Shown in pieces: positions 1 through 64,000 of a stretch of DNA of 64,000 bases. The stretch is from positions 124,001-188,000 of the forward strand of contig JAJFIR010000031.1 in NCBI GenBank assembly GCA_021774795.1, written 5' to 3'. The notes under the pieces were generated by a model. That model was given only the letters and a program-made list of their open reading frames with translations. It was not told the origin of the DNA and did no database searches. Made by a program: the position numbers and the translations under genes. The stretch is from Emcibacteraceae bacterium. Lineage in GTDB: Bacteria; Pseudomonadota; Alphaproteobacteria; Sphingomonadales; Emcibacteraceae. The first letter of the stretch is position 1, and each line of letters begins with the position of its first letter.

Positions 1-914
1 CCGGACAATCCGTCAGGAACTGAAAAACGTTCTTCGAGTGGATTATCAGCAATCGTCTGGTCTAACGTTTTATTGTTATTGTGGGCCTTCGCAACAGTGG
101 CACTTAAATTACGCAGATAGTCAACATACCTGTTAAAAATTGATGCCGTTGCAGGAATACCATGCCCTGGTATAATAGTATTTATTTCAAGTGTTGCTGC
201 AAACTTATTAATTGTTTGAATATAGCCACCCGTATCCCCTATCAGAAGAAAAGGTAGTGACCCCTCTCCAAGCACCAGATTGCCGGTCCATGCTGTCTTT
301 ACAGACGGCAAATATACAACGGTATCACCGAATGTATTACCCGCGCCAAAATGATATAGCTCAACCGAAATGCCACCAAGATCTACTTCCATAAAATCAT
401 CAAATATGATATCAGGCATTCGGCTTTCTGTGAGCTCGAAAACGCTCATATCGCCTCTAACCATACCTAATGACCCCTTTTTGCGTTGATCCATATCGGG
501 GCTCATCATTTTTTTTGTGAGCTTATGAGCAATAATTTTTGTTTCGTCCGGAAATGCATAGTTGCCAAACGTGTGATCAGCGTGACCGTTGGTATTCACA
601 AGATAAAGGATTGGTTTATCCGTTATCGTTCTAACGGCTGATATAATCTGATTGGCCATATTCGCATCAATATGTGCATCAATTACCAGCACACCCTTAT
701 CACCTACAACGAAGCCCGCATTGTCTGCGGGTGGCCTTGATGATTGTAACGCATAAACATTTGCGCCAATTTGTTCAACGCCCAGTGTTACACCTTCCGG
801 ATGCAGTGCAGGCGGCACAAATCCCGCAGGAGGTCTTTGGGCTAACGTAGATTGAGCAGCAAGCAATGTGAACAGCGTCGCGAATATAATTTTAATAGAT
901 ATATTATTGTGCAT
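1..914 (-). CDS. MBL-fold metallo-hydrolase, secreted, 3' end outside window
   Basis: An uninterrupted minus-strand frame runs from ATG at 914 off the left edge (about 304 codons, no stop), so the C-terminus is missing. Residues 1-25 form a Sec signal peptide ending STLAQ. The metallo-beta-lactamase layout is clear: TNGHADH at 108-114, GDTVVYLP at 196-203, TGNLV at 210-214 and IIPGHG at 247-252. Family members hydrolyse thioesters, lactams or related bonds with two zinc ions. Here three usual ligand positions are Asn: the first His of HxHxDH (N109), the His of GxxHT (N194) and the Asp of TGDLV (N212). I recall a SoxH-like subfamily with some of these changes, so the protein may use one metal or different chemistry. 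It is divergent from the HxlR regulator gene, which is its likely controller. Confidence 0.85.
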   Translation of the reverse strand, partial: MHNNISIKIIFATLFTLLAAQSTLAQRPPAGFVPPALHPEGVTLGVEQIGANVYALQSSRPPADNAGFVVGDKGVLVIDAHIDANMANQIISAVRTITDKPILYLVNTNGHADHTFGNYAFPDETKIIAHKLTKKMMSPDMDQRKKGSLGMVRGDMSVFELTESRMPDIIFDDFMEVDLGGISVELYHFGAGNTFGDTVVYLPSVKTAWTGNLVLGEGSLPFLLIGDTGGYIQTINKFAATLEINTIIPGHGIPATASIFNRYVDYLRNLSATVAKAHNNNKTLDQTIADNPLEERFSVPDGLS

Positions 915-933
915 TAAGATACTCTCTAGCTTG

Positions 934-984
934 TTTTTTGCAAGTAACCAAAAGAGTATCATTTAAATTGCTTTTTGCAAGTAA
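934..984. promoter_or_regulatory. Direct repeat TTTTTGCAAGTAA, candidate HxlR operator
   Basis: Two copies of TTTTTGCAAGTAA lie at 935-947 and 972-984, start to start 37 bp, in the 88-bp gap between the divergent MBL and HxlR genes. The first copy is also part of a CTTG...CAAG dyad. HxlR-family regulators commonly bind AAGTAA-containing dyads close to their own promoter, so autoregulation and control of the MBL gene is the simplest reading. Function is inferred. Confidence 0.5.
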
Positions 985-1002
985 AAAATATAAAATGAAA
1001 TT

Positions 1003-1434
1003 ATGGATAGGAAAAACCGTTCAAATTGTCCGATATCATATGCGTTAGATCTCATTGGTGACAAATGGTCTCTTTTGATATTGAGAGATATTATTCTTAG
1101 GGACAAACACTTTTATAAAGATTTCATCTCATCCGATGAAGCGATCGCAACTAATATTCTTTCAAACAGGCTAAAAATGCTGGAGTACGATGGATTTATT
1201 TCGAAGACACGCGATACAATAGATCGAAAAAGATTTATTTATAACCCTACGGAAAAAGGCCTTGATCTGCTACCTGTTCTCATCGCCACCATGAGGTGGA
1301 GCGATAAATACAGCACAGAAATTAAACAACGCCCTCCTTCCATTGAAATGATTAGAAACGACCCGATAGGGTTTGAAAATCGAATCCGGGCCAAGTTTTC
1401 CAACACACCAACATTACTTGATCGCCATCACTAA
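1003..1434 (+). CDS. HxlR family winged-helix transcriptional regulator
   Basis: A 143-residue protein that fits the HxlR/DUF24 family over its first 110 residues: the CPISYALDLIGDKWSLLILR start (residues 9-28), the helix-turn-helix with ILSNRLKMLEYDGFI, and a wing with YNPTEKGLDLLPVL. HxlR proteins are small dimeric repressors or activators that respond to reactive electrophiles, oxidants or thiols, often through an N-terminal Cys; Cys9 occupies that position. The C-terminal tail from about residue 115 is not a family feature. It is transcribed away from the MBL gene, with a repeated AAGTAA motif between them. No ligand can be named from sequence. Confidence 0.9.
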   Translation: MDRKNRSNCPISYALDLIGDKWSLLILRDIILRDKHFYKDFISSDEAIATNILSNRLKMLEYDGFISKTRDTIDRKRFIYNPTEKGLDLLPVLIATMRWSDKYSTEIKQRPPSIEMIRNDPIGFENRIRAKFSNTPTLLDRHH

Positions 1435-1756
1435 TTCGCAAAACCAAATAAAATACTACGACTTTAATAACCGGAACCCCCAGCGTATAAACGATGTAAT
1501 GAACAGGACGCGCAAAAAATACATCGCGACAGTCCGGGACGCTGAGATTGCGCATAAATGTACGGCCAGAACTAATGGTGCACACAGAGCAAGGTTCTCG
1601 ACGACGTTTTTTTGAGCCTTCATCATACGGTTATCCCGTGGTGCCTCCAGTGTCGGTTCGACATTCAGGCTAACGATCAGAAATATTGCTTCTGTATACT
1701 TATTAGACTTTCTGTTACAGTATTGTTACATTGTTGAGTTGTAAGGAGATCTACCT
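1435..1756. other. Intergenic stretch, no supported gene
   Basis: 322 bp between the HxlR and TetR genes. A minus-strand open frame (1352-1585) contains a hydrophobic run (about residues 30-50) but has no ribosome site and overlaps the HxlR 3' end; it may be a gene remnant, but I could not assign it. The right end holds the TGTTACA repeats described separately. Confidence 0.5.
1713..1730. promoter_or_regulatory. TGTTACA direct repeat upstream of TetR gene
   Basis: TGTTACA occurs at 1713-1719 and 1724-1730, an 11-bp period, 27 bp before the TetR start codon. One-turn spacing on the same DNA face is typical of regulator binding or of overlap with a promoter. Autoregulation by the downstream TetR protein is an inference only. 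Confidence 0.3.
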
Positions 1757-2338
1757 ATGGGCCGGAAATTGGAATTTGATAAGGATGACGTTCTTGAAAA
1801 GGCAATGAAATCTTTTTGGGAAAACGGTTATGAAGCAACGTCATTGGAAGATTTACTGAAGGCAATGAGCATTTCCAAGGGAAGTTTTTACCATTGCTTT
1901 GAAAACAAGGAAACTCTGTTCAAAAAATGTCTTAGTCATTACCGCAATTTTATTTCGCAGGATATGCTCAATAATCTTCAAAATGCACCATCCGGACTGA
2001 TCTTTATTGAAAGCGTGTTTAACGATGCCATTCACCACTCAAAGTCAGCAAACGAACAAATGGGCTGCTTTGTGATGAATTCCGCACGCGAATTTGCCCA
2101 AAAAGACACACTAGTCGCACAGTTGGTGCAAGACGGTATGAACCAACTTGAACATGTTTTTCTTATGGCACTTGAACGCGCGCAACGGGAGGGTGCCTTG
2201 GCTGAAGATCGCGATACTAAATCACTTGCACAATATTTGTTAAGTTCCCTGAATGGCGTAAAAACGATGGTTCAAGCTGGGACAAGGCAAGAAGCGCTGG
2301 AAAACATCGTTAAAACAACTCTTTTATCCTTGAAGTAA
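1757..2338 (+). CDS. TetR/AcrR family transcriptional regulator
   Basis: 193 residues. The N-terminal 50 residues are a standard TetR DNA-binding domain: ALEK-like helix 1, FWENGYEATSLEDLLKAM, then SKGSFYHCFENKETLF, which is the recognition helix plus the conserved aromatic/K-E-x-L end. The rest is an all-helical ligand-binding domain of the AcrR/YxaF type (GCFVMNSAREF motif near residue 97). Such proteins normally repress adjacent efflux or detoxification genes until a small hydrophobic ligand binds. A good ribosome site (AAGGAG) precedes the ATG. It lies just before the GST genes in the same direction, so these are the likely targets. Ligand unknown. Confidence 0.9.
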   Translation: MGRKLEFDKDDVLEKAMKSFWENGYEATSLEDLLKAMSISKGSFYHCFENKETLFKKCLSHYRNFISQDMLNNLQNAPSGLIFIESVFNDAIHHSKSANEQMGCFVMNSAREFAQKDTLVAQLVQDGMNQLEHVFLMALERAQREGALAEDRDTKSLAQYLLSSLNGVKTMVQAGTRQEALENIVKTTLLSLK

Positions 2339-2428
2339 AAAAATTTCCTTGAGTGTAATAATTTTCTTGCTTATTAAACTGAATGGTCTAATATAGCTTT
2401 TATTCAAAAAAACAAGAGCAAAATTTAC

Positions 2429-2683
2429 ATGGCTGAAAAATCAGGACTCTTTTTCCCGCAAGACCCGCTAAAACATATGGATGTAATGCAACGGATTTTC
2501 TTTCAGGTTGAGGGGGCTGATCCGATGTTCGGGCAATTTGGTCATTTTTATAAATTCGCAAAGGATAAATGCGATCACCCCTATCCGGTTGAGCACTACA
2601 GCAATGAATTAACTGAAACCACACCAAAATTAAAACGATATAACATTTACACCAAAAAAACTAAAAAGGAGTTTAGACGATGA
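2429..2683 (+). pseudogene. Fragment of a YghU/YfcG-type glutathione S-transferase
   Basis: The 84-codon frame encodes a piece of a nu-class GST. LFFPQDPLKHMDVMQRIFF and FGQFGHFYKFAKDKCDHPYP match, in order, the start of the C-terminal helical domain of YghU/YfcG disulfide oxidoreductases (LFPQDPAAR...LFWQM...GGFGHFYAYAPEK). The thioredoxin-like N-terminal domain and the remaining helices are missing; after about residue 68 the frame is unrelated Lys-rich sequence that runs into the next gene and overlaps its ATG. There is no clear ribosome site. I read this as a decayed GST fragment beside an intact GST of a different subclass. A domesticated small protein is the alternative. Confidence 0.6.
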
Positions 2684-3342
2684 GCTATAAATTACACTGG
2701 ATTAGCGGCAGCCCGAATTCATGGAGAATACAGTTGGTTCTGGCCTATAAGGGGCTTGATTTTGAATCGATCAGGATCGACCCATCGACATGGGACCGCG
2801 AGCAGAGCGGATTCTATAAATTAAATCCAAGAGGGAAAATTCCTGTTCTTGAGGATGGTAACGATGTGATTTATGAATCGCTGGCCATTATGGCTTATCT
2901 GGAAGCCAAGCATCCGGAACCGGGTTTGTTGGGAAAAGATGTCAGTGAAATGGGCCTCGCTTGGCAGACCCTTGCAGAATTAGTTCATTATGTATCCGAA
3001 CAGTGTTCTGAACTGGCCCGTTCTATTTTTCAGGAAACCCTTCTTGACGATATAGAATTGAGCAATAAGCGGGCAAGTAATATTTATGATGAATTGCTTA
3101 CTTTGGAAGACCGTCTGAAAGATAGAGACTTTCTGGCACTTGATAAATTATCAATGGCCGATTTTTATTTCTATCCGACGCTGGCGTTCCTGCTGCGGAT
3201 TACAAAACATGAAAGTATGAAATCAATTGAGGCACCCTTCTTACCGTTCGACAAACAATTCCCTAACCTGGGTGAATGGATGAAGCGCGTTGAAGCGGTT
3301 AAGGGGTTTGAAGATGCTTATCCACCGCATTGGAAAGAATAA
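2680..3342 (+). CDS. Glutathione S-transferase family protein
   Basis: 220 residues, usual GST length. N-terminal thioredoxin-fold domain (1-80): GSPNSWRIQLVLAYKGLDFE carries the region where the catalytic Ser/Tyr sits (Ser10 and Ser13 are candidates), NPRGKIPVLEDG has the cis-Pro, and YESLAIMAYLE is the glutathione gamma-glutamyl contact. The C-terminal helical domain contains SMADFYFYPTLAFLL, the conserved N-capping box. The enzyme is expected to conjugate or reduce electrophiles with glutathione in the cytoplasm. The AAAGGAG ribosome site at about 2666-2672 fixes the start at 2680. Placement after a TetR regulator and a GST fragment points to a xenobiotic or stress role; substrate unknown. 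Confidence 0.9.
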   Translation: MSYKLHWISGSPNSWRIQLVLAYKGLDFESIRIDPSTWDREQSGFYKLNPRGKIPVLEDGNDVIYESLAIMAYLEAKHPEPGLLGKDVSEMGLAWQTLAELVHYVSEQCSELARSIFQETLLDDIELSNKRASNIYDELLTLEDRLKDRDFLALDKLSMADFYFYPTLAFLLRITKHESMKSIEAPFLPFDKQFPNLGEWMKRVEAVKGFEDAYPPHWKE

Positions 3343-3347
3343 TTTAA

Positions 3348-3401
3348 GCCACTGCACCCATTAAAAGAGATATTCTTGTCAATTTGAATGGGTGCAGTGG
3401 C
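3348..3401. repeat. 13-bp perfect inverted repeat after GST gene
   Basis: GCCACTGCACCCA at 3348-3360 is exactly complementary to TGGGTGCAGTGGC at 3389-3401, with a 28-nt loop. It starts 6 bp after the GST stop. The GC-rich arms differ from the AT-rich surroundings. There is no T-run after it, so it is not a textbook intrinsic terminator; it could be an RNA stem protecting the 3' end, or an operator for the gene at 3457. Confidence 0.6.
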
Positions 3402-3456
3402 AGATCATAACGAAAATTCTTCTTAATTAGAACTTTAATTAATAGGAAAAAAAACG

Positions 3457-4014
3457 ATGAAACTCACTCTGCATACAAAAGAAACGGCACCCGAGGAATC
3501 GCAAGCCGTTATTGACGAGGTCATAAACGCCTATGGATTTTTCCCTAATCTATACGCCATGATGGCTGCGGCCCCTATGGCTCCGCGTACTTATCTGGAT
3601 TTGAACGCCATCCTCGACAAAACGTCATTAAGCGATACGGAGGTGCAGATTGTCTTGATCGCTACAAGCTACGAAAACGAATGTACTTATTGCGTGGCCG
3701 CCCACACAGTTGTCGCAGGGATGAAAAAGGTGCCTAATGATATCGTACAAGCACTGCGCGACGGTACGCAGATTGCGGATCCAAAACTAGAGGCCTTGCG
3801 CGCATTGACTGCATCCATAGTGCAAACTCGTGGCAGGCCTACACCGAAAATTCTCAAAGCCTTTGCGGATGCGGGATATATGCAAGCGCAACTGATTGAG
3901 GTTCTAATCGGTGTGGCCACAAAAACATTCACAAATTACCTCAACCACATATCCGACACGCCGCTTGATGAGGTCTTTAAAACTGCGGAGTGGAAGAAAG
4001 AAACAAAGACGTAA
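3457..4014 (+). CDS. Carboxymuconolactone decarboxylase / AhpD-like protein
   Basis: 185 residues of all-helical CMD fold. The motif NECTYCVAAHT at 74-84 contains the AhpD-type redox signature: E75, C76, C79 and H83 (ExCxxCxxxH). This combination marks the alkylhydroperoxidase-like branch, in which the two cysteines relay electrons in peroxide reduction, rather than true lactone decarboxylases, which lack the Cys pair. Expected role: thiol-dependent peroxidase or redox partner in the cytoplasm. Length is typical of stand-alone peroxidase-related CMD proteins. It follows the GST in the same direction but 114 bp away, behind an inverted repeat, so it may have its own promoter. Confidence 0.85.
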   Translation: MKLTLHTKETAPEESQAVIDEVINAYGFFPNLYAMMAAAPMAPRTYLDLNAILDKTSLSDTEVQIVLIATSYENECTYCVAAHTVVAGMKKVPNDIVQALRDGTQIADPKLEALRALTASIVQTRGRPTPKILKAFADAGYMQAQLIEVLIGVATKTFTNYLNHISDTPLDEVFKTAEWKKETKT

Positions 4015-4140
4015 ATTTAACTTTCCTCAAGACAATGGCTGAATGGAACTTACCGGCTTATGCTACTTGAATTCAACCTCTAATGAAATTGCTTCACGTT
4101 GATAAAGTCAGCGTGGCAAACCTGAATTTAGTGTTCTCAC

Positions 4141-4734
4141 CTAATCCGGCAACTTAAACCCCTGGAACACCGCAGACCTAGAAAGTTCAATTAATCGTTG
4201 TTTCGGTACCTTGGCTTTAGCCATCACGATAATCCCCAGAATCATCGCGACTACCTCATCCGCTTTGATCATATATTCCGACTGTGATGAGAACTCACCT
4301 TCATCTTTTGCTCTTTCAAATCGTTGAACCAGAACCTGTCGCAAGCTCTTGAGTGCCTCCTCAGCCATTGCCCTGGTTTTGTCGTCATGTTGATAACTTT
4401 CGAGCAAAGATAAAGCAATCATACAACCTCCGGGGTGAGTTGCTGTGAAATGAAGTGTGACGGCTTCGTTGAGTGCGCCCTCAATAGCCTGCTTAGCAGT
4501 GGATGCCTGCTGTATCACTGTTATAAATCGTATTAAATCGTTGTTTATATACCGCTTAAGTGCCTTCTTGAATAATGCCCTCTTGTTGCCAAAAGCGTTG
4601 TAAATACTGGTTCTTTTGAGACCCATGGCTTCTTCCAGGTCCTGTATTGAAGTACTATCATACCCCCTTTCCCAGAAAAGCAGTTCTGCTGAATTTAAAG
4701 CCTGATCTTCATCAAAATTCTTCGTTCTAGGCAT
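4141..4734 (-). CDS. TetR/AcrR family transcriptional regulator
   Basis: 197 residues from the chosen ATG at 4734. A longer frame opens at 4752, but GGAGG lies 7 nt before the 4734 ATG and gives MPRTKNFDEDQAL, the usual start of this group. The DNA-binding domain includes FWERGYDSTSIQDLEEAMGL and the recognition helix KRTSIYNAFGNKRALF. The C-terminal domain contains GGCMIALSLLESY, the AcrR/TetR_C motif also seen in YcdC/NemR-like proteins. It is divergent from the MAPEG gene across a 185-bp gap full of dyads, and is the obvious candidate regulator of MAPEG-haloalkane dehalogenase. Inducer unknown. Confidence 0.9.
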   Translation of the reverse strand: MPRTKNFDEDQALNSAELLFWERGYDSTSIQDLEEAMGLKRTSIYNAFGNKRALFKKALKRYINNDLIRFITVIQQASTAKQAIEGALNEAVTLHFTATHPGGCMIALSLLESYQHDDKTRAMAEEALKSLRQVLVQRFERAKDEGEFSSQSEYMIKADEVVAMILGIIVMAKAKVPKQRLIELSRSAVFQGFKLPD

Positions 4735-4763
4735 ATCGTAACCTCCAGCCATGTTTTTGCCTT

Positions 4764-4817
4764 AGGTCACTGTCAATAATACTGTACTGATCACTATAAT
4801 ATTATTGACAGTGACCT
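4764..4817. promoter_or_regulatory. 18-bp perfect inverted repeat between TetR and MAPEG genes
   Basis: AGGTCACTGTCAATAATA (4764-4781) is perfectly inverted at 4800-4817, with an 18-bp spacer. The total dyad covers about five DNA turns in the divergent promoter region. It could bind two TetR dimers or form a cruciform. No T-run follows, so it is not a terminator. The symmetry is read directly; the binding protein is inferred. Confidence 0.65.
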
Positions 4818-4851
4818 TTTACCTGAATATTGTACCGATCATTATATAATA
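4783..4851. promoter_or_regulatory. Imperfect direct repeat TGTACYGATCAYTATA, likely TetR operator
   Basis: TGTACTGATCACTATAATA (4783-4801) recurs as TGTACCGATCATTATATAATA (4831-4851), 48 bp apart. TGTACCGATC-type half sites around a GATC centre are familiar in operators of proteobacterial TetR proteins. The first copy lies inside the spacer of the long dyad at 4764-4817. Both are between the divergent TetR and MAPEG genes, so one repressor could control both directions. Confidence 0.5.
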
Positions 4852-4918
4852 CCAAATTACAAATGGCAACCAATGCAAAGATCAACAACAATCAATAAAT
4901 AATAAAGGAAAACAAATT

Positions 4919-5335
4919 ATGGAAGAAAAATTGATAAGCCCGGAGCTTCTAATGCTAGTCGCATCTTCCGGCATCCTAATCACCGTCGTCATGTTGCAGC
5001 TCATGCATTTCCTCTCCACAGGTATTGCGGTTAGCGTCATGAGCAATCGCGATGAACATGAATTTCCTTCTGAGATGAAAGGTCTTGGTGGTCGTTTGAA
5101 ACGGTGCATTAGAAATCATGTGGAGGGAATTGCTATGGCAGCCCCCATTATCCTTACGGCGTCTTTATCAGGCATATCGAACGAAATGACTGTTTTAGGG
5201 GCTCAGACATTTGCTGTAGGCCGATTGGCACACGCAACGCTTTATATTTTTGGGGTACCCTACATTCGGTCCGGCGCATTTCTCATCGGTATAATAGGAA
5301 TAGCCCTCGTTCTTTACGGCCTGTTCCTCATATAA
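4919..5335 (+). CDS. MAPEG family membrane protein
   Basis: 138 residues with four predicted membrane helices (about 10-33, 70-88, 92-110 and 116-137). The central RLKRCIRNHVEGIAMAAPII stretch (59-78) is the MAPEG signature region, where R-x-x-N-x-x-E-x residues bind glutathione in microsomal GST-like proteins; AVGRLAHATLYIFGVPYIRS is the second conserved block. Bacterial members are inner-membrane proteins, some with glutathione transferase or peroxidase activity toward lipophilic electrophiles. AAAGGA sits 10 nt before the ATG. Likely co-transcribed with the haloalkane dehalogenase 48 bp downstream and controlled by the divergent TetR gene. Activity not provable from sequence. Confidence 0.9.
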   Translation: MEEKLISPELLMLVASSGILITVVMLQLMHFLSTGIAVSVMSNRDEHEFPSEMKGLGGRLKRCIRNHVEGIAMAAPIILTASLSGISNEMTVLGAQTFAVGRLAHATLYIFGVPYIRSGAFLIGIIGIALVLYGLFLI

Positions 5336-5382
5336 AACTCCAATAGAATATCCAAATAAATCATTAGATCAGGAAATGAAAG

Positions 5383-6303
5383 ATGACAGATAATTCCACT
5401 AATTACAAACTCCCACAACCCAAAATATCAGCTGTTTTTCCCTTCGAAAGCAAAATGATAGAAGTTCTTTCATCGAATTTACATTATATAGAGGCAGGTA
5501 CGGGTGAACCCATTGTTTTCATCCACGGTAATCCAACGTCGAGTTACGTATGGCGTAATGTCATTCCACATGTGGAGCAAATAGGTCACGTTTTCGCAGT
5601 GGACCTCATCGGTATGGGTCGTTCAGACAAGCCAGATATAGATTATAGTTTTGCTGATCACTATCGTTATGTAGAAGCGTTTATAGATAAGCTCGGGCTT
5701 GAAAATATAACACTGGTCCTGCATGATTGGGGAGCTGCCCTGGGTTTTGAGTATGCGCGCCTCCATGAAAATAATGTGAAACGTATAGCCTTTATGGAGG
5801 GTGCCGTCCCGCCGGCACTGCCGATGCCAAATTTCGATGTGATGGGGCCGGAAGCTGCACAATTGTTCAATGATTTCAAAACTCCCGGGCAAGGAGAAAC
5901 CATGATCTTTGAACAAAATTTATTCATTGAAGCAATATTGCCCGGTTCGGTGAACCGAACACTGAGCGAAGAAGAAATGAACGCCTACAGAGCACCTTAT
6001 CTCAACGCGGACCACAGAAAGCCAATGTTGGCTTGGCCACGTGAAATCCCTATCGCCGGTGAACCTACAAAAATGGTTTGTACAATGGCAAATATCGACC
6101 AATTCATGGAACAATCCAATCTGCCCTTCCTTTTAATTTATGCGTCGCCAGGTGTTACCAATCCTCCCGCTCTGGTCCCATTATTTATAGAAAAAATCAA
6201 AAATATAGAGACACATTTTATCGGCCAAGGACTGCATTATCTTCAAGAAGACCACCCGGATGCCATCGGGATTGCTATTTCTGACTGGCTGCGGCGTACC
6301 TGA
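5383..6303 (+). CDS. dhaA: Haloalkane dehalogenase, DhaA-like (HLD-II)
   Basis: 306 residues, alpha/beta-hydrolase fold. All catalytic elements of subfamily II are visible: oxyanion/halide Asn50 in HGNPTSSYVWRN, nucleophile Asp115 and halide-binding Trp116 in LVLHDWGAALGF, catalytic acid Glu139 in FMEG, and base His285 in GLHYLQEDHP. The cap domain contains EQNLFIEAILPGSV, close to the FQNVFIEGTLP segment of DhaA. The family hydrolyses carbon-halogen bonds of haloalkanes to alcohol, halide and proton without cofactors. No signal peptide: cytoplasmic. It lies downstream of the MAPEG gene in a probable two-gene unit. Natural substrates of marine homologues are mostly unknown. Confidence 0.92.
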   Translation: MTDNSTNYKLPQPKISAVFPFESKMIEVLSSNLHYIEAGTGEPIVFIHGNPTSSYVWRNVIPHVEQIGHVFAVDLIGMGRSDKPDIDYSFADHYRYVEAFIDKLGLENITLVLHDWGAALGFEYARLHENNVKRIAFMEGAVPPALPMPNFDVMGPEAAQLFNDFKTPGQGETMIFEQNLFIEAILPGSVNRTLSEEEMNAYRAPYLNADHRKPMLAWPREIPIAGEPTKMVCTMANIDQFMEQSNLPFLLIYASPGVTNPPALVPLFIEKIKNIETHFIGQGLHYLQEDHPDAIGIAISDWLRRT

Positions 6304-6377
6304 AAGTGACGTTATAAATGATCTTCTGTCCATTTACCGTTCCTAAACTTTATTGCAAAAAAAATAGATTGGCTGTT

Positions 6378-6407
6378 TTATTAGTCAACTACATAGTTGA
6401 CTAATAA
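6378..6407. promoter_or_regulatory. 30-bp perfect palindrome, MarR/HxlR-type operator candidate
   Basis: TTATTAGTCAACTA, a CA spacer, then its exact reverse complement. Arms of 14 bp with a 2-bp centre and the TAGTTGACTA core are typical of operators bound by MarR-like winged-helix dimers. It is 40 bp before the GFA gene start, where it would overlap or follow the promoter. No matching regulator gene lies next to it. Confidence 0.65.
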
Positions 6408-6446
6408 TCGTTGGCCCAGTAAATTAGGACTTTAGGAGAATTAAAA

Positions 6447-6842
6447 ATGGGAACTGTTCTGTCCGGGGGATGTGATTGTGGTGCTATTCGGTACGAAGTT
6501 AAAGCCGAAGCAAATTTTTCCATCATTTGCCAATGCCGGGCCTGTCAAAGGATAACTGGAGCTGGCCACTCCGCTTTGTTCGCCGTATCTGCTGATCAAA
6601 CGACAGTCGAAGGTAAAGTGAATTTTTACGAGCGAAGTACCGATTCTGGTGGTAAAGTGCGTAGTGGTTTCTGTGGAGACTGTGGCAATCCAGTAATGAA
6701 CAAACCAAGTTCATGCCCTCAATTTATCTTCTTACATGCTGCTACACTTGATGATCCAGGTACCTTTAAACCCGAGATGGTTGTTTACGAAACGTTCAAA
6801 CAACCATGGGATCACGTCGATTCCTCTTTACCACGTAAATAA
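6447..6842 (+). CDS. GFA/CENP-V family zinc protein
   Basis: 131 residues matching the glutathione-dependent formaldehyde-activating (Gfa)/CENP-V fold over full length. The zinc ligands are plain: GGCDCGAIRYEV (C9 and C11), CQCRACQR (C29, C31, C34), and FCGDCGNPV near residue 75 (two Cys). In the founder Gfa the domain speeds formation of S-hydroxymethylglutathione, but most family members have no known reaction, so formaldehyde detoxification is only one possibility. TAGGAGAA precedes the ATG. The gene is monocistronic, behind a perfect palindrome, and next to glutathione-linked genes (GST, MAPEG), which is compatible with a thiol/aldehyde role. Confidence 0.88.
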   Translation: MGTVLSGGCDCGAIRYEVKAEANFSIICQCRACQRITGAGHSALFAVSADQTTVEGKVNFYERSTDSGGKVRSGFCGDCGNPVMNKPSSCPQFIFLHAATLDDPGTFKPEMVVYETFKQPWDHVDSSLPRK

Positions 6843-6950
6843 TACCCAAAGATAAGCCTTGAATAATGGCTTCCGACTGCGGTCTCAACTGGTCAGCGCG
6901 GACATTCAAATTTTATACATTCGCCTATAAATGTAAAACGAGCTACTGAT

Positions 6951-7766
6951 TTAAACGCCACCATAAATGGAGAAGCCGCCATCGACGCTAATCGTTGAAC
7001 CCGTTACGAACTCTGAAGCTTCACTCAGTAGCCAGATCAAAGCGCCTTTTAATTCATCCGGTTTTCCAAAGCGTTTAAAAGGTGTTTGATTAATCACGGA
7101 TTGAGCACGTTCAGTAAAGCCGCCATCCGGTGTCATATGCATTTTTTTATTTTGTTCCGTCAGGAAAAACCCGGGTGCAAGTGCATTAATCCTCAGCTGT
7201 TCACCATATCTATTGGCGAGTTCCACCGCAAACCACTGAGTATAGCAGTCAACCGCTGCTTTACCCATATTATAACCCAGCACTCGTGTAATGGCCCGCT
7301 TGGAATTCATTGATGATATATTGACAATACTTCCCTTTTTTGCGGTTAGAGAGATCGCCTCGCCGAAAATTTGGGTCGGCACAACGGTCCCCCAAAGGTT
7401 TAGATCCATGACCTCTCTCATGCCATCCAAATTCATATTAAACAGATTTTCATCAGGCATAAGAACGCTTTGAGGCATAATGCCACCGGCGGCATTTACC
7501 AGACCGTCAATTTTCCCAAATTTATCGAGCAACTTGTCTTTAGACGCCGTGAGTTGATCTTGTTCCATAACATCAGCGATCAATGCAATTGCCTGCCCGC
7601 CATTTTTATTTATCTCATCAGCACGCTGATTAGCAACTTCTTCATTTCTGCCCAGAATACCTACCGAGCCTTCTGCTTCAACAACTGCATCAATAAAGCA
7701 CTTACCTAAAATTCCGGTACCACCAGTTACGACTATTACTTTGTTTTTTAATGAAAAATCTGTCAT
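6951..7766 (-). CDS. SDR family oxidoreductase, uronate-type
   Basis: About 271 residues. Classical short-chain dehydrogenase: NAD(P) loop TGGTGILG (15-22), NAAGG (92-96), catalytic Ser152/153, Tyr166 and Lys170 (YNMGK), and a C-terminal ISVDGGFSIYGGV. The sequence type, including GILGKCFIDA and FFLTEQNKKM, resembles SDRs annotated as D-mannonate oxidoreductase/fructuronate reductase. I chose the ATG over an in-frame GTG one codon upstream. The gene directly follows the lyase gene with a 17-bp gap and is surely co-transcribed. Inferred role: NAD(P)H-linked reduction or oxidation of a keto-uronate released by the lyase. KduD-like or DEH-reductase-like activity are alternatives. Confidence 0.85.
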   Translation of the reverse strand: MTDFSLKNKVIVVTGGTGILGKCFIDAVVEAEGSVGILGRNEEVANQRADEINKNGGQAIALIADVMEQDQLTASKDKLLDKFGKIDGLVNAAGGIMPQSVLMPDENLFNMNLDGMREVMDLNLWGTVVPTQIFGEAISLTAKKGSIVNISSMNSKRAITRVLGYNMGKAAVDCYTQWFAVELANRYGEQLRINALAPGFFLTEQNKKMHMTPDGGFTERAQSVINQTPFKRFGKPDELKGALIWLLSEASEFVTGSTISVDGGFSIYGGV

Positions 7767-7786
7767 CACTTGTCAGCCTACTTGAT

Positions 7787-10700
7787 TTAATTAATAACGA
7801 TTATTCCTTCCCCTTTGGGGACATTTACTGTTACTTCTTTTTTTTCTGCATCATACTGAATATTTTCCGTAGAACGGCCGTTAAGTAAAACCGATGAAGG
7901 TTTTCCCTCTGCGCCAATTATCAAATTCCCGCCCTGATTATGATAATATTTAAGACCCTCTGGTGACACTTCAAAGGTTATGGGAACGTCAGACTTTAGA
8001 ATCGGAATTCTATTTCGGCTAAAGATTGTCGCGGATGCCACAAACGCAACGTCGTCCGTCCAGGATAGAGCAACGGCATCCGTCTGCATTTGTTCAACAT
8101 TATAAATATTATTGGGATTAGTCGTGAAAGCAAAATTTTTGCCCGAAACAGTTCCGGAAACATGATCATCATGCGTCATTGTTATAACATCGAGATCAGA
8201 TCCAATGATGTTTGCCATGACAAGCGGTTGACCATTCTCGGTTCGAGAGGTCACCTTTATCATTCCTTCTTTTTTAAGCGGTTTAACATTACGTAATGTT
8301 TTAAGGTAATGGGGCGTTTCAACCGCTTTAATGTCCATCGCTCCCGGTGCAATATGCGCTATATTAAGTGGCGTACCGCCCTTGGTAATGGTTGAAACTT
8401 CCTGTCCGACCTTGATATCTGCAAGCTCCATGGTCTGATAGAGCAGGCTGACATCGATGTCTTCTTTTTCAGGAACTGCTATATCCACCATCAGAACTGC
8501 TCTGGGTTTAAGATAAAGCACATTGCGCGTGAGTGATTTTACTTTATCCCAATAAAGCCTGCCAATATCACCGGAAGAGAAGGAAGCATCCCTGCCATCA
8601 AGAAAATGGGCGATAAAAGCATGATCATCAAATCCGGGGGCAAAACCTGACGGGTCCCCAACTCTTTGGCTTTGATGATTACCATTGATAAGGATAGTAG
8701 AATGAGCCACCGGTTGAGTGAGGGATGATTGATAAAGTGGGTCATCATAATAGTCAGATGTATTCAAGTGGCGGTCTTCAATAAAAACTTTGCCTTTGTC
8801 GGCAACATAAAAGCTGCCTTGATCAAGATGCTGATGATTAAAGAACGGTCCCGTTCGCATCACGAAAACAAAATCATCCTTTTCCCAGCCACTTTTGAAA
8901 ACGGTGGTTCCCACATGGTGAAATGCCTTAATCGGACTCTCATCAAAAGGAGGGTCCTGTTCTACACCTGTTGTATCATAAAGAACATCCTGGAAGGTTT
9001 CGTTACTATTATCTACCTCCGCTTCATTTAAAAACTTAAAATAGTCACCGCTTTTCGGGTCAGATTTATTGTTCTTAAGATAGTTATAATACCAGCCGAG
9101 GCGAGGTTCTTGTTGCATCTCAAGCAGAAATGCCCAGTTTGAAACGGGTAAAATATCGCCGGTGGAATCGCCAAAGTCGAACCATTTTCTCTCCTTCAAC
9201 AATCCCGACCAGATATATTCGTTGTACGTGCCGACCAGTGACGCGCTTACATCAATATTAAAGACATTATTTATGGACGGAACACTGTATGCGAGGTTAG
9301 AAAAACTATAGCTGTTATAACCAAGTCCTTCGCCCCAGGAGCCATCTTTACTATCCGTCACGCGATTGAGGAAAGCGTAATATTTGAGCATGGTGCCTGT
9401 GAAATAGGGCTCAAGATTTTCTGTATCTGAACCATCACCATAAATAGCCGCCATGGTCATTAATGATCCCCCCGTTATCATCGCAATCCAATTTGAAGTT
9501 TTTGAGGTTATGTTATCGTTATAGACATATGTCTGATAGCCGCCTTTTACAATATTTTTCATTAAAGCCTGACGGATTTTTAAACTTTCTTGCGAACTCA
9601 TCAGATCATAGGTCAGGTCATAGGCTTCAGCGAGGCGATGAGACCAGCTTCCCGTATTATGTTCGCTGTAACGTCCTCTTTTTTGCTGCCACGGATGTGA
9701 CCAGTGTGGCCATTCAGAAAATTTGAGCAACATGTCTTTCACATACAAGCCTGCTTCGCGGTCACCATGAAATGAATAGGCCATCGCATTACTGCGCAAT
9801 GCCCCTGCGGTACTAAAAATATGTGATACCCATGATGGCCAAGTGGGAAGCCAGACCTCGTTGGGAAACTGATCAAGATCAAATATGAGTGTATCCAGCG
9901 GAAATTCACTCCTTTGCTGTTCGGCGTTTTCTAATATATCATCATAAACAGTTTTAAAACGTTCTTCGGTGAAGCGTTTATCGATCCATTCTTTCTTGTC
10001 TTCGTCAAAAAGAAGGCGGGGGTGCTTACCCGCCATGTCTTCTGCTTTTGGGGTAATATGAATGGTAAATTCCGTCGATGAAAGAGAAACAGAATTTTTA
10101 GAGGCGGTAAGCCTTCCAACATAAAGACCATTAGGAAAAGAAAGTTTCAGCGGATTGAGCGCCCACGTGTCACCATTTTTAGAAAGTGCCCCGTTATAAA
10201 TGAGATTATCCCTATCTGTGAATGATAGAATTTCAAGTGTTACGGCTTCTGCCTCAAGCTTCCATTGGCCGCTTAAATTAAATTGATCGCCGCGGCTATA
10301 ATGATTTTTAGGAATATACTGCGAAAATTCAGGAAGCTTGAACACTTCAGGCAATGTAAATTTAAATGCCGTTTTTTGCTGAGCATCCACCGTAATATCG
10401 TCCAGCCCAAGATAAAAAGGCATATCCGGATCAGCGTTTGGTATTTTTACAAATATTGCCAAGGCATAAGCCCTGATCTTTTTTTTGTCTTTTAAATCTG
10501 GATTTTCACGTATTAAATCTTCGAAATCTACGGTCAGATCGACCCATGCATTGCTCACCGGGCTGGGCATCGTTACATCAATCCTGCCAAGCTCACCCGC
10601 GGCAAATCTTACTTTTATAAATTCAGCATATTTATTGGTTTTTAGATAATATCTAAAGCTGACTTTTGATTGCGGTCCCAAATAGATATCCAGTAACTTT

Positions 10701-10963
10701 TGTGCACCCGCATAGTTATCGACATTTGAATATGGCGTTACCTTCTGGACAACCGATATATTTGGATCCTGCGGCACAATCTCATTGACCCTGAAATTGG
10801 GGTCATAAGCCGTATCCTGCCAAAGTGGGTAGGATGCCCAAGCTCCCAGTTCGCGATCTTCAAAATCTTCACTATAGGTGAGCGGCTCCAAAGCTTCTTG
10901 CGCAATTGATTGCGCTATGAGACAGAGATAGAGACCACACAGACATAAGATTTTTTTCAGCAT
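7787..10963 (-). CDS. Secreted heparinase II/III-like polysaccharide lyase
   Basis: 1058 residues from ATG at 10963, chosen because it gives a clean Sec signal (MLKKILCLCGLYLCLIAQSI, cleaved before QE); an upstream ATG at 10996 would add 11 polar residues. N-terminal beta-rich domain (about 30-320, carbohydrate-binding-like), then an alpha-helical toroid (about 330-680, with SEHNTGSWSHRLAEAYDLTY), then the anti-parallel beta-sandwich domain starting with FVMRTGPFFNHQHLDQGSF. NHQHLDQGSFYV is the heparinase II/III signature, with zinc-binding His/Asp residues. Expected to cleave uronate-containing or related glycans by beta-elimination in the periplasm or outside. Heads a unit with the SDR; divergent from the propeller gene. 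The exact substrate cannot be assigned: longer than most PL12/PL21 enzymes. Confidence 0.85.
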   Translation of the reverse strand: MLKKILCLCGLYLCLIAQSIAQEALEPLTYSEDFEDRELGAWASYPLWQDTAYDPNFRVNEIVPQDPNISVVQKVTPYSNVDNYAGAQKLLDIYLGPQSKVSFRYYLKTNKYAEFIKVRFAAGELGRIDVTMPSPVSNAWVDLTVDFEDLIRENPDLKDKKKIRAYALAIFVKIPNADPDMPFYLGLDDITVDAQQKTAFKFTLPEVFKLPEFSQYIPKNHYSRGDQFNLSGQWKLEAEAVTLEILSFTDRDNLIYNGALSKNGDTWALNPLKLSFPNGLYVGRLTASKNSVSLSSTEFTIHITPKAEDMAGKHPRLLFDEDKKEWIDKRFTEERFKTVYDDILENAEQQRSEFPLDTLIFDLDQFPNEVWLPTWPSWVSHIFSTAGALRSNAMAYSFHGDREAGLYVKDMLLKFSEWPHWSHPWQQKRGRYSEHNTGSWSHRLAEAYDLTYDLMSSQESLKIRQALMKNIVKGGYQTYVYNDNITSKTSNWIAMITGGSLMTMAAIYGDGSDTENLEPYFTGTMLKYYAFLNRVTDSKDGSWGEGLGYNSYSFSNLAYSVPSINNVFNIDVSASLVGTYNEYIWSGLLKERKWFDFGDSTGDILPVSNWAFLLEMQQEPRLGWYYNYLKNNKSDPKSGDYFKFLNEAEVDNSNETFQDVLYDTTGVEQDPPFDESPIKAFHHVGTTVFKSGWEKDDFVFVMRTGPFFNHQHLDQGSFYVADKGKVFIEDRHLNTSDYYDDPLYQSSLTQPVAHSTILINGNHQSQRVGDPSGFAPGFDDHAFIAHFLDGRDASFSSGDIGRLYWDKVKSLTRNVLYLKPRAVLMVDIAVPEKEDIDVSLLYQTMELADIKVGQEVSTITKGGTPLNIAHIAPGAMDIKAVETPHYLKTLRNVKPLKKEGMIKVTSRTENGQPLVMANIIGSDLDVITMTHDDHVSGTVSGKNFAFTTNPNNIYNVEQMQTDAVALSWTDDVAFVASATIFSRNRIPILKSDVPITFEVSPEGLKYYHNQGGNLIIGAEGKPSSVLLNGRSTENIQYDAEKKEVTVNVPKGEGIIVIN

Positions 10964-11187
10964 ATTTATTCGATCGTTTGCGTTTACCGCCCTCATTTTT
11001 ATTGATTATTCATGTTTTATAATAGACTTAAAAAAAGAAATTTGTCCACCCTACGGGACGTCGTTTTGAATTAGTTTTAAATTTATTGTCTCAACTTGTC
11101 CATTTGTGATAAATATGGAACTATAGCAGGCGGAAACATCTATAATTCGATCGCTTAATCGAAATCAGTAAATTTAGGGGTGAATTA

Positions 11188-12519
11188 ATGATCAGTTTTA
11201 AAACTAAGTTCATATTGCAAACAGTGTGTGTAGTGAGTCTATTAACAGCACCTGTCTATGCTCTGGCAGACGAAGCTATCATTGCCAAACGTTACTATTC
11301 GAATTTCCCCCAGTCCAAAGGAAATTACAATGGGATCACTGCCATAAGTGACGGCCTTATTTACTATGTTCTTTGCTCGGGAGATCTTGATGTAGGTGCA
11401 CAAATGTATTCTTTTAATCCCGCCAATGAACAAATCAAGCATTTGGCTGATCTCACGGAAGCTGCCGGTGAAAAGGATTTAAAAGCGATTCCACAAGGCA
11501 AAAGCCATGTGAATTTTTACGAATATGAAGGCAAGCTTTATTTTGCAACCCATGTTGATTTTTACACTCATGTTGATGGAAAAGAAATCATGGGTATTCC
11601 CCCAGCTGGTTACAAGCCTTATCAGGGGGGTCATATTTTATCATACGATTTGAAAAGCGGCGAACTAGAAGATTTAGGTGTAGCATCATCATCAAAGGGC
11701 GGTGTTATTGCCTTAAATATGGACACTGTCCGTGGTCGAATTTACGGCATAACATGGCCATCCGGCGATGTATTTCGCTATGATGTTAAGAAAAAAGAAG
11801 CCAAAGATCTTGGCAAATATTTTGCAGACGGCGAGGAAGGAGAAGGCGATAGATTTCAGGTATTGAGCCGCTCACTGACTGTAAGTCAGGTAAACGGAGG
11901 TGTATTTTTCAACAACGCGCTAGGGGAGATATATGAATATATATATGATCAGGATGAAATTGTAAAAATTGAAGAGGACAATCTGAAAAAAGATTATTTT
12001 GGCTCCGTCTCTTCACGCTCGATGGGTTATCAATGGCGGCAATCGGTTTGGTCTGAGCTTGATCAGAAAATTTATGGAGTTCATAACGAGTCCGAATATT
12101 TATTTAGCCTTGACCCAATAACAAAAAAAGTTGAACTCATCGAAAGAATGGCTACACAAACATCAAAAAATGCTGGCGTAAACGGATATGGATTTAGTCT
12201 GGGACTGGTATTTAGCCATGATAACAGCACATTATTTCATATATCTCACGCCTATCCCAACGAAGAGGAATTTGAAGAATTTGGATCGGCAGCCGTTGAT
12301 CACTTGCGACTGAAAAATCATCACATCATTTCATATAATCTACCTGAGCAAAAATATTCAGATCTTGGCGAAATTATCTTCAAAGATGGTAGCGAGCCAA
12401 TTCATATAAATTCTCTCACCCTCGGGTTGGACGGAAATTTTTATGCACTGGCCACCATCGAGTTAGAGGATGGCAGTGAGACAACGGATTTAATTTCGTT
12501 CCCTAATCCACTTGATTAA
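11188..12519 (+). CDS. Secreted beta-propeller protein, possible polysaccharide lyase
   Basis: 443 residues with a Sec signal (1-27, ending YALADE). The remainder is repeated beta-sheet blades of the pattern ...LYxFATH...ILSYDLKSGELEDLG and RIYGITWPSGDVFRYDVKK, i.e. a probable seven-bladed propeller. Two His in neighbouring strands (H107 in KSHVNFYEYEG and H122 in FATHVDFY) plus Y186 and R197 recall the His/His/Tyr/Arg layout of propeller ulvan lyases (PL24/PL25) and oligo-uronide lyases, but spacing differs and I do not claim membership. It faces away from the heparinase-like gene and overlaps the nagB-like gene end by 4 bp. Role in glycan binding or depolymerisation is inferred from place and fold. 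Confidence 0.6.
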   Translation: MISFKTKFILQTVCVVSLLTAPVYALADEAIIAKRYYSNFPQSKGNYNGITAISDGLIYYVLCSGDLDVGAQMYSFNPANEQIKHLADLTEAAGEKDLKAIPQGKSHVNFYEYEGKLYFATHVDFYTHVDGKEIMGIPPAGYKPYQGGHILSYDLKSGELEDLGVASSSKGGVIALNMDTVRGRIYGITWPSGDVFRYDVKKKEAKDLGKYFADGEEGEGDRFQVLSRSLTVSQVNGGVFFNNALGEIYEYIYDQDEIVKIEEDNLKKDYFGSVSSRSMGYQWRQSVWSELDQKIYGVHNESEYLFSLDPITKKVELIERMATQTSKNAGVNGYGFSLGLVFSHDNSTLFHISHAYPNEEEFEEFGSAAVDHLRLKNHHIISYNLPEQKYSDLGEIIFKDGSEPIHINSLTLGLDGNFYALATIELEDGSETTDLISFPNPLD

Positions 12520-13289
12520 TCCAATTTTGATGCACTGTCCTCATCAATATATAAAATAGCGTCGGGGTGATTTCTCAGGATAGTTGAAGGATATTTTTCC
12601 TGAATTTCGTCCGTCAATGTATGATAGATGGCGTCCGCCTTATTCGTTCCCGGCGAAATTGCATAGGCATATGTCGCTTTAAATAACACTGGAATGGTCA
12701 GCGTAATAGCGTGGGTAGGCACTTTTTCGATTGCGTCAAAACAGATAGGATCCTCCGGGTCTACTTGCTGCCATCTGTTTTGTTCATCAAGATCAACTAT
12801 TTTCACGAACTCAGGGTCATCAAAGAAAGCGACATGCGGATCATTAAACGCGAGATGCGTATTCTCACCAATGCCTAGAATGACTATATCCGTGGGATAT
12901 TTCCGCATGAGTTCAGCATACTTTTCACATTCTTCTTTCTGGCGTGTCTTGTCGCCATTCATGTAAAATACCGCTCCAAATGTCACATGACTGAATATTT
13001 TATCTTTCAGAAAATTTCCAAACAATTGTGGTGCGCTGCTATCCAGACCAATATATTCATCCATATGAAAAGCATTTATGCGGCTCCAGTCGACATCTTT
13101 TTCTCTTAAGCAAGCGAGAAATTCGTTTTGCGACGGGGCAGAAGCAAAAACAATATTGATATATTCTTTTTCCTCTAGCAGTGAATTTATACGCGCGCTA
13201 ATTTCCTCGGCTGCGTCCTCACCCATGCCCACTCTGGTTTTGTAAATTTTCACTTTCAGTTGGTCTTTAGAAATTTCTCTTTTGTCCAT
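12516..13289 (-). CDS. nagB: Glucosamine-6-phosphate deaminase family protein
   Basis: 257 residues, NagB/6-phosphogluconolactonase fold. Visible family motifs: INAFHMDEYIGLD (HMDEY is shared with E. coli NagB, including the catalytic-loop Asp), DIVILGIGENTHLAFNDP (normally GxGxDGHIAFNEP; here DG is replaced by NT, so one active-site position is altered), and the C-terminal TKADAIYHTL. NagB converts glucosamine-6-phosphate to fructose-6-phosphate and ammonia in the cytoplasm; GalN-6-P deaminase is an alternative. The gene lies 26 bp downstream of nagA-like and shares its direction, so the two form an amino-sugar unit with the transporter. Its end overlaps the propeller gene end by 4 bp. Confidence 0.82.
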   Translation of the reverse strand: MDKREISKDQLKVKIYKTRVGMGEDAAEEISARINSLLEEKEYINIVFASAPSQNEFLACLREKDVDWSRINAFHMDEYIGLDSSAPQLFGNFLKDKIFSHVTFGAVFYMNGDKTRQKEECEKYAELMRKYPTDIVILGIGENTHLAFNDPHVAFFDDPEFVKIVDLDEQNRWQQVDPEDPICFDAIEKVPTHAITLTIPVLFKATYAYAISPGTNKADAIYHTLTDEIQEKYPSTILRNHPDAILYIDEDSASKLD

Positions 13290-13315
13290 AATCCATTCTC
13301 TTAAAATTGTTTTTT

Positions 13316-14611
13316 TTAGTTTCTGCTATAAACAACATTCCCCTTAATGATGGTTTTTTCAATTTGAATATCGTCATCAAAAATTAAAATATCTGCATCT
13401 TTTCCGGGGACGAGCGATCCTTTTCGGTCCGCAACGCCCATAATATTGGCGGGCGTAACGCTTGCCATTCTTACGGCATCTTTCAATGGAACATCCGCCA
13501 AATTAATCATCGTCCTTACCAAACGATCAGTGGTCGCCACGCTTCCCGCAAATGAACTTCTATCAGGTAATTTTGCGACACCATCCTCAATAATTACCTT
13601 TATGCCATTTTCCAGACTTCCCAATATACTGTCCCCGTCGGGCATACCGGCACCGCGCATGGCATCCGTCACCAGTGCTATTTTATCGGCACCTTTTCTT
13701 TGATATATAAGTTTTAGGAGCGATGCAGGAAGATGCTTGCCATCGGCGATCACCTCCACATTCATTTCATCAATTAGAAATGCGCTTTGCACACCGCCGG
13801 AAAACCGGAAACTATCCCTTCGCGTTACTCCGGCCATTCCTGAATAGAGATGGGTTGCAAGCGTATATCCATTTTCGAATGCCACCAACACATCCTCATA
13901 GACAGCATTGGTATGTCCCATAGACGCCATAACGCCTTTCGAGCGCAAATAACGGGCAAATTCAAGTGACCCGTCTCTCTCTGGTGCAGAATCCCAACGT
14001 TTAATGATAGACCCACGGGCTAATATTTCCTTATACTCCTGCGGGTCAGGGTCACGGATATAACGTGGGTCCTGCGCACCCTTTTGTTCCATGGAATAAT
14101 ATGGCCCCTCCAAGAACATTCCAAGAAATTGTGCGCCCAGTTTATTTTCTTTGTCGGCTTGCCCGTAAATGTCAATATTTTTATAAAGCTCTTCTTTTTC
14201 ACCGGACAGGGCCGTGGGAAACATGGATGTGGTTCCATGCCTTGCGTGAATTTCAGCCGCTTTTAAATAGGCATCAACGGTGCCATCCAAAAATGAGTGA
14301 CCGCCACCACCATGTACATGCAAGTCAATAAATCCCGGTGAAATATTCAGACCTTTTGCGTCAATTTCTACTGCGCCCGGCACGTCGATATTGGCATCAC
14401 TCACATCTATGATTTTGCCCCCCTCAACCACAACCGTCCCCTTATTAAGCACGCGATACGGGGTGATGATACGCCCGTTATAAATTTTTAATTTTGTCTT
14501 GTTCATGGTTTGCGCAAATCCGTTCAATGAAACCATGCCGCCGCTTGCAACCAACGACGCGATGCCGAGTTTTTGCATAAACTCTCTGCGGTTTTTATTT
14601 GTTATTTTCAT
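13316..14611 (-). CDS. nagA: NagA-like N-acetylglucosamine deacetylase with Tat signal
   Basis: 431 residues from ATG 14611, fixed by GAGAGGAG 7 nt upstream (the longer frame to 14650 has no ribosome site and overlaps the transporter gene). The N-terminus KNRREFMQKLGIASLVASGG is a twin-arginine signal followed by a hydrophobic stretch and NGFAQT, so export is predicted. The body is the NagA amidohydrolase: GFIDLHVHGGGG, EGPYY...KGAQDP, GHTNAVYEDVL, HLYSGM (usually HLFNAM/HLYNAM), IADGKHL, VTDAMRGAGMPDG with catalytic Asp, and GSVATTDRLV. NagA normally works on GlcNAc-6-P in the cytoplasm; an exported form with the phosphate-contacting N of HLYNAM changed to S suggests a non-phosphorylated N-acetyl sugar. 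Sits between the Nramp-like transporter and nagB. Confidence 0.85.
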   Translation of the reverse strand: MKITNKNRREFMQKLGIASLVASGGMVSLNGFAQTMNKTKLKIYNGRIITPYRVLNKGTVVVEGGKIIDVSDANIDVPGAVEIDAKGLNISPGFIDLHVHGGGGHSFLDGTVDAYLKAAEIHARHGTTSMFPTALSGEKEELYKNIDIYGQADKENKLGAQFLGMFLEGPYYSMEQKGAQDPRYIRDPDPQEYKEILARGSIIKRWDSAPERDGSLEFARYLRSKGVMASMGHTNAVYEDVLVAFENGYTLATHLYSGMAGVTRRDSFRFSGGVQSAFLIDEMNVEVIADGKHLPASLLKLIYQRKGADKIALVTDAMRGAGMPDGDSILGSLENGIKVIIEDGVAKLPDRSSFAGSVATTDRLVRTMINLADVPLKDAVRMASVTPANIMGVADRKGSLVPGKDADILIFDDDIQIEKTIIKGNVVYSRN

Positions 14612-14627
14612 GTTATTTCTCCTCTCA

Positions 14628-15866
14628 TTACAGGAATCCTCTGATGGCAAAATAAGTCGTTATAAGTGAAAATATGATCACCGCAGAAAGTCCGGCATTC
14701 ATCCTCAGCGAGGCTTTATTTTCTTTCATAATGCTTTCTCTGTTGAGCAAGAAAAAAACCGGAATGGCAACGGCCGGTAATATCGCAGCCTGGAAAGCCA
14801 TAGAAAATACCACTAGAATAGTGGGGCTCTGCTCAAGAAATATTGAAAAGGATGCGACAAGCAACCCCGCAACGATCAATATCCGGTACATTGGTGAGTG
14901 AATGTCCCGGGGCTTATCTCTGTAATCTGATATCAGCCAAGGGGCTATCAGAATGATAGGGAACATGGTGGACAGGCCAGCACCGACAATGCCGAGTATC
15001 AATAAAAAGGCAGCTGCTTTTCCACCCAGCGGCTCAAAAAGGCCGATAAGATCAAGTGTATTATCCACCCGCAATCCCATAAGGTGAAGCGTTCCAGCGG
15101 AAACCGCCATAATCAATCCACTAATTAACAGCATCATAAAGGAGGAGGTGAAGGCATCCTTTTTCTCATCCTTCAAATTAGTGATATTCCAGCCCTTTTC
15201 AGCGACCACGGTACTGCGGATAATGAATACTGCTGCGGAACATGTGGTCCCGACCATTGCTGCTATCAATCCAAACGCGCCGGGTTCATCGGGTATGCTG
15301 GGGATCATCCCCAAAAAAATCGAAGACAGGTCGGGACTGACCATAAAAAATACGGCGACAAAGCATAACGCCATCAGAATAACGAAAAGCGTGAGAATTT
15401 TTTCAAATAATTTGTAACGACCAAACCAGAATAAAATAAGCAGCAAAAGCAGCAATAAGGGAACGATCCATTCGGCTCCTATAATCATACCGTCTGTAAG
15501 TAAACGGATACCTTCCTGAACCAGATCGGCGACGATACCCATTATCCCAACCAACGCCAGAAGTTCACCAGTGATGAGCGCGGCCATAATATATAACGCT
15601 AGCAATTTTCCGAACTTTAATTTTGTCTTTATATTATACAGAGCGGTTTTTCCCGAAACCAGTGTTGCCTGCCCGTATGCCACCATCAATATATAGGTAA
15701 ATATGCACGAAAGAACGACTGCCCAAAGCAAGGTCATGCCATATCCGGCACCCGCTCTGGCCATGGTCGTCACACTACCGGTGCCTATATTATACCCTAT
15801 TAAAAATAAGCCTGGGCCGACCGCACTTAAGGCAATTAATATTTTTTTCTTCGTTGTTTGAAACAT
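14628..15866 (-). CDS. Nramp-fold transporter lacking metal-site motifs
   Basis: 412 residues, about 11 membrane helices. Start AVGPGLFLIGYNIGTGSVTTM is the Nramp helix 1 pattern, but the metal-binding DPGN is replaced by YNIG (25-28). The helix 6 region LIAAMVGTTCSAAVFIIRS (about 200-218) has lost the MPH metal/proton motif. The protein therefore keeps the LeuT-like Nramp scaffold but should not carry Mn/Fe in the known way. It is the first gene of the transporter-nagA-nagB unit (17-bp gap to the nagA ATG), which suggests an amino-sugar or related organic substrate. Automated annotation would probably call it a divalent metal transporter; I consider that doubtful. Confidence 0.8.
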   Translation of the reverse strand: MFQTTKKKILIALSAVGPGLFLIGYNIGTGSVTTMARAGAGYGMTLLWAVVLSCIFTYILMVAYGQATLVSGKTALYNIKTKLKFGKLLALYIMAALITGELLALVGIMGIVADLVQEGIRLLTDGMIIGAEWIVPLLLLLLLILFWFGRYKLFEKILTLFVILMALCFVAVFFMVSPDLSSIFLGMIPSIPDEPGAFGLIAAMVGTTCSAAVFIIRSTVVAEKGWNITNLKDEKKDAFTSSFMMLLISGLIMAVSAGTLHLMGLRVDNTLDLIGLFEPLGGKAAAFLLILGIVGAGLSTMFPIILIAPWLISDYRDKPRDIHSPMYRILIVAGLLVASFSIFLEQSPTILVVFSMAFQAAILPAVAIPVFFLLNRESIMKENKASLRMNAGLSAVIIFSLITTYFAIRGFL

Positions 15867-15951
15867 ATTATTCGTTAATTAAAAACCCAAAACTTCCTTA
15901 GGCTTTTCTCTCCCTTAATTTGCTTGCAATTTATAGACTGGCATTAATTTG

Positions 15952-16021
15952 GAACATATTTAACAGATGCTGTCAAATTAAGTTGATGCTTTTTACAGGA
16001 TACCTAATATTAAATATGTTC
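15952..16021. promoter_or_regulatory. Split 12-bp inverted repeat upstream of amino-sugar operon
   Basis: GAACATATTTAA (15952-15963) is perfectly inverted as TTAAATATGTTC (16010-16021), centre to centre 58 bp, about 90 bp upstream of the transporter start. Widely spaced matching arms suit two operators bridged by a looping repressor, or chance in AT-rich DNA. No regulator gene is adjacent. Confidence 0.4.
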
Positions 16022-16086
16022 TCGTCGGGAAAACGCGCCTTGGGCCAATGCAGGCACTCATATTTCTTTTGGGGGCCTCTTTATTT

Positions 16087-16824
16087 TTAGAAGACTGCCT
16101 GTCGAATTATATTCAGTCCCATCAGCAAGAAAACAGATAGAACAATTTTTTGAAAAATAACAGGTTCAATTTTCCGCCTTAATCTTTCTCCTAAATTAAA
16201 CCCTATTAATGTTGGAATAATTAACATGAGAGAAATACTTGCCAGGGGACCGGTCATTAAACCATTCATCCAATAGCCTACACACAAAGGTAAACTCCCC
16301 ATTGTAACTAACAAACCGGTTGCTCGGATAAAATCGTCTTTTTCGACACGGCGTGATACTAAATAAATAACCATCGGTGGAGACCAAATTGCCGTTAATC
16401 CCCCCATAATACCAGCGAGACCACCGGCAATTACCTGTATTATTTTATCAAAACGCTCTGGTAATTTTGCTGGACGAATAAATAAACTGCTGATGACAAA
16501 GAAAATAATAACAACGCCCAGAATTATCATAATTATTTCAACGGATATAACGGCACTCAGATTCGTGAAGATCGCGATAAAAAACATCAACGTCAAACCA
16601 AAAGGCCAGAATGTTGTTAAGACGCGAACAAAATCCCCACTACGGATCAACTGCCAAAAATTAGAAATCATCATGGGAAAAATCACCAAAGCAATCGCAG
16701 TATGGGGATCATAAAATTGAGACAACACAGAAATACTTGCCGTCGGTAAACCAATACCAATAGTCCCTTTGATGATGCCGGCAAAGATAAAAACTGCTAT
16801 TGCAACCCAGATCAAATTATCCAT
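16087..16824 (-). CDS. TauE/SafE family anion permease
   Basis: 245 residues starting at ATG 16824, preceded by GTAGGTGA at 6-nt spacing (the frame extends to 16857, but those 11 residues are unsupported). About eight hydrophobic helices. FIFAGIIKGTIGIGLPTASI at the N-terminus and GGLAGIMGGLTAIWSPPMVIYL in the middle are the two halves of the TauE/SafE (DUF81) duplication. Members export sulfite, sulfoacetate or other organic anions. It is upstream of and in the same direction as the transporter-nagA-nagB unit but separated by 220 bp containing an inverted repeat, so probably separate. Substrate unknown. Confidence 0.88.
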   Translation of the reverse strand: MDNLIWVAIAVFIFAGIIKGTIGIGLPTASISVLSQFYDPHTAIALVIFPMMISNFWQLIRSGDFVRVLTTFWPFGLTLMFFIAIFTNLSAVISVEIIMIILGVVIIFFVISSLFIRPAKLPERFDKIIQVIAGGLAGIMGGLTAIWSPPMVIYLVSRRVEKDDFIRATGLLVTMGSLPLCVGYWMNGLMTGPLASISLMLIIPTLIGFNLGERLRRKIEPVIFQKIVLSVFLLMGLNIIRQAVF

Positions 16825-17013
16825 AGTTTCACCTACAAAAAGCTGTCCGCGAAGCATAGCTTTTAATAATACTGTTGTCTGCTTGAGATTAATCAGCAGG
16901 ATATTCTACTGTGTATCTGCAAATAATAAAAGAATAGAGGTCATAAAAAATAAAATAAGATTCGCCTTCATCTCCAATTATATAGAATTAGTAGTGCCCA
17001 GATATGAGTGGCC

Positions 17014-17067
17014 GCCTCCAATCACCACACAAAGCAGCCGTTCAAAATAATGCATCCAACCAAGTAG
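17014..17067. repeat. 54-bp dispersed repeat, copy A
   Basis: Nearly identical (about 48 of 54 positions) to 19871-19924. It contains CAAAGCAG and TTCAAAATAATGCATCCAACCAAGTAG. Both copies are intergenic and in the same orientation, flanking the regulator and secreted-protein genes. No open frame, and no inverted-repeat ends typical of a MITE. Confidence 0.7.
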
Positions 17068-17134
17068 GCTTTTGTCACTAACCTACTGTTCCAGTCCTTG
17101 GTGTTTTTGAACGTCTTTTAGAATACTTAATTTT

Positions 17135-18583
17135 ATGTATAATGGCATCATGATAGATAATTGGTTCAATAGACTTGGGAATAATACACTTTCAAAGACT
17201 CGCTTTTATTTCTTTGGAGGATTCTGTTTTGATGCAAACCGGTTAGAGTTAAAGGAATCGGATAAATTGGTTGATTTGAAAATACAGCCAGCCCGGCTAT
17301 TAAAAATATTACTGGAACGTGCACCAGAAACTATTTCCAGGCAGGAAATAAAAGAACTCATTTGGAACAATGGTACGATAGTGGAATTTGACCACGGACT
17401 AAATACCTGCGTAAATCAATTACGGGCGGCATTAACTGACACCGCCAATAAACAACAATTTATAGCCACTATGCCTAAACGAGGATATCGCTTTGTTGGC
17501 GATATCCGTTCTGTAAATAATTCAATAAATGCTGCAACGAGACAGATTGCGATAGCGTCTATATTGATATTTACCATTTTAGCTTTGGGTTGGTACACGA
17601 ACCCTTTCCCAAATTTCAATAAGCAACAAATCCAAGATGATCAAAGCGATAACAGCTCTGCCTTTTTTGACCTGTTGATGCGAGCAAAACGTGCTTATCA
17701 ATTAGGGGATGATAACTCTATTGAGAGTAGTTTGGTTTCATATGATGCAGCTTTAGAATTAAACCCGAAATCAGTTGAAGCGATGGGTGGAAAGGCACTT
17801 TCGCTGATCGCACGAGCGAACAACACTAAGTTTAACTCAACTTCAGTCTATGCCAGCGCAATGAAGTTGACTGATCAAATACGAGGGCAAGTAGGCTCTA
17901 CGGCACTATCGGAATTGGTGCGCGGTTTTATTTTTCTCTATCGAGATCGAAACTTAAAGCTTTCGAAACAAGCGTTTGATATAGCAATTGATCTTACGCC
18001 GGAAAGTGCCATGGCGCATTCCTGGCGCGCTGCAGTTTTAGCTGCACTGGGTGACGTGAACGGTGCCGCAAAAGAAGCTGACTTAGCGGTGCAGCTGGAC
18101 CCGCTTTCGATGGCAATTAGTGCAGATCGATGCTGGTACTTGGCAGCCGCGGGACGATTTGAGGAATCCGTAGAAGCTTGTCACTGGGCGCTGGAGATTA
18201 CTCCAGATCATAACTGGACTCTCATAGGATTGGTGGCAGCACTTGAGAAACTTGGGCGAAACGAAGAAGCAATAGAAGCTCTAAATCAGATTTTAGTAAA
18301 CTTTGGCGGATCTGAAACTAACTTCCTAGAAGAAACTGCTTCAATTGATCTGAAATCGTTGCATTGCAAAATAGCTGATATGTTGGTTCCTCGCTCTAAA
18401 GAGGGACAATTCCCATTATTTCATTTGGCAGCATTTAATGCCCAGTGTCATAGATTTGAAACTGCAATTGGATTGCTCGAAGAAGCCAAGTCTCGTGGAG
18501 AAATAGGAACGCTTTACTATACCATTGATCCAAGGTTCGATGACTTTAGAGATAGTCCAATATCCAAGACATTTCAGATGTAG
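17135..18583 (+). CDS. CadC-like winged-helix regulator with membrane helix and TPR domain
   Basis: 482 residues. Residues about 25-120 form an OmpR/PhoB-type winged helix: FGGFCFDANRLELKES, PARLLKILLERAPETISRQEI, and TMPKRGYRFVGDI, which closes the domain. Next comes one membrane helix (about 135-153, IASILIFTILALGWY), then a C-terminal half of TPR-like helical pairs (SVEAMGGKALSLIARA, SAMAHSWRAAVLAALGDVNGAAKEADLAVQLDP, DHNWTLIGLVAALEKLGRNEEAIEALNQIL). This is the ToxR/CadC layout with a periplasmic TPR sensor. It should control transcription from the inner membrane in response to an envelope or small-molecule signal. No response-regulator receiver domain. Targets may include the secreted-protein gene downstream. 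Confidence 0.85.
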   Translation: MYNGIMIDNWFNRLGNNTLSKTRFYFFGGFCFDANRLELKESDKLVDLKIQPARLLKILLERAPETISRQEIKELIWNNGTIVEFDHGLNTCVNQLRAALTDTANKQQFIATMPKRGYRFVGDIRSVNNSINAATRQIAIASILIFTILALGWYTNPFPNFNKQQIQDDQSDNSSAFFDLLMRAKRAYQLGDDNSIESSLVSYDAALELNPKSVEAMGGKALSLIARANNTKFNSTSVYASAMKLTDQIRGQVGSTALSELVRGFIFLYRDRNLKLSKQAFDIAIDLTPESAMAHSWRAAVLAALGDVNGAAKEADLAVQLDPLSMAISADRCWYLAAAGRFEESVEACHWALEITPDHNWTLIGLVAALEKLGRNEEAIEALNQILVNFGGSETNFLEETASIDLKSLHCKIADMLVPRSKEGQFPLFHLAAFNAQCHRFETAIGLLEEAKSRGEIGTLYYTIDPRFDDFRDSPISKTFQM

Positions 18584-18729
18584 ATATCTTGAAGTATCAT
18601 CATTCTCCCAAGCATTAAAAATATTTATTTTAGATTTATTTTAGATTAAATGATTTTCAATCATTGAGATGTGTCGCGTTTACTTTGTTTTACCAATTTA
18701 AATTTGGTTAGATTTTGACGAGGAGCACG

Positions 18730-18858
18730 ATGATGTTGAGTGCTAATAAACATATTATTGACGGAAAACTAGCTTTTGTAAGCGGGATTATTGTATCCGC
18801 TACATTTGTAATAGTTGTTTTTTTTGGAAGGAGCAATTGCGCAAGAAAAAGAACATAA
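18730..18858 (+). CDS. Small hydrophobic ORF, possibly a broken signal-peptide gene
   Basis: 42 codons, ATG at 18730 behind AGGAG (18721-18725). Residues 15-33 are a single hydrophobic segment (FVSGIIVSATFVIVVFF). The frame runs through an eight-T tract; a one-base shift there would give ...LEGAIAQEKEHK and a stop, i.e. a signal peptide with an AIAQ cleavage site. So it is either a true small membrane protein or the start of a secreted-protein gene lost by frameshift and deletion. It lies 36 bp before the next gene, in the same direction. Confidence 0.4.
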   Translation: MMLSANKHIIDGKLAFVSGIIVSATFVIVVFFGRSNCARKRT

Positions 18859-18893
18859 ATAATCTCAATTAAATTCTGTTGGAAGGATACAAG

Positions 18894-19757
18894 ATGAAGA
18901 GTAATATTTTATTATCGAACATACTATCGATATCTAGCTTTTTTTTAATAACTTTCTACCTTACGGCAACTGTAGGCGCACAAACAGCATTGTCGATAGA
19001 TCATTTTAATGATGCTGATGATTGGCCAGTTTATTCGCCGGGTGAATTAGAGTTAGACAACATGAATGTTGGCGATATCCGCATTGGGTATCACGGTATA
19101 TTTGGAACTCCAAATGGAACTTTGGAAGCTAAAACTTTCATTGAACTGGTCAATGTTATGTTCAATGGAACGCCCGCAAATTGGATGCAATGGACCTTTA
19201 CCAGCGAAACCAAAGGAGAAAAAACTACGCCAAATTTGGACCTTCTCATTATGGATAAAGAAACTGGAGGTCTTCGTTATCGGATGGCACCCTCAAAGAA
19301 CGGCAGTAAATGGGGTGGCCCCTACAATTTTATTGGTGTGGGCAATTCGGAGGTTAAAGAAATTGTTATATCCGAGAATGAAAAAGCAACAACTGAATAC
19401 ACATCTATTGAAGGCCCCATCTTTGATTTTGGCGGTCTGCCTTTTGTGCTACCATTTTTGGAGTTACAAAATGGCAAGGGAGTTAGGTTAAATACTTATC
19501 AAAAGTCGGAGATTAACGGGACAGAATTGATTGATGTCATATCTATGGGTCCAAAAGAAATTATAGATACAAGGGGCAATAGCCATGACGTAACGGAGAT
19601 TCAAACGATAGGGTCAAGCAGAAAAACACGTGTCAGTTTTTATGTTTCGAAGAGTGCGCCTTATTTTTATGGTTGGGATTATAGACAGGTTGATGACGGA
19701 ACATCTTTATTTAAGATGATATATAAGGGGTACAAATTGATCGATATTGAGAGCTAA
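18894..19757 (+). CDS. Secreted protein of unknown function
   Basis: 287 residues from ATG 18894, set by GGAAGG at 7-nt spacing (a TTG five codons upstream is less likely). Signal peptide 1-30 ending in VGAQT. The mature part is beta-rich with few helices, and contains DIRIGYHGIFGTPNGT, LDLLIMDKETGGLRYRM, and a C-terminal block RKTRVSFYVSKSAPYFYGWDYR. Alternating strands and the terminal APYFYGW pattern recall DUF3108-like periplasmic beta-barrel proteins, but I do not recognise the family firmly. No catalytic signature. Lies after the CadC-like regulator and the small ORF, bounded by the two 54-bp repeats. Confidence 0.75.
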   Translation: MKSNILLSNILSISSFFLITFYLTATVGAQTALSIDHFNDADDWPVYSPGELELDNMNVGDIRIGYHGIFGTPNGTLEAKTFIELVNVMFNGTPANWMQWTFTSETKGEKTTPNLDLLIMDKETGGLRYRMAPSKNGSKWGGPYNFIGVGNSEVKEIVISENEKATTEYTSIEGPIFDFGGLPFVLPFLELQNGKGVRLNTYQKSEINGTELIDVISMGPKEIIDTRGNSHDVTEIQTIGSSRKTRVSFYVSKSAPYFYGWDYRQVDDGTSLFKMIYKGYKLIDIES

Positions 19758-20112
19758 TTTCAGTAATATATGTCAAAGTAAGGACTTCCATGATCGGCTT
19801 TATCGCCAATTTATTTGATAATTTTTTTGAAAGCCCGGCATAGAAATTTGAAGCACGTGTTGCGTTGATCGCTTCCAATCACCGTACAAAGCAGACATTC
19901 AAAATAATGCATCCAACCAAGTAGATTTTCAAAACAAAGCGATTATTCAAATACAAATAATACCGTAAAATTCGACTTTGTTGCCTATAAATGTTCCGAG
20001 TGGGTCTATTTTATATTTGCACTTTTAATAAATAGGTTGCCTTGTTAAATTGATGTATTCAGATCATGTGGGATTATGATATACATAATAATAAAGTACA
20101 GAGTATAGAAGG
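19758..20112. other. Intergenic stretch with repeat copy B, no gene
   Basis: 355 bp between the secreted-protein gene and the reductive-dehalogenase-like gene. Apart from the 54-bp repeat at 19871-19924 it is AT-rich and holds no supported reading frame. The last 100 bp presumably contain the promoter of the gene at 20113, preceded by AGAAGGATG. Confidence 0.6.
19871..19924. repeat. 54-bp dispersed repeat, copy B
   Basis: Second copy of the element at 17014-17067, same orientation, differing at about six positions: GCTTCCAATCACC, then CAAAGCAGACATTCAAAA and TGCATCCAACCAAGTAG. Shorter stretches like AAAGCGGACATTCA also occur at 6895-6908 and 48781-48794, so a degenerate intergenic family may exist in this genome. 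Confidence 0.7.
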
Positions 20113-21084
20113 ATGAGAAAAACAAAACCTAAATTTATTCCGAAACCTGAACAAATGGCATTATGGCCTGACATTTCAGGTAATAAGGTGAATGGATTGG
20201 GCGAAACAGAAGTTCGTCAACCTACGCCTATCTATTGGCAAAAACCAGAACTAACGCCTTTCGGTCCCATCATGGGATATTATAAAAGCGTTCAACCACC
20301 TGATAAAAAATTGATAGAAATCCGACAACGAGAACATGATTTTGCCCATCAGGAAATCTCTCCCAAATCTAATATCCGAAAAGAAAATACGCCTGAAAAA
20401 TGGACAGAGCTTGTTAAAGAAGTGGGGCTAAAAAATAATGGTGATGTTGTTGGTATCACTAAAATGAAACCTGAGTGGGTAATCGAATCTTTTGAAGTAC
20501 CCTATGAGACCGTTATCATGTCAGGCGTATCAATGAATTTTGACGAATTAAAAGAAGCGCCGGGAATTATATCAGCGCGCGAAGTTTCCCGGCAATATGG
20601 TCGCGCCCAGCAGGTTTCAAAAGCAATCGCCTCTTGGATTCATGAGCAGGGCTGGAATGCCGTTTCTTATGGTGGATCAAATCATGTGCCGATGCTGCTC
20701 ATACCACCAGCAATCGAATGTGGATTTGGGGAGCTTGGTAAACACGGTTCGCTCATAAATAATAAATATGGCTCGGCCTTCAGGCTTGGTGCTGTCGTTA
20801 CGGATATGCCGCTTGATTTAGACTCAAAAAAAATATTCGGCGCAGATGAGTTTTGTATGAATTGCAAAGCATGTGAAGCAGCGTGTCCACCAGATGCTAT
20901 CAGTTCATCAAAAAAAATGGTTCGTGGCGTTGACAAATGGTATGTTGATTTTGACAAATGTCTTCCATATTTCACTGAAAGTATCGGCTGCGGCATTTGT
21001 CTCGCCGTTTGTCCGTGGAGCAGACCCGGTGTGGCGGACAACTTGATCAAAAAGCTCGCTAAGAAGCGGCAAAAAGATATTTGA
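20113..21084 (+). CDS. Reductive-dehalogenase-like double 4Fe-4S protein
   Basis: 323 residues. The C-terminal third has the two-cluster pattern of RdhA enzymes: FCMNCKACEAACPPDAI (C248, C251, C254, C258) and, after C283, GCGICLAVCPWS (C293, C296, C300). The middle (WVIESFEVPYETVIMSGVSM..., WIHEQGWNAVSYGG, ECGFGELGKHGSLINNKYGSAFRLGAVVTDMPL) corresponds to the nitroreductase-like cobalamin-binding core of RdhA; LGKHGSLINNKYGSAFRLG is especially typical. It lacks the Tat signal and is shorter than respiratory RdhA (about 450-500), and no rdhB anchor gene is adjacent. So a soluble cytoplasmic enzyme of the catabolic or queuosine-reductase-like branch is likely. Whether it removes halogen is untested. 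Confidence 0.8.
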   Translation: MRKTKPKFIPKPEQMALWPDISGNKVNGLGETEVRQPTPIYWQKPELTPFGPIMGYYKSVQPPDKKLIEIRQREHDFAHQEISPKSNIRKENTPEKWTELVKEVGLKNNGDVVGITKMKPEWVIESFEVPYETVIMSGVSMNFDELKEAPGIISAREVSRQYGRAQQVSKAIASWIHEQGWNAVSYGGSNHVPMLLIPPAIECGFGELGKHGSLINNKYGSAFRLGAVVTDMPLDLDSKKIFGADEFCMNCKACEAACPPDAISSSKKMVRGVDKWYVDFDKCLPYFTESIGCGICLAVCPWSRPGVADNLIKKLAKKRQKDI

Positions 21085-21103
21085 GTATTCCTATTTGCTT
21101 AAT

Positions 21104-22516
21104 TCATCTTAATTTATTCCCAATAGTTGCTCGCGAATCAGTTACTACTCTGAATATAGCGAGTCCCATCAAGGCCATCGCAACCGAAACAAATACGTTT
21201 AAGTAATTAAGAAACGCCCATGGCAGATAATCAAAGACTGGGACCCCAAGAGTTACCGCATAGAATGCCCCACCCAAAGACCATGGCAGAAGTGGTGCGA
21301 TAAGTGTGGTGCTTTCTTCGACAGTTCTGGAGAGCATATATTTTTGTAAACCCATTGCTTCATATTTTCTCTTAAAAAGTTGTGACGTTAGAACGATAGA
21401 AATATAGCCCTGCCCCGTACTAACTGTGCTTATGATTCCGGTAAACATTGTTGCTATTATCAAAGGTACAACGGCTTCTATTTTACTAAATAATCCCTGA
21501 AGTAATGATGTTAAATAGCCGACTTTATCGAGCAATCCTCCGAGTGCCAACACAAATAGAGCAAGCATTATCGTGCCCATCATGCCGAGCATGCCGCCAC
21601 GATTAACGAGTAGATCCAATTCTTGATGACCCGTGCTGGCCGAATACCCGCTATAGATACTATTAAAAATATCCAATAAACTACGGTCTTGCAGGATCAA
21701 CGCCAACATGATCGCCGTCGCGACGCTTGCCATCATAGATGGCTCTGCGGCTACTTTGTTCATACTCATAATCAGCAAGGCCAATATCGGCAAAAAACCC
21801 CAGAAGCTAACCGTAAAATTATTGTCAATGGCGGCCTGGAATGCTTCAATTTCTGTAGTTGACAGCGCAGCGGATGAATATTGAAGCCCGATAATTGTGA
21901 AAATTATCAAACAAAGAATATAAGTTGGAATTGTCGTATAAAGCATTGACTTTATGTGTTTATAGAGATCTGTACCGGCGACAACAGCGGCTAGATTGGT
22001 CGTATCAGAAATTGGCGACATTTTGTCACCAAAGCTCGCCCCGGCAATAATCATTCCCGCAACGATCGGCAAGGGGATACCCATAGCCCCACCTACACCA
22101 ATTAAAATAACACCCGCCGTTCCAACAGTACCCATCATTGTACCGACCGCAACAGACATAAAACTACATATCAGCAGGCCTGCTGGCAAGAATACGGCTG
22201 GATGAATGAGGTCTAGGCTGTAATAGACCAAACTGGCAATTGTGCCACTTTCAAGGTAGGTTGCGATAATAACACCAATCAGAATAAAAACATAGATAGC
22301 ACCTAATCCCATCGAGATACCATCAGACATTATTTTTTTAATTTCGTAAAACTTATATCCCAGAAAATACGTAAGGCAGCATGTCCATATAATGCAAAGC
22401 ATCAATAGAACATGTATGCTCGTTTTAAAAACGACTACGCCTACAATAAGTATTGTCATGATAACAGAAAAACACAATAACGCCTGATTAAAACTGGGTA
22501 GTTTAGTATCGATCAT
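21104..22516 (-). CDS. nhaC: Na+/H+ antiporter, NhaC family
   Basis: 470 residues, about 11-12 membrane helices. GASFGDKMSPISDTTNLAAVVAGTDLYKHI (about 160-189) is the NhaC family signature, and LSRTVEESTTLIAPLLPWSLGGAFYA (about 395-420) is the matching second half. NhaC proteins exchange sodium for protons, though some members exchange organic anions (malate/lactate type). Located 18 bp after the aminotransferase gene in the same direction, so it belongs to the catabolic unit. This raises the possibility that it moves an organic substrate or supplies the sodium gradient for uptake. Convergent with the reductive-dehalogenase-like gene. Confidence 0.88.
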   Translation of the reverse strand: MIDTKLPSFNQALLCFSVIMTILIVGVVVFKTSIHVLLMLCIIWTCCLTYFLGYKFYEIKKIMSDGISMGLGAIYVFILIGVIIATYLESGTIASLVYYSLDLIHPAVFLPAGLLICSFMSVAVGTMMGTVGTAGVILIGVGGAMGIPLPIVAGMIIAGASFGDKMSPISDTTNLAAVVAGTDLYKHIKSMLYTTIPTYILCLIIFTIIGLQYSSAALSTTEIEAFQAAIDNNFTVSFWGFLPILALLIMSMNKVAAEPSMMASVATAIMLALILQDRSLLDIFNSIYSGYSASTGHQELDLLVNRGGMLGMMGTIMLALFVLALGGLLDKVGYLTSLLQGLFSKIEAVVPLIIATMFTGIISTVSTGQGYISIVLTSQLFKRKYEAMGLQKYMLSRTVEESTTLIAPLLPWSLGGAFYAVTLGVPVFDYLPWAFLNYLNVFVSVAMALMGLAIFRVVTDSRATIGNKLR

Positions 22517-22534
22517 AATGTGTTCTCCTAAAGT

Positions 22535-23620
22535 TTATTTGAAGTGGTTTTTCATGGCTTTTATTAAGGCATTATTTTCATCTTCAGTGCCAACGGTTAT
22601 CCTCATGCTGGCGGGTAACTGATAAAAATCAACAGAACCAACAAGAATATCCTGTAGTTTTAAAAATTTATCTGCGGATTGCTTTGCTTCTTTTCCATCA
22701 GGAAAATGGATCAAAATAAAATTACATACGCTTGGCGTGACCTTTAAGCCAAGCTTAACCATTTCATCTGTTAGCAGGGCTATCCATTTTTGAGTATAAA
22801 TGCGCACCATATTGGCGTGATTTTCGTCCTCAATTGCTGCGACTCCTGAGATTTGGGCCGGTGCATTGACATTAAACCCTCCTTTTAACCTTAGCATAAT
22901 CTCCGCCATGTCTTTGGTCATGTAACTCCAACCAATTCGTAGAGCACTTAATCCATATAATTTTGATAAAGTGCGCGTGACAATAACATTTTCATGCTCG
23001 TCTACCAGATCAAAACCGCAGTCGAAATCATCATTGGTAACAAAATCAGCATAGGCACAATCAAGCACCAAAAGGATATGTTCCGGCAGATATTTACGTA
23101 ACCTCTTAATTTCTGAATAAGGCAGGTAAGTCCCCGTAGGGTTTCCGGGATTATCAACAAAGACCACTCTTGTTCTTTCGGTTACAGCGGCTAATATGTT
23201 ATCAACGCTAATGACGAAATCGTCATGGGCAACCGGTACCGGTATCCCACCCGATTTTAATATAACAACTTTATACATCAGAAATCCGTATTTAGGATAA
23301 ATGGCTTCGTCACCGTCGGCTATATAGGCCTGAGCAACATATTTTAGAATTTCTTCGGAACCGTTGGAACAAACTATTCGAGTATCATCAAGATTAAATT
23401 TTTTGCCTAACACTTTGCGCAATTTAGCGCAAGAGCGATCCGGATAACGGTGTAAGGTTTTACATTCTTTCTCATAAGCCTTTATTGCAGCAACACTGGG
23501 AGGAAAAGCATTTTCATTTAGCGATAAATTAATGGCATATTTTTTAATCTCGGTGTCCCCGGGGGCTTGGGGTTGAAAAGGTGCCCTCAATATAGCTTGG
23601 TTGGGAATTATTTTACTCAT
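22535..23620 (-). CDS. PLP-dependent aminotransferase, HisC-like
   Basis: 361 residues, fold-type I aminotransferase. LSLNENAFPPS, SNGSEEILKYVAQAYI, FVDNPGNPTGTYLP (the conserved Asn-Pro-x-Gly), LVLDCAYADF (Asp/Tyr pair) and TRTLSKLYGLSALRIGW with PLP lysine K220 are all present. The size and YPK-YGFLMYK region match histidinol-phosphate aminotransferases, a group that also includes aromatic amino acid aminotransferases. There are no other his genes here; the partners are a GntR regulator, a ThDP enzyme, an aldehyde dehydrogenase and ring-hydroxylating/cleaving enzymes. I infer transamination of an aromatic or other catabolised amino acid rather than histidine synthesis. Confidence 0.88.
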   Translation of the reverse strand: MSKIIPNQAILRAPFQPQAPGDTEIKKYAINLSLNENAFPPSVAAIKAYEKECKTLHRYPDRSCAKLRKVLGKKFNLDDTRIVCSNGSEEILKYVAQAYIADGDEAIYPKYGFLMYKVVILKSGGIPVPVAHDDFVISVDNILAAVTERTRVVFVDNPGNPTGTYLPYSEIKRLRKYLPEHILLVLDCAYADFVTNDDFDCGFDLVDEHENVIVTRTLSKLYGLSALRIGWSYMTKDMAEIMLRLKGGFNVNAPAQISGVAAIEDENHANMVRIYTQKWIALLTDEMVKLGLKVTPSVCNFILIHFPDGKEAKQSADKFLKLQDILVGSVDFYQLPASMRITVGTEDENNALIKAMKNHFK

Positions 23621-23801
23621 CTATCAAATCCCGAATTTGGTGATGTATAAGCGGAGATATTTTTTTATCGTCAATTGTTATCATTGTTTTTCCTGAATTG
23701 TCTAATTTTTCTCTACAAAAATAGCTATTTTATTGGTTAAATATGTGTAAAATGATCATAATAAACTTTTCTCAATAACTGAATACAAATGGTAAAGGCT
23801 A

Positions 23802-24524
23802 ATGTTAATGGTTAATAAAAAGTCGTTAGATGATGGTTTAACCAAAACAGAAATTACGACGGCTAATCTCAGACAGGATATAATTACCTGTCTTTTCGCA
23901 CCAGGCATAAAATTGACATTTGAAAAACTTATTAAAAGATATGATGTCAGCATTTCAACCTTAAGAGAAAGCCTGACGACACTGGTGGTAGAAGGATTAG
24001 TTCGTTCATTACCACGCAGAGGGTTTTGGGTAAGCGAAGTTTCTTCAGGAGATTTAGATGACCTTACACAAATGAGAATTGCTCTTGAAATAGAAGCCCT
24101 TAAACGTTCAATTGTACGGGGACAAGATGAGTGGGAAGGGAAAATTATTCAGGCCCTCCACTTTTTGAACAGAGATGACAATCCCACCACCGTAGCGGAA
24201 AAATACGACAATCAGCAATATCATTCCAATCTGCATCACGCACTATATTCTGCTTGCGGATCGCCTCGAATAATAGAGCTCTGTGCTGCTCTTGATTTTC
24301 AATCCAATCGTTATAGACATATTTTTTATGAAGCAATGTATACCTCCAAACAACACTGGATAAATCATTCAAAAATTGTTGAAGCAGCACTAAGTAGAAA
24401 ATCGGACACTGCCTGTGAATTACTTGAACAACATATCCACAAAACAGCTCACTTTTTAATGCACGAGGTGTCGGAAGATGAATGGAAAATCCGGCTGTCC
24501 TCCTTAAACATGAATACGCTGTAA
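23802..24524 (+). CDS. GntR family regulator, FCD subfamily
   Basis: 240 residues. N-terminal winged helix of GntR type: TTANLRQDIITCLFAPGIKL, LIKRYDVSISTLRESLTTLVVEGLV and the wing RSLPRRGFWV. The C-terminal helical FCD domain begins DDLTQMRIALEIEALKRS and supplies metal/ligand residues (D in DLDDL, H in YHSNLHHAL, H in WINHSKIVEAAL). FCD regulators sense organic acids or amino-acid-derived ligands and repress catabolic genes. The ATG at 23808 has better ribosome-site spacing (AAAGG, 9 nt) than that at 23802. It is divergent from the aminotransferase-nhaC unit and convergent with the ThDP enzyme, so it is the probable cluster regulator. Confidence 0.9.
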   Translation: MLMVNKKSLDDGLTKTEITTANLRQDIITCLFAPGIKLTFEKLIKRYDVSISTLRESLTTLVVEGLVRSLPRRGFWVSEVSSGDLDDLTQMRIALEIEALKRSIVRGQDEWEGKIIQALHFLNRDDNPTTVAEKYDNQQYHSNLHHALYSACGSPRIIELCAALDFQSNRYRHIFYEAMYTSKQHWINHSKIVEAALSRKSDTACELLEQHIHKTAHFLMHEVSEDEWKIRLSSLNMNTL

Positions 24525-24527
24525 ATT

Positions 24528-26150
24528 TCATCTAATCTTTTTAAGGTTAATAAATTCCCAAGGTGCAGGCAGCTCATCAACAGGAATTTCAATTACCGTT
24601 GGACCGTCTGCGGTAAAGGCTTCTTTTAAGGCTACACGCAGTTTTTCAGGTGACGTTACTTTAACGCCCCTCGCCCCAAATGATTCAGCCATTTTTACGA
24701 AGTCAGGATTATGAAGGTCGCTTGCAATAACTTTATTACCGTAAACTTCAATCTGATCTCGTTTCACATTGCCGTAAGCATTATCATTAAACACGATCGC
24801 GACGACGGATATTTTGTGAAGAACGGCTGTCGCAAGTTCCTGAACGGTAAACATAAAACCACCGTCGCCGCTTATAGAAACAACCGGGACATCGGGATTG
24901 GCGACTTTTGCGCCAAGCGCGGTCGCAAACCCATATCCTAAGGTGCCAAGAAAACCCGTATCAACAAATGTTCGCGGATGATAAACATCAAATGCGAATC
25001 TGGAAACATATCCACACTGTGTTAGTTCCGAAGCAAATATCCCTTCATCTGGAAGCGCTTCCCTTATAGCACTCAACCATGCTATTTGTGGACCCAAGAC
25101 GGAAATCTCTTCGGCAAATCTTTTTTTCAGAGCACTATATTCGTCTTCTCTCGATGACCTTATTTCGCTTATCGTTGATAGCGCATCTATAATGGCTCGG
25201 GTGCCCCGGACAGCATCAACATGAAGGGCCACGGCTGGTTTATTAATTCTGCCTAATTCTTGTAAGTTTGTATTTAAGTGAATGATTTTTAATTCATCAT
25301 CTACTCCCCATGCCATTTGGGATGTTTGTAAACGGGTGCCTATCGCAATAACCACATCGGTCTTCTTCCATAACTTATGACCGCAAGGATGCCTCATTGC
25401 CAGATAATGCCGGCTGTCCATAACACCGTGCCCCATTCTATTGGAATTAACCGGTGCCTGTAACATCTCTGCAAGCTCGCGTATTTCTTCCGAGGCTTCC
25501 TGTGCACCACCACCAACAACGATTAAAGGATTTTTGGCGTTGGCTAATAATTTAGCGGCCCTCTTGATAGCGTCATCATCAACAGGTAAATAATCAATTT
25601 CTTCTACGCCAATTAGTTCCGCCTCTTCCGATTGACTTAAGATGTCCATGGCACAATCAAGGCCGACAGTTTTATAGCAGCCATGATTTTTCATCAGTTT
25701 AAATGCTTTAGCGACTTTTCCCGACGCCTCATTTGCATTGTGAATACTGGCAGACCATGATGTAAGAGCGGTCATCAATTCGGTCTGGTTTGGGATTTCG
25801 TGCAGTAATCCAAAACCTTTACCAATGGCTTTTGACGGAATTTGGCCGCTAAAAGCAAGGACAGGTGTGCCTATGCTTTGGGCAGTTGCGAGGGCGGCTG
25901 ACGCATTTAACAGGCCGGGTCCCGGTACAACGGAGAACATATTGGGTTTGCCTGTCGAAAGGGACGCGCCAAGTGCCATGTATGCGGCACCCTGTTCGTG
26001 CCTTGTATGAATGATATTTAGATCTTTGCCGTGGTCATAAAGGGCATTAAAAAAATGATCACTCTGTAATCCGGGCAAGCAATAAATTGTATCAATACCC
26101 TGAAGCTTTAATGATTTTACGATAGCCTCAGCCGTTGTCATAGTTGTCAT
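24528..26150 (-). CDS. Thiamine diphosphate-dependent enzyme, decarboxylase/ALS-like
   Basis: 540 residues in the three-domain order of the acetolactate synthase/benzoylformate decarboxylase superfamily. PYR domain 1-170 with catalytic Glu52 in HTRHEQGAAYMA; central domain 190-330 with NPLIVVGGGAQEA; PP domain with GDGGFMFTVQELATAV and ending FNDNAYGN (the Mg/ThDP motif). AGGA 6 nt before ATG 26150 fixes the start. Not a biosynthetic ilvB: no small subunit gene, and the neighbours are catabolic. Given an aminotransferase and an aldehyde dehydrogenase in the same cluster, decarboxylation of an aryl- or alkyl-pyruvate to an aldehyde is a reasonable inference. It is 10 bp after the Nramp-like gene. 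Confidence 0.88.
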   Translation of the reverse strand: MTTMTTAEAIVKSLKLQGIDTIYCLPGLQSDHFFNALYDHGKDLNIIHTRHEQGAAYMALGASLSTGKPNMFSVVPGPGLLNASAALATAQSIGTPVLAFSGQIPSKAIGKGFGLLHEIPNQTELMTALTSWSASIHNANEASGKVAKAFKLMKNHGCYKTVGLDCAMDILSQSEEAELIGVEEIDYLPVDDDAIKRAAKLLANAKNPLIVVGGGAQEASEEIRELAEMLQAPVNSNRMGHGVMDSRHYLAMRHPCGHKLWKKTDVVIAIGTRLQTSQMAWGVDDELKIIHLNTNLQELGRINKPAVALHVDAVRGTRAIIDALSTISEIRSSREDEYSALKKRFAEEISVLGPQIAWLSAIREALPDEGIFASELTQCGYVSRFAFDVYHPRTFVDTGFLGTLGYGFATALGAKVANPDVPVVSISGDGGFMFTVQELATAVLHKISVVAIVFNDNAYGNVKRDQIEVYGNKVIASDLHNPDFVKMAESFGARGVKVTSPEKLRVALKEAFTADGPTVIEIPVDELPAPWEFINLKKIR

Positions 26151-26160
26151 CGATAATCCT

Positions 26161-27462
26161 TTAATAAAATACTTTTAGGTAGCCATAGGCGCAGGCAAGA
26201 AATGTTAATACTATGATGCCGCTGATTGACATAAATTTCATATATCCCACTGGCCTGTGTTGCACGGGAACTGCATCACTATTCATGGCAAAATGATTAA
26301 GTATGGCGACGACCGGTGTCATCACGAATGCTGATGTTGTAACAAAATCTATAAATGTGCTGAAGGATTTTGAAAATTGATAAATAAGAAACATAGAACC
26401 ACAGGCCCCGACAAACATGATTATTTTATGAATTTTATACTGTATTTTAGGTCGTTGTTCCCATGGAATTTCATCGCTCGTTAGGCGGGCATAAGTAACC
26501 ATGAGAGATCTCGGATACCCGTCAACCAATAAAATAAGGGTAGAAAATAATGCGGCACACACACAAGTTCCCACCAAAGGAACGCTCCAACTACCGATAA
26601 TATTGCTATAAATTCCAATCAACTGCTCTATAAATTTAGGGCCGCTTTTCGAAAATTCCAAATCGGAATTATACATCACTGCGGTCCCTAGTATTACAAA
26701 ACAAATTGCTAGTATGATTGTGCCGATAAAGCCAATATTAAAATCTAGTCTGAAATTTTTCAGTGCGGTTACACTTGGGGTACTTTTCGCTTTTTCAAGT
26801 GTCCATAACGAAGTCCAGATCCCTGCTTCAAGCCCAACAGGCATAAAACCAAGTAAAGCAACGATGAAAAATAGTTTTTCCAAAGTTATATCTGTCGGAA
26901 GAAATGTGAAGCTATAGAGGACTTCGAATTTATATAATACCACACTTGTTACGACTAGTGTTATGGCCGTGAACAGCACTACCAGAAATGAAACAAGTTT
27001 TTCAAGAAACTTAAATCCACCAACAGAGACTAATATCATGCAAAAAGCGAGTAAGAAAAAGCTGGTCATGGTGAGGGATATATCAAGCGAAAATAAAAAT
27101 ATCAGAACCGATGAAGTTACAATGCATAGCGATGCTACAGTTATGAACATCAACATAATGACAAAGAGTGCGTGGATTACTAACGCCCATTTGCTTATGT
27201 TTTTATAGCCCTGGATTAACGTGGTTCCGGTTACCAAAGAATATTGAGCGCCAAACTGAAATAAGGGATATTTTAATACATTAATGAACAAAATTATTCC
27301 AATAATGCCAAGTCCAAACATTGAACCTGCTCTTGTTGATTGGACAACGTGTGAAATACCTACGCTGGCTGCTGCAAATAAAATACCTGGACCAAGAACT
27401 CCAAGAAAGCCTTCTTTTGAAACGTTTTTGATTTTGTGTATACCCTGTGTTTTTTCGTTCAT
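26161..27462 (-). CDS. Nramp-like transporter, second copy type
   Basis: 433 residues, 11 predicted membrane helices. FLGVLGPGILFAAASVGISHVVQSTRAGSMFG (19-50) is the Nramp helix 1 region without DPGN; helix 6 has GFMPVGLEAGIW, where the Pro of MPH remains but the His is lost. The overall match to the Nramp scaffold is clear, the ion site is not conserved. GGGAG lies upstream of the ATG. It is the first gene before the ThDP enzyme (10 bp gap), so uptake of the cluster's organic substrate is more likely than metal transport. It is related in kind to the 14628-15866 protein but clearly not a recent duplicate. Confidence 0.8.
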   Translation of the reverse strand: MNEKTQGIHKIKNVSKEGFLGVLGPGILFAAASVGISHVVQSTRAGSMFGLGIIGIILFINVLKYPLFQFGAQYSLVTGTTLIQGYKNISKWALVIHALFVIMLMFITVASLCIVTSSVLIFLFSLDISLTMTSFFLLAFCMILVSVGGFKFLEKLVSFLVVLFTAITLVVTSVVLYKFEVLYSFTFLPTDITLEKLFFIVALLGFMPVGLEAGIWTSLWTLEKAKSTPSVTALKNFRLDFNIGFIGTIILAICFVILGTAVMYNSDLEFSKSGPKFIEQLIGIYSNIIGSWSVPLVGTCVCAALFSTLILLVDGYPRSLMVTYARLTSDEIPWEQRPKIQYKIHKIIMFVGACGSMFLIYQFSKSFSTFIDFVTTSAFVMTPVVAILNHFAMNSDAVPVQHRPVGYMKFMSISGIIVLTFLACAYGYLKVFY

Positions 27463-27519
27463 TAATAAAATTCTCCCATAAATATTATAATGGAATTATT
27501 GTTATTTCATAATTTATTA

Positions 27520-27561
27520 TTGATTATTATCGAAAATATAGTAATATTCGATAATAATCAA
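27520..27561. promoter_or_regulatory. 15-bp perfect inverted repeat in divergent promoter
   Basis: TTGATTATTATCGAA (27520-27534) is exactly inverted at 27547-27561, with a 12-bp spacer. It lies between the divergent Nramp-like and extradiol dioxygenase genes, where one operator could serve both transcripts. The FCD-GntR protein encoded 3 kb away is a candidate ligand, though FCD operators are usually shorter. Confidence 0.6.
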
Positions 27562-27646
27562 ATTCTAATTTTGTATTAGAGTAAATTTTGTATATCATTC
27601 TATAGAACTCTATAAATATGGATGAAGGACAAAAGGAATTAAAACT

Positions 27647-28666
27647 ATGGCAAAGATTGTTTTAGGAATGGCACTTTCTCATACGCCACAGTTAAATACG
27701 GCTGCTGAAGATTGGAATCTTCGTGTGGAAATAGACAAAAAAAGAACGGACCATATTTATCGTGGTAAGAGATATGATTGGAGTGGGCTGTTAAAAGTTA
27801 GACAGGGTGATGTTAAGGAAGCTGACGTCACGCTGGAGCAAAAAATTGCCAGTCTAAAAATCGGTCATGATGCGATTGATCAATTAGAAAAATATTATAT
27901 AGATGTAAAGCCTGACGTCGCGGTAATCGTTGGCAATGACCAAAAAGAAATGTTTTCAGATGATATTCAACCAGCCTTTACGGTTTATGCGGCCGAAAGA
28001 ATTACCAACAAACCGAGGACGGATGTGGAAAAAAGCCGCATGCCACTTGCTACGACAATCGCGGATCATGGCCATATACCACCAGAAGAAACCACATATG
28101 ATTGTCATCCGGAACTAGCTAATCACATTATCAAAATGGCGATTAATGACGAATTTGATGTATCTTATACAAACGAACAGCATTTTGTCAGTTCCGATAA
28201 AAGCATTATGCAAGGTATTCCTCACGCATTTGGCTTTGTCTACCGGCAAATCATGAAAGACAATGTAATTCCAAATGTCCCAATCATTCAAAATACTTTT
28301 TATCCCCCTAATCAACCGACCGCGAAGCGATGTTTTGATTTTGGAAAATCCATCGGGCGAAGTATTCAAGCATGGGAAAGTGACAGTAAAGTAGGTATAT
28401 TTGCCTCAGGCGGATTAAGTCATTTTGTCGTCGACGAGGAATTTGACCGTAAATTTTTAAAAATATTACTGGAAGAAAACTGGGATGAGTTGTCGGAATT
28501 GGATGAGGTTATATTCCAGTCTGGAACTTCTGAATGTAAAAACTGGGTCACAGCGGCAGGCATTCTCTCCGTTAGCGATCTAAAAATGAACTTGTTAAAT
28601 TACCAGACATTTTATCGGTCATTAGGGGGCATCGGCACAGGGACGGCGTTTGCGTCTTGGAAATAG
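27647..28666 (+). CDS. Class III extradiol ring-cleavage dioxygenase (LigB-type)
   Basis: 339 residues. N-terminal ALSHTPQL (His12 is a likely iron ligand), VAVIVGNDQKEMF (about 90-102, position of the second ligand region, where LigB has ...GDDH/NDQ), TIADHGHIP, and the C-terminal GIFASGGLSHFVVDEEFDRKFL, which is the LigB catalytic region (SGGLSH). Enzymes of this family insert O2 into catechols at the meta position using non-haem Fe(II). The closest pattern is the protocatechuate 4,5-/gallate dioxygenase catalytic chain rather than HpaD. AAAGGAATT precedes the ATG. First gene of a three-gene operon with aldehyde dehydrogenase and HpaB, giving a hydroxylate-then-cleave logic. Confidence 0.85.
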   Translation: MAKIVLGMALSHTPQLNTAAEDWNLRVEIDKKRTDHIYRGKRYDWSGLLKVRQGDVKEADVTLEQKIASLKIGHDAIDQLEKYYIDVKPDVAVIVGNDQKEMFSDDIQPAFTVYAAERITNKPRTDVEKSRMPLATTIADHGHIPPEETTYDCHPELANHIIKMAINDEFDVSYTNEQHFVSSDKSIMQGIPHAFGFVYRQIMKDNVIPNVPIIQNTFYPPNQPTAKRCFDFGKSIGRSIQAWESDSKVGIFASGGLSHFVVDEEFDRKFLKILLEENWDELSELDEVIFQSGTSECKNWVTAAGILSVSDLKMNLLNYQTFYRSLGGIGTGTAFASWK

Positions 28667-28688
28667 ATACAATTAAATAGGTGTATAT

Positions 28689-30173
28689 ATGGCTATTCAT
28701 AAAGGCATGATGGCAAAAGCAGAAGAATTTGTTAGACGCGAACATAAAATGCTCATCGACGGGCACTGGGTCACTGCGGCGTCAAGTGACCGCATCGATG
28801 TTGTCAATCCAGCAAACGGCAAGGTTTTTACGTCACTTTCGTCGGGTGATAAGGGTGATGTTGACCGCGCAGTCGACGCGGCCACTAAGGCCCTAAAATC
28901 CGATAAGTGGGGAAAAATAACACCAATAGAGAGAAGTAAACTATTATGGAAAGTTGCCGATATTATAGACAAAAATGCAGATGAACTTGCCGAAATTGAA
29001 AGTCTTGATAATGGCAAACCGTATAAGTTTGCAAGAATGAATGACGTTTCGGCCGTCGCAGAAAGTTTCAGATATTACGCAGGTTGGTGCACAAAAATAT
29101 GCGGAAAAACAATGAAACTTTCCAGACCTGGCCCGCATCATGCTTATACGATTGCCGAACCCGTGGGAGTGGTTGGATTAATCATTCCGTGGAATTTTCC
29201 TCTAATGATGGCTGGTTGGAAATTTGCGCCGGCACTCGCTGCAGGTTGCACCTGCATAATGAAACCTTCTGAAGAAACCAGCCTTTCTGTTCTCCGCTTG
29301 GCAGAACTGATGATCGAAGCGGGCCTTCCAAAGGGTGTTATCAATATTGTCACGGGATATGGTGCCACAGTGGGTAAAGCAATGACCGAGCATAAAGGCA
29401 TTAAAAAAATCGCCTTTACGGGATCTACCCGAGTAGGAAAAGAAATCGTAAATTCTGCACTCGGGAACCTGAAAAAAGTTTCGTTAGAACTCGGTGGAAA
29501 ATCGCCGGTGATCATAATGCCGGATGCCAAAATGGAAACCGCCGTCCCTGGTGCCGCTATGGGGATATTTTTTAATTCCGGTCAGGTCTGTGCCGCGGGT
29601 TCCAGACTTTATGTTCATAAGAAAGTTTATGAACAGGTAGTAGAAGGTATTTGTAAAATGGCAACGCAATTAAAAGTCGGGCCGGGCTATAAAGAAGACA
29701 CGATTTTAGGCCCGCTTGTCAGTGCCACGCAACATAAACGCGTTTCGGACTATGTCCGCTCAGGCATCGCCGAAGGAGCTGTCATTGCGACAGGGGGCGG
29801 TCATATTGGCGATGAAGGATATTTTTATCAACCGACCGTAATTACCAATATCAATGAAAATATGAAAATAGTAAAAGAAGAAATTTTTGGACCCGTACTC
29901 GCCGTAAATATCTTCGATGATATTGATGAAGCCTTACGAATGGCCAACGATTCCGATTATGGGTTAACCGCTAAAGTATGGACCGACAATCTTAGTACTG
30001 CCCATTATCTTGTCAATAATCTTGACGTGGGATCCGTTTCCGTGAATGGCGGTGGTCCACCGGATAATAATATGCCATTTGGGGGCTATAAACAATCCGG
30101 TTGGGGACAGGAATTAGGTGAAGAGGGACTTCGATTGTTCCTCAATCAGAAATCCGTTGAAATGACATTATAA
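28689..30173 (+). CDS. NAD(P)+-dependent aldehyde dehydrogenase
   Basis: 494 residues, full ALDH length. Cofactor and catalytic residues: IIPWNFPLMMAGWK (Asn169), KPSEETSLS, FTGSTRVGKEI (Rossmann-like binding loop), LELGGKSP (general base Glu267) and NSGQVCAAGSR (nucleophile Cys301). C-terminal PFGGYKQSGWGQELGEEG is typical of betaine/phenylacetaldehyde-type ALDHs. Expected to oxidise an aldehyde to the acid in the cytoplasm. It lies between the extradiol dioxygenase (22-bp gap) and HpaB (15-bp gap), so it either oxidises the aldehyde from the ThDP enzyme or the semialdehyde produced by ring cleavage. An AGGTG ribosome site supports the start at 28689. Confidence 0.92.
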   Translation: MAIHKGMMAKAEEFVRREHKMLIDGHWVTAASSDRIDVVNPANGKVFTSLSSGDKGDVDRAVDAATKALKSDKWGKITPIERSKLLWKVADIIDKNADELAEIESLDNGKPYKFARMNDVSAVAESFRYYAGWCTKICGKTMKLSRPGPHHAYTIAEPVGVVGLIIPWNFPLMMAGWKFAPALAAGCTCIMKPSEETSLSVLRLAELMIEAGLPKGVINIVTGYGATVGKAMTEHKGIKKIAFTGSTRVGKEIVNSALGNLKKVSLELGGKSPVIIMPDAKMETAVPGAAMGIFFNSGQVCAAGSRLYVHKKVYEQVVEGICKMATQLKVGPGYKEDTILGPLVSATQHKRVSDYVRSGIAEGAVIATGGGHIGDEGYFYQPTVITNINENMKIVKEEIFGPVLAVNIFDDIDEALRMANDSDYGLTAKVWTDNLSTAHYLVNNLDVGSVSVNGGGPPDNNMPFGGYKQSGWGQELGEEGLRLFLNQKSVEMTL

Positions 30174-30188
30174 ACCAAAGGAAGTAAA

Positions 30189-31691
30189 ATGGGAATTCGT
30201 ACAGGAAAAGAATTTATTAGCTCCATGCAGGATGGAAGAACCATCTATATTGATGGTGAACGCATTAAGGATGTGACGACAGATCCGCGCTTCGCTGACG
30301 CTTGTCAGACGGTTGGCGAATTATACGAAATGCAGCATGATCCCAAACTGATCGATAAAATGACCTTTAAGTCCCCCACTACAGGTGACAGGGTTGGTAC
30401 GTCTTATATTATTCCAAAATCCGTTGATGATCTGGTTGCGCGTCGTGAAATGGTCAAGACCTGGATGGATAGCACCTGTGGAATGTTTGGCCGCAGTCCC
30501 GATTTTATGAATATCAATATGACGGCCTACGCAACATCATGGAAAGCGTTTAATCGTAACGGTAATAATTACGGCGATAACCTTTGGAAATATTACGAAT
30601 ATATTCGTGAAAATGATATTTCCATGACACATACCCTCATAAATCCCCAGGTGGACCGCTCAAAACCAGTTGAACAGCAGTCCAAAGATTTAGCAGCAAA
30701 GATCGTTAAAGAAACAGACGCCGGTATGGTTATTAAAGGCGCGCGGATGGTAACAACATTATGTGCATTTTCTCACGAACTAATGGTATTTCCATCAAAC
30801 AATATAGCCGTTTCTGAAGAAGCGGCACCTTATGCATATGCATTTTGTATTCCGATTGACACACCAGGTTTGAAATTTATTTGTAGGCCTTCGGTTATTC
30901 ACCAAAATGCCGCTTCACCAATGGATTTTCCACTTTCCAGTCGGTTGGATGAAGGCGATGCAATGGTGATTTTTGATAATGTTTTGGTACCGTGGGAGCG
31001 GGTGTTCATTCACCGCGACCCTGAAATGTGCAATAGTCTTTACTCAAAAACCAACACTATGCGTCATACGATGCATCAGTTTTCAACTAAAAATCTTGCT
31101 AAATCAGAATATATGATGGCACTGGCATTTCGGATGGCTAAGTCCACAAAGATTGATGTTCATCTACAAGTACAAGGGATGTTGGCTGAGCTAATTCAAT
31201 ATGCTGAATTTGTCCGTTCTTGCCTACGGGCTTCCGAAGTTGACGCAACTGTCGATGAGGACGGTGTTTATACACCGGCCGAAATGCCATTGTGGACGGT
31301 ACGAATGATGTTCCCTAAAATGTTTATACGTATGTGTGAAATTATTCAGATTATAGGAGCCGGAGGGCTAGTTGCTGTTCCATCTTATGCTGAATTAAAA
31401 GGTGAAGTTTCGGAGGACGTGGAAAAATATTTTGAATCTGTGAATGCAGATAGTCCAACTCGAATTAAATTATTCCGTTTGGCCTTCGACAGCGCTGTCT
31501 CGAGTTTTTCCGGACGTCAGCAGCTTTATGAGCGCTATTATTCTGGTGATCCCGTTCGTCTAGCAGGAATGTTGTATAATATTTATGATAAGGACCCGCA
31601 CACGGATCGGATTGATGAAATGTTGGCAGATCTCGAAGATCGGCAAAATCCCGTAGGAAGCGTGACGGCTTTCAAAGCAACATTTGATTGA
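30189..31691 (+). CDS. hpaB: HpaB-type FADH2-dependent monooxygenase, large component
   Basis: 500 residues, acyl-CoA-dehydrogenase-like fold of the 4-hydroxyphenylacetate 3-hydroxylase family. Family features: start RTGKEFISSMQDGRTIYIDGE, RSPDFMNINMTAY, THTLINPQVDRS, FPSNNIAV, FDNVLVPWERVFIHRDPE and the C-terminal FSGRQQLYERYYSGDPVR. The enzyme ortho-hydroxylates a phenol using FADH2 supplied by a separate reductase (HpaC). No hpaC gene is present in this window, so the reductase must be elsewhere. Alternative members open or oxidise other aromatics (PvcC, 4-hydroxybutyryl-CoA dehydratase relatives are less similar). AAAGGAAG precedes the ATG; last gene of the operon. Confidence 0.9.
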   Translation: MGIRTGKEFISSMQDGRTIYIDGERIKDVTTDPRFADACQTVGELYEMQHDPKLIDKMTFKSPTTGDRVGTSYIIPKSVDDLVARREMVKTWMDSTCGMFGRSPDFMNINMTAYATSWKAFNRNGNNYGDNLWKYYEYIRENDISMTHTLINPQVDRSKPVEQQSKDLAAKIVKETDAGMVIKGARMVTTLCAFSHELMVFPSNNIAVSEEAAPYAYAFCIPIDTPGLKFICRPSVIHQNAASPMDFPLSSRLDEGDAMVIFDNVLVPWERVFIHRDPEMCNSLYSKTNTMRHTMHQFSTKNLAKSEYMMALAFRMAKSTKIDVHLQVQGMLAELIQYAEFVRSCLRASEVDATVDEDGVYTPAEMPLWTVRMMFPKMFIRMCEIIQIIGAGGLVAVPSYAELKGEVSEDVEKYFESVNADSPTRIKLFRLAFDSAVSSFSGRQQLYERYYSGDPVRLAGMLYNIYDKDPHTDRIDEMLADLEDRQNPVGSVTAFKATFD

Positions 31692-31750
31692 CCTTAAAAG
31701 AAATTAGTGCTGTTGATAGCGTTGGCGATGCGTTGAATTATCATTGCGAT

Positions 31751-31770
31751 CTCCCCAGCGTTTAGGGGAG
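31751..31770. terminator. Short GC hairpin in convergent gap
   Basis: CTCCCC, an 8-nt loop, then GGGGAG, about 60 bp after hpaB and 48 bp before the subtilase gene end. Followed by TGTATATT rather than a clean T-run. Placement between convergent genes suits a weak bidirectional terminator. Confidence 0.4.
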
Positions 31771-31817
31771 TGTATATTAATCATATGCCCTAGATGTAAT
31801 TAGCCTAAGCGAACGGC

Positions 31818-33530
31818 CTATTCTATTTCCGCCTGTATTAGACCGTATCCATAAATATTATCGAACCCCGGTGGACCAAGATCAATCGTGTTTTCCTTCA
31901 ATTTTTGCAAATAAGCATGATTTTGTGTTGTGCTTGCGAGATTTGCTAAAATGGAACTTACAAAGGGAGCCGCGATCGAAGTTCCCGTTTGGGTATGGTA
32001 TCCTCCGCCTGCCCGCGCTGCTAAAATATCAACGCCGAGTGCTGCGAAAGTGACATGATGACCTCGATTGGCGCGCAAGTAGATTTGGTGGTCGTTGTCT
32101 ACGGCAGTTACGGCAACGACACCTTCATATGCAGCCGGGTAAAGCGGCGGCGCATTCGGGCCGGAGTTACCAACTGCAGCCACAATAATTATGCCTTTCT
32201 CCATTACACGTGCAATAGCGATTTCGAGTAACTTGTTTTCAGGACCGCTCAAGCTCATGTTTATTATCGGTACATTTTGTTGTACCAGCCAATCTAGAGC
32301 AAGAATTAAACTTTCCGTGGTTGCGGCAACTTTGTCCGAGGGCATCGTGAAAAATACGCTTGCCGTATAAAGTGTGGCATCAGAAATTATACCGCTGAAT
32401 ATTTCAGGTTCATTGCCTACCATAATAGAGGCTACAGAAGTGCCATGAATTTCAGGGCGCACACCCTCATAGGGCACAAAGTCTTTCGTAATAATATGTT
32501 GGTTTATCAGGGCCGAATGGGTTTGATTAATCTGGGTATCAATTAGTCCGAGTTTTATATAGGCAGTTTGATCAGAACTCAAAGTATCTGCACTTGAAAA
32601 ACCGGTGTCCTTAAAAACCGTATCTGTTTTTGGTAATTCGTCGCTTTCGAGTTCGTAAATATGATTTAAATCTACATCACCTTTTTCAAGATTTTGTGAC
32701 ACTTCCTTCAGTGATCGCGATATTTTTACATCTTCGGGAGTTCTAATACGAGTAAGAACCAAATCCAGGCCTTCTAAATAGATTTGTTCTTCCACTTTGT
32801 AATTGCCTGACTGAATATTGAGTTCTGCATCGTCGTCGGTTAGGACAAGCATTTCATTGTCTATAGCTTCAATCCCATTTTCGCGAAAACTTTCATCTAA
32901 AATTCGAATTCGTTCAGCACTAAGATTAGCGATATAGTTTTTTTGTTTTTCGCTGCTGAACTTATAATCACTTTCATCGCCCGCCTCTTCTTCAGCGTCC
33001 TCTGCTACCCTCTCTGCTGCTTCTTCGGTCTCTTCTTCGGCTTCCTCCGCCGCTTGTTCCGCAGCCTCTTCTGCTGCTTGCTCGGCTTCCTCCGCCGCTT
33101 GTTCCGCGGCCTCTTCTGCTGCTTGCTCGGCTTCCTCTGCCGCTTGTTCCGCGGCTTGTTCTGCCGCCTCTTCAGCTGCTTCTTCGGCTTCCTGGGCGGC
33201 CTGTTCCACAGCTTGGTCTGCTGCTTGTTCGGCTTCCTCTGCCGCTCGTTCCACGGCTTGTTCTGCCGCCTCTTCAGCTGCTTCTTCGGCTTCCTGGGCG
33301 GCCTGTTCTGCTGCTTTCTGCGCCGCTTCTGCTGCTTCCTCCGCAGCCTTCTCTGCCGCTTCTGCGGCGGCTTCTTCAGCAGCCTGCCCGTCTATCAATA
33401 GCATCGCTTCAGCTTCGATATTTTCGCTGGCTAAAGTGAGAGTCCAATTGAAAGGTAATAGTATATAAAATGCGCAAATTAATAATTGAACACATTGTTT
33501 GTACGATAGCGGTGGCAGGCTTTTTATCAT
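31818..33530 (-). CDS. Subtilisin-like (S8) serine peptidase with Ala/Glu coiled-coil stalk
   Basis: 570 residues. A hydrophobic N-terminus (about 12-33) is a signal peptide or anchor. Residues 49-182 are almost entirely Ala, Glu and Gln in AAEEAAEQA-like units and should form a long rigid helix or coiled coil. Residues 195-300 resemble a propeptide/linker. The S8 domain follows, with catalytic Asp331 (GLIDTQI), His362 (IHGTSVASI), oxyanion Asn455 (VGNSGPNAP) and Ser518 (GTSIAAPF). The protease should act in the periplasm or at the surface. It is divergent from the ECF sigma gene, and the same low-complexity theme recurs in the protein at 35437. Substrate unknown; cleavage of the anti-sigma factor or of the repeat protein is an attractive guess. 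Confidence 0.9.
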   Translation of the reverse strand: MIKSLPPLSYKQCVQLLICAFYILLPFNWTLTLASENIEAEAMLLIDGQAAEEAAAEAAEKAAEEAAEAAQKAAEQAAQEAEEAAEEAAEQAVERAAEEAEQAADQAVEQAAQEAEEAAEEAAEQAAEQAAEEAEQAAEEAAEQAAEEAEQAAEEAAEQAAEEAEEETEEAAERVAEDAEEEAGDESDYKFSSEKQKNYIANLSAERIRILDESFRENGIEAIDNEMLVLTDDDAELNIQSGNYKVEEQIYLEGLDLVLTRIRTPEDVKISRSLKEVSQNLEKGDVDLNHIYELESDELPKTDTVFKDTGFSSADTLSSDQTAYIKLGLIDTQINQTHSALINQHIITKDFVPYEGVRPEIHGTSVASIMVGNEPEIFSGIISDATLYTASVFFTMPSDKVAATTESLILALDWLVQQNVPIINMSLSGPENKLLEIAIARVMEKGIIIVAAVGNSGPNAPPLYPAAYEGVVAVTAVDNDHQIYLRANRGHHVTFAALGVDILAARAGGGYHTQTGTSIAAPFVSSILANLASTTQNHAYLQKLKENTIDLGPPGFDNIYGYGLIQAEIE

Positions 33531-33833
33531 ATTATTGTCTAATCTCTTAAAATCAAATCATGCTTGACTAGATTGGCATAACTTTGTTTCGCAGTTGCAG
33601 AATTCCTATATATTAAACGATTTAGTGATATATGTTATTCCTTAAATCAAAAAATAACGTAGCCTGCACCGTTTATTGTGCGTTTTAACCATGTTATAAT
33701 CAATTCTATAATGGAATAACCAATAATTACCGTTACCAAAAAATAAGATTGTAAGTGAATTAACATAAGATGTATCTATTATTATCAATTGAGGTTGGAA
33801 TAAATATCGATCCTGAAACGTTGGAAATACTGA
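33531..33833. other. Divergent promoter region between subtilase and sigma factor
   Basis: 303 bp, very AT-rich, no supported gene. Two GGAAT boxes are visible: GGAAT at 33713 followed by CGTT at 33731 (13-bp spacer, too short for most ECF promoters), and on the minus strand GGAAT...AGTT with an 18-bp spacer upstream of the subtilase. Neither is a convincing promoter alone. Confidence 0.4.
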
Positions 33834-34394
33834 ATGAAAAATTCAACTGAACGATGGCGTGATGAAATAGTAAGTTTATTGCCAAGGTTGAGGCGATTTG
33901 CTTTTGCACTTACGACCTCCTCGACGGATGCTGACGATTTATTGCAGGCAACGGTTGAAAAGGCGCTCATGAAATATCAGCAGTTTGAGTCAGGAACCGA
34001 TTTGGACAAGTGGTTGTTTAGGATATGTAAAAATACTTGGATTGATGAGATACGATCCCGCCAAGTAAGAGGTCCCGTGGTTGACCCTATTGACTATAAG
34101 TCAGAACTACAAATAGACGGTGAAAAAATACTTATAAATAAACTCCAACTTGCGGAAGTGAATAACGCTATGAAGAGTTTGCAGGATGAGCAAAGAATGA
34201 TACTCGCTATGGTTGTTATTGAAGGATATTCGTATAAAGAAGTATCTGTAATGCTTAATATTCCTATAGGTACTGTCATGAGCCGCCTGTCTCGAGCGCG
34301 GATCGCCGTTATAAAAGAAATTAATGATGGAAAAACAAAATTGTTTAACCCTGCAAATGAAGATTTTAGAGGATTTGGCCGTGAAGATAAATGA
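33834..34394 (+). CDS. ECF-type RNA polymerase sigma factor
   Basis: 186 residues. Region 2: LLPRLRRFAFALTTSSTDADDLLQAT and KWLFRICKNTWIDEIRS, with the DDLLQ core-binding motif. Region 4: MILAMVVIEGYSYKEVSVML and GTVMSRLSRARIAVI, the helix-turn-helix reading the -35 box. No additional sensor domain. Such factors redirect RNA polymerase to a small regulon when released from an anti-sigma partner. The stop overlaps the chosen start of the anti-sigma gene, showing translational coupling. The surrounding genes (subtilase, repeat protein, outer-membrane barrel) are the natural candidate regulon: an envelope stress or surface-structure function. Confidence 0.9.
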   Translation: MKNSTERWRDEIVSLLPRLRRFAFALTTSSTDADDLLQATVEKALMKYQQFESGTDLDKWLFRICKNTWIDEIRSRQVRGPVVDPIDYKSELQIDGEKILINKLQLAEVNNAMKSLQDEQRMILAMVVIEGYSYKEVSVMLNIPIGTVMSRLSRARIAVIKEINDGKTKLFNPANEDFRGFGREDK

Positions 34395-35196
34395 CGAGAT
34401 ACTTTGCGCTTACCTGGACGGCGAACTTTCTAAGGAAAATCGCGCCGCAGTGGAACTTGCCATTGAAAAATCACCCGAGGTTTTGAAAAGATTGGAAGTA
34501 TTTAATAATATTGATGATCTGTTTGCAAAAACCTACCGTACTATTGATGATAAACCAATGCCGGACGGTGTTCTTTCCATGCTACAAACATTTTCTCAAA
34601 AACCTTTGACCGAAAATCAACTTGGGGGGGGAAACCAACACTCCTTTGATGGTAACGGCTCAGCAGTAAATAAAAAGTCATTTTGGTCTGTGGCGATAGC
34701 TGCGAGTATTGCTCTTTTAATTGGAATTGGTATTGATCGCGTTTTTCTTATTTCAAAACCTAATGTGAATCAAACACCGGAAATTATATTTGCTCAACAA
34801 ACTGTTGGTGTTATTGAACCAGAAAACGCCCTATTTGATATTCTTGAGAAACAACCAAGCGGATCATCGGTAATTTTAAGCCAAAGCACCTCTACAATAG
34901 TTACGCCCGTCATGACTTTTAAAAAAGGGGGTAGCGGATATTGCCGAGAATTTAATATAACCTCATTAGGCGAAGGCACTAAAAATATTGCCTGTCGCGG
35001 GGGCAATAACGTCTGGGTAGTGGAAGTGGCTGTCAAGGTTGATGACCCATCACTGTTTGTCAGCGGCTTGTATCAAACTGCAACATCGCAAAATGAACCG
35101 ATAATTGATGCGGCGGTTCGTCATCTGATAGAAGGAGATGTCCTTAATATTGATGCTGAGGCATTTTTGATCAGGAAAAAATGGCAAATGGATTAA
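34381..35196 (+). CDS. Anti-sigma factor, membrane-anchored
   Basis: 271 residues from GTG 34381, chosen because AGAGGA lies 7 nt before it and it gives VKINDEILCAYLDGELS, the standard opening of an anti-sigma cytoplasmic domain; the open frame extends further upstream to 34324 inside the sigma gene. Residues 1-100 bind the sigma factor. SVAIAASIALLIGIGI (about residue 102-120) is the single membrane helix. The periplasmic part (about 125-271) has the features GSGYCREFNI and KNIACRGGNNVWVVEVAV, with two Cys that could form a disulfide. No HxxxCxxC zinc motif, so not a ZAS type. An eight-G tract at about 34624-34631 lies in the linker before the helix. Confidence 0.82.
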   Translation: MKINDEILCAYLDGELSKENRAAVELAIEKSPEVLKRLEVFNNIDDLFAKTYRTIDDKPMPDGVLSMLQTFSQKPLTENQLGGGNQHSFDGNGSAVNKKSFWSVAIAASIALLIGIGIDRVFLISKPNVNQTPEIIFAQQTVGVIEPENALFDILEKQPSGSSVILSQSTSTIVTPVMTFKKGGSGYCREFNITSLGEGTKNIACRGGNNVWVVEVAVKVDDPSLFVSGLYQTATSQNEPIIDAAVRHLIEGDVLNIDAEAFLIRKKWQMD

Positions 35197-35253
35197 TTAA
35201 TTTCCGTTAAAATTACCTATTTACAATATATTATCATTTTTTTTACTTTTCCA

Positions 35254-35279
35254 GGAATAAAATACAGTCTTGTGACGTT
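35254..35279 (+). promoter_or_regulatory. Candidate ECF promoter GGAAT-17-CGTT
   Basis: GGAAT at 35254-35258, 17-bp spacer, CGTT at 35276-35279. This is one base from the GGAAC-N16/17-CGTT consensus of alphaproteobacterial EcfG, and similar elements are used by other ECF sigmas. It lies 158 bp upstream of the repeat-protein gene, implying a long 5' leader. Inferred only. Confidence 0.35.
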
Positions 35280-35436
35280 ATCTATGGGAGAGCGAAATTG
35301 CGTTTTATAATAAATTAACGGAAACACAGCCGTTAGCTTATTCGTAAATTGAGTTTTAACTTTAATATCTATGTATTTAGTTCACCTTTAACTTCAGGGA
35401 TTGTGCTAAATCATACAGCAATAAGAAGGAAGTAAA

Positions 35437-36102
35437 ATGCGAATTATATCCACATTGGTAATTGTGACCATCGGTTTTCTGAGCATGATAATTTTTAGCT
35501 CTGCTGCTACAGCGCAAAGCGTTAGCGAAGATGCACGAGAAGCTACAGAAAACGAAGTTGAACTTCACAGAGGTGGTACTGAAACAGAAGCTGAACACGC
35601 AGCGCGTGAAGCCGAAGACGATGCTTCCGATGATTCACGTGACGTAACAAGAGCTGGTGAAGCCGCTAAGGATGCAAGAGAAGACGCACGTGAAGCTGCT
35701 AAGGATGCGAGAGAAGACGCACGTGAAGCCGCTAAAGATGCAAGAGAAGACGCACGTGAAGCCGCTAAGGATGCGAGAGAAGACGCACGTGAAGCCGCTA
35801 AAGATGCAAGAGAAGACGCACTAGAGGCTGCCCATGAGGCCGCCGAAGAAGCAGATGAGATTGCCCGTGAAGCCGTTGAAGAGGCTGAGGAAGCCGCTCA
35901 GGAAGCAGCTGAAGAAGCGGAAGAGATTGCCCGTGAAGCTGCTGAGGAGGCTGAGGAAGCCGCTCGGGAAGCTGCTGAAGAAGCGGAAGAGATTGCACGA
36001 GAAGCTGCTGAAGAGGCTGAAGAAGCTGCTCAGGAAGCAGCGAAGGAAGCGGAAGAAGCCGCACGCGAAGCTTCAAAAGAAGCGGTATCTGGGGGGGATT
36101 AA
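35437..36102 (+). CDS. Secreted Ala/Glu/Arg-rich coiled-coil repeat protein
   Basis: 221 residues with a clear signal peptide (1-27, ...SSAATAQS). From residue 75 there are five copies of an 11-residue unit close to EAAKDAREDAR, then about eight units of EAAEEAEEIAR/EAAEEAEEAAQ type. The 11-residue (hendecad) period predicts a straight, right-handed coiled coil with alternating acidic and basic faces. No Cys, no aromatic residues, no enzyme motif. The ribosome site AGGAAG precedes the ATG. Composition matches the stalk of the nearby subtilase (31818-33530) except that Arg/Asp are added, so pairing of the two helices or a shared periplasm-spanning role is plausible. Not assignable to a known family by eye. 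Confidence 0.8.
   Translation: MRIISTLVIVTIGFLSMIIFSSAATAQSVSEDAREATENEVELHRGGTETEAEHAAREAEDDASDDSRDVTRAGEAAKDAREDAREAAKDAREDAREAAKDAREDAREAAKDAREDAREAAKDAREDALEAAHEAAEEADEIAREAVEEAEEAAQEAAEEAEEIAREAAEEAEEAAREAAEEAEEIAREAAEEAEEAAQEAAKEAEEAAREASKEAVSGGD
35659..35823 (+). repeat. Five tandem 33-bp repeats inside the coiled-coil gene
   Basis: The units GAAGCCGCTAAGGATGCAAG... begin at 35659, 35692, 35725, 35758 and 35791, nearly identical at DNA level (changes such as AAG/AAA and GCA/GCG are mostly silent). Each keeps the reading frame, so copy number could change by slippage or recombination without breaking the protein. Confidence 0.9.
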
Positions 36103-36187
36103 TATATTCTTATAATAAGGATGGTATGATTACAAAAAACTGTCCAATAACATAATTTAGATATATTAATGTACAAAGGGTTAATTT

Positions 36188-37111
36188 ATGCTGCCAAAAA
36201 AAATATTTACTACAATTACGCTTATTACAATGACTTTAATGGTCAAGGCCGGGGCCGTTGCCCAAACTAAAGGGGATGATCCTTTTTCCTTAAGTCTCAA
36301 AGTAGGTGCGGAATATGACGATAATATTACTGTTGAAAGCGTCGATCTAACAAGCCGGAGAGGCGACGAGTCAGCTTTGTTAGGTGGTGCTGTTGGTTAT
36401 AAGTTAATCAATAATAACAATTCAACCCTGAAGGTCGGGTATAGTTTTTCGCAAAGCCTGCACTTTGAGCTAGCAGATTTCGATTTGCAAATTCATGGCG
36501 CAAACTTGACAACCAGTACTAAAGTCAACGATGTCACGATTGGTGTTTCATATTTTTACAACAATATCAGATTGGGTAGCAATCCATTTCTTGACATGCA
36601 TATTGTTAACCCAAATTTTAACACACTTATCGGTAATAAAATATTGCTAATAGGCGGCTATGAATACCAAAAGCAAAAATTCAAACAGGCTATTCTTTTT
36701 GATCGTAACGCCGGACGTCATAGCGGGAATGCCAGACTCTATTTTCTTTTGGGTAAAGGTCGTACGATCAATGTTGGATATAAAATAAGCCGCCATAATA
36801 CAGTTGCCTCCGAACTAATATATTGGGCTCATACAATTGATGCTGGATTTAAATTACCGATCGATGTTATCGAGGGCGCAAATATCAGGGGGCGTTATCG
36901 CTACAGACAGCGGGATTACTCAAATATCAATCCAAGACTAGGTGAAAATCGAGCTGACAAGAGACATTCTGTTCGATTAAGTGTTGAGACACCAATTGTT
37001 AATTCGATCACCGGAAACCTGGAGTACGAATATATTAATTCAAAATCTAACCTTGCCAGTCAAAATTATAATAGCCATGTGATTAGCTATCAGCTAGAAT
37101 GGAAATACTAA
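36188..37111 (+). CDS. Outer-membrane beta-barrel protein
   Basis: 307 residues, signal peptide 1-26 (...GAVAQT). The rest is alternating amphipathic strands: LSLKVGAEYDDNITVE, STLKVGYSFSQSLHF, KVNDVTIGVSYFYNN, RTINVGYKISRH, ANIRGRYRYRQRDYS, and a final VISYQLEWKY with the aromatic terminal residue of Bam-assembled barrels. About 12-14 strands. VGAEYDDNIT resembles the start of the barrel in DUF560/Slam-like and other uncharacterised barrels, but there is no TPR domain here. It is 85 bp after the repeat-protein gene; probably in the same sigma-controlled unit. Function unknown: porin, anchor or export channel are possible. Confidence 0.75.
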   Translation: MLPKKIFTTITLITMTLMVKAGAVAQTKGDDPFSLSLKVGAEYDDNITVESVDLTSRRGDESALLGGAVGYKLINNNNSTLKVGYSFSQSLHFELADFDLQIHGANLTTSTKVNDVTIGVSYFYNNIRLGSNPFLDMHIVNPNFNTLIGNKILLIGGYEYQKQKFKQAILFDRNAGRHSGNARLYFLLGKGRTINVGYKISRHNTVASELIYWAHTIDAGFKLPIDVIEGANIRGRYRYRQRDYSNINPRLGENRADKRHSVRLSVETPIVNSITGNLEYEYINSKSNLASQNYNSHVISYQLEWKY

Positions 37112-37160
37112 TTTTTTTCTTGGCGTTTGATTTAGAAACCGGATAGTGAGCGAACGAAAC

Positions 37161-37442
37161 ATGAAACATCTTGCATTTTTATTTTTATTTTGGCTCAGTG
37201 CTTGCGGCGGTGGATTTTCAGGTGAATATCGTGCGCTTGAAGGCGCAATCAGTCTAGATTTTAGATCCGATGGCAGGGTAAGTCAGTCGATGATTGGCAA
37301 TAGATTTGCCGAATTTGACTTTGAAAAAACTGGCGATGAGATAAAGATATATGTTGCACCGGGCCTCGCTCAAGTTTATAGATTACAGAGCGATGATGTG
37401 CTCATCGGCCCAGGAGGAATAACCTTGGTAAGAAGGCGTTAG
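37161..37442 (+). CDS. Small lipoprotein
   Basis: 93 residues from ATG 37161 (a GTG five codons upstream is an alternative start). MKHLAFLFLFWLSACGGG has a hydrophobic stretch and an LSAC lipobox, so the mature protein starts with a lipidated Cys at residue 15. The remaining 78 residues look like a small beta-sandwich or barrel (EGAISLDFRSDGRVS, FEKTGDEIKIYVAPG, DVLIGPGGITLVRR). No family recognised. It follows the outer-membrane barrel by 49 bp in the same direction and converges with the ccmI-like gene, with stops one base apart. Confidence 0.75.
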   Translation: MKHLAFLFLFWLSACGGGFSGEYRALEGAISLDFRSDGRVSQSMIGNRFAEFDFEKTGDEIKIYVAPGLAQVYRLQSDDVLIGPGGITLVRRR

Positions 37443-37443
37443 T

Positions 37444-38442
37444 TTAATTTCTTGCTTGAGACTGAGCCTGTTCATATAAGGCTTTAATGTCGTCATCGTT
37501 TGGAGAAATCTTCAAGGCGTTTTGGTAGGCATTTGCAGAATTTTTCCACTCCCCTAGAACACCATATGAGCGCGCCAGGTTCAACCATCCATCGAGATCG
37601 TCGGGATTTTCTTCTAATTTTACTGCGAGCCCATCGACCATACTGCGAATAAATGAGCTCCTGTCTTGGGTGGACATAGCATTGACTTCCGCTACCTGCT
37701 CAATGGTCGGCTGCTTCATCGAATTTGTGTTTAAATTGTTTCCGTCAATCGATCTTAATCGTTCTTCTACTTGTGCAACCCAAGGGGCACCAGTCGGGGC
37801 AATTTTTAATAATGAATTCAAACGAACGGCGGCTAATTCCGCATTACCGGTTTGAATTTCATATTGTGCCAAATCGTATCCTGCTCTTGGGTTGGCGGGT
37901 TCCGTCTCGATTGCCTTTCGAAAAAATTCAGCGGCTTTATCCGGTACTTTTCCGCCGCCAATTTCTGTAAGCGTTTCACCGTAAGAAAGAAGAAGATCAA
38001 TATTGTCAGGGTTTTCATTTATCCGCTCCTCAAATATTGATACAGCGCGAGCTGGCTGATTTAATGCAACATATGAGCGTCCAAGTAATATCCAACCACT
38101 AATATCATTCGGATTTTGTTTCAACTTTGCTTCCAATCTTGATGTAACTGAACTCATAGACATCTCGTTTTGGTCTGGTTTAATGGATGCATTTAATGGA
38201 CCTGACCATTTGAGATCACCTGGATCGGGGAATTCAAATGACATCGCGGCTACGGTTTCTTCTTCAACATTCTCTGAAAAATAATAGTTTAAACTTATTG
38301 GCAAAATTAGAACAGTTACAACAAGAGATAAAACGAATGCACGAGTTTTTTTACTGTGAGCCATTCGCGGCCATAAAGAGTAAAGAATTACAGCGGCTCC
38401 AATGATTGAGCTGGTAATAAGTAATAGCCAATTCATATTCAA
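37444..38442 (-). CDS. ccmI: CcmI/CycH-like cytochrome c biogenesis TPR protein
   Basis: 332 residues. Two N-terminal membrane helices (about 3-22 and 33-53) with a short loop, then a periplasmic domain with TPR pairs: DISGWILLGRSYVALNQPARAVSIFE, NIDLLLSYGETLTEIGG, PANPRAGYDLAQYEIQTGN and LDGWLNLARSYGVLGEWKNSANAYQNAL. This is the CcmI plan, in which the TPR part holds the apocytochrome C-terminus for haem ligation by CcmF/CcmH. The start overlaps the end of ccmG by 4 bp (ATGA). No ccmF or ccmH follows, so the other Ccm genes are elsewhere. A dedicated maturation pair next to multihaem cytochrome genes suggests local specialisation. Confidence 0.8.
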   Translation of the reverse strand: MNMNWLLLITSSIIGAAVILYSLWPRMAHSKKTRAFVLSLVVTVLILPISLNYYFSENVEEETVAAMSFEFPDPGDLKWSGPLNASIKPDQNEMSMSSVTSRLEAKLKQNPNDISGWILLGRSYVALNQPARAVSIFEERINENPDNIDLLLSYGETLTEIGGGKVPDKAAEFFRKAIETEPANPRAGYDLAQYEIQTGNAELAAVRLNSLLKIAPTGAPWVAQVEERLRSIDGNNLNTNSMKQPTIEQVAEVNAMSTQDRSSFIRSMVDGLAVKLEENPDDLDGWLNLARSYGVLGEWKNSANAYQNALKISPNDDDIKALYEQAQSQARN

Positions 38443-38954
38443 TTCCTTTTCGATAAGGGTAGGATATCATGATCTATATCTTCCCGCTTTAAGCGACCCG
38501 ATTTATGGTAGATAACCGAGCCATTTTCATTAAGAACAAAAGTTTGTGGAATGCTGGATATTTCCCATACAGGGCCAAGTTCGCCAACCTGATCTAGTGC
38601 AGTCAGAAGATAAGGATTACCTGTATCAAGCAGAAACTTTTTGGCCAACTCCTCCTTGTCTTGAAAAGCTATTCCTAACATATCAATATCTTTATCGGCC
38701 AACTCTAACAAAAATGGATGTTCCATTTTGCACGGTCCGCACCAAGACGCAAAAAAATTAACCACCCTTATATTTTGGTTCTCTATATCACTATTATTGA
38801 GGGTAATTCCCTCTATATCTAACGAGGGTAAATTAAACTCCGGGAGTCGCACAAAAGAAGCGGCTAATTCACTTTTTTGATTCTCGGTATTTGTGATCCA
38901 ATAAAGCTGAAAAATGAAAATTATTCCGGGTATCAATAAAAGATATTGTCTCAT
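38439..38954 (-). CDS. ccmG: CcmG/DsbE-like thiol:disulfide oxidoreductase
   Basis: 171 residues. A single N-terminal membrane anchor (about 4-20), then a thioredoxin fold in the periplasm with active site NFFASWCGPCKMEHP (WCGPC, followed by the EHP typical of CcmG/DsbE), GIAFQDKEELAKKFL, and cis-Pro in ISSIPQTFVLNENG. CcmG keeps the CXXCH cysteines of apocytochromes reduced before haem attachment. WCGPC rather than the usual WCxPC with V/P is still within the family. First gene of a two-gene unit with ccmI, divergent (290 bp) from the multihaem redox operon, whose products need about 40 such sites prepared. Confidence 0.88.
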   Translation of the reverse strand: MRQYLLLIPGIIFIFQLYWITNTENQKSELAASFVRLPEFNLPSLDIEGITLNNSDIENQNIRVVNFFASWCGPCKMEHPFLLELADKDIDMLGIAFQDKEELAKKFLLDTGNPYLLTALDQVGELGPVWEISSIPQTFVLNENGSVIYHKSGRLKREDIDHDILPLSKRN

Positions 38955-39244
38955 AGGTAATTTCCGTTTTGAGTAAGTTAGAACGCATAAAAATACTGCG
39001 CCTATTTTCGTTACTTTACCATTTATTATTACATAAAATTTTAGTCAATCATAAGACTTTATTTTGAATATGGGAGTAAATTAATCTGACATCTTAACGA
39101 CGGTATAATATTAAAGGAAATAATCCAAAAATGTGTCACAAATTGGTCGCTTTTCGTTGATAGGATGTTAAAATGGTTCGTGTTATAAGTAATTGTATTT
39201 AATATATAAAATAATAATAATTCGCAATATTAAGAAAAAAATTT

Positions 39245-40558
39245 ATGACAGAATTATACCAAGAAAACTGGCTCATATATGGCCTTCTAATATTTACCTT
39301 TTTTGCCATTTATTACCTGAAAAAAAGTAATCAGGAACGTAAAAGTCGCGTGCGGAAATCAGAAGAAATTGATGCCGGTTTGATCGAGCCTCCTTCGCTT
39401 CATCCAGTCATTGATCCAAACAAATGTCTTGGCTGTTCTGCATGTGTAAAAGCGTGTCCCGAAGGAGGCGTTATTGGCATTTTGAATGGCAAAGCAGAAT
39501 TGATCGCTCCCACGCATTGTATTGGTCATGGCGCTTGCAAAAAAGCGTGCCCGTTTGATGCTATCGAACTTGTATTTGGTACCGAAAAACGGGGCGTAGA
39601 TATCCCCTACGTTGACAAGAATTTTGAGACGAATGTGCCGGGTATTTTTATAGCAGGTGAACTCGGTGGAATGGGTCTCATCAGAAACGCTGTTGAACAG
39701 GGTAAACAAGCACTAAATTATATTATTGATAAGCATATTGGTCAGAAAATTGATGGCGTTTTAGATGTATTAATAGTCGGTGCTGGACCAGCAGGTTTTT
39801 CAGCTTCGTTGGCAGCATTGGAGAAGAACCTCAATTTTGTGACCCTCGAACAAGAAACTTTTGGCGGCACCGTCGCCCACTATCCACGCGGAAAAGTGGT
39901 TATGACGCAACCGGTTAAGTTACCGATTTACGGTAACGCCAATTTCAAGGAAACAACAAAAGAAAAACTTTTGGAGTTCTGGCAAGTTGTAAGAGACACA
40001 ACCAACCTTAAAATTCATTACGGGGAAAGAGTGGTAGCTGTTGAACAAGGCGATGATGTTTTTGAAATAACAACTGAGACAAAAAGCTACCAAACCAAAA
40101 GTTTGTTGTTGGCCGTTGGCCGTCGCGGAACACCACGAAAGTTGGACGTACCGGGAGAAGATCACAAGAAAGTTGTCTATAATTTGATCGATCCACTTCA
40201 ATATGCGGGTCAACATATCCTTATCGTTGGGGGCGGTGATAGTGCCCTTGAAGCAGCGGATGCAATTTCACAAGTTCAAGGAACGACAGTAAGTCTATCT
40301 TATCGGAGCGAAGCATTTGGTCGCGCCAAGCAAAAAAACCGCGAGAAAATTGACGTTGCTCAAAATGATGGGCGATTGAAATTGATGATGCCGTCCACAG
40401 TTAAAAAAATCGAGGCAGGATTTGTTACCCTTGAACAGAATGGTGACGAAATTACACTACAAAATGACGGTGTAATTATTTGTGCAGGGGGAATTTTGCC
40501 GTCGGCTTTCTTAAGAGAAGTTGGCATCGATGTCGAAACAAAATATGGGTCAGCATAG
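39245..40558 (+). CDS. Membrane-anchored ferredoxin-flavoprotein oxidoreductase
   Basis: 437 residues. Membrane helix 8-26, then two ferredoxin-type clusters: KCLGCSACVKACP (C61, C64, C67, C71) and HCIGHGACKKACP (C92, H95, C98, C102), where His takes one Cys position. Next, residues 118-156 (NVPGIFIAGELGGMGLIRNA) look like the C-terminal FAD motif of thioredoxin-reductase-like enzymes, yet they precede the N-terminal FAD motif VLIVGAGPAGFSAS (176-189); HILIVGGGDSALEAADAI (about 325) is the NAD(P) motif. So the domain order appears permuted. No CxxC disulfide, so not a TrxR. Likely passes electrons between NAD(P)H and the cluster pair at the inner face of the membrane; first gene of the operon with cytochromes b and c. 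Confidence 0.82.
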   Translation: MTELYQENWLIYGLLIFTFFAIYYLKKSNQERKSRVRKSEEIDAGLIEPPSLHPVIDPNKCLGCSACVKACPEGGVIGILNGKAELIAPTHCIGHGACKKACPFDAIELVFGTEKRGVDIPYVDKNFETNVPGIFIAGELGGMGLIRNAVEQGKQALNYIIDKHIGQKIDGVLDVLIVGAGPAGFSASLAALEKNLNFVTLEQETFGGTVAHYPRGKVVMTQPVKLPIYGNANFKETTKEKLLEFWQVVRDTTNLKIHYGERVVAVEQGDDVFEITTETKSYQTKSLLLAVGRRGTPRKLDVPGEDHKKVVYNLIDPLQYAGQHILIVGGGDSALEAADAISQVQGTTVSLSYRSEAFGRAKQKNREKIDVAQNDGRLKLMMPSTVKKIEAGFVTLEQNGDEITLQNDGVIICAGGILPSAFLREVGIDVETKYGSA

Positions 40559-42433
40559 ATGAATATTTCTTTTCGGATATATAATTTTTATTCAGGCAGC
40601 GTAACCGCCGTCTTTGTTTTGTTACTGTCTATAATTTCGGCTGAAGCGTCTATGGATGAAGCGCTTTTCGCTGCACGCAATCGGGATTTTGAACAAGCTT
40701 TTCAGCTATTCCTTGTCGAAGCAAAATCAGGAAATCCCGAAGCTAAGTACCGTGTGGGAAATATGCTTAGCGCGGGTACCGGGATTAAGAAGGATGAGAA
40801 ACTCGCTTTAGATTGGTTTCAACAAGCGGCAGATTTGGGTCATACCAAGGCAACTAAAAAATTAACTAGACTGAGGTCGGCTGTCCAGTCAATCAATAAT
40901 CCGGAGGCAAAACTATTAAAAGCATCACGCGTTGGAGACGTTGAAGTTATCGAGAATTTAATTGAGATCGGAACTGATTTAAACGCTCAAGACAAACTTG
41001 GTTCAACACCTTTAATGGAAGCGGTGCGAGAAAATCAGAATGCAGCGGTTAGTTATTTACTATCTCGGGGAGCGAATACTAATACCCGTAATAAGCTGGG
41101 TGATGCAGCCCTCTTGATTGCAGTAACATTAAATAATTTTGAAAATGTTCAATCAATTTTAAACCATAATAGTAATGTTGATGTTCAGGATAAACATAAA
41201 TCTTCCCCACTTATCTTAGCAACAAGCCGAGAGAATTTAAAGACTGTCAGATTACTGATTGAGCATAATGCTGATATATTTTTGAGAAACGATGAAGGAA
41301 GGTCGGCCTATGACATTGCCCTAAGTTCTAAAAATAAATTGCTCATTGAAATGATAAAAAAGGCTGGCGGAAAAAAACTTGCCGATCTGATTAGAATGGA
41401 AGATGAAAAACAAAAGGGTCGACTTCTATCAGCGAATGCAGATATCCCAAGTGGTTGGTCGCCTCTTATGTATGGTGCATGGCGTGGCGACATAGTAGCG
41501 GTAAAAACATCTCTCGCTTCAAACACAGATATTGAACAGCAGAATAATCTTGGAGTGACAGCACTAAGTCTTGCCGCAAGTGGCGGGCATACCGAAATCG
41601 TAGAAATGTTGCTTGCAAAAGGTGCTAATTTAAAATGTGACGCAAATGATGTTAATCCCGTTTTACTTGCAATAAAATCGGGACACAGACTTATGGTGGA
41701 TACACTAATCTCCCCACTTGTTGAAAAGGATGAATGCAAGGAATTTTTAGCAACCATGCTTAACTATTCGCTTGCTTCTGAACGGTTCTCTATTGCAGAG
41801 AAATTTATTAAACGCGGTATTAATATCAATCACGATAAATTTAAATCTCCATTAATAACAATGTCTTCTGGAATAAGTGAGGATATTGTAAGAGCATTGA
41901 TCAAGAATGGAGCTGATGTTAATGCGCAGGATGAATATGGGCAAACAGCTCTAATGATTGCATCCAGGGAAGGTAATTCTGAAGCGTTAAAAACTTTGAT
42001 AGACCTGGGTGCGGAGGTCAACCTAAAAGACGAAATGGGACGCACTTCTTTGAATCATTCAGTCGCTAAAGAACAACTATTAATAGTAAAATATCTTATC
42101 GAGAAAGGCGCGGATGCGTTGTCGTTAACCACGGAAAATAATTCGGCTCTCATGCTAGCCGCCAGAAGCGGAAATGTGTCGATTGTTAATATTCTCGCCC
42201 CTTTTGGAAACTTGGATCAAAAAAATAATGTTGGCGATACGGCACTTATTATGGCTGCACGTGGCGGTTATTTAGATGTTTCAGATGCTTTACTAAAAAA
42301 AGGAGCAAATCCCCGAATAAACAATAACAGAAAAGAAAATGCGTTGAACGTAGTCCACACGGATAACAATCAATTGTACGCGCTCATAGAAGAATACTCT
42401 TCCTCCAGGTCGTGGATAAATGACATTTTTTAA
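40559..42433 (+). CDS. Sel1/ankyrin repeat protein with signal peptide
   Basis: 624 residues. Signal peptide or anchor about 12-31 (...ISAEASM). Residues 32-100 contain Sel1-type repeats (AKYRVGNMLSAGTGIKKDEKLALDWFQQAA). From about 115 onward there are roughly a dozen ankyrin repeats with typical GxTPLMxAxRxxxxxxVxxLLxxGAxxNxxD units, e.g. LGSTPLMEAVRENQNAAVSYL and YGQTALMIASREGNSEALKTLI. No catalytic domain. The ATG directly abuts the stop of the flavoprotein (0-bp gap), so the two are translated together. Being in the same operon as periplasmic cytochromes, it probably is a periplasmic scaffold. Ankyrin proteins protect cytochrome peroxidases in some bacteria (AnkB), a possible analogy. Confidence 0.85.
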   Translation: MNISFRIYNFYSGSVTAVFVLLLSIISAEASMDEALFAARNRDFEQAFQLFLVEAKSGNPEAKYRVGNMLSAGTGIKKDEKLALDWFQQAADLGHTKATKKLTRLRSAVQSINNPEAKLLKASRVGDVEVIENLIEIGTDLNAQDKLGSTPLMEAVRENQNAAVSYLLSRGANTNTRNKLGDAALLIAVTLNNFENVQSILNHNSNVDVQDKHKSSPLILATSRENLKTVRLLIEHNADIFLRNDEGRSAYDIALSSKNKLLIEMIKKAGGKKLADLIRMEDEKQKGRLLSANADIPSGWSPLMYGAWRGDIVAVKTSLASNTDIEQQNNLGVTALSLAASGGHTEIVEMLLAKGANLKCDANDVNPVLLAIKSGHRLMVDTLISPLVEKDECKEFLATMLNYSLASERFSIAEKFIKRGININHDKFKSPLITMSSGISEDIVRALIKNGADVNAQDEYGQTALMIASREGNSEALKTLIDLGAEVNLKDEMGRTSLNHSVAKEQLLIVKYLIEKGADALSLTTENNSALMLAARSGNVSIVNILAPFGNLDQKNNVGDTALIMAARGGYLDVSDALLKKGANPRINNNRKENALNVVHTDNNQLYALIEEYSSSRSWINDIF

Positions 42434-42600
42434 TTATAATTGACAGGATACAGAGAAAAATCACTATAGTTAGCCAAAATATTAAGACGCAAAAAAACGG
42501 ACAGCCAGGCCAGACATTCGGCACTAAGGCTTCAGAAAAGCCGCGTTTTAAAATCAGACGGTTCTTAGGGAAAATAATTCCGTTTGTTTTTGGATCGGCT

Positions 42601-43401
42601 GTGCTTATGTCTCTATTCGTAGGCTACCGCTTGTCTGAATACGATTATTATAGTGCTGAAGACGGTGCTGGATATGCACTTGGTGTCATAGGCGGTTGTA
42701 TGATGCTGGCGTTACTTCTATACCCGCTTCGCAAGCGTGTTAGTCGGTTAAGCGTTATTGGCAATGTGAAAGTATGGTTTGGGCTACACATGATGTTTGG
42801 CATCCTCGGACCTTTGCTAATACTTTTTCATGCGAATTTCAGCCTCGGTTCTACCAACAGCAATGTCGCTCTTTTTTCAATGTTGATCGTATCGGCAAGT
42901 GGCGTTGCTGGTCGATATATCTACACAAAAATCCATCATGGCCTCTATGGGCAAAAAATTGAACTCGCCGAGTTGACCAATCGCCTGAGAAATAATCAAG
43001 AAGATTTATTTTCGCTTTTGAGGCTTAATCCACAGGCGAGAGAAGAACTTTTTCAGTTCGTTGACCATGTGCTTACACCAACAAAAGGATTAATCCACAG
43101 CAGTTTGAGGATTATGACAGTTGGTCTGAGATCACGGGTTTTAATACGAAAAATAAGAAAATCCACAATTGAACGATTAAATTCTACAAGCGTTGAAACA
43201 GATCTGACCGCGAAAGAAAAAAGGCAAATGGAAAAGGTCATTGTTCGCGAAGCCGATCATTTTTTGAACCGTACACGTAAGGTAATCGAGTTTTCATTCT
43301 ATGAGCGCATGTTTGCGCTTTGGCATGTTCTGCATTTGCCGTTATTTTTCATGTTGGTTACCGCGGCGATAATTCATGTCATCGCAGTACATTGGTATTA
43401 G
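42601..43401 (+). CDS. Cytochrome-b-like membrane protein, start uncertain
   Basis: 266 residues from GTG 42601, the first conventional start codon. The frame is open upstream to the TGA at 42421 without ATG, GTG or TTG, and the upstream codons IIPFVFGS complete the first membrane helix (IIPFVFGSAVLMSLFVGYRL), so translation probably begins further up at a rare start (e.g. ATC 42460 or ATT 42481) or the sequence has an error. Four or five helices: residues about 25-42, 58-78, 83-100 and 238-262. Candidate haem ligands: GLHMMFG, LFHANF, LWHVLHLP and IIHVIAVHWY, in a ferric-reductase/cytochrome-b561-like arrangement. A charged helical segment (110-215) faces one side. Likely quinone- or flavoprotein-to-periplasm electron carrier. 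Confidence 0.7.
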   Translation: MLMSLFVGYRLSEYDYYSAEDGAGYALGVIGGCMMLALLLYPLRKRVSRLSVIGNVKVWFGLHMMFGILGPLLILFHANFSLGSTNSNVALFSMLIVSASGVAGRYIYTKIHHGLYGQKIELAELTNRLRNNQEDLFSLLRLNPQAREELFQFVDHVLTPTKGLIHSSLRIMTVGLRSRVLIRKIRKSTIERLNSTSVETDLTAKEKRQMEKVIVREADHFLNRTRKVIEFSFYERMFALWHVLHLPLFFMLVTAAIIHVIAVHWY

Positions 43402-43408
43402 GGGGTAA

Positions 43409-44986
43409 ATGTTGAAACATAAAACACATTTTTTCGCCGCCCTGTTGATACTGCTTCTTCACAGTACATTTGCGAATGCCCAAATCATAAATCAATTGGA
43501 ATCTTTAGTGATGCCGGGACCACTATCTTCCGCGCACGCCGAATATGAAAACACGTGTACGAGTTGCCATTCTCCTCTTGATCAAACAAGGCAAGATACC
43601 TTGTGCATTGATTGCCACAAGAATGTGGGGGCGGATATTGCAGATGCGATGGGTTTTCACGGAAGAAATCCTTTGATTGCGACGTCGGAATGCAGCAGCT
43701 GCCACACGGATCATGAAGGTCGGGAGTTCGACATAATAGGTATGAACAGGGAAACTTTTGATCATACTTTTACAGACTTCCCCCTTACCGGAGCGCACCT
43801 GACTGCTCAATGTGCAGAATGCCATACAAATGGTCAAGAATTGTATCAAGCGACAAGCACCTGCATCTCTTGCCATGTTGATGATGATAGTCACAGAGGT
43901 GCGATGGGAGAAATTTGTTCAGACTGCCACACCACCGATGACTGGCAGGAGGTGAGATTTGATCACAGTCAAACCAAATTCCCCCTTCGCGGAGGTCATG
44001 TAGATATCACCTGCAATAACTGTCATGTGGATACACGCTATACTCAAACACCAACGAACTGTATCTCCTGTCACATCAATAATGACGATCATGAGGGTCG
44101 ATTTGGTACTGATTGCGCCACATGCCATACGGAAGAAAGCTGGACACCGATTGCTTTTGACCACAGTCAATATTCTGAATTTCTGCTTAAGGGAAAACAC
44201 GAAATTATCGAATGTGAAGCTTGTCATACATCTACATCACCCTCGCAAGTAGTCGCCACTGCATGTATAGATTGTCACGTGAGCATAGATATCCACCGCG
44301 GACAAAATGGCTCTGATTGCGCGACATGCCATACGGAGGCCGGCTGGAAAACCACCGATTTTAATCACAATATAGAGACCGAATTCGTACTTTCCGGAGC
44401 ACATCAAAAGGTATCGTGTTATTCTTGCCACAGGGGGGATCAACCTGCTACCGACTTTACAAGTACCCAGTGTGTAGATTGCCATATCAATGAAGACGTT
44501 CACAACACCAAGCTGGGTCAAAACTGTCAGGAATGCCATACGGAAACATTATGGACACAGGATATTACATTTGATCATGATTTTTCCTCGTTCCCGCTTG
44601 TAGGGCTTCATTCAATCACCGCTTGCGAAGATTGCCATTTAACACAGGAATTTAATGGCACCGACAAAAGTTGTTCCTCTTGTCATGTAGAGGAGGATGT
44701 TCACAAGCAAACACTAGGGGAAACATGCTCTGATTGTCATAACCCAAATGGCTGGGATTTTTGGCAATTTGACCACAATACTCAGTCCGAATTTAAATTG
44801 GATGGCAGTCACGCTGGGTTGGAATGTGCGGCCTGTCACACAACCCCGACAAGTGGACCGGTTGTTCAAGCATCGGCGTGCGTTGATTGTCACCGCAACG
44901 ACGATATTCACAATTCCCGTTTCGGCACCCAGTGTGATCGTTGCCACGTCACGGACACCTTCAAAACCATAAGGATGCAAAGATGA
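43409..44986 (+). CDS. Periplasmic multihaem cytochrome c, 21 CXXCH
   Basis: 525 residues, signal peptide 1-24 (...TFANAQ). I count 21 CXXCH sites, e.g. CTSCH, CIDCH, CSSCH, CAECH, CISCH, CSDCH, CNNCH, CATCH, CEACH, CYSCH, CVDCH, CQECH, CEDCH, CAACH, CDRCH. Modules of about 60 residues repeat with three haems each (CxSCHxxxxxHxGxxGxxCxxCHTxxxWxxxxFDHxxxxFxLxGxHxxxxCxxCH). Extra His such as FDH and GxH would give bis-His ligation, as in class III (cytochrome c3) proteins. Expected to be a long periplasmic electron wire. It lies 7 bp after the cytochrome-b gene and overlaps the next cytochrome gene by ATGA. Not MtrA-like in length or spacing. Confidence 0.92.
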   Translation: MLKHKTHFFAALLILLLHSTFANAQIINQLESLVMPGPLSSAHAEYENTCTSCHSPLDQTRQDTLCIDCHKNVGADIADAMGFHGRNPLIATSECSSCHTDHEGREFDIIGMNRETFDHTFTDFPLTGAHLTAQCAECHTNGQELYQATSTCISCHVDDDSHRGAMGEICSDCHTTDDWQEVRFDHSQTKFPLRGGHVDITCNNCHVDTRYTQTPTNCISCHINNDDHEGRFGTDCATCHTEESWTPIAFDHSQYSEFLLKGKHEIIECEACHTSTSPSQVVATACIDCHVSIDIHRGQNGSDCATCHTEAGWKTTDFNHNIETEFVLSGAHQKVSCYSCHRGDQPATDFTSTQCVDCHINEDVHNTKLGQNCQECHTETLWTQDITFDHDFSSFPLVGLHSITACEDCHLTQEFNGTDKSCSSCHVEEDVHKQTLGETCSDCHNPNGWDFWQFDHNTQSEFKLDGSHAGLECAACHTTPTSGPVVQASACVDCHRNDDIHNSRFGTQCDRCHVTDTFKTIRMQR

Positions 44987-46596
44987 CAAAGTATACAATT
45001 ATTTCCATATCATCGCTTTTGATTATCATCTTTATGGTAGCTATTTTCACGGTGCCGTCAGGACAATTCGTTGCCAACGCACAAACAGAATTTGACCATT
45101 TTAACACCGGTTTTCCACTTGAAGGGATGCATCAGACTCTTGAATGCGATAGTTGTCATATTGATGGCGTTTTCCAAGGGACACCAGAAAGATGTGTCAG
45201 TTGTCATGATCGTACAGGCAATATTGTTGCATCAAACAAACCACTTGACCACATACAGTCGTTGAGTGAGTGTGAAGATTGCCATACGACCGGTGGGTGG
45301 GAAAGTTTAATCCGGATGGATCATGGTTCTGTCTTGGGAACATGTCGAAGTTGTCATAATGGCACAATAGCAGAGGGTAAAAACCCTACTCACGTGCAAA
45401 GCTCAAATGTATGTGAGGATTGTCATATTACAACGGTCTTTACCAATGCCCGTTTTGATCACACTGGCATTCAGGGAAGTTGCGCAAGCTGTCATAATGG
45501 TACCATTGCGAGCGGCAAAGATCCGAGCCATATTCTGTCTACTGTGGTTTGCGAAGCGTGTCATACGACGACTGACTGGGAAGCTCTGCGCCGTGTTGAT
45601 CATGACGAAGTATTGGGAAGCTGCGCGAGCTGCCATAATGGGTCGGTCGCAAGCGGCAAATCCCTGAACCATATCCCGTCAACAAATACGTGCGATGAAT
45701 GCCATATTACGAATGCATGGTTGCCCGCAACCTTCACACATGATGCTGTAACAGGAAATTGTGTTGCATGTCATAATGAGACTATTGTCACAGGAAAAAA
45801 TCCGACACATATATTAACAACCAACATATGTGAAGACTGCCACACAAGAGTTGCTTGGTCTCCAGCCACTACTGTTGACCATGCTCAAGTACTTGGAAGT
45901 TGTGCCACTTGTCATAATGGATCAATTGCTACGGGGAAAAACCCGACACATATATTAACAACCAATGTATGTGAAGATTGCCACGTCACAAATGACTGGG
46001 AAAATGTTCGCGTTGAACACACCCAGGTACTTGGAAACTGCCAAAGTTGCCACAATGGCACTATTGCTACCGGTAAAGATTTGGGGCACATCAATACTAT
46101 TGGTGACTGTGTCAATTGTCATATAACCTTAAATTGGACAACCGTTAATTTTGATCATGATTTTGTCAGCGGTTCTTGCTCAAGCTGCCATAATGGGACC
46201 GATGCAAGGGGCAAAGAAGCAGGGCATTTTATAACTTCTTTAGAATGTGATGATTGCCATACAACGAATAACTGGATTTTTTCAAATTATTCACACATTA
46301 CTGGAAATTACCCCGATCATGGAATAGGTCGCCTTGATTGTAATGAGTGCCATACCTCAAATAACCAAGTAATTCCGTGGCCATTTGCTGCCTATCAACC
46401 TGATTGTGCTGCTTGTCATGCAAATAATTACAACCCTGGTCCGCACCGTAAGCATGAAAACCCAGATGTAAATTATTCAGTCAGCGAGCTTCGTGATTGT
46501 GCCGGTGCTTGTCATACTTACACCGACAGTACATTGACGGTTATTAAAGAATTTCGAAATAATGAGCACAGACCGACAGATGGTGGCTTCAATTGA
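44983..46596 (+). CDS. Second multihaem cytochrome c, 19 CXXCH plus CX3CH
   Basis: 537 residues from ATG 44983 (ATGA overlap with the previous stop; AAGGAT precedes it; the 14 extra upstream residues are unsupported). Sec signal or anchor 1-33. I count 19 CXXCH plus CAGACH (CX3CH) near residue 509. The repeated unit is about 37 residues with two haems: CASCHNGTIASGK, DPSHI, CEACHTTTDW, VDH. CHNG-GK-H-C..CH modules occur in large extracellular or surface multihaem cytochromes. The final 60 residues are His-rich (GPHRKHENP) and less regular. Role: probable partner of the 21-haem protein, delivering electrons toward the outer membrane protein encoded next. Confidence 0.92.
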   Translation: MTKYTIISISSLLIIIFMVAIFTVPSGQFVANAQTEFDHFNTGFPLEGMHQTLECDSCHIDGVFQGTPERCVSCHDRTGNIVASNKPLDHIQSLSECEDCHTTGGWESLIRMDHGSVLGTCRSCHNGTIAEGKNPTHVQSSNVCEDCHITTVFTNARFDHTGIQGSCASCHNGTIASGKDPSHILSTVVCEACHTTTDWEALRRVDHDEVLGSCASCHNGSVASGKSLNHIPSTNTCDECHITNAWLPATFTHDAVTGNCVACHNETIVTGKNPTHILTTNICEDCHTRVAWSPATTVDHAQVLGSCATCHNGSIATGKNPTHILTTNVCEDCHVTNDWENVRVEHTQVLGNCQSCHNGTIATGKDLGHINTIGDCVNCHITLNWTTVNFDHDFVSGSCSSCHNGTDARGKEAGHFITSLECDDCHTTNNWIFSNYSHITGNYPDHGIGRLDCNECHTSNNQVIPWPFAAYQPDCAACHANNYNPGPHRKHENPDVNYSVSELRDCAGACHTYTDSTLTVIKEFRNNEHRPTDGGFN

Positions 46597-46604
46597 TAAG
46601 TTTT

Positions 46605-48701
46605 ATGAAAGTCACATATGCTAAGTTCTTGAGGACTCTGGCACTAACGGCTCTAGGCGCATTAGTATCTTTAATACCATTTACTGCCAAAGCAAGGGTT
46701 GTTGAGACCGTGGATATTGAGGAAACAGTCGAAAGTATGGAAATTAGAGTTAATTTTGCATTTCCGATACAATATATAGGCCATGTTCCGGGTTCAAACG
46801 GCGATAATATTCGCATTCAATTCAGGATTAACTCTCAGAACCTTCTCAATAATCAAGATATAAAGGTGCTTTCAAGCAGGTCCGATTTGACATGGGATCA
46901 TTCTAAAGCATTTCCACTTCAGGAAATGTTCTGGGACGGGGGGGATATATCAAGTCCGTTACTTACATTACTTTTCAACCGACATGTCGATTTTGAGGTT
47001 GAAGGTTCAAATGATTTGCGGTCAGTACTTATCCGCGTTCAGTACACCAACGCAATAACCGGAAAAGAAGAAGAAGGAAATAATAAATATTCTGGTTTGT
47101 TGCGGGAAGCTATGGCGGCATTTCGGGGTAATGATTATCAAACTGCAATCCGGCTTCTGACATCTATCGAAGAGTCCTCTAGTGGAGATGTGCATAAACA
47201 GGCGTTAGAATATCTTGGTCTTACTCGACAAAGAAACAGGCAGCTTGCACATGCGAAAGCCGAATATGAAAAATTCCTAAAACTTTATCCCGATGGTCCG
47301 GATGCCCAAAGGGTGCAGCAAAGACTTTCCGCTTTAACAACAGCCGATCAAAAAGCTCAACCAAGGCTGCGGCAAGCGCGAACAGGTGATGAAGCCGAAG
47401 ACAAAAAGTGGGAAACTTCTGTCTACGGTAGCCTATCCCAATTTTATTTTCGTGATGAAACAAATCCAAGTGGTTCCGATAAAAGGGTTAATGTTTCAAA
47501 TCTTCACACTGACGCAAATATAAACATTCGCGCGAGAAGCCAAGAGAGTGAAATCAGATTCCAATTTGTTGGAAGCCATCAAGCTAATTTTATTGAAGGA
47601 AGAGAAAATAGAAAACGGCTTAGTAGACTATTTATTGATTATCAAGACCATACTTTAGGTGCAGGTATAAGAATTGGTCGCCAATCAAAAAGCCAAGGCG
47701 GCGTATTAGGTAGATTTGATGGTGTTGATGTCGGATATGAAATAACGCCGGATATTAAACTCAACGCAGTTTATGGTTTTCCCGTGCAATCTTCGCGTCA
47801 GACAAATGTAAATTCTGATCGAAAATTTTACGGTGCCAGCCTGGACTTTGGTAATATTTCTGAAAAATGGGATTTTACAACTTATTTTATTGAACAAAAG
47901 AATGTAAACCTTCTAGACAGACGAGCTGTTGGTGGGGAGGCACGATATTTCAAAGATGGTAAATCTCTGTTTGCGATGGTCGATTATGATTTGCATTTTA
48001 AGGAATTAAATTTGGTCATGATCAACAGCAATTGGATTTTATCTGAGAAGACAACATTATATGCGAATTTTGACTACCGTAAAAGTCCACTCCTTACATC
48101 AACAAATGCGATACAAGGACAAGGTGTTGAAAACTTATCGGACTTATTTACTCTGTATACAGACGACGAAATTTTTCTGATTGCAGCTGAAAGAACAGCG
48201 TCAATAAAAACAGCTACTTTCGGTTTAAACAAGGCAATAAGTGATAAATATAGAGTATCTGTAGACCTGACTGCTACGGATTTAACAGGAACTGTATCCT
48301 CGGCAGGGGTAATTGGTTTTCCTGGTACAGGGACCGAATATTACACGTCGGTTCAGCTTTTAGGAACCAACTTACTTATGGACAAGGATAGCCATATATT
48401 TGGCATTCGTTATAATGATAGAGACCGTGACCGGAACTATACATTCTATCTAAATAGCCGTTTTAGAGTGGGAGAAAAATTCCGTATAAATCCCCGATTA
48501 AGGGTAGATTATAGATCAGGAAAAATAACGGATACTAGACGGTTGATCATCCGCCCCACCGTCAAAATGGAATATAGAATTGCAAAATGGTTCTACTTTG
48601 AATTTGAGGGTGGTTTTGAATGGCGTGACGAAACTTTCTCGGACATAAATCAGACTTCTACCGGAAATTATATCTATACTGGTTATCGATCTATTTTCTA
48701 G
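46605..48701 (+). CDS. TPR and outer-membrane-barrel protein of the cytochrome operon
   Basis: 698 residues from ATG 46605 (frame opens at a TTG four codons earlier; ribosome site weak). Signal peptide about 1-30 (...FTAKAR). Residues 35-155 are beta-rich, AMIN-like (IEETVESMEIRVNF). Residues 165-265 contain TPR helices (YSGLLREAMAAFRGNDYQTAIRLL, ALEYLGLTRQRNRQLAHAKAEYEKFLKLYP). From about 285 to the end are amphipathic strands of an 18-22 strand barrel, e.g. TLGAGIRIGRQSKSQGGVLG, NYTFYLNSRFRVGEKF, RIAKWFYFEFEGGFEWRDE, with terminal Phe. Ending a multihaem operon, it could be the sheath that lets cytochrome cross the outer membrane (an MtrB/PioB-type job), although it lacks their sequence motifs. 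Confidence 0.75.
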   Translation: MKVTYAKFLRTLALTALGALVSLIPFTAKARVVETVDIEETVESMEIRVNFAFPIQYIGHVPGSNGDNIRIQFRINSQNLLNNQDIKVLSSRSDLTWDHSKAFPLQEMFWDGGDISSPLLTLLFNRHVDFEVEGSNDLRSVLIRVQYTNAITGKEEEGNNKYSGLLREAMAAFRGNDYQTAIRLLTSIEESSSGDVHKQALEYLGLTRQRNRQLAHAKAEYEKFLKLYPDGPDAQRVQQRLSALTTADQKAQPRLRQARTGDEAEDKKWETSVYGSLSQFYFRDETNPSGSDKRVNVSNLHTDANINIRARSQESEIRFQFVGSHQANFIEGRENRKRLSRLFIDYQDHTLGAGIRIGRQSKSQGGVLGRFDGVDVGYEITPDIKLNAVYGFPVQSSRQTNVNSDRKFYGASLDFGNISEKWDFTTYFIEQKNVNLLDRRAVGGEARYFKDGKSLFAMVDYDLHFKELNLVMINSNWILSEKTTLYANFDYRKSPLLTSTNAIQGQGVENLSDLFTLYTDDEIFLIAAERTASIKTATFGLNKAISDKYRVSVDLTATDLTGTVSSAGVIGFPGTGTEYYTSVQLLGTNLLMDKDSHIFGIRYNDRDRDRNYTFYLNSRFRVGEKFRINPRLRVDYRSGKITDTRRLIIRPTVKMEYRIAKWFYFEFEGGFEWRDETFSDINQTSTGNYIYTGYRSIF

Positions 48702-48894
48702 CGGAAACGAGTGTATCCACTCAGATTCAGTTGGACTAATTAGGAATAGGCAAGCTTAATATTGTCTTAGTAAGTCAGTCAAAGCGGACATTCAGAGTAT
48801 GTCAATGCCGCGTTTAACCAATAATATAACCTGTCGGGAAAGTTGATGTGACAATATCATCGATGAGAGATTATTAATAAAATACCCAAGCTTA

Positions 48895-49422
48895 TCAGAT
48901 TAGAATACCCACGGAACGAAATAGCTGTTGCATAAACATCAATGAGAAGGAAATTCCAGCAAGAGTGAGCCCCCACACAAATCGTTTTCGTTTTAAGTCC
49001 CTTAGCAGTGAACTTTTTTGTATCTCATAAGCCAATTCTACTTTCCAGTCGCTTTGACCAAAGGCTTCGAGATAATCATCCAAAGTAGCAAAACGTTCAT
49101 CAAGAAGATAATAGCTACGCTGTAGGTTCTTTACTTTGGTACCAAGCTTTGGAGCCATACTTCGTGATGGATATAGAACATACCCAAACATCGCAATGGG
49201 CAATATTGCTAATATCCATGAAATTAAGGCAAAAACTTCAGAATAACTATGATGCTTCGGTGCCAGTTCACCTATGGTGGTGATTACGCCTAATGAAAAG
49301 ATAAATCCGATGCTAACAATCTGCGCTTTAACATCATAAGCACGGATCGCATTTTGCACATCACTTAATGAATGCTGCAATATCACAAGATTAGTTGCTT
49401 CACCATTTTCCATATCACTCAT
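48895..49422 (-). CDS. PycTM-like membrane protein (Pycsar effector family?)
   Basis: 175 residues from ATG 49422, selected because GGAA lies 8 nt upstream (an ATG nine codons earlier has no ribosome site). Layout: amphipathic helix LQHSLSDVQNAIRAYDVKAQ, two membrane helices (about 37-57 and 68-90), YPSR, a soluble helical segment with DERFATLDDYLEAFGQSDWKVELAYEIQKSSLLRDLKRKRFVWGL, and a third membrane helix at the end. This is the DUF5706/Pycsar-effector plan (D-x-KA at helix 1, then E-x-x-x-x-S-x-x-x-x-x-K before the last helix). Those proteins disrupt the membrane on a cyclic-nucleotide signal, but no cyclase gene is next to it. A housekeeping membrane protein with the same outline is possible. 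Confidence 0.5.
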   Translation of the reverse strand: MSDMENGEATNLVILQHSLSDVQNAIRAYDVKAQIVSIGFIFSLGVITTIGELAPKHHSYSEVFALISWILAILPIAMFGYVLYPSRSMAPKLGTKVKNLQRSYYLLDERFATLDDYLEAFGQSDWKVELAYEIQKSSLLRDLKRKRFVWGLTLAGISFSLMFMQQLFRSVGILI

Positions 49423-49481
49423 TTTGTTGTTTCCAAATATGGTTTTCATTATTCGTTAACTAACAGATAATGATGACAGTT

Positions 49482-49706
49482 TTAAGTCGATATTTTTAAA
49501 GTTAAGCCATATACCTCAGTCATGCCATTTTGTACTTTGTCATAATTGGCAAAAGCACCCCACCGATACCCTTTATGACAATCCGACCAGCATTTCAGCC
49601 AAATATGTATCCGCTGGAAAACTAGTATCGAACTAGGTTGAGAAATTAACCCAAAGGCATCATTTTCTGGATCTGTACCCTCAAGTTCTGAAGAGTGGAC
49701 CCGCAT
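49482..49706 (-). CDS. Possible 74-residue protein coupled to the lipoprotein gene
   Basis: The ATG at 49706 overlaps the lipoprotein TGA by one base (TGATG), a classic coupling arrangement. The product (MRVHSSELEGTD...LTLKIST) is soluble, with three Trp and two Cys in IWLKCWSDCHKGYRWG. No family recognised. It could equally be chance read-through sequence after the operon. Confidence 0.3.
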   Translation of the reverse strand: MRVHSSELEGTDPENDAFGLISQPSSILVFQRIHIWLKCWSDCHKGYRWGAFANYDKVQNGMTEVYGLTLKIST

Positions 49707-50221
49707 CACTTGTCTAAATTGCATCCAAGGAGTCCGGACACCGATATTATATTTTCGCTCCGGTCTGGGTTTCTGACGGTGAGGATGCCGGAAGGTATTT
49801 TTATGCCTTCGTATAAATTTCTTCCTGCTTCGGACCTTAGTCTAACATCCAGGTATATTTCATCATTAGAAAAACTTTGTTTGGCGAAGAACCCTGGAAT
49901 AACCGGGGCTGTCGCCTCTTTTCTATTAAGGGTCATTGCCGCTTTGTTAATGAGCAAACTTGCCTTATCCGTCTTAATATTTTGAGCAAAAACCAGCGGG
50001 CGACCCACATTTTCACTCCAGAGAAATATTGCGCATTCACCTTTATCCAGCTTTTGAGCCGGAAGTGTGGATAACCGGTCAGACTTTATTTTCTCATCAG
50101 TGCTAACAACAGATCGGGTCGTTCCCGGTGGTTTTCCAAGCCCTATATCAGCACCGCAAGCCGCCAAAGAAAGGCAAACCGCTGCTAATAGCAATAATCT
50201 AAACAATGAGTTGTTTTTCAT
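49706..50221 (-). CDS. Lipoprotein at the end of the type II secretion operon
   Basis: 171 residues from ATG 50221, preceded by GGAG (11 nt). FRLLLLAAVCLSLAACGADI is a lipoprotein signal with LAAC lipobox. The mature domain is beta-rich with CAIFLWSENVGRPLVF, DEIYLDVRLRSEAGRNLYEGIKIPSGILTVRN and a C-terminal GLLGC, which pairs two Cys possibly as a disulfide. Unknown family. It begins 5 bp after the gspN stop, so it is the last gene of the secretion operon. An outer-membrane pilotin or secretin-accessory function is conceivable but not shown by any motif (no GspS/AspS similarity seen). Confidence 0.7.
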   Translation of the reverse strand: MKNNSLFRLLLLAAVCLSLAACGADIGLGKPPGTTRSVVSTDEKIKSDRLSTLPAQKLDKGECAIFLWSENVGRPLVFAQNIKTDKASLLINKAAMTLNRKEATAPVIPGFFAKQSFSNDEIYLDVRLRSEAGRNLYEGIKIPSGILTVRNPDRSENIISVSGLLGCNLDK

Positions 50222-50226
50222 TATAT

Positions 50227-50988
50227 TTACATCTCCAAATTGGCCTGCCAAACACCATCAACTTTTCTAAATCCATTTAATGCGAGCGCGTTACGTACTG
50301 CTGCATTACTTTCAAGAATATTCTGTAGTTTAACAGCAATAATCCCCCTATTCACTTCATTTGACGCGGCACCCTGATACGTTATTTCCATGTCGCTGGA
50401 TGATCCCCGCATGGCAATCCGTATCTCTTCGTTCACACACCGTCCATGTCCTTGTAGAATCGGCAACTCTAACGTCGCACCTGACAAACTCAATTTCGAA
50501 AGATTTGCTTCAACATCCATAGTACCTTCACTGCAAATACCCTTCCGGTTGACAACAATACTGTCCGAATTAATTGATATCTGAGCTCGAAGCCTCAACC
50601 CATTCTGTTTAGCGTATATTTCTGTGTCACCTTCAAGCAAACTCAGCTCCATCAATTCACCTTCGGATAGTTTAATTTCACCCGAAAAGCGACTTTCTTC
50701 ATTTTCAAGATGAAATCCAACTTCGAATTCACCGAAAATCAATGGTACTTTGTGCAAGCTGATTTCTACCTTCGACCAAACTTGACCCGCAAAAATGGCA
50801 TTTATAAATTGCCCGCTCCACACATTTCCAATTTGATGTTCAAAATTAAATCCATATTGATGCATCCGATCACCAAGAAGTCTTATCGGAAGCTGCAATA
50901 TTAATGCCGATAAAAAAATTAGTGCAAATATACAGGATAGCCATTTTGCAGATATAATCATTTGAGATGGAATAAAATATGATCTCAC
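50227..50988 (-). CDS. gspN: Type II secretion system protein N
   Basis: 253 residues starting at GTG 50988, overlapping the gspM stop (GTGA). One N-terminal membrane helix (about 15-34), then a periplasmic beta-rich domain: LLGDRMHQYGFNFEHQIGNVWSGQFINA near the start is the T2SSN signature (the GxxW(S/N)G pattern), and GRCVNEEIRIAMRG has the Cys partner of CSEGTMDVEA. GspN is an accessory inner-membrane component related to LptC/AsmA-like folds with an unclear role. Its position directly after gspM is the common order. Confidence 0.85.
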   Translation of the reverse strand: MRSYFIPSQMIISAKWLSCIFALIFLSALILQLPIRLLGDRMHQYGFNFEHQIGNVWSGQFINAIFAGQVWSKVEISLHKVPLIFGEFEVGFHLENEESRFSGEIKLSEGELMELSLLEGDTEIYAKQNGLRLRAQISINSDSIVVNRKGICSEGTMDVEANLSKLSLSGATLELPILQGHGRCVNEEIRIAMRGSSSDMEITYQGAASNEVNRGIIAVKLQNILESNAAVRNALALNGFRKVDGVWQANLEM

Positions 50989-51464
50989 TGCTTATTTCCT
51001 TTAAACTCGAATTGACCCCGCAAAGTTTCTTCACCGTTATTTTTTTGTAAGGATACTTTTTGGGCCTGCTGAGCGTGCTCGTCATTAAGCAATATCAGCC
51101 AGTTCATAATTTCTGTGGTTCTGGAATTATCAATCCAAAATGAAACCGAACCATCGGAAGCAGGTTGAATTCGCGAAATCGCGATACCCACTTTTCGAGA
51201 GGTAGTCGTCGCGGCCTCCCGTATTGACGTTGTATCTGCGCCGGCAGAACCAGCTTCCTGCGATGATGTTGTTGATAAAGCCGATAACTCCAGAACTTTG
51301 TCATAACGATTTTTTTCCTCCTCCATAGCTCGCAAACTATCTATCTTGCGATCAGAAATCGGTTTGATGAGTGCGATAAAAAGCAAAAACATAAAAACAA
51401 AAACTCCACAAATTATAATTAGCAGCTGTTCTCGCGATGTCAGATTGTTCCAAATTTTGATCAT
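50985..51464 (-). CDS. gspM: Type II secretion system protein M
   Basis: 159 residues. WNNLTSREQLLIIICGVFVFMFLLFIALIKPI is the short cytoplasmic start and single membrane helix of GspM, followed by a coiled segment (RKIDSLRAMEEEKNRYDKVLEL) and a ferredoxin-like periplasmic domain (AISRIQPASDGSVSFWI, IMNWLILLNDEHAQQAQKVSLQ). It pairs with GspL in the inner-membrane platform. Overlaps both gspL and gspN by 4 bp. Length matches the family. Confidence 0.88.
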   Translation of the reverse strand: MIKIWNNLTSREQLLIIICGVFVFMFLLFIALIKPISDRKIDSLRAMEEEKNRYDKVLELSALSTTSSQEAGSAGADTTSIREAATTTSRKVGIAISRIQPASDGSVSFWIDNSRTTEIMNWLILLNDEHAQQAQKVSLQKNNGEETLRGQFEFKGNKQ

Positions 51465-52468
51465 TGGGCCTCCCCAGTAATCGTGTAACTGCTGAATATT
51501 ACCAGCCCCTCTTGTGTGCTACCACCCTGAACCACATTGTAGCCTGCATTAGCTATCTCATTTTCAAAAGAACTAGTCTGAGAAAAATTTGATGTTGAAA
51601 TTGTAGTGTTTAATGTGGGTGCCTGTCCTGTTCTATCATAGTTCAAATTTACGAGTACTGCGCCAGTTGTGTCTCCTATTGCTTTAAAAATATTATTTGC
51701 AAAGGATAGGAAAGCCGTGCGGGTGCCGGTTCCACTGTCCTGGGCCAATGCCCGCATCTGTGCCTCCACATTCACTACGCGTTTGACTTCCGGGTGTGTA
51801 TTTTTAAAAATCTGCAATGATGCTTCTGCATAACGAATGCGTAAATTGTCATTCTGCGATATCGTGATGCCAGCGTGAATAAGCCAGACAGTTAGCGCCG
51901 CAAGCAAAATCACTCCCAGTCGAATTGCAGAACGCAGATAGAGAAACAATGAAGGTCGAGGATTGTATTTTCCTGTAGCGAGCCCGCACCCTTCTGGTGG
52001 CGTTTTAGCTAGCTTGCCGGGATTAGTCGGTTTGTCTCCGATAATATCGTTAAGTATGCTTGCGCTTACGGTAAATCCTACACCATTGGCGCGTCGCACT
52101 ATGCTTCGACTATCACTTTGATAAACGGAAATTCCATCGTCCGGAGTAGCCAGAAAAGAGTAATCTGGCCAGATTGCTTTTAAAGTTTTACCCGTTTTTG
52201 CGGCCTTTTCCTGCGCCTTTATCATCCAGCTATGATCGCAAACGGCCACAATAAAATGACCATCTGCACTTTTTTCCATAACCGCAAAATGGGTATTTTC
52301 AATATCCCCTGCAACAAAATCGCTGAGAATACCGGGAATGATTTTTTCAAGTTTAGCGTTCGACAGATCGGGGAGTTCAATCCTGAAATAGCTGACCACT
52401 TCACCAGCCAAAATGGCAATCACACCATCATCTTCGGCGCATTCGATGATTTGAATTTCTTGCATCAT
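51461..52468 (-). CDS. gspL: Type II secretion system protein L
   Basis: 335 residues. N-terminal actin-like cytoplasmic domain (1-190), which binds the GspE ATPase: LSNAKLEKIIPGILSDFVAGDIENTHFAV matches the GspL pattern. A membrane helix is at about 197-216 (LGVILLAALTVWLIHAG). The periplasmic ferredoxin-like domain ends with the FENEIANAGYNVVQGGSTQ strand-helix. Role: transmits ATPase motion to the pseudopilus assembly platform. Slightly shorter than the E. coli/Vibrio protein (about 390). Confidence 0.86.
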   Translation of the reverse strand: MMQEIQIIECAEDDGVIAILAGEVVSYFRIELPDLSNAKLEKIIPGILSDFVAGDIENTHFAVMEKSADGHFIVAVCDHSWMIKAQEKAAKTGKTLKAIWPDYSFLATPDDGISVYQSDSRSIVRRANGVGFTVSASILNDIIGDKPTNPGKLAKTPPEGCGLATGKYNPRPSLFLYLRSAIRLGVILLAALTVWLIHAGITISQNDNLRIRYAEASLQIFKNTHPEVKRVVNVEAQMRALAQDSGTGTRTAFLSFANNIFKAIGDTTGAVLVNLNYDRTGQAPTLNTTISTSNFSQTSSFENEIANAGYNVVQGGSTQEGLVIFSSYTITGEAQ

Positions 52469-52471
52469 TGA

Positions 52472-53452
52472 CTAGTCACCATATTTCCGATTAATCAAGG
52501 TATAGGTGCTATCATTGTTTAATGATATCAAGCTTTCCAAATTCACGTGTATATCTGCAAGTATTACTTCAACAAATATTTTATATCGCTTTGGTGAAAG
52601 ATCAAACTGTCTGCGTACTTCGCTTTTAATATCTTTATCCGCCAAAAATTTATGATCCCAAAAGCGTGCTACATGATCGTAACCTTGTGATGGGCGATCT
52701 TTGATGATCGAATTTATATTTTGTAACGAAAGAGGTAAACCCAGGACAGAGTGAAGCAATATTGTTTGCTCAGGTGTCAACGAATTTAGATTTAGAACCG
52801 TTTCCATGGAAACGGCGTCTACACACGTAATCGGTAATAATGCTTCAATAAGCTCTGGCGTAAATCCACTGACCAAACGAAGTTCATCGATATCGCCAAT
52901 GGGCGCGTTCGCTGCACGGTATGGTATTTCAAGCTGTGAATAGTAAAAATCTTCAGATCCCAGCGGTAAGGGGCGGCTATCGGTATCCTGCCAATCAACT
53001 AAATTTGCAGCAAGCAACAATGCCTGCCGGTCACCAATTCCAATATCTATCAACAATTGAACAAATTGATCGTGGCCAGTTTGATTGATTTCAAATCCTC
53101 GAGCGTTATTAGCCTTCACAAGGGAGGCAAGATTAAAACAGTTCGTATATTCCTGCAATTTTCCCGAGATCATTCCGCCCTCGATCGGAAAACTAACCAA
53201 CCGATTTTCGACCGAACCTGTCAAAAATGAAGCAAGTTGTACCTGTTCCGCCAGTTTAATCGCCTGTTCCGAGCCGACCATCTCAGCGGCTAGCGCATAT
53301 TCACGCGCCTGATGCGATGCAATTTTTACCGTACTGTTTCTTGTATAATATCCAAGTAAATCAAATGTTGCTACCAAGGCGGCACTCATAACGGACACAA
53401 GCAACAAAACAGAAATAAGTGCCGCGCCATCTTCATTTCGTAAATGATTCAT
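52472..53452 (-). CDS. gspK: Type II secretion pseudopilin K
   Basis: 326 residues. Prepilin leader MNHLRNEDGAALISVLLLVSVMS: cleavage after Gly9, and GspK typically lacks the Glu5 found in other pseudopilins, as here (A at that place). The large alpha-helical insert domain is visible (LLIDIGIGDRQALLLAANLVDWQDTDSRPLP, INDIDELRLVSGF-like segment GDIDELRLVSGFT). GspK caps the pseudopilus tip with GspI and GspJ. It overlaps gspJ by 4 bp. Confidence 0.9.
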   Translation of the reverse strand: MNHLRNEDGAALISVLLLVSVMSAALVATFDLLGYYTRNSTVKIASHQAREYALAAEMVGSEQAIKLAEQVQLASFLTGSVENRLVSFPIEGGMISGKLQEYTNCFNLASLVKANNARGFEINQTGHDQFVQLLIDIGIGDRQALLLAANLVDWQDTDSRPLPLGSEDFYYSQLEIPYRAANAPIGDIDELRLVSGFTPELIEALLPITCVDAVSMETVLNLNSLTPEQTILLHSVLGLPLSLQNINSIIKDRPSQGYDHVARFWDHKFLADKDIKSEVRRQFDLSPKRYKIFVEVILADIHVNLESLISLNNDSTYTLINRKYGD

Positions 53453-54054
53453 AAGTAGGGCCCTACAGGAAAGAGTGCTGTGTATTGACTATTTTCGTCA
53501 GACAACACCCAGGCCATCTCTATTGCTTTCGGAAGGCGCTGAGGCACTGATGAAGGATCGAACTTCCAATCGTTATACCATATTGTGCCGTCATAATATT
53601 TAAACGAAAGGTCACTTAAGTGAGTTAAAATAGTGTACTCTATATACGTTGTATCATCCGTGGTCTCTGGCCTATCATATATCCGGCGTACCAGATTATT
53701 ATTATCAAACCAATACTCAATTGTTTCCACCGAAGATCTTGTTTCGTCGGATTTCGCAATTATACTGCCGCTTCGCGTAAACCTCAGCAATCTTATCGGG
53801 GAGCCTCTTAAATTATCGGTTGCGATAAAGGGACGGCCAATCACTTGGCGCATATCATCACGAAGATAATTTCTAGCTCCGTCTATCATTTCCAGTTTGG
53901 CAACCTGAATTGACAGCCGTTGATTAGCATCAGCGAAGTTACTCATAATATTTAAAGTGATCAATGAAATAACCGACAGCAGAAAAACAGCGAGCAGCGT
54001 TTCAACTAAACTAAATCCATCATCCTGACTTAATTTTTGCATAAACATACTCAT
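53449..54054 (-). CDS. gspJ: Type II secretion pseudopilin J
   Basis: 201 residues. Type III leader SQDDGFSLVETLLAVFLLSV: cleavage after Gly, then FSLVE with the conserved Glu5. The globular part contains the GspJ pattern ARNYLRDDMRQVIGRPFI (the helix that gives GspJ its EKRQVIxRPxR-like motif) and LIRFTRSG-type strand RLLRFTRSGSI. It is a minor tip pseudopilin in complex with GspI and GspK. Overlaps gspI and gspK by 4 bp each. Confidence 0.9.
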   Translation of the reverse strand: MSMFMQKLSQDDGFSLVETLLAVFLLSVISLITLNIMSNFADANQRLSIQVAKLEMIDGARNYLRDDMRQVIGRPFIATDNLRGSPIRLLRFTRSGSIIAKSDETRSSVETIEYWFDNNNLVRRIYDRPETTDDTTYIEYTILTHLSDLSFKYYDGTIWYNDWKFDPSSVPQRLPKAIEMAWVLSDENSQYTALFPVGPYL

Positions 54055-54425
54055 ACCACTTTTCTAAACCCCGTAATTTTATAGAGTGTTTCTTTACCAC
54101 CGTCTCTTGAGACAATTAGTGAAATACTCATAATATCATTCGGCAGCATCAGACGTATATTTGCCGTCCAACTAAAATCTATTCCCGCCTGTACTTGCTC
54201 ACCGGATAAAATTCCAGGGTAAGGAGCAATTTCAGACACGGTTAGTTCAGTGAGCACATTCTCAGCAACAATTTGAACGATCGCTTTTTCACTTAACAAA
54301 GTGGTCGAATGGATCGCCGTTGTTTGTGTCGCAATCATCGGGATGACCGCGAGCGACAATATAGCAATTGCCACAAGCAATTCGAGCAATGAAAAACCAT
54401 CATCTGATGCAATAATACGAACCAC
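54051..54425 (-). CDS. gspI: Type II secretion pseudopilin I
   Basis: 124 residues. Leader IASDDGFSLLELLVAIAILSLAV with Gly cleavage site and Glu5. The C-terminal domain includes KAIVQIVAENVLTELTVSEI, the GspI motif (A-x-x-I-A-x-N-x-L), and DFSWTANI. Tip pseudopilin that recruits GspJ and GspK. It follows gspG directly (3-bp gap): the gspH gene normally found between G and I is absent. Confidence 0.9.
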   Translation of the reverse strand: MVRIIASDDGFSLLELLVAIAILSLAVIPMIATQTTAIHSTTLLSEKAIVQIVAENVLTELTVSEIAPYPGILSGEQVQAGIDFSWTANIRLMLPNDIMSISLIVSRDGGKETLYKITGFRKVV

Positions 54426-54428
54426 AAC

Positions 54429-54899
54429 TTATCCTTCGTTCCAATTTCCAATGTCAAGATCAAGTCCCTCACCCCCAAGTCTTCCGTCGGCACCAAATGA
54501 AAATACGTCAAACGACCCATGTTCACCCGGTATTAAATATTGATACTCCACACCCCAGGGATCCTTCGGTAAAGATTTGATATAACCTTCGCGGCGTATA
54601 TTATTACCTTCGGGTGCCCTAGCCAAAACTTCGACCCCCTGATCCATGGTCGGGTATCTCATTTGATCCATTCGGTACATTTCAACCGCTTGCGCAATTG
54701 TACGAATATCTGTTTTCGCTTTTTCTATCATTGCACGGTCTTGATTAGGTAACACATTAATCACAACAACCGTCGTAAGAAGCCCCATTATAACTATCAC
54801 AACCATCAATTCAATAAGTGAGAAACCGTCTTCGTTTCTCGTATCGTGCAAAATTTTTAAGTAAATTTTCTGTAGCTTTATTTTTAACCTCATTATCAA
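54429..54899 (-). CDS. gspG: Type II secretion major pseudopilin G
   Basis: 156 residues. Leader ...DTRNEDGFSLIELMVVIVIMGLL with Gly cleavage and Glu5. The globular domain shows the GspG hallmarks: VLPNQDRAMIEKAKTDIRTI, LEMYRMD-type helix AVEMYRMDQMRYPTMDQG, LPKDPWGVEYQYLIPGEHG, and the calcium-loop FSFGADGRLGGEG. This is the main subunit of the pseudopilus that pushes exoproteins through the secretin. The N-terminal extension before the leader (about 24 residues) is longer than usual, so a later start is possible. Confidence 0.92.
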   Translation of the reverse strand: MIMRLKIKLQKIYLKILHDTRNEDGFSLIELMVVIVIMGLLTTVVVINVLPNQDRAMIEKAKTDIRTIAQAVEMYRMDQMRYPTMDQGVEVLARAPEGNNIRREGYIKSLPKDPWGVEYQYLIPGEHGSFDVFSFGADGRLGGEGLDLDIGNWNEG

Positions 54900-54906
54900 T
54901 TCCTTC

Positions 54907-56133
54907 TTACATTAAAACCAAGCTATTTAGCCGCATGATCGGCAACATGATAGATAAGACGATGATACCCACCATCACTCCCATGATAATTATGATCATC
55001 GGCTCGAGTAAACTCAGTGCTTTATTGGTAAAACTCTCGAATTCGCTTTCAAGATAGTCTGCAATCTTCAACAACATGAAAGAAAGTCTGCCACTTTTTT
55101 CCCCCAATGAGCACATATATACGAGCAGTGACGAAAATACGCCCGCTTGTTTCATCGCCAGCGAAAGTGATTGACCTTCAAGGACACGCAAATAGATTTT
55201 GTCGATAGCATCGCGAATGACTTCATTTGTCACAGTTTCCTTCGCTGCGGTTATACTCTCCAAAACCGGGCTCCCGCCTTCTATTAACGTTCCCAAAGTT
55301 CTAGCAAAACGCGCACTCGAGACCGAAAGAACAAGCCGACCGATCACCGGGATTTTTAGATAAGTAGCATGCACTCTTTTTCGAAATAATTTGTGTTTAA
55401 GGGCCGAAACATAAAATGCCGTAAATCCCACAATAACGCCTGCCAGCAATAGTCCGTAACCAACCAGAAACTCTGACAAAGCCATTACAAATAGCGTTAG
55501 ACCCGGCAGATCGGCACCAATATTTTCAAACTGTGTTATCACCTTTGGAACAACGAATGTCATCAAAATGACCAATACAGCTGCGGCTACTACACTTAAA
55601 ACGATTGGGTAAACCATTGCTGTACTTATTGTATTTCTTATCTTTTCTGTTTTTTCGCCATAATCTGCTATCTTCTCCATAATACCACCCAGATCACCAG
55701 AGGCTTCACCAGCTCTAATCATTGACCGGTAAAGTGCAGGAAAGCTGGTTTGATCCGATGACATGGCATCTGATAACCTCTTACCCTCCGAAACTTCCAC
55801 GCGAAGTCGGATCATTACATCTCTTATCGAAGATTTTTCACTTTGAGTGGCCAACGCGTAAAGTGCTTCTTCGACAGGTGTTCCTGCGCTAAACAGAGTT
55901 GCCATTTGGCGGGTTATCAGTGTCAGGTCTTTAGAGCTGATCGATTTTTGCTTCAAAAAATCAATGCCAATACCCGAACTTTTTTTCTTTTCTTTGCCAA
56001 GGACAATATTAGTCGGAAATAACGAATTGGTTCTCAACTTATGATTGGCATCCCGCTTGCTATCGGCCGCAATAACCCCTCTTTTAGTTGTGCCGTTGGT
56101 ATCAAGGGCTTCATAATTATATGCCGGCATCAT
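54907..56133 (-). CDS. gspF: Type II secretion inner-membrane platform protein F
   Basis: 408 residues from ATG 56133, preceded by AGGG at 6 nt; the longer frame to 56187 adds 18 residues unlike GspF and lies inside gspE. MMPAYNYEALDTNGTTKRG is the standard GspF opening. Two T2SSF domains: first about 65-190 (SKDLTLITRQMATLFSAGTP, RSMIRAGEASGDLGGIMEKI), second about 270-390 (SARFARTLGTLIEGGSPVLES, MCSLGEKSGRLSFMLLKI), with three membrane helices. It anchors pseudopilus assembly. The start overlaps the gspE end by 17 bp. Confidence 0.92.
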   Translation of the reverse strand: MMPAYNYEALDTNGTTKRGVIAADSKRDANHKLRTNSLFPTNIVLGKEKKKSSGIGIDFLKQKSISSKDLTLITRQMATLFSAGTPVEEALYALATQSEKSSIRDVMIRLRVEVSEGKRLSDAMSSDQTSFPALYRSMIRAGEASGDLGGIMEKIADYGEKTEKIRNTISTAMVYPIVLSVVAAAVLVILMTFVVPKVITQFENIGADLPGLTLFVMALSEFLVGYGLLLAGVIVGFTAFYVSALKHKLFRKRVHATYLKIPVIGRLVLSVSSARFARTLGTLIEGGSPVLESITAAKETVTNEVIRDAIDKIYLRVLEGQSLSLAMKQAGVFSSLLVYMCSLGEKSGRLSFMLLKIADYLESEFESFTNKALSLLEPMIIIIMGVMVGIIVLSIMLPIMRLNSLVLM

Positions 56134-57649
56134 TAAAATCCCTAATTTCGGACACACGCATAACCTCTTCAACGGTTGTGATGCCACAAAGGATCAGCTC
56201 CTTACCGTTTTGCGCGAGGGTCGAATGAATTTCATAAGCTTTCGTGGAAATCTCATGCTCGCTGGCACCATCCTGTATCATTGTTCGTAATTCGTCGGTG
56301 ATAGTAACAAGTTCGTAAATCGCCGTACGTCCGCGGTACCCGCTGTTACTACAGTCGACACAACCAACAGGCTGGCAAGCCATTTTCGCATTTTCAGCAT
56401 CGACGCCAATCTGGTCAAGAAAAGCCGGTGTTAATTCAATTTCGGTCTTGCAGTTGCTGCAAAGTTTGCGAACTAATCTCTGCGCGAGGATTGCTTTAAC
56501 AGAAGATGCAAGTAAATACCGCTCAACCCCCATATCGACAAGTCTCGTGACCGCTGACACGGCACTATTGGTGTGTAACGTTGACAGTACTAAATGACCG
56601 GTCAAGCTCGCCTGGACTGCCATTTCCGCCGTTTCCATGTCACGAATTTCACCGACCATAACAATGTCCGGATCCTGCCTTAAAATTGAACGCAGGCCTC
56701 CAGCAAATGTCATCCCCACTTTGGTGTTTACCTGGGTTTGACTTATCCCGGGAAGCGCATATTCCACCGGGTCTTCGACGGTCATAATATTGCGGGTCTG
56801 ATCATTCAGTAAAGAAAGTGAAGCATATAGCGTCGTCGTTTTACCGGATCCCGTCGGGCCGGTGACTAATATAATACCATTAGGTTCAGCAAGTGCCGCT
56901 TGAAAGCGCGTTAAAGTCTTTGCTTCAATTCCAAGGGCCGCTAGCTTAATCTTCGCACTGTCTGTATCTAACAGGCGCATTACCACTCGTTCACCAAATC
57001 TAATTGGCAGAGTGGACACTCGAACATCATATGCTTTGCCGCCAAGCGTCAATGAAAGCCGCCCATCTTGCGGGGTTCGTTTCTCGGCAATATCAAGACG
57101 CGCCATAACCTTGATACGTGAAACAAGGTAAGGCGCCAATTTTGGTGAAAGCGATGCTAGCTCAGTTAAGACCCCATCTATTCTTACCCGCGCCTTGACG
57201 CAATCTTCAAAGGGCTCCAAATGAATATCGGATGCTCCCGAACGAACAGATTCGCTTAAAAGTGAATTCAAAAGACGTATTACCGGCGCATCATCGTCCC
57301 CTCCAAGCAGATCCGCAGATTTTTCAACCCCCTCCAGAATACTATCCAGATTTTCATCTTTCTTGTCGGCCGTTGAAGTGTCAATATCGTCTTGAAGATT
57401 TCTGTTAGAATAAATTGACGAAAGAAGGTCGTTAAATTCTTTCTCTGAAAAACTTTTGATTTCTTCTATAGATCCAAAAACACGCAACACTTCCGGGATC
57501 ATATCTCTGTCTGCTTCAGGTCCTGTACACAGCGTATAGCCGTTTTCATCTTCACCAATTAATATGCCGTGCGATTTGACAAAGCTATAAGGCAGCAGGT
57601 GCGGATCTCGATATATTGTTGTTTTTACTTCTTTCCCCATCGTCATCAC
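56117..57649 (-). CDS. gspE: Type II secretion ATPase E
   Basis: 510 residues. N1/N2 domain with LPYSFVKSHGILI (GspL binding), then the ATPase core: Walker A GPTGSGKTTT (264-273), Asp box VEDPVEY, Walker B ILRQDPDIVMVGEIRD, His box TGHLVLSTLHT. The zinc-binding CM domain has four Cys: C397, C400, C430 and C433 (LCSNC ... CVDC). Powers assembly of the pseudopilus as a hexamer below the GspF/L platform. Three possible Met starts lie within the first four codons; ATG 57649 overlaps the gspD stop. Confidence 0.93.
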   Translation of the reverse strand: MMTMGKEVKTTIYRDPHLLPYSFVKSHGILIGEDENGYTLCTGPEADRDMIPEVLRVFGSIEEIKSFSEKEFNDLLSSIYSNRNLQDDIDTSTADKKDENLDSILEGVEKSADLLGGDDDAPVIRLLNSLLSESVRSGASDIHLEPFEDCVKARVRIDGVLTELASLSPKLAPYLVSRIKVMARLDIAEKRTPQDGRLSLTLGGKAYDVRVSTLPIRFGERVVMRLLDTDSAKIKLAALGIEAKTLTRFQAALAEPNGIILVTGPTGSGKTTTLYASLSLLNDQTRNIMTVEDPVEYALPGISQTQVNTKVGMTFAGGLRSILRQDPDIVMVGEIRDMETAEMAVQASLTGHLVLSTLHTNSAVSAVTRLVDMGVERYLLASSVKAILAQRLVRKLCSNCKTEIELTPAFLDQIGVDAENAKMACQPVGCVDCSNSGYRGRTAIYELVTITDELRTMIQDGASEHEISTKAYEIHSTLAQNGKELILCGITTVEEVMRVSEIRDFNDAGI

Positions 57650-59580
57650 TCGTTTGTTATTGGTGTTGTTTCAATAACATTTTTCATTAACTCATCAACC
57701 GAGAGGTCCGATCCGGAGATGAGCTGACGCTGACGCATGTAATCATATTTATTATTTGTCACACGTGCCATTTCCACTTGATTTCTCACTATGGTAGGGC
57801 GTAGAAAAATCATTAAGTTAGTATTTTCTCTGGCTTTTCCCTCACTTCTAAAGGCCCTACCCAAAAAAGGGATATCCCCGAGAAGAGGAACTTTATCAAT
57901 AGTGATGCGCTCATCTTGTTGAATAAGTCCTCCAAGAACCACGATTTCACCGTCGCCTACCCGCACAGTCGTTTGAATTTCTCTTTTGTTGGTGACAAGT
58001 TCATTCGATAAAGAACTGACAGGTCCGGACACCGAGGAGACCTCTTGACGAATATCCAATCTGATCTCATTATTGTCATTAATCTGTGGTTTAATTTCCA
58101 ACTGAATACCGACATTCTTTCGCTCGATAGTCCTAAAGGGATTGCTGTTGGCACTCCCAAGCGCTTCGCCAGTGGTTATGGGTATTTCCTGACCAGCAAG
58201 AAATGTCGCGGATTCGTTGTTGAGCGCCATAACTGAAGGCGTTGAAAGAATATTACTGTCTGTATCGCTGGCCAGGGCGTTGAGAATGACACCAAATACA
58301 CCGCCATCTGACAACCGCCCTGCGGCACCAAGAGCAAATCCATCAAGCCCGAGAAAACTATCTACGGCCGCCGCTTTTAGAATATCGGATGTACTTGTTC
58401 CCGTCGAAGCACCACTATCATCGACAACAATTGCTCCGGTGGCCGCCAATATATTGGGGGCGGAATTCGAATAATTTGCCACCGTAAACGGGATATTGCT
58501 GCTGTCGCCACCCGCCAGAATATATTGTAGCCCCAACTCGTTTGACGCATTTTCCGAGACTTCAACAACGATCGCTTCCACCAACACCTGATCTTGGGCA
58601 ACATCCAAACCGGCAATAACCTCTGCCAATCGTTGTTGCATTTCCGGCCCTGCATTTATGACAAGAGAATTTGTTTGCTGAAATTCAGCGATCGTGACAT
58701 CACTTTGCCCACCTTGAGAAACACTATCGCTTTTCTCACTTTGAATGGCATCTACAAGCTGCTGCAATAGCGGCATCATTTTATCCGTTGTCGCATATTT
58801 AAGGCGAACCATACGCATGTCACCCCGGCTGGCATTATTAAGATCAATTTCCGTTAAAATTGGTATATATTGATTAAGAACTTCCGGCATTCCCTTTAAA
58901 ATAAGTGAATTGCTTCCCTTGACCGGTATGCTTTGTATCAATCTTCTCGCGGCACCATCAAAACCTGATTGTGCAGTTAATTGATCCGCTACTTCCGCCA
59001 TTTCTGAGGGCGACGTGTGACGTAAGTTCAGGGTCCTAATTACTGTTTGATCAACATCAATAGTGGCGATTATTTTCGAAATCTTTATTAGATTGTCTGC
59101 GTGATCTGTCACGATGACCATTGGCAGCCCTTCTCGGGCGAAACTACTTCCTGTTCTAGCAACATATGGTTTAATGGCAGCCGATATCGTCATCGGGTCG
59201 GCATTTTTGATCGTAAATACTCGCGTGACAAGGGCATCCCCACTCATTGTCTGATCAACCGGACCACCATCCCCGAGCGCAAGTTCACCTTTGGTGATTT
59301 TATAAGCACCGCTTGAAGTCGGCACTGCCGCCATACCATTGACTTTAAGAACGGATAAAAGTGTCTCAAAAAGCAAATCACCCGTTATAGGCTCTGATGA
59401 AATTAAGTTGACCTTACCATTCACCTGAGGATCAATAATAAACGTTCGTCTGGTTTCAAGCGCAACATCTTCGATGAATGAACGAAGTTCCGCGTCACGA
59501 TAATTAAGAGTTGCCCCTGATTGTTGTGCAAAAAGTGGCACGCAATAACAACAAGTGACTATAAAGATTAAATATTTCAC
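57646..59580 (-). CDS. gspD: Type II secretion secretin D
   Basis: 644 residues with signal peptide 1-18 (...VPLFAQQ). N0 domain LNYRDAELRSFIEDVALETRR; N1-N3 domains follow, with repeated TLNLRHTSPSEMAEVADQL-like and VEAIVVEVSENASNELGLQ segments. The C-terminal secretin domain has VGIQLEIKPQINDNNEIRLD, VRVGDGEIVVLGGLIQ and KVPLLGDIPFLGRAFRS, ending with an S-domain-like tail that could bind a pilotin. Forms the 15-mer outer-membrane pore. It is 2 bp after gspC. Confidence 0.93.
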   Translation of the reverse strand: MKYLIFIVTCCYCVPLFAQQSGATLNYRDAELRSFIEDVALETRRTFIIDPQVNGKVNLISSEPITGDLLFETLLSVLKVNGMAAVPTSSGAYKITKGELALGDGGPVDQTMSGDALVTRVFTIKNADPMTISAAIKPYVARTGSSFAREGLPMVIVTDHADNLIKISKIIATIDVDQTVIRTLNLRHTSPSEMAEVADQLTAQSGFDGAARRLIQSIPVKGSNSLILKGMPEVLNQYIPILTEIDLNNASRGDMRMVRLKYATTDKMMPLLQQLVDAIQSEKSDSVSQGGQSDVTIAEFQQTNSLVINAGPEMQQRLAEVIAGLDVAQDQVLVEAIVVEVSENASNELGLQYILAGGDSSNIPFTVANYSNSAPNILAATGAIVVDDSGASTGTSTSDILKAAAVDSFLGLDGFALGAAGRLSDGGVFGVILNALASDTDSNILSTPSVMALNNESATFLAGQEIPITTGEALGSANSNPFRTIERKNVGIQLEIKPQINDNNEIRLDIRQEVSSVSGPVSSLSNELVTNKREIQTTVRVGDGEIVVLGGLIQQDERITIDKVPLLGDIPFLGRAFRSEGKARENTNLMIFLRPTIVRNQVEMARVTNNKYDYMRQRQLISGSDLSVDELMKNVIETTPITNE

Positions 59581-59582
59581 AA

Positions 59583-60455
59583 CTATAACCCGAAAGAAGA
59601 TTGCGAGAGGGTTAATGTCAGTGGTTCGCCGTTACGTTCAAATTGAATGTCGAGCGCACCTGTACGCGCTTCAGATGGAATTTCCTTCACACGCTCCCAT
59701 GAATGAAGTTCGTTTCCATTGACGGAATTTATAATGTCGCCCACCTCAATACCAACCAAGGAAAGCAGGGATTCCTGCGCATTCGATCCAACAGCAAAGC
59801 CTGTAATGGCATTCTCTTGACGGTAAGGCGATAAATCCATTGATCGGATGAGGTCTTCTATTTTTTTCTGGCTAACAATTGAAGGATTGTCATGCACTGT
59901 GACACTTAATTTTTTTACACTTTGATCGTTAATCGGAGCAGCCCGATCTTTTTCAAGATAGGTGGTTTCTAAAAGGCCATTTCGCGCAAATTCAATGCGG
60001 TCATGATAAACTGCGGTCAATCGAATACCGCTCGCTATTTCGTCGCCTACAGAAGCAAGTCGCTGTGAATTGCCCTGTGACTTCACTATCGCGGTGCCAA
60101 GTCCATTCTCTTTGACACGTAACCCAAAGATTTGAATGTCAAGTGTACTTTCAGGAACGTCGTTAAACTGGGAAATATCCGTAACTGGCGATAATTTGTG
60201 AAAGGCATCTACTGACCGTAAATATTCGTAGGCAGAGGCATTATTTAAATTTTCGTTGCTGGATGCCGTTAATAGGGGAGTAGTGGAAAATGTTATATTT
60301 TTGGTCGAACCTAACTTTAACAAAAACACGTCAGCGCAAAATATCGCGAGCAAGATAACAGCTATTATCTCTAGTCCAACAAGCGTGGTTCGATATGATA
60401 TCGGTAATTTAAGATTGGCAAAGTAATCTATATTCTCGCTTATTGTTTCACTCAT
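59583..60455 (-). CDS. gspC: Type II secretion protein C
   Basis: 290 residues. A short cytoplasmic N-terminus, one membrane helix (about 23-45, TLVGLEIIAVILLAIFCADVF), the HR domain (ESTLDIQIFGLRVKENGLGTAIVKSQGNSQ), which contacts the secretin N0 domain, and a C-terminal PDZ-like domain (GFAVGSNAQESLLSLVGIEVGDIINSVNGNELHSW). GspC couples the inner-membrane platform to GspD and helps select substrates. First gene of the operon; the promoter must lie in 60456-60590. Confidence 0.9.
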   Translation of the reverse strand: MSETISENIDYFANLKLPISYRTTLVGLEIIAVILLAIFCADVFLLKLGSTKNITFSTTPLLTASSNENLNNASAYEYLRSVDAFHKLSPVTDISQFNDVPESTLDIQIFGLRVKENGLGTAIVKSQGNSQRLASVGDEIASGIRLTAVYHDRIEFARNGLLETTYLEKDRAAPINDQSVKKLSVTVHDNPSIVSQKKIEDLIRSMDLSPYRQENAITGFAVGSNAQESLLSLVGIEVGDIINSVNGNELHSWERVKEIPSEARTGALDIQFERNGEPLTLTLSQSSFGL

Positions 60456-60592
60456 TTTATTTCCTACATCCCTGATTAATCTTCAAGTGATTCTATTATT
60501 TCTCCTACAGTTTTAACGAATATTTGTTATGGTAATATTTCAGAAATGCTACATAAATGTTGCAATATTTTATTAATGTGACAACGCAACTT

Positions 60593-60618
60593 AAAAAAAA
60601 CCCGGTTGTTAACCGGGC
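60593..60618 (-). terminator. Intrinsic terminator of the TonB-receptor gene
   Basis: Read on the minus strand: GCCCGGTT, loop AAC, AACCGGG, then eight T. A perfect GC-rich stem with a T-run, about 32 bp after the receptor stop codon and upstream of gspC, so it separates the receptor from the type II secretion operon. Confidence 0.92.
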
Positions 60619-60649
60619 TTAGGTTCTTGAATATATTAGATATTATTTA

Positions 60650-63220
60650 TTAGAATGTATAATTAAGTCCTAATGAAAAAGTTCGCCCAATTTCAAAACT
60701 TTCGGCAATTTCAGAACCTTGCTTGCGAAGTGCTTTTTCATTAAGGAGGTTTTGTGCCTTGAATATCAGGGTAACAGGATTATCACCCCATAGAGCAATG
60801 TCGCGGCTATAAAGAAAGTTTACCTGAAGCGGAATATCTTCAACCAAATCAGGACGGTTCGAAGTTCCTAACCTATAAATTCGATCACCCTGATAATTGA
60901 TTATCAAGTTCAACTTTTCGCCAATATCAAGATTTTCGAATCCAACCTGCAAGTTCCCGAGATAATTTGACTGCCCTTGAAGGCGTCCGACCAGATTGGT
61001 AATTCGATCGAAATTTTCGGCGCTTCTTACCACTTCTGAATCTATGTATGTAGCATTGGCTTTAACAAAAAACTCGCGCGGCCCAACCGTCGCTATAACC
61101 TTCTCAATTTCAATTTCAGCACCTTTTAATTTAGCAGTATCAGCATTAGCAATAGTATCAGCTTCACCGTCACCGCGAGCAAAAATTGATTGTTCAATAG
61201 GATTATTAATTTCCTTATAGAAACCCCCAACGGTCAAACTTTCACCAGCACCAAAATACCATTCGAAGCGAGCATCGAAGCTACGAATATTTGCCGGCAT
61301 CAGGTTTTCATTTCCGCGTTCCGTCCGTCCGTCTTCACGTACAAAGAAAACAGGTGCCAATTCCCTACTATCCGGACGGTTAACCGTTTCCGAATAAGCC
61401 AGCCGGATTTGCATATTTTCTATGAACTCCCAGGTAACGGTGGCTGACGGCAACCATTTTTGGAGATCCTGATTTATGGTAATATCTTCAAAAGTTGTCC
61501 GGTTTGTGGATTCCACTGTTTGCAAACTATCTTCGTAACGCACACCGGCAGAAACACGCACTTGATCATTAACCTGAGCATCAACTTGAGCGTAAAATTG
61601 TTTATTCTCAAAATCAGCCGTGAAAGCACTGGATGCATCAAAGAACTCGTCTAAAAAGACGCCATTCGGATCGATATTAACGGAACCAAAAATGATCTCT
61701 GGAACAAATCGTCTTAATTCATCATTTGAAACCTGTGAAAGATTAAAACCATATTTTTTATAATCGGAAATGCGGCTCTTTTCGTTGTAACTGGCACCGA
61801 ATTTAAAATCAAGAGCGGTGTTGTTAATGTAGAAAGGTTGTTTAATATCAAACCCAAAATCCTTTGATGTATCGTCAAGATCACCAAATTCAATTCGGTT
61901 GCTGTCGTTACGCCGAAGGATTTCAAATGCGCCCGAGTTATTGTCAAATACATATGTATATCGCTTACGAAGTGGCACATCCCGTTTTGCTTTTGTGGTA
62001 TTGGCATGCCAAAATAACTCGGTCATGTCGTCATTGAAAATATCAAACGCGTGCTCACCATCCAGTGTATGTGACCAAACCTGTCGCTCTGTCCAGTCCA
62101 GTCGGGTAAAGTTCGCTAAATCTTCGGAGTTAGTACTCCCCTGCTGGATCTCAACCTGCTTTTGGCTAGACCGGAGAAGTAACGAGCTATACTTGAACGC
62201 ATGATTAGAATTCACCTGCCAACCAAGAGATACAAAGCTATTAAAATCAATATCCCAGGTCGTAACGTCATACCCGCAATCCGCTCCATCAACACCAACG
62301 GCTTCACAAGCACGAGGGCTGAAGTCCCGGTCTGCTTCAAGGCCGGAATCTGTTGAGCTCGACGCCGTATAAGAGCTACGCTGTCCGAATTTATTTCTAA
62401 ATTTACTGCCGTAATCAATGGCAAAAATGACCCCAATTTCGCCTTCATCACCGATGTCAAAATTAGTACCACCCGATGTATTAAAATCGAAATCAGGCGC
62501 ATTATTCTGAAAATCGATTGACCAGACATTAGGAAAAGCCTCACCAGCCTGCTCCAACTGTTCGGCTGACAATCCTTCCAATGTCGGATTTTGCGCTATT
62601 ATCGAAGGAAGGTCTCGTGTGCCGTCATCAAACCCGAACACATCCGTATCGCTGCCGAAATAGGTGAGCCCGTCTTTAAACGTGGAGGCCGTATTAAAAC
62701 CACTCGCAAAACCAATCTCAAAAAAGCTTTCCTCCGGGACAACTTTTGTGCGGATATCAATAACGCCACCACCAAAAGCACCAGGAAACTCAGCTGAGTA
62801 AGTTTTTTGTATAAGAACACTCCCAACCAGCGATGTCGGGAAAATGTCAAGTGGTACCGCTCTTTTTAGAGGATCAGGTGATGGTAATTCGATACCATTA
62901 AGAAGTGTTGAAGTATAGCGTTCATTTAGACCGCGAATTACCACAAATTTTCCCGAGACATCAGGTGATACCCCCGGTAATCGTGTTAGTGCAACAGCAA
63001 CATCGCTATCGCCAGCAAGACTAAAGTCGGCAGATCCAACCACATTTGATATTTCTGAAGTTGCGCGTTTTTCGTCGGGGATATATCGCCCTGAAACTAT
63101 GACTGTGTCTATGTTGCTTGGTTCCGCTTGTTGGGTTTCTTGCGAATACACAATCTGCGGCGTTACTATTGTACAGGAAGCGAGTAGCGCGCTTTTTAAA
63201 GTTCTTTGGAACATGTTCAT
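60650..63220 (-). CDS. TonB-dependent outer-membrane receptor
   Basis: 856 residues from ATG 63220 (GGTGA precedes it; GTG/ATG codons up to 63232 are alternatives). Signal peptide 1-30. Plug domain about 40-165: RATSEISNVVGSADFSLAGD, GVSPDVSGKFVVIRGLNERY, PLDIFPTSLVGSVLIQKTYSAEFPGAFGGGVIDIRTK. A 22-strand barrel follows, ending in EIGRTFSLGLNYTF. TLLNGIELPSPDPLKRAVPLD is typical of the receptor group with poorly known, often carbohydrate or peptide-like, substrates. No N-terminal transducer or carboxypeptidase-like extension. Transcribed after the secreted-protein gene at the window edge, separated by a hairpin; likely its functional partner. Confidence 0.93.
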   Translation of the reverse strand: MNMFQRTLKSALLASCTIVTPQIVYSQETQQAEPSNIDTVIVSGRYIPDEKRATSEISNVVGSADFSLAGDSDVAVALTRLPGVSPDVSGKFVVIRGLNERYTSTLLNGIELPSPDPLKRAVPLDIFPTSLVGSVLIQKTYSAEFPGAFGGGVIDIRTKVVPEESFFEIGFASGFNTASTFKDGLTYFGSDTDVFGFDDGTRDLPSIIAQNPTLEGLSAEQLEQAGEAFPNVWSIDFQNNAPDFDFNTSGGTNFDIGDEGEIGVIFAIDYGSKFRNKFGQRSSYTASSSTDSGLEADRDFSPRACEAVGVDGADCGYDVTTWDIDFNSFVSLGWQVNSNHAFKYSSLLLRSSQKQVEIQQGSTNSEDLANFTRLDWTERQVWSHTLDGEHAFDIFNDDMTELFWHANTTKAKRDVPLRKRYTYVFDNNSGAFEILRRNDSNRIEFGDLDDTSKDFGFDIKQPFYINNTALDFKFGASYNEKSRISDYKKYGFNLSQVSNDELRRFVPEIIFGSVNIDPNGVFLDEFFDASSAFTADFENKQFYAQVDAQVNDQVRVSAGVRYEDSLQTVESTNRTTFEDITINQDLQKWLPSATVTWEFIENMQIRLAYSETVNRPDSRELAPVFFVREDGRTERGNENLMPANIRSFDARFEWYFGAGESLTVGGFYKEINNPIEQSIFARGDGEADTIANADTAKLKGAEIEIEKVIATVGPREFFVKANATYIDSEVVRSAENFDRITNLVGRLQGQSNYLGNLQVGFENLDIGEKLNLIINYQGDRIYRLGTSNRPDLVEDIPLQVNFLYSRDIALWGDNPVTLIFKAQNLLNEKALRKQGSEIAESFEIGRTFSLGLNYTF

Positions 63221-63245
63221 ATTTGTCACCATAATTTTTTTCTAT

Positions 63246-63287
63246 AAAAACAAAACACTGTGACAATGCTTATTCACTGCCACAGTG
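63246..63287 (-). terminator. Hairpin with T-rich tail between secreted-protein gene and receptor
   Basis: On the minus strand CACTGTG (63281-63287) pairs with CACAGTG (63256-63262), and the stem can extend inward by five pairs with two G-U wobbles, followed by TTTTGTTTTT. It sits only 26 bp before the receptor start, so it acts as an attenuator or processing site rather than a full stop, unless the receptor has a hidden promoter. Confidence 0.6.
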
Positions 63288-63302
63288 CTAGTTATCGTTT
63301 CT

Positions 63303-64000
63303 TTAATCGTTGAGCCAAACAGTCCAACCCTCAGTCCAGTTACTACCGGCATTTCCAACCGCACCGATGTGTGTGGTTGTATCGAAGAATGCTGCATCAA
63401 GTGTTTGTGGATTGGTGAATGCTACGGCATTTTCAGTGGCACCATTGATGTACTCATGTGCGCCACCAACGGGAGCAACAAGTGAACTAACGCCGGTGCC
63501 ATTATTTGCCTGTCCCAAAAACCACGCGCTTAGATCACCATCTTCCGCATCGCTGGCAAACGGAGTTGTGCAAGCAAGGAAACCGGAAGTAATTGTGATC
63601 CCGTCTGCGGTATCTCGGCGGGTGTACGTCGCTGCCTGATCAAGGTCGAGGCATTGATCAAGGAAGTCGGCGGATACAATATTAACTATTTTAGCACCGG
63701 TACCTTCACGGAGCAGTATACCAATATCACCGCGTGTTGATCCACCAACCAGAGTGATATTTGACAGTAGCGGCTGCGCAAACGGTATTGCATCGTTATC
63801 GTTACCGTTATTGTCCGCTTCGATACCTTGGTCACTGGCGGACTGGTTATCATTTTGAACGACCACTGCGTGCTGGATGGCACCACGCCATCCTTTGGTC
63901 CAGTCAATACTATCATCGTCCGCACCTGTAATAACCAAATGCTTGACCCGGACAGTGCCGCCGAAGAACTCAACACCATCATCTGCGCCATTATGGACTT
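63303..64000 (-). CDS. C-terminal part of a large secreted repeat protein
   Basis: A minus-strand frame enters from the right edge and ends at 63303; at least 231 residues are encoded here. The upstream residues VHNGADDGVEFFGG and then TVRVKHLVITGADDDSIDW continue without stop beyond any Met in the window, so the 5' end is missing. NGADDGVEFFGG, ITGADDDSIDWTKGWRG and LLSNITLVGGSTRGDIGILLREGTG suggest successive coils of a right-handed beta-helix. The final 80 residues contain two Cys pairs and Trp-rich WTEGWTVWLND. Similar proteins are usually secreted or surface lipoproteins next to a TonB receptor. No enzyme motif seen; possible glycan- or protein-binding partner of the receptor. Confidence 0.7.
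   Translation of the reverse strand, partial: VHNGADDGVEFFGGTVRVKHLVITGADDDSIDWTKGWRGAIQHAVVVQNDNQSASDQGIEADNNGNDNDAIPFAQPLLSNITLVGGSTRGDIGILLREGTGAKIVNIVSADFLDQCLDLDQAATYTRRDTADGITITSGFLACTTPFASDAEDGDLSAWFLGQANNGTGVSSLVAPVGGAHEYINGATENAVAFTNPQTLDAAFFDTTTHIGAVGNAGSNWTEGWTVWLND

Follow-up and report, generated by a model that had tools for sequence, protein, structure and literature searches.

A conserved NAD(P)H-type flavoprotein suggests a cytoplasmic end for the PCC3 porin-cytochrome cluster

The closest described relative of the locus studied here is PCC3, a widespread type of porin-cytochrome cluster that was named in 2017 by He et al. (PMC5566968) and also appears in later papers. Its published definition comprises four genes, in the conserved order of inner-membrane protein (IMP), 21-haem cytochrome, second long cytochrome and porin, as in Slit_0867-0870 and Slit_1446-1449 of Sideroxydans lithotrophicus ES-1 (PMC8788666). 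According to the text of He et al., the IMP has about 300 amino acids and five helices, of which TM3 and TM5 each carry WX3HX13H and TM4 carries SGXXG, the periplasmic cytochrome has a median of 21 haems, and the second, variable cytochrome, which they place outside the cell, has a median of 34 (PMC5566968). The published model has the IMP exchange electrons with quinone (PMC5566968); in the portions of this literature that we consulted, PCC3 figures as a candidate iron oxidase with the quinone pool as its assumed partner inside the cell.

The window, a stretch of 64,000 nucleotides from an Emcibacteraceae bacterium (contig JAJFIR010000031.1), shares the PCC3 gene order (here C to F) and adds two genes upstream in the same direction (A and B), as well as a divergent ccmG-ccmI pair. 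As originally predicted, the six genes are tightly ordered, all with open reading frames on the plus strand. The spacing is 0 bp between A and B, 7 bp between C and D, -4 bp between D and E, and 8 bp between E and F, given an F start at ATG 46605, and these four gaps agree with the original prediction. The remaining one, put at about 170 bp or less between B and C, amounts to 167 bp solely on the assumption of a C start at GTG 42601, a doubtful choice since it would halve TM1 (residues 43 to 61 of the frame from 42439). The frame of C is open from directly after the B stop but holds no ATG, GTG or TTG there, so that a rare start (ATT, ATA or ATC) is likely; the relative L068 likewise has no standard start at the corresponding position. 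Upstream of A in the window, no FNR- or CRP-type boxes were found with up to three mismatches allowed, and Fur-like matches appeared only with at least six mismatches.

Gene C (42439-43401, plus strand, with an uncertain, non-ATG start) encodes a probable five-helix, di-haem b-type inner-membrane protein, for which the hydropathy scan gave five hydrophobic segments. It contains WX3HX13H twice, at W113/H117/H131 (TM3) and W295/H299/H313 (TM5), and SGXXG at residues 154 to 158 (TM4), all of them invariant in 12 aligned sequences, that of the window included. Because these are exactly the motifs of the PCC3 IMP (PMC5566968), C can be assigned to PCC3 and, judged by sequence, C to F is a PCC3 porin-cytochrome cluster, a type already known. 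The suggestion of an undescribed extracellular electron system was thus wrong for these four genes, while that of a trans-envelope electron conduit finds good support in homology and anatomy. Otherwise, C had no convincing Pfam match, a PDB sequence search with its profile returned just weak, implausible matches, and no phage protein families matched it.

The two cytochromes carry 41 haem motifs, in line with the roughly 41 haems first counted, namely, 21 CXXCH in D and 19 CXXCH plus one CX3CH in E, and both gave cytochrome c7/c3 matches in Pfam. D (43409-44986, plus strand) is made of seven three-haem modules; its haem count was 21 in 57 of 76 loci and a multiple of three in 74 of them, and within 43 sequences chosen as 21-haem, the 21 CXXCH motifs and 21 distal His residues were conserved. 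E (44983-46596, plus strand), the counterpart of the PCC3 “extracellular” cytochrome, has 20 haem motifs in the window as against the published median of 34, spaced at about 23 residues, and its count ranged from 5 to 59 across 64 loci. That D is mostly fixed at 21 whereas E varies freely supports a D that measures the periplasm and an E that reaches outward. The structure model of D was poor (pLDDT 68.3, pTM 0.30), and we therefore only infer that its length serves as a ruler. Both cytochromes had been placed in the periplasm, a location that suits D, whose 21 haems fit PCC3, but is doubtful for E, given that the PCC3 authors put the second cytochrome outside and that the pattern of haem counts agrees with them.

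F (46605-48701, plus strand), the PCC3 porin, combines an N-terminal beta domain, TPR-like helices and a wide outer-membrane barrel predicted to have 22 strands (AlphaFold2; mean pLDDT, 88.5; pTM, 0.59, a value at which the arrangement of domains is uncertain). Pfam recognized only weak TPR in F, and the fold search retrieved general barrels, with no MtrB among the 50 matches listed, an absence that proves nothing. Of the 40 loci that extend 9 kb or more past the downstream end of C, 37 had F downstream. These data bear on whether D and E might be soluble periplasmic electron stores to which F is unrelated. E has a Sec-type hydrophobic N terminus, with no lipoprotein signal recognized by eye, as such a store might; however, the position of F, its co-occurrence with A and C, the predicted width of its barrel, and a haem count that varies in E and is mostly fixed in D make this highly improbable.

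The search for the six-gene order in other genomes, proposed with the original prediction, recovered full A-F order in six further genomes during the first search for relatives, A to E in a seventh in which the contig ends, and more distant versions in wider searches, a recurrence that is not due to chance. Among 80 named loci, which did not include Sideroxydans, A was present in 75, and in 57 of the 60 whose sequence extended 6 kb or more upstream of C. Even tblastn detected no A in L105, L119 and L133, three loci that include about 10 kb of upstream sequence, so an A next to C is not strictly necessary. In a phylum sample of 398 genomes, full-length A, C and F were found in the same six (G000, G411, G471, G659, G763 and G765), with E-values of ≤2.9e-202 for A, ≤1.3e-98 for C and ≤1.5e-53 for the long barrel match of F. 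In the class sample, A was found in G000, G259 and G295 among 337 genomes and strong C matches in these three and G411 among 385; in both samples, the best few first-look candidates were scored per genome. An A-like flavoprotein also occurred in 8 of 13 distant C-like loci, porin-less ones among them. The outcomes named beforehand as refuting the idea, homologous loci without the barrel or the flavoprotein or a barrel too narrow for a cytochrome, were for the most part absent from our results.

A (39245-40558, plus strand) probably joins a membrane-anchored ferredoxin of two motifs to a thioredoxin-reductase (TrxR)-like FAD/NAD(P)H domain, with Fer4 and Pyr_redox matches in Pfam. The N-terminal stretch resembles a membrane anchor by eye, although it was unflagged in the hydropathy scan at a threshold of 1.4. 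The PDB relatives of residues ca. 172 to 433 were Bdr, TrxR and TrxR-like ferredoxin-NADP reductases (e.g., 5ygq, 3lzw and 6gas). NAD(P)-site residues are kept (G329-D332 and R354 in 72 of 72 sequences, R360 in 71), and in the second Fe-S motif, a Cys is replaced by an invariant His (His95; 72/72). None of the 72 sequences had a CxxC in the flavin part, which rules out a thioredoxin reductase with its redox-active CxxC. The Cys adjacent to the FAD motif of Bdr (GGGPCG), which corresponds to position 183 of A, was likewise found in none, this position being Ala in 61 and Ser in 11. Together with a score of 157.2 bits against the YpdA/Bdr bacillithiol reductase model TIGR04018 (cut-off, 339.9), this rules out a bacillithiol reductase, so that no known type of thiol reductase describes A, whose Fe-S sites are suited to transferring single electrons.

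B (40559-42433, plus strand) is a Sel1 and ankyrin repeat protein according to Pfam, with a probable signal peptide (hydrophobic segment at residues 10 to 28 in the hydropathy scan). A and B were on the same strand in all 51 pairs and abutted or overlapped in 50. Upstream of A and divergent from it, as had been noted originally, are a ccmG/DsbE-like thioredoxin (38439-38954, minus strand; TIGR00385 dsbE, 1.6e-32, with 112.5 bits slightly below the cut-off of 123.15) and a ccmI-like TPR protein, an apocytochrome chaperone (37444-38442, minus strand; Pfam TPR_CcmH_CycH, 1.2e-28). They are a second set, since a further ccm operon with its own ccmG lies elsewhere in the genome (C30), and the sole other strong ccmI match (G000:C30:204341) is 30% identical. 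This extra pair hints at an assembly line dedicated to very large cytochromes. Along such lines, A, B and ccmG-ccmI could together serve to mature the giant cytochromes by reducing haem iron or thiols, off the electron path, which would leave C to F alone as the conduit. The linkage of ccmI in 32 of the 60 loci whose sequence reaches 6 kb or more upstream of C, the helical repeats of both B and ccmI, and the TrxR-like fold of A speak for it. Nevertheless, we consider it distinctly unlikely, given the lack of both kinds of Cys in A, Fe-S sites appropriate to single electrons, and the A-like flavoproteins at distant porin-less loci.

As published, PCC3 would be an inward conduit, in which electrons donated outside the cell by Fe(II) or some other source pass E, F, D and C in turn on their way to the quinone pool; A would then be a side branch or pass few electrons to NAD(P). 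The available text of several papers agrees with this, including the model of He et al. (PMC5566968), the commonness of PCC3 in Gallionellaceae iron oxidizers (PMC10734462) and, in Sideroxydans CL21, the higher expression of the inner-membrane gene of PCC3 copy 2 in iron-oxidation-capable cells (PMC12442390). However, the presence of A, a protein with domains of the NAD(P)/FAD type, follows that of C and F with hardly an exception, and no RuBisCO match was found in the genome of the window (99.53% complete). Moreover, moving electrons from iron to NAD(P)H through C would be uphill and against the membrane potential. For ES-1, both PCC3 clusters are described as down-regulated on Fe(II) (PMC8788666). 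On balance, we regard a primarily inward conduit as rather unlikely.

What we consider probable, with moderate confidence, is that C to F are a PCC3 conduit to which A, with B and ccmG-ccmI, belongs, and that electrons from NAD(P)H leave through A, C, D, F and E. A would face the cytoplasm, where its FAD and two unusual Fe-S sites would mediate electron exchange with NAD(P)H, and would hand the electrons to C, where they may cross the inner membrane via two haems b in the style of ferric reductase/NOX membrane domains. D, presumably in contact with C, would be a fixed-length 21-haem wire across the periplasm, F a sheath or pore in the outer membrane, and E an outside extension of variable length, while B and the extra ccmG-ccmI may help make or hold the large cytochromes. 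Most likely, NAD(P)H is the donor and the acceptor is extracellular, so that the flow is outward. Weighing against this reading are the three loci without A and the PCC3 proteins of ES-1, described as of mid-abundance at most (PMC12016527), and C may exchange electrons with quinone as published. The earlier proposal of a flavoprotein feeding the conduit finds strong support in the conservation of A; our search of the running text of the literature found no paper describing A or B in PCC3. The fact that A travels with PCC3 suggests at which place inside the cell the wire takes up or gives off electrons, and this conserved NAD(P)H-type flavoprotein would provide a concrete cytoplasmic end that makes direction, donor and quinone independence directly testable. 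More tentatively, PCC3 might be a split, NOX-like NAD(P)H:extracellular-acceptor reductase that bypasses quinones, rather than primarily a quinone-linked iron oxidase, and A a general, overlooked subunit across Proteobacteria, a possibility that we take seriously without favoring it. If true, A, with its His-substituted ferredoxin site, would drive electrons through C directly into the periplasmic ruler D and the variable outside extension E.

With MtrCAB, MtoAB and PioAB, the window has in common a barrel and a multihaem wire through the outer membrane, but those systems have far fewer haems, and sequence models (Pfam and TIGR03508) rule out membership in them. Among seven families at E ≤ 0.1, F had no match to the Pfam family of MtrB/PioB barrels, and E (77.4 bits) and D (31.6 bits) both fell below the cut-off of the DmsE/MtrA model TIGR03508 (192.2). 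The statement that no gene is MtrA/B/C-like was therefore roughly right, with the reservation that E, besides its subthreshold DmsE/MtrA score, had two weak PDB relatives, an MtrC (32.4 bits) and 6r2q_A (31.1 bits), a chain of the MtrCAB complex, whereas D had none at 0.001. Type 2 (TrxR-like) ferredoxin-NADP reductases appear from sequence to share with A FAD/NAD(P) domains of the same fold without CxxC, and A differs by its built-in ferredoxin. Closer to C, the PCC4 and porin-less cytochrome/inner-membrane-protein clusters in the text of He et al. have a five-helix protein with HX13H pairs, and most of them an extra redox protein, but PCC4 has three periplasmic cytochromes and none outside, and the inner-membrane protein of PCC4 reportedly belongs to another family (PMC5566968). 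He et al. themselves draw the comparison with NADPH oxidase/ferric reductase (FRD), in which two haems b are held on HX13H pairs of two helices, as in C (PMC5566968). C (266-amino-acid form) had no match at E ≤ 0.1 to PF01794, the ferric-reductase transmembrane domain of Pfam (PMC5566968), and here, a protein of its own supplies the flavin/NAD(P)H part, which combines a TrxR-like fold with Fe-S motifs, and a haem wire is the acceptor.

The six genes of the cluster lie on one strand of contig C25 (genome of 3.9 Mb), and the open reading frames of the window agree exactly with the positions in the original prediction. They encode a ferredoxin-flavoprotein (A), a Sel1/ankyrin protein (B), an inner-membrane cytochrome b (C), two multiheme cytochromes (D and E), and a barrel (F). 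The predicted heme-motif counts were also correct, with 21 CXXCH in D and 19 CXXCH plus one CX3CH in E. Only one structural point needs correction, the start of C: the proposed gap of ca. 170 bp between B and C is probably not real. The first standard start codon of C lies within TM1, no ATG, GTG, or TTG serves as an apparent start in 42434 to 42600, the open frame extends back nearly to the B stop codon, and C of a same-genus relative (L068) likewise has no standard start at the equivalent position; these features together make a rare start codon likely.

We scanned named genomes for gene C and found 246 relatives; 80 were retained as loci for neighbor counts, using profiles built here. Around them we detected A (75), a cytochrome (77), B (53), F (50), and ccmI (38). 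Where at least 6 kb was available upstream of C, the values were 57/60 for A, 40/60 for B, and 32/60 for ccmI, while F was present in 37 of the 40 loci with at least 9 kb downstream (missing from L118, L138, and L145). Five of the 80 loci had no A, three of them (L105, L119, and L133) despite ca. 10 kb upstream and two (L120 and L129) with little sequence upstream of C. A and C were transcribed divergently in 62 loci; in another 13 they had the same direction, the form found in the window. When both were present, A and B always shared a strand (51/51) and abutted or overlapped in all cases except L118 (50/51).

In a 398-genome phylum sample, full-length A, C, and long F matches fell in the same six genomes; partial matches were limited to A without the ferredoxin part (G445) and the TPR part of F (G473 and G629). 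In the class samples, A was found in 3/337 genomes and close C in 4/385, with three genomes common to both; G411 had its C match in the latter and its A match in the phylum sample. The locus is accessory, since among 12 other genomes of the genus G009 alone had C. The nearest locus-bearing relatives were MAGs titled Alphaproteobacteria and Emcibacter sp. Two loci had a lone C, with A, B, D, E, and F not in the available stretch: L020 (7644 to 8663), flanked by the same neighbors as the full cluster in L017, and L023 (151 to 1185), interrupted by a stop. Both could reflect decay or MAG error.

Protein A contains a two-motif ferredoxin (residues ca. 53 to 107) and a TrxR-like FAD/NAD(P) domain (ca. 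172 to 433). In an alignment of 72 sequences (71 named full-length ones plus the window), the His of the second Fe-S motif, CxxHxxCxxxCP, was present in 72/72, and the second Cys position of the first motif was Cys in 59, Ser in 12, and Ala in 1. None of the 72 flavin parts had a CxxC or a Cys at the bacillithiol reductase position, which makes this part more like type 2 ferredoxin-NADP reductases than like thiol reductases. The hydrophobic N terminus looks by eye like a membrane anchor; a hydropathy scan did not flag it as a membrane segment.

The pairing of A with C is strengthened by distant, porin-less C-like loci, 8 of 13 of which had a flavoprotein resembling A, in most cases extended by cNMP-type and Fe-S parts (as tested in L025); L026 had a different FNR-type reductase instead. 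This porin-less type (L024, L025, L059, L060, L062, L064, L065, and L067) combines a long flavoprotein, a C-like cytochrome b, and a ten-heme cytochrome, although only four hemes are visible in L060, where the contig cuts the locus. The L025 flavoprotein has cNMP-binding, TrxR-like, and Fe-S domains, and its cytochrome has an FHA-like domain. A "Forkhead-associated protein" with 10 heme motifs is listed for 27/87 iron oxidizers in a Gallionellaceae paper (PMC10734462).

D, the first cytochrome after C, had 21 hemes in 57 of 76 loci, 18 in 6, 24 in 6, 27 in 3, 22 in one, 23 in one, and 12 in two cut by a contig end. E, the next one, ranged from 5 to 59 hemes in the 64 loci where one was called, a set that includes loci truncated by contig ends. 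Among 43 D sequences selected for having 21 hemes, all 21 CXXCH His were invariant, and exactly 21 additional His were conserved (20 at 100% and one at 98%), with a spacing of 16 to 18, 18, and 32 to 33 repeated along most of the chain. Seven modules of three hemes with all-His ligation would produce this pattern. The constancy of D and the variability of E fit a periplasm-spanning ruler with an outward extension; the Gallionellaceae authors had remarked earlier that D might reach across the periplasm. The AlphaFold2 model of D was too poor in quality for length measurement. Another multiheme protein of the host (contig C49; L169, 8528 to 10783, minus strand) has 751 aa and 8 CXXCH and is weakly DmsE-like.

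Since a separate operon on contig C30 holds ccmC, ccmF, ccmG, ccmH, and ccmI, the ccmG-ccmI of the window is a second pair. Before it on the plus strand, within 33834 to 37111, come genes for an ECF-like sigma factor, possibly accompanied by an anti-sigma gene; for a protein of low-complexity Ala/Glu/Arg repeats; and for an outer-membrane protein of the SlipAM type (PF04575). Just downstream of the cluster (50227 to 54054, minus strand) are apparent type II secretion genes, which we take to be GspN to GspJ. Shewanella exports outer-membrane cytochromes by type II secretion, and the system could export E.

In the most likely working mode, electrons would enter A from NAD(P)H, pass to C and cross the membrane through its two hemes b, be carried across the periplasm by D, and leave the cell through F and E. 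Reverse flow may, in principle, occur through the same components. We favor the outward direction because the A domains are of the NAD(P)H type, because electrons from iron would have to move uphill, and against the membrane potential, to reach NAD(P)H through C, and because no RuBisCO match was found in the host genome. Along similar lines, both PCC3 clusters (the porin-cytochrome conduit named by He et al. 2017) of Sideroxydans lithotrophicus ES-1 decreased on Fe(II) (PMC8788666). Counting against this reading are an expression result in Sideroxydans CL21 (PMC12442390) and the frequency of PCC3 in iron oxidizers (PMC10734462).

The system is ordinary in kind, that is, a PCC3: an inner-membrane protein, two cytochromes, and a porin. 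Other PCC3-type C loci (L075, L076, L080, L083, L113, and L145) came from MAGs whose titles (Omnitrophota, Nitrospinaceae, Deltaproteobacteria, and Rokuibacteriota) lie outside the Alpha-, Beta-, and Gammaproteobacteria range of He et al.; binning errors may be at play. The terms "ferredoxin," "flavo," "pyridine," and "FAD" are all absent from the text of He et al. (PMC5566968); the accessible part of the Gallionellaceae paper gives PCC3 as four components, and "ankyrin" is absent from it (PMC10734462). Compared with these descriptions, A is apparently an unreported, strongly conserved partner of PCC3, one that renders the inside end of the conduit testable.
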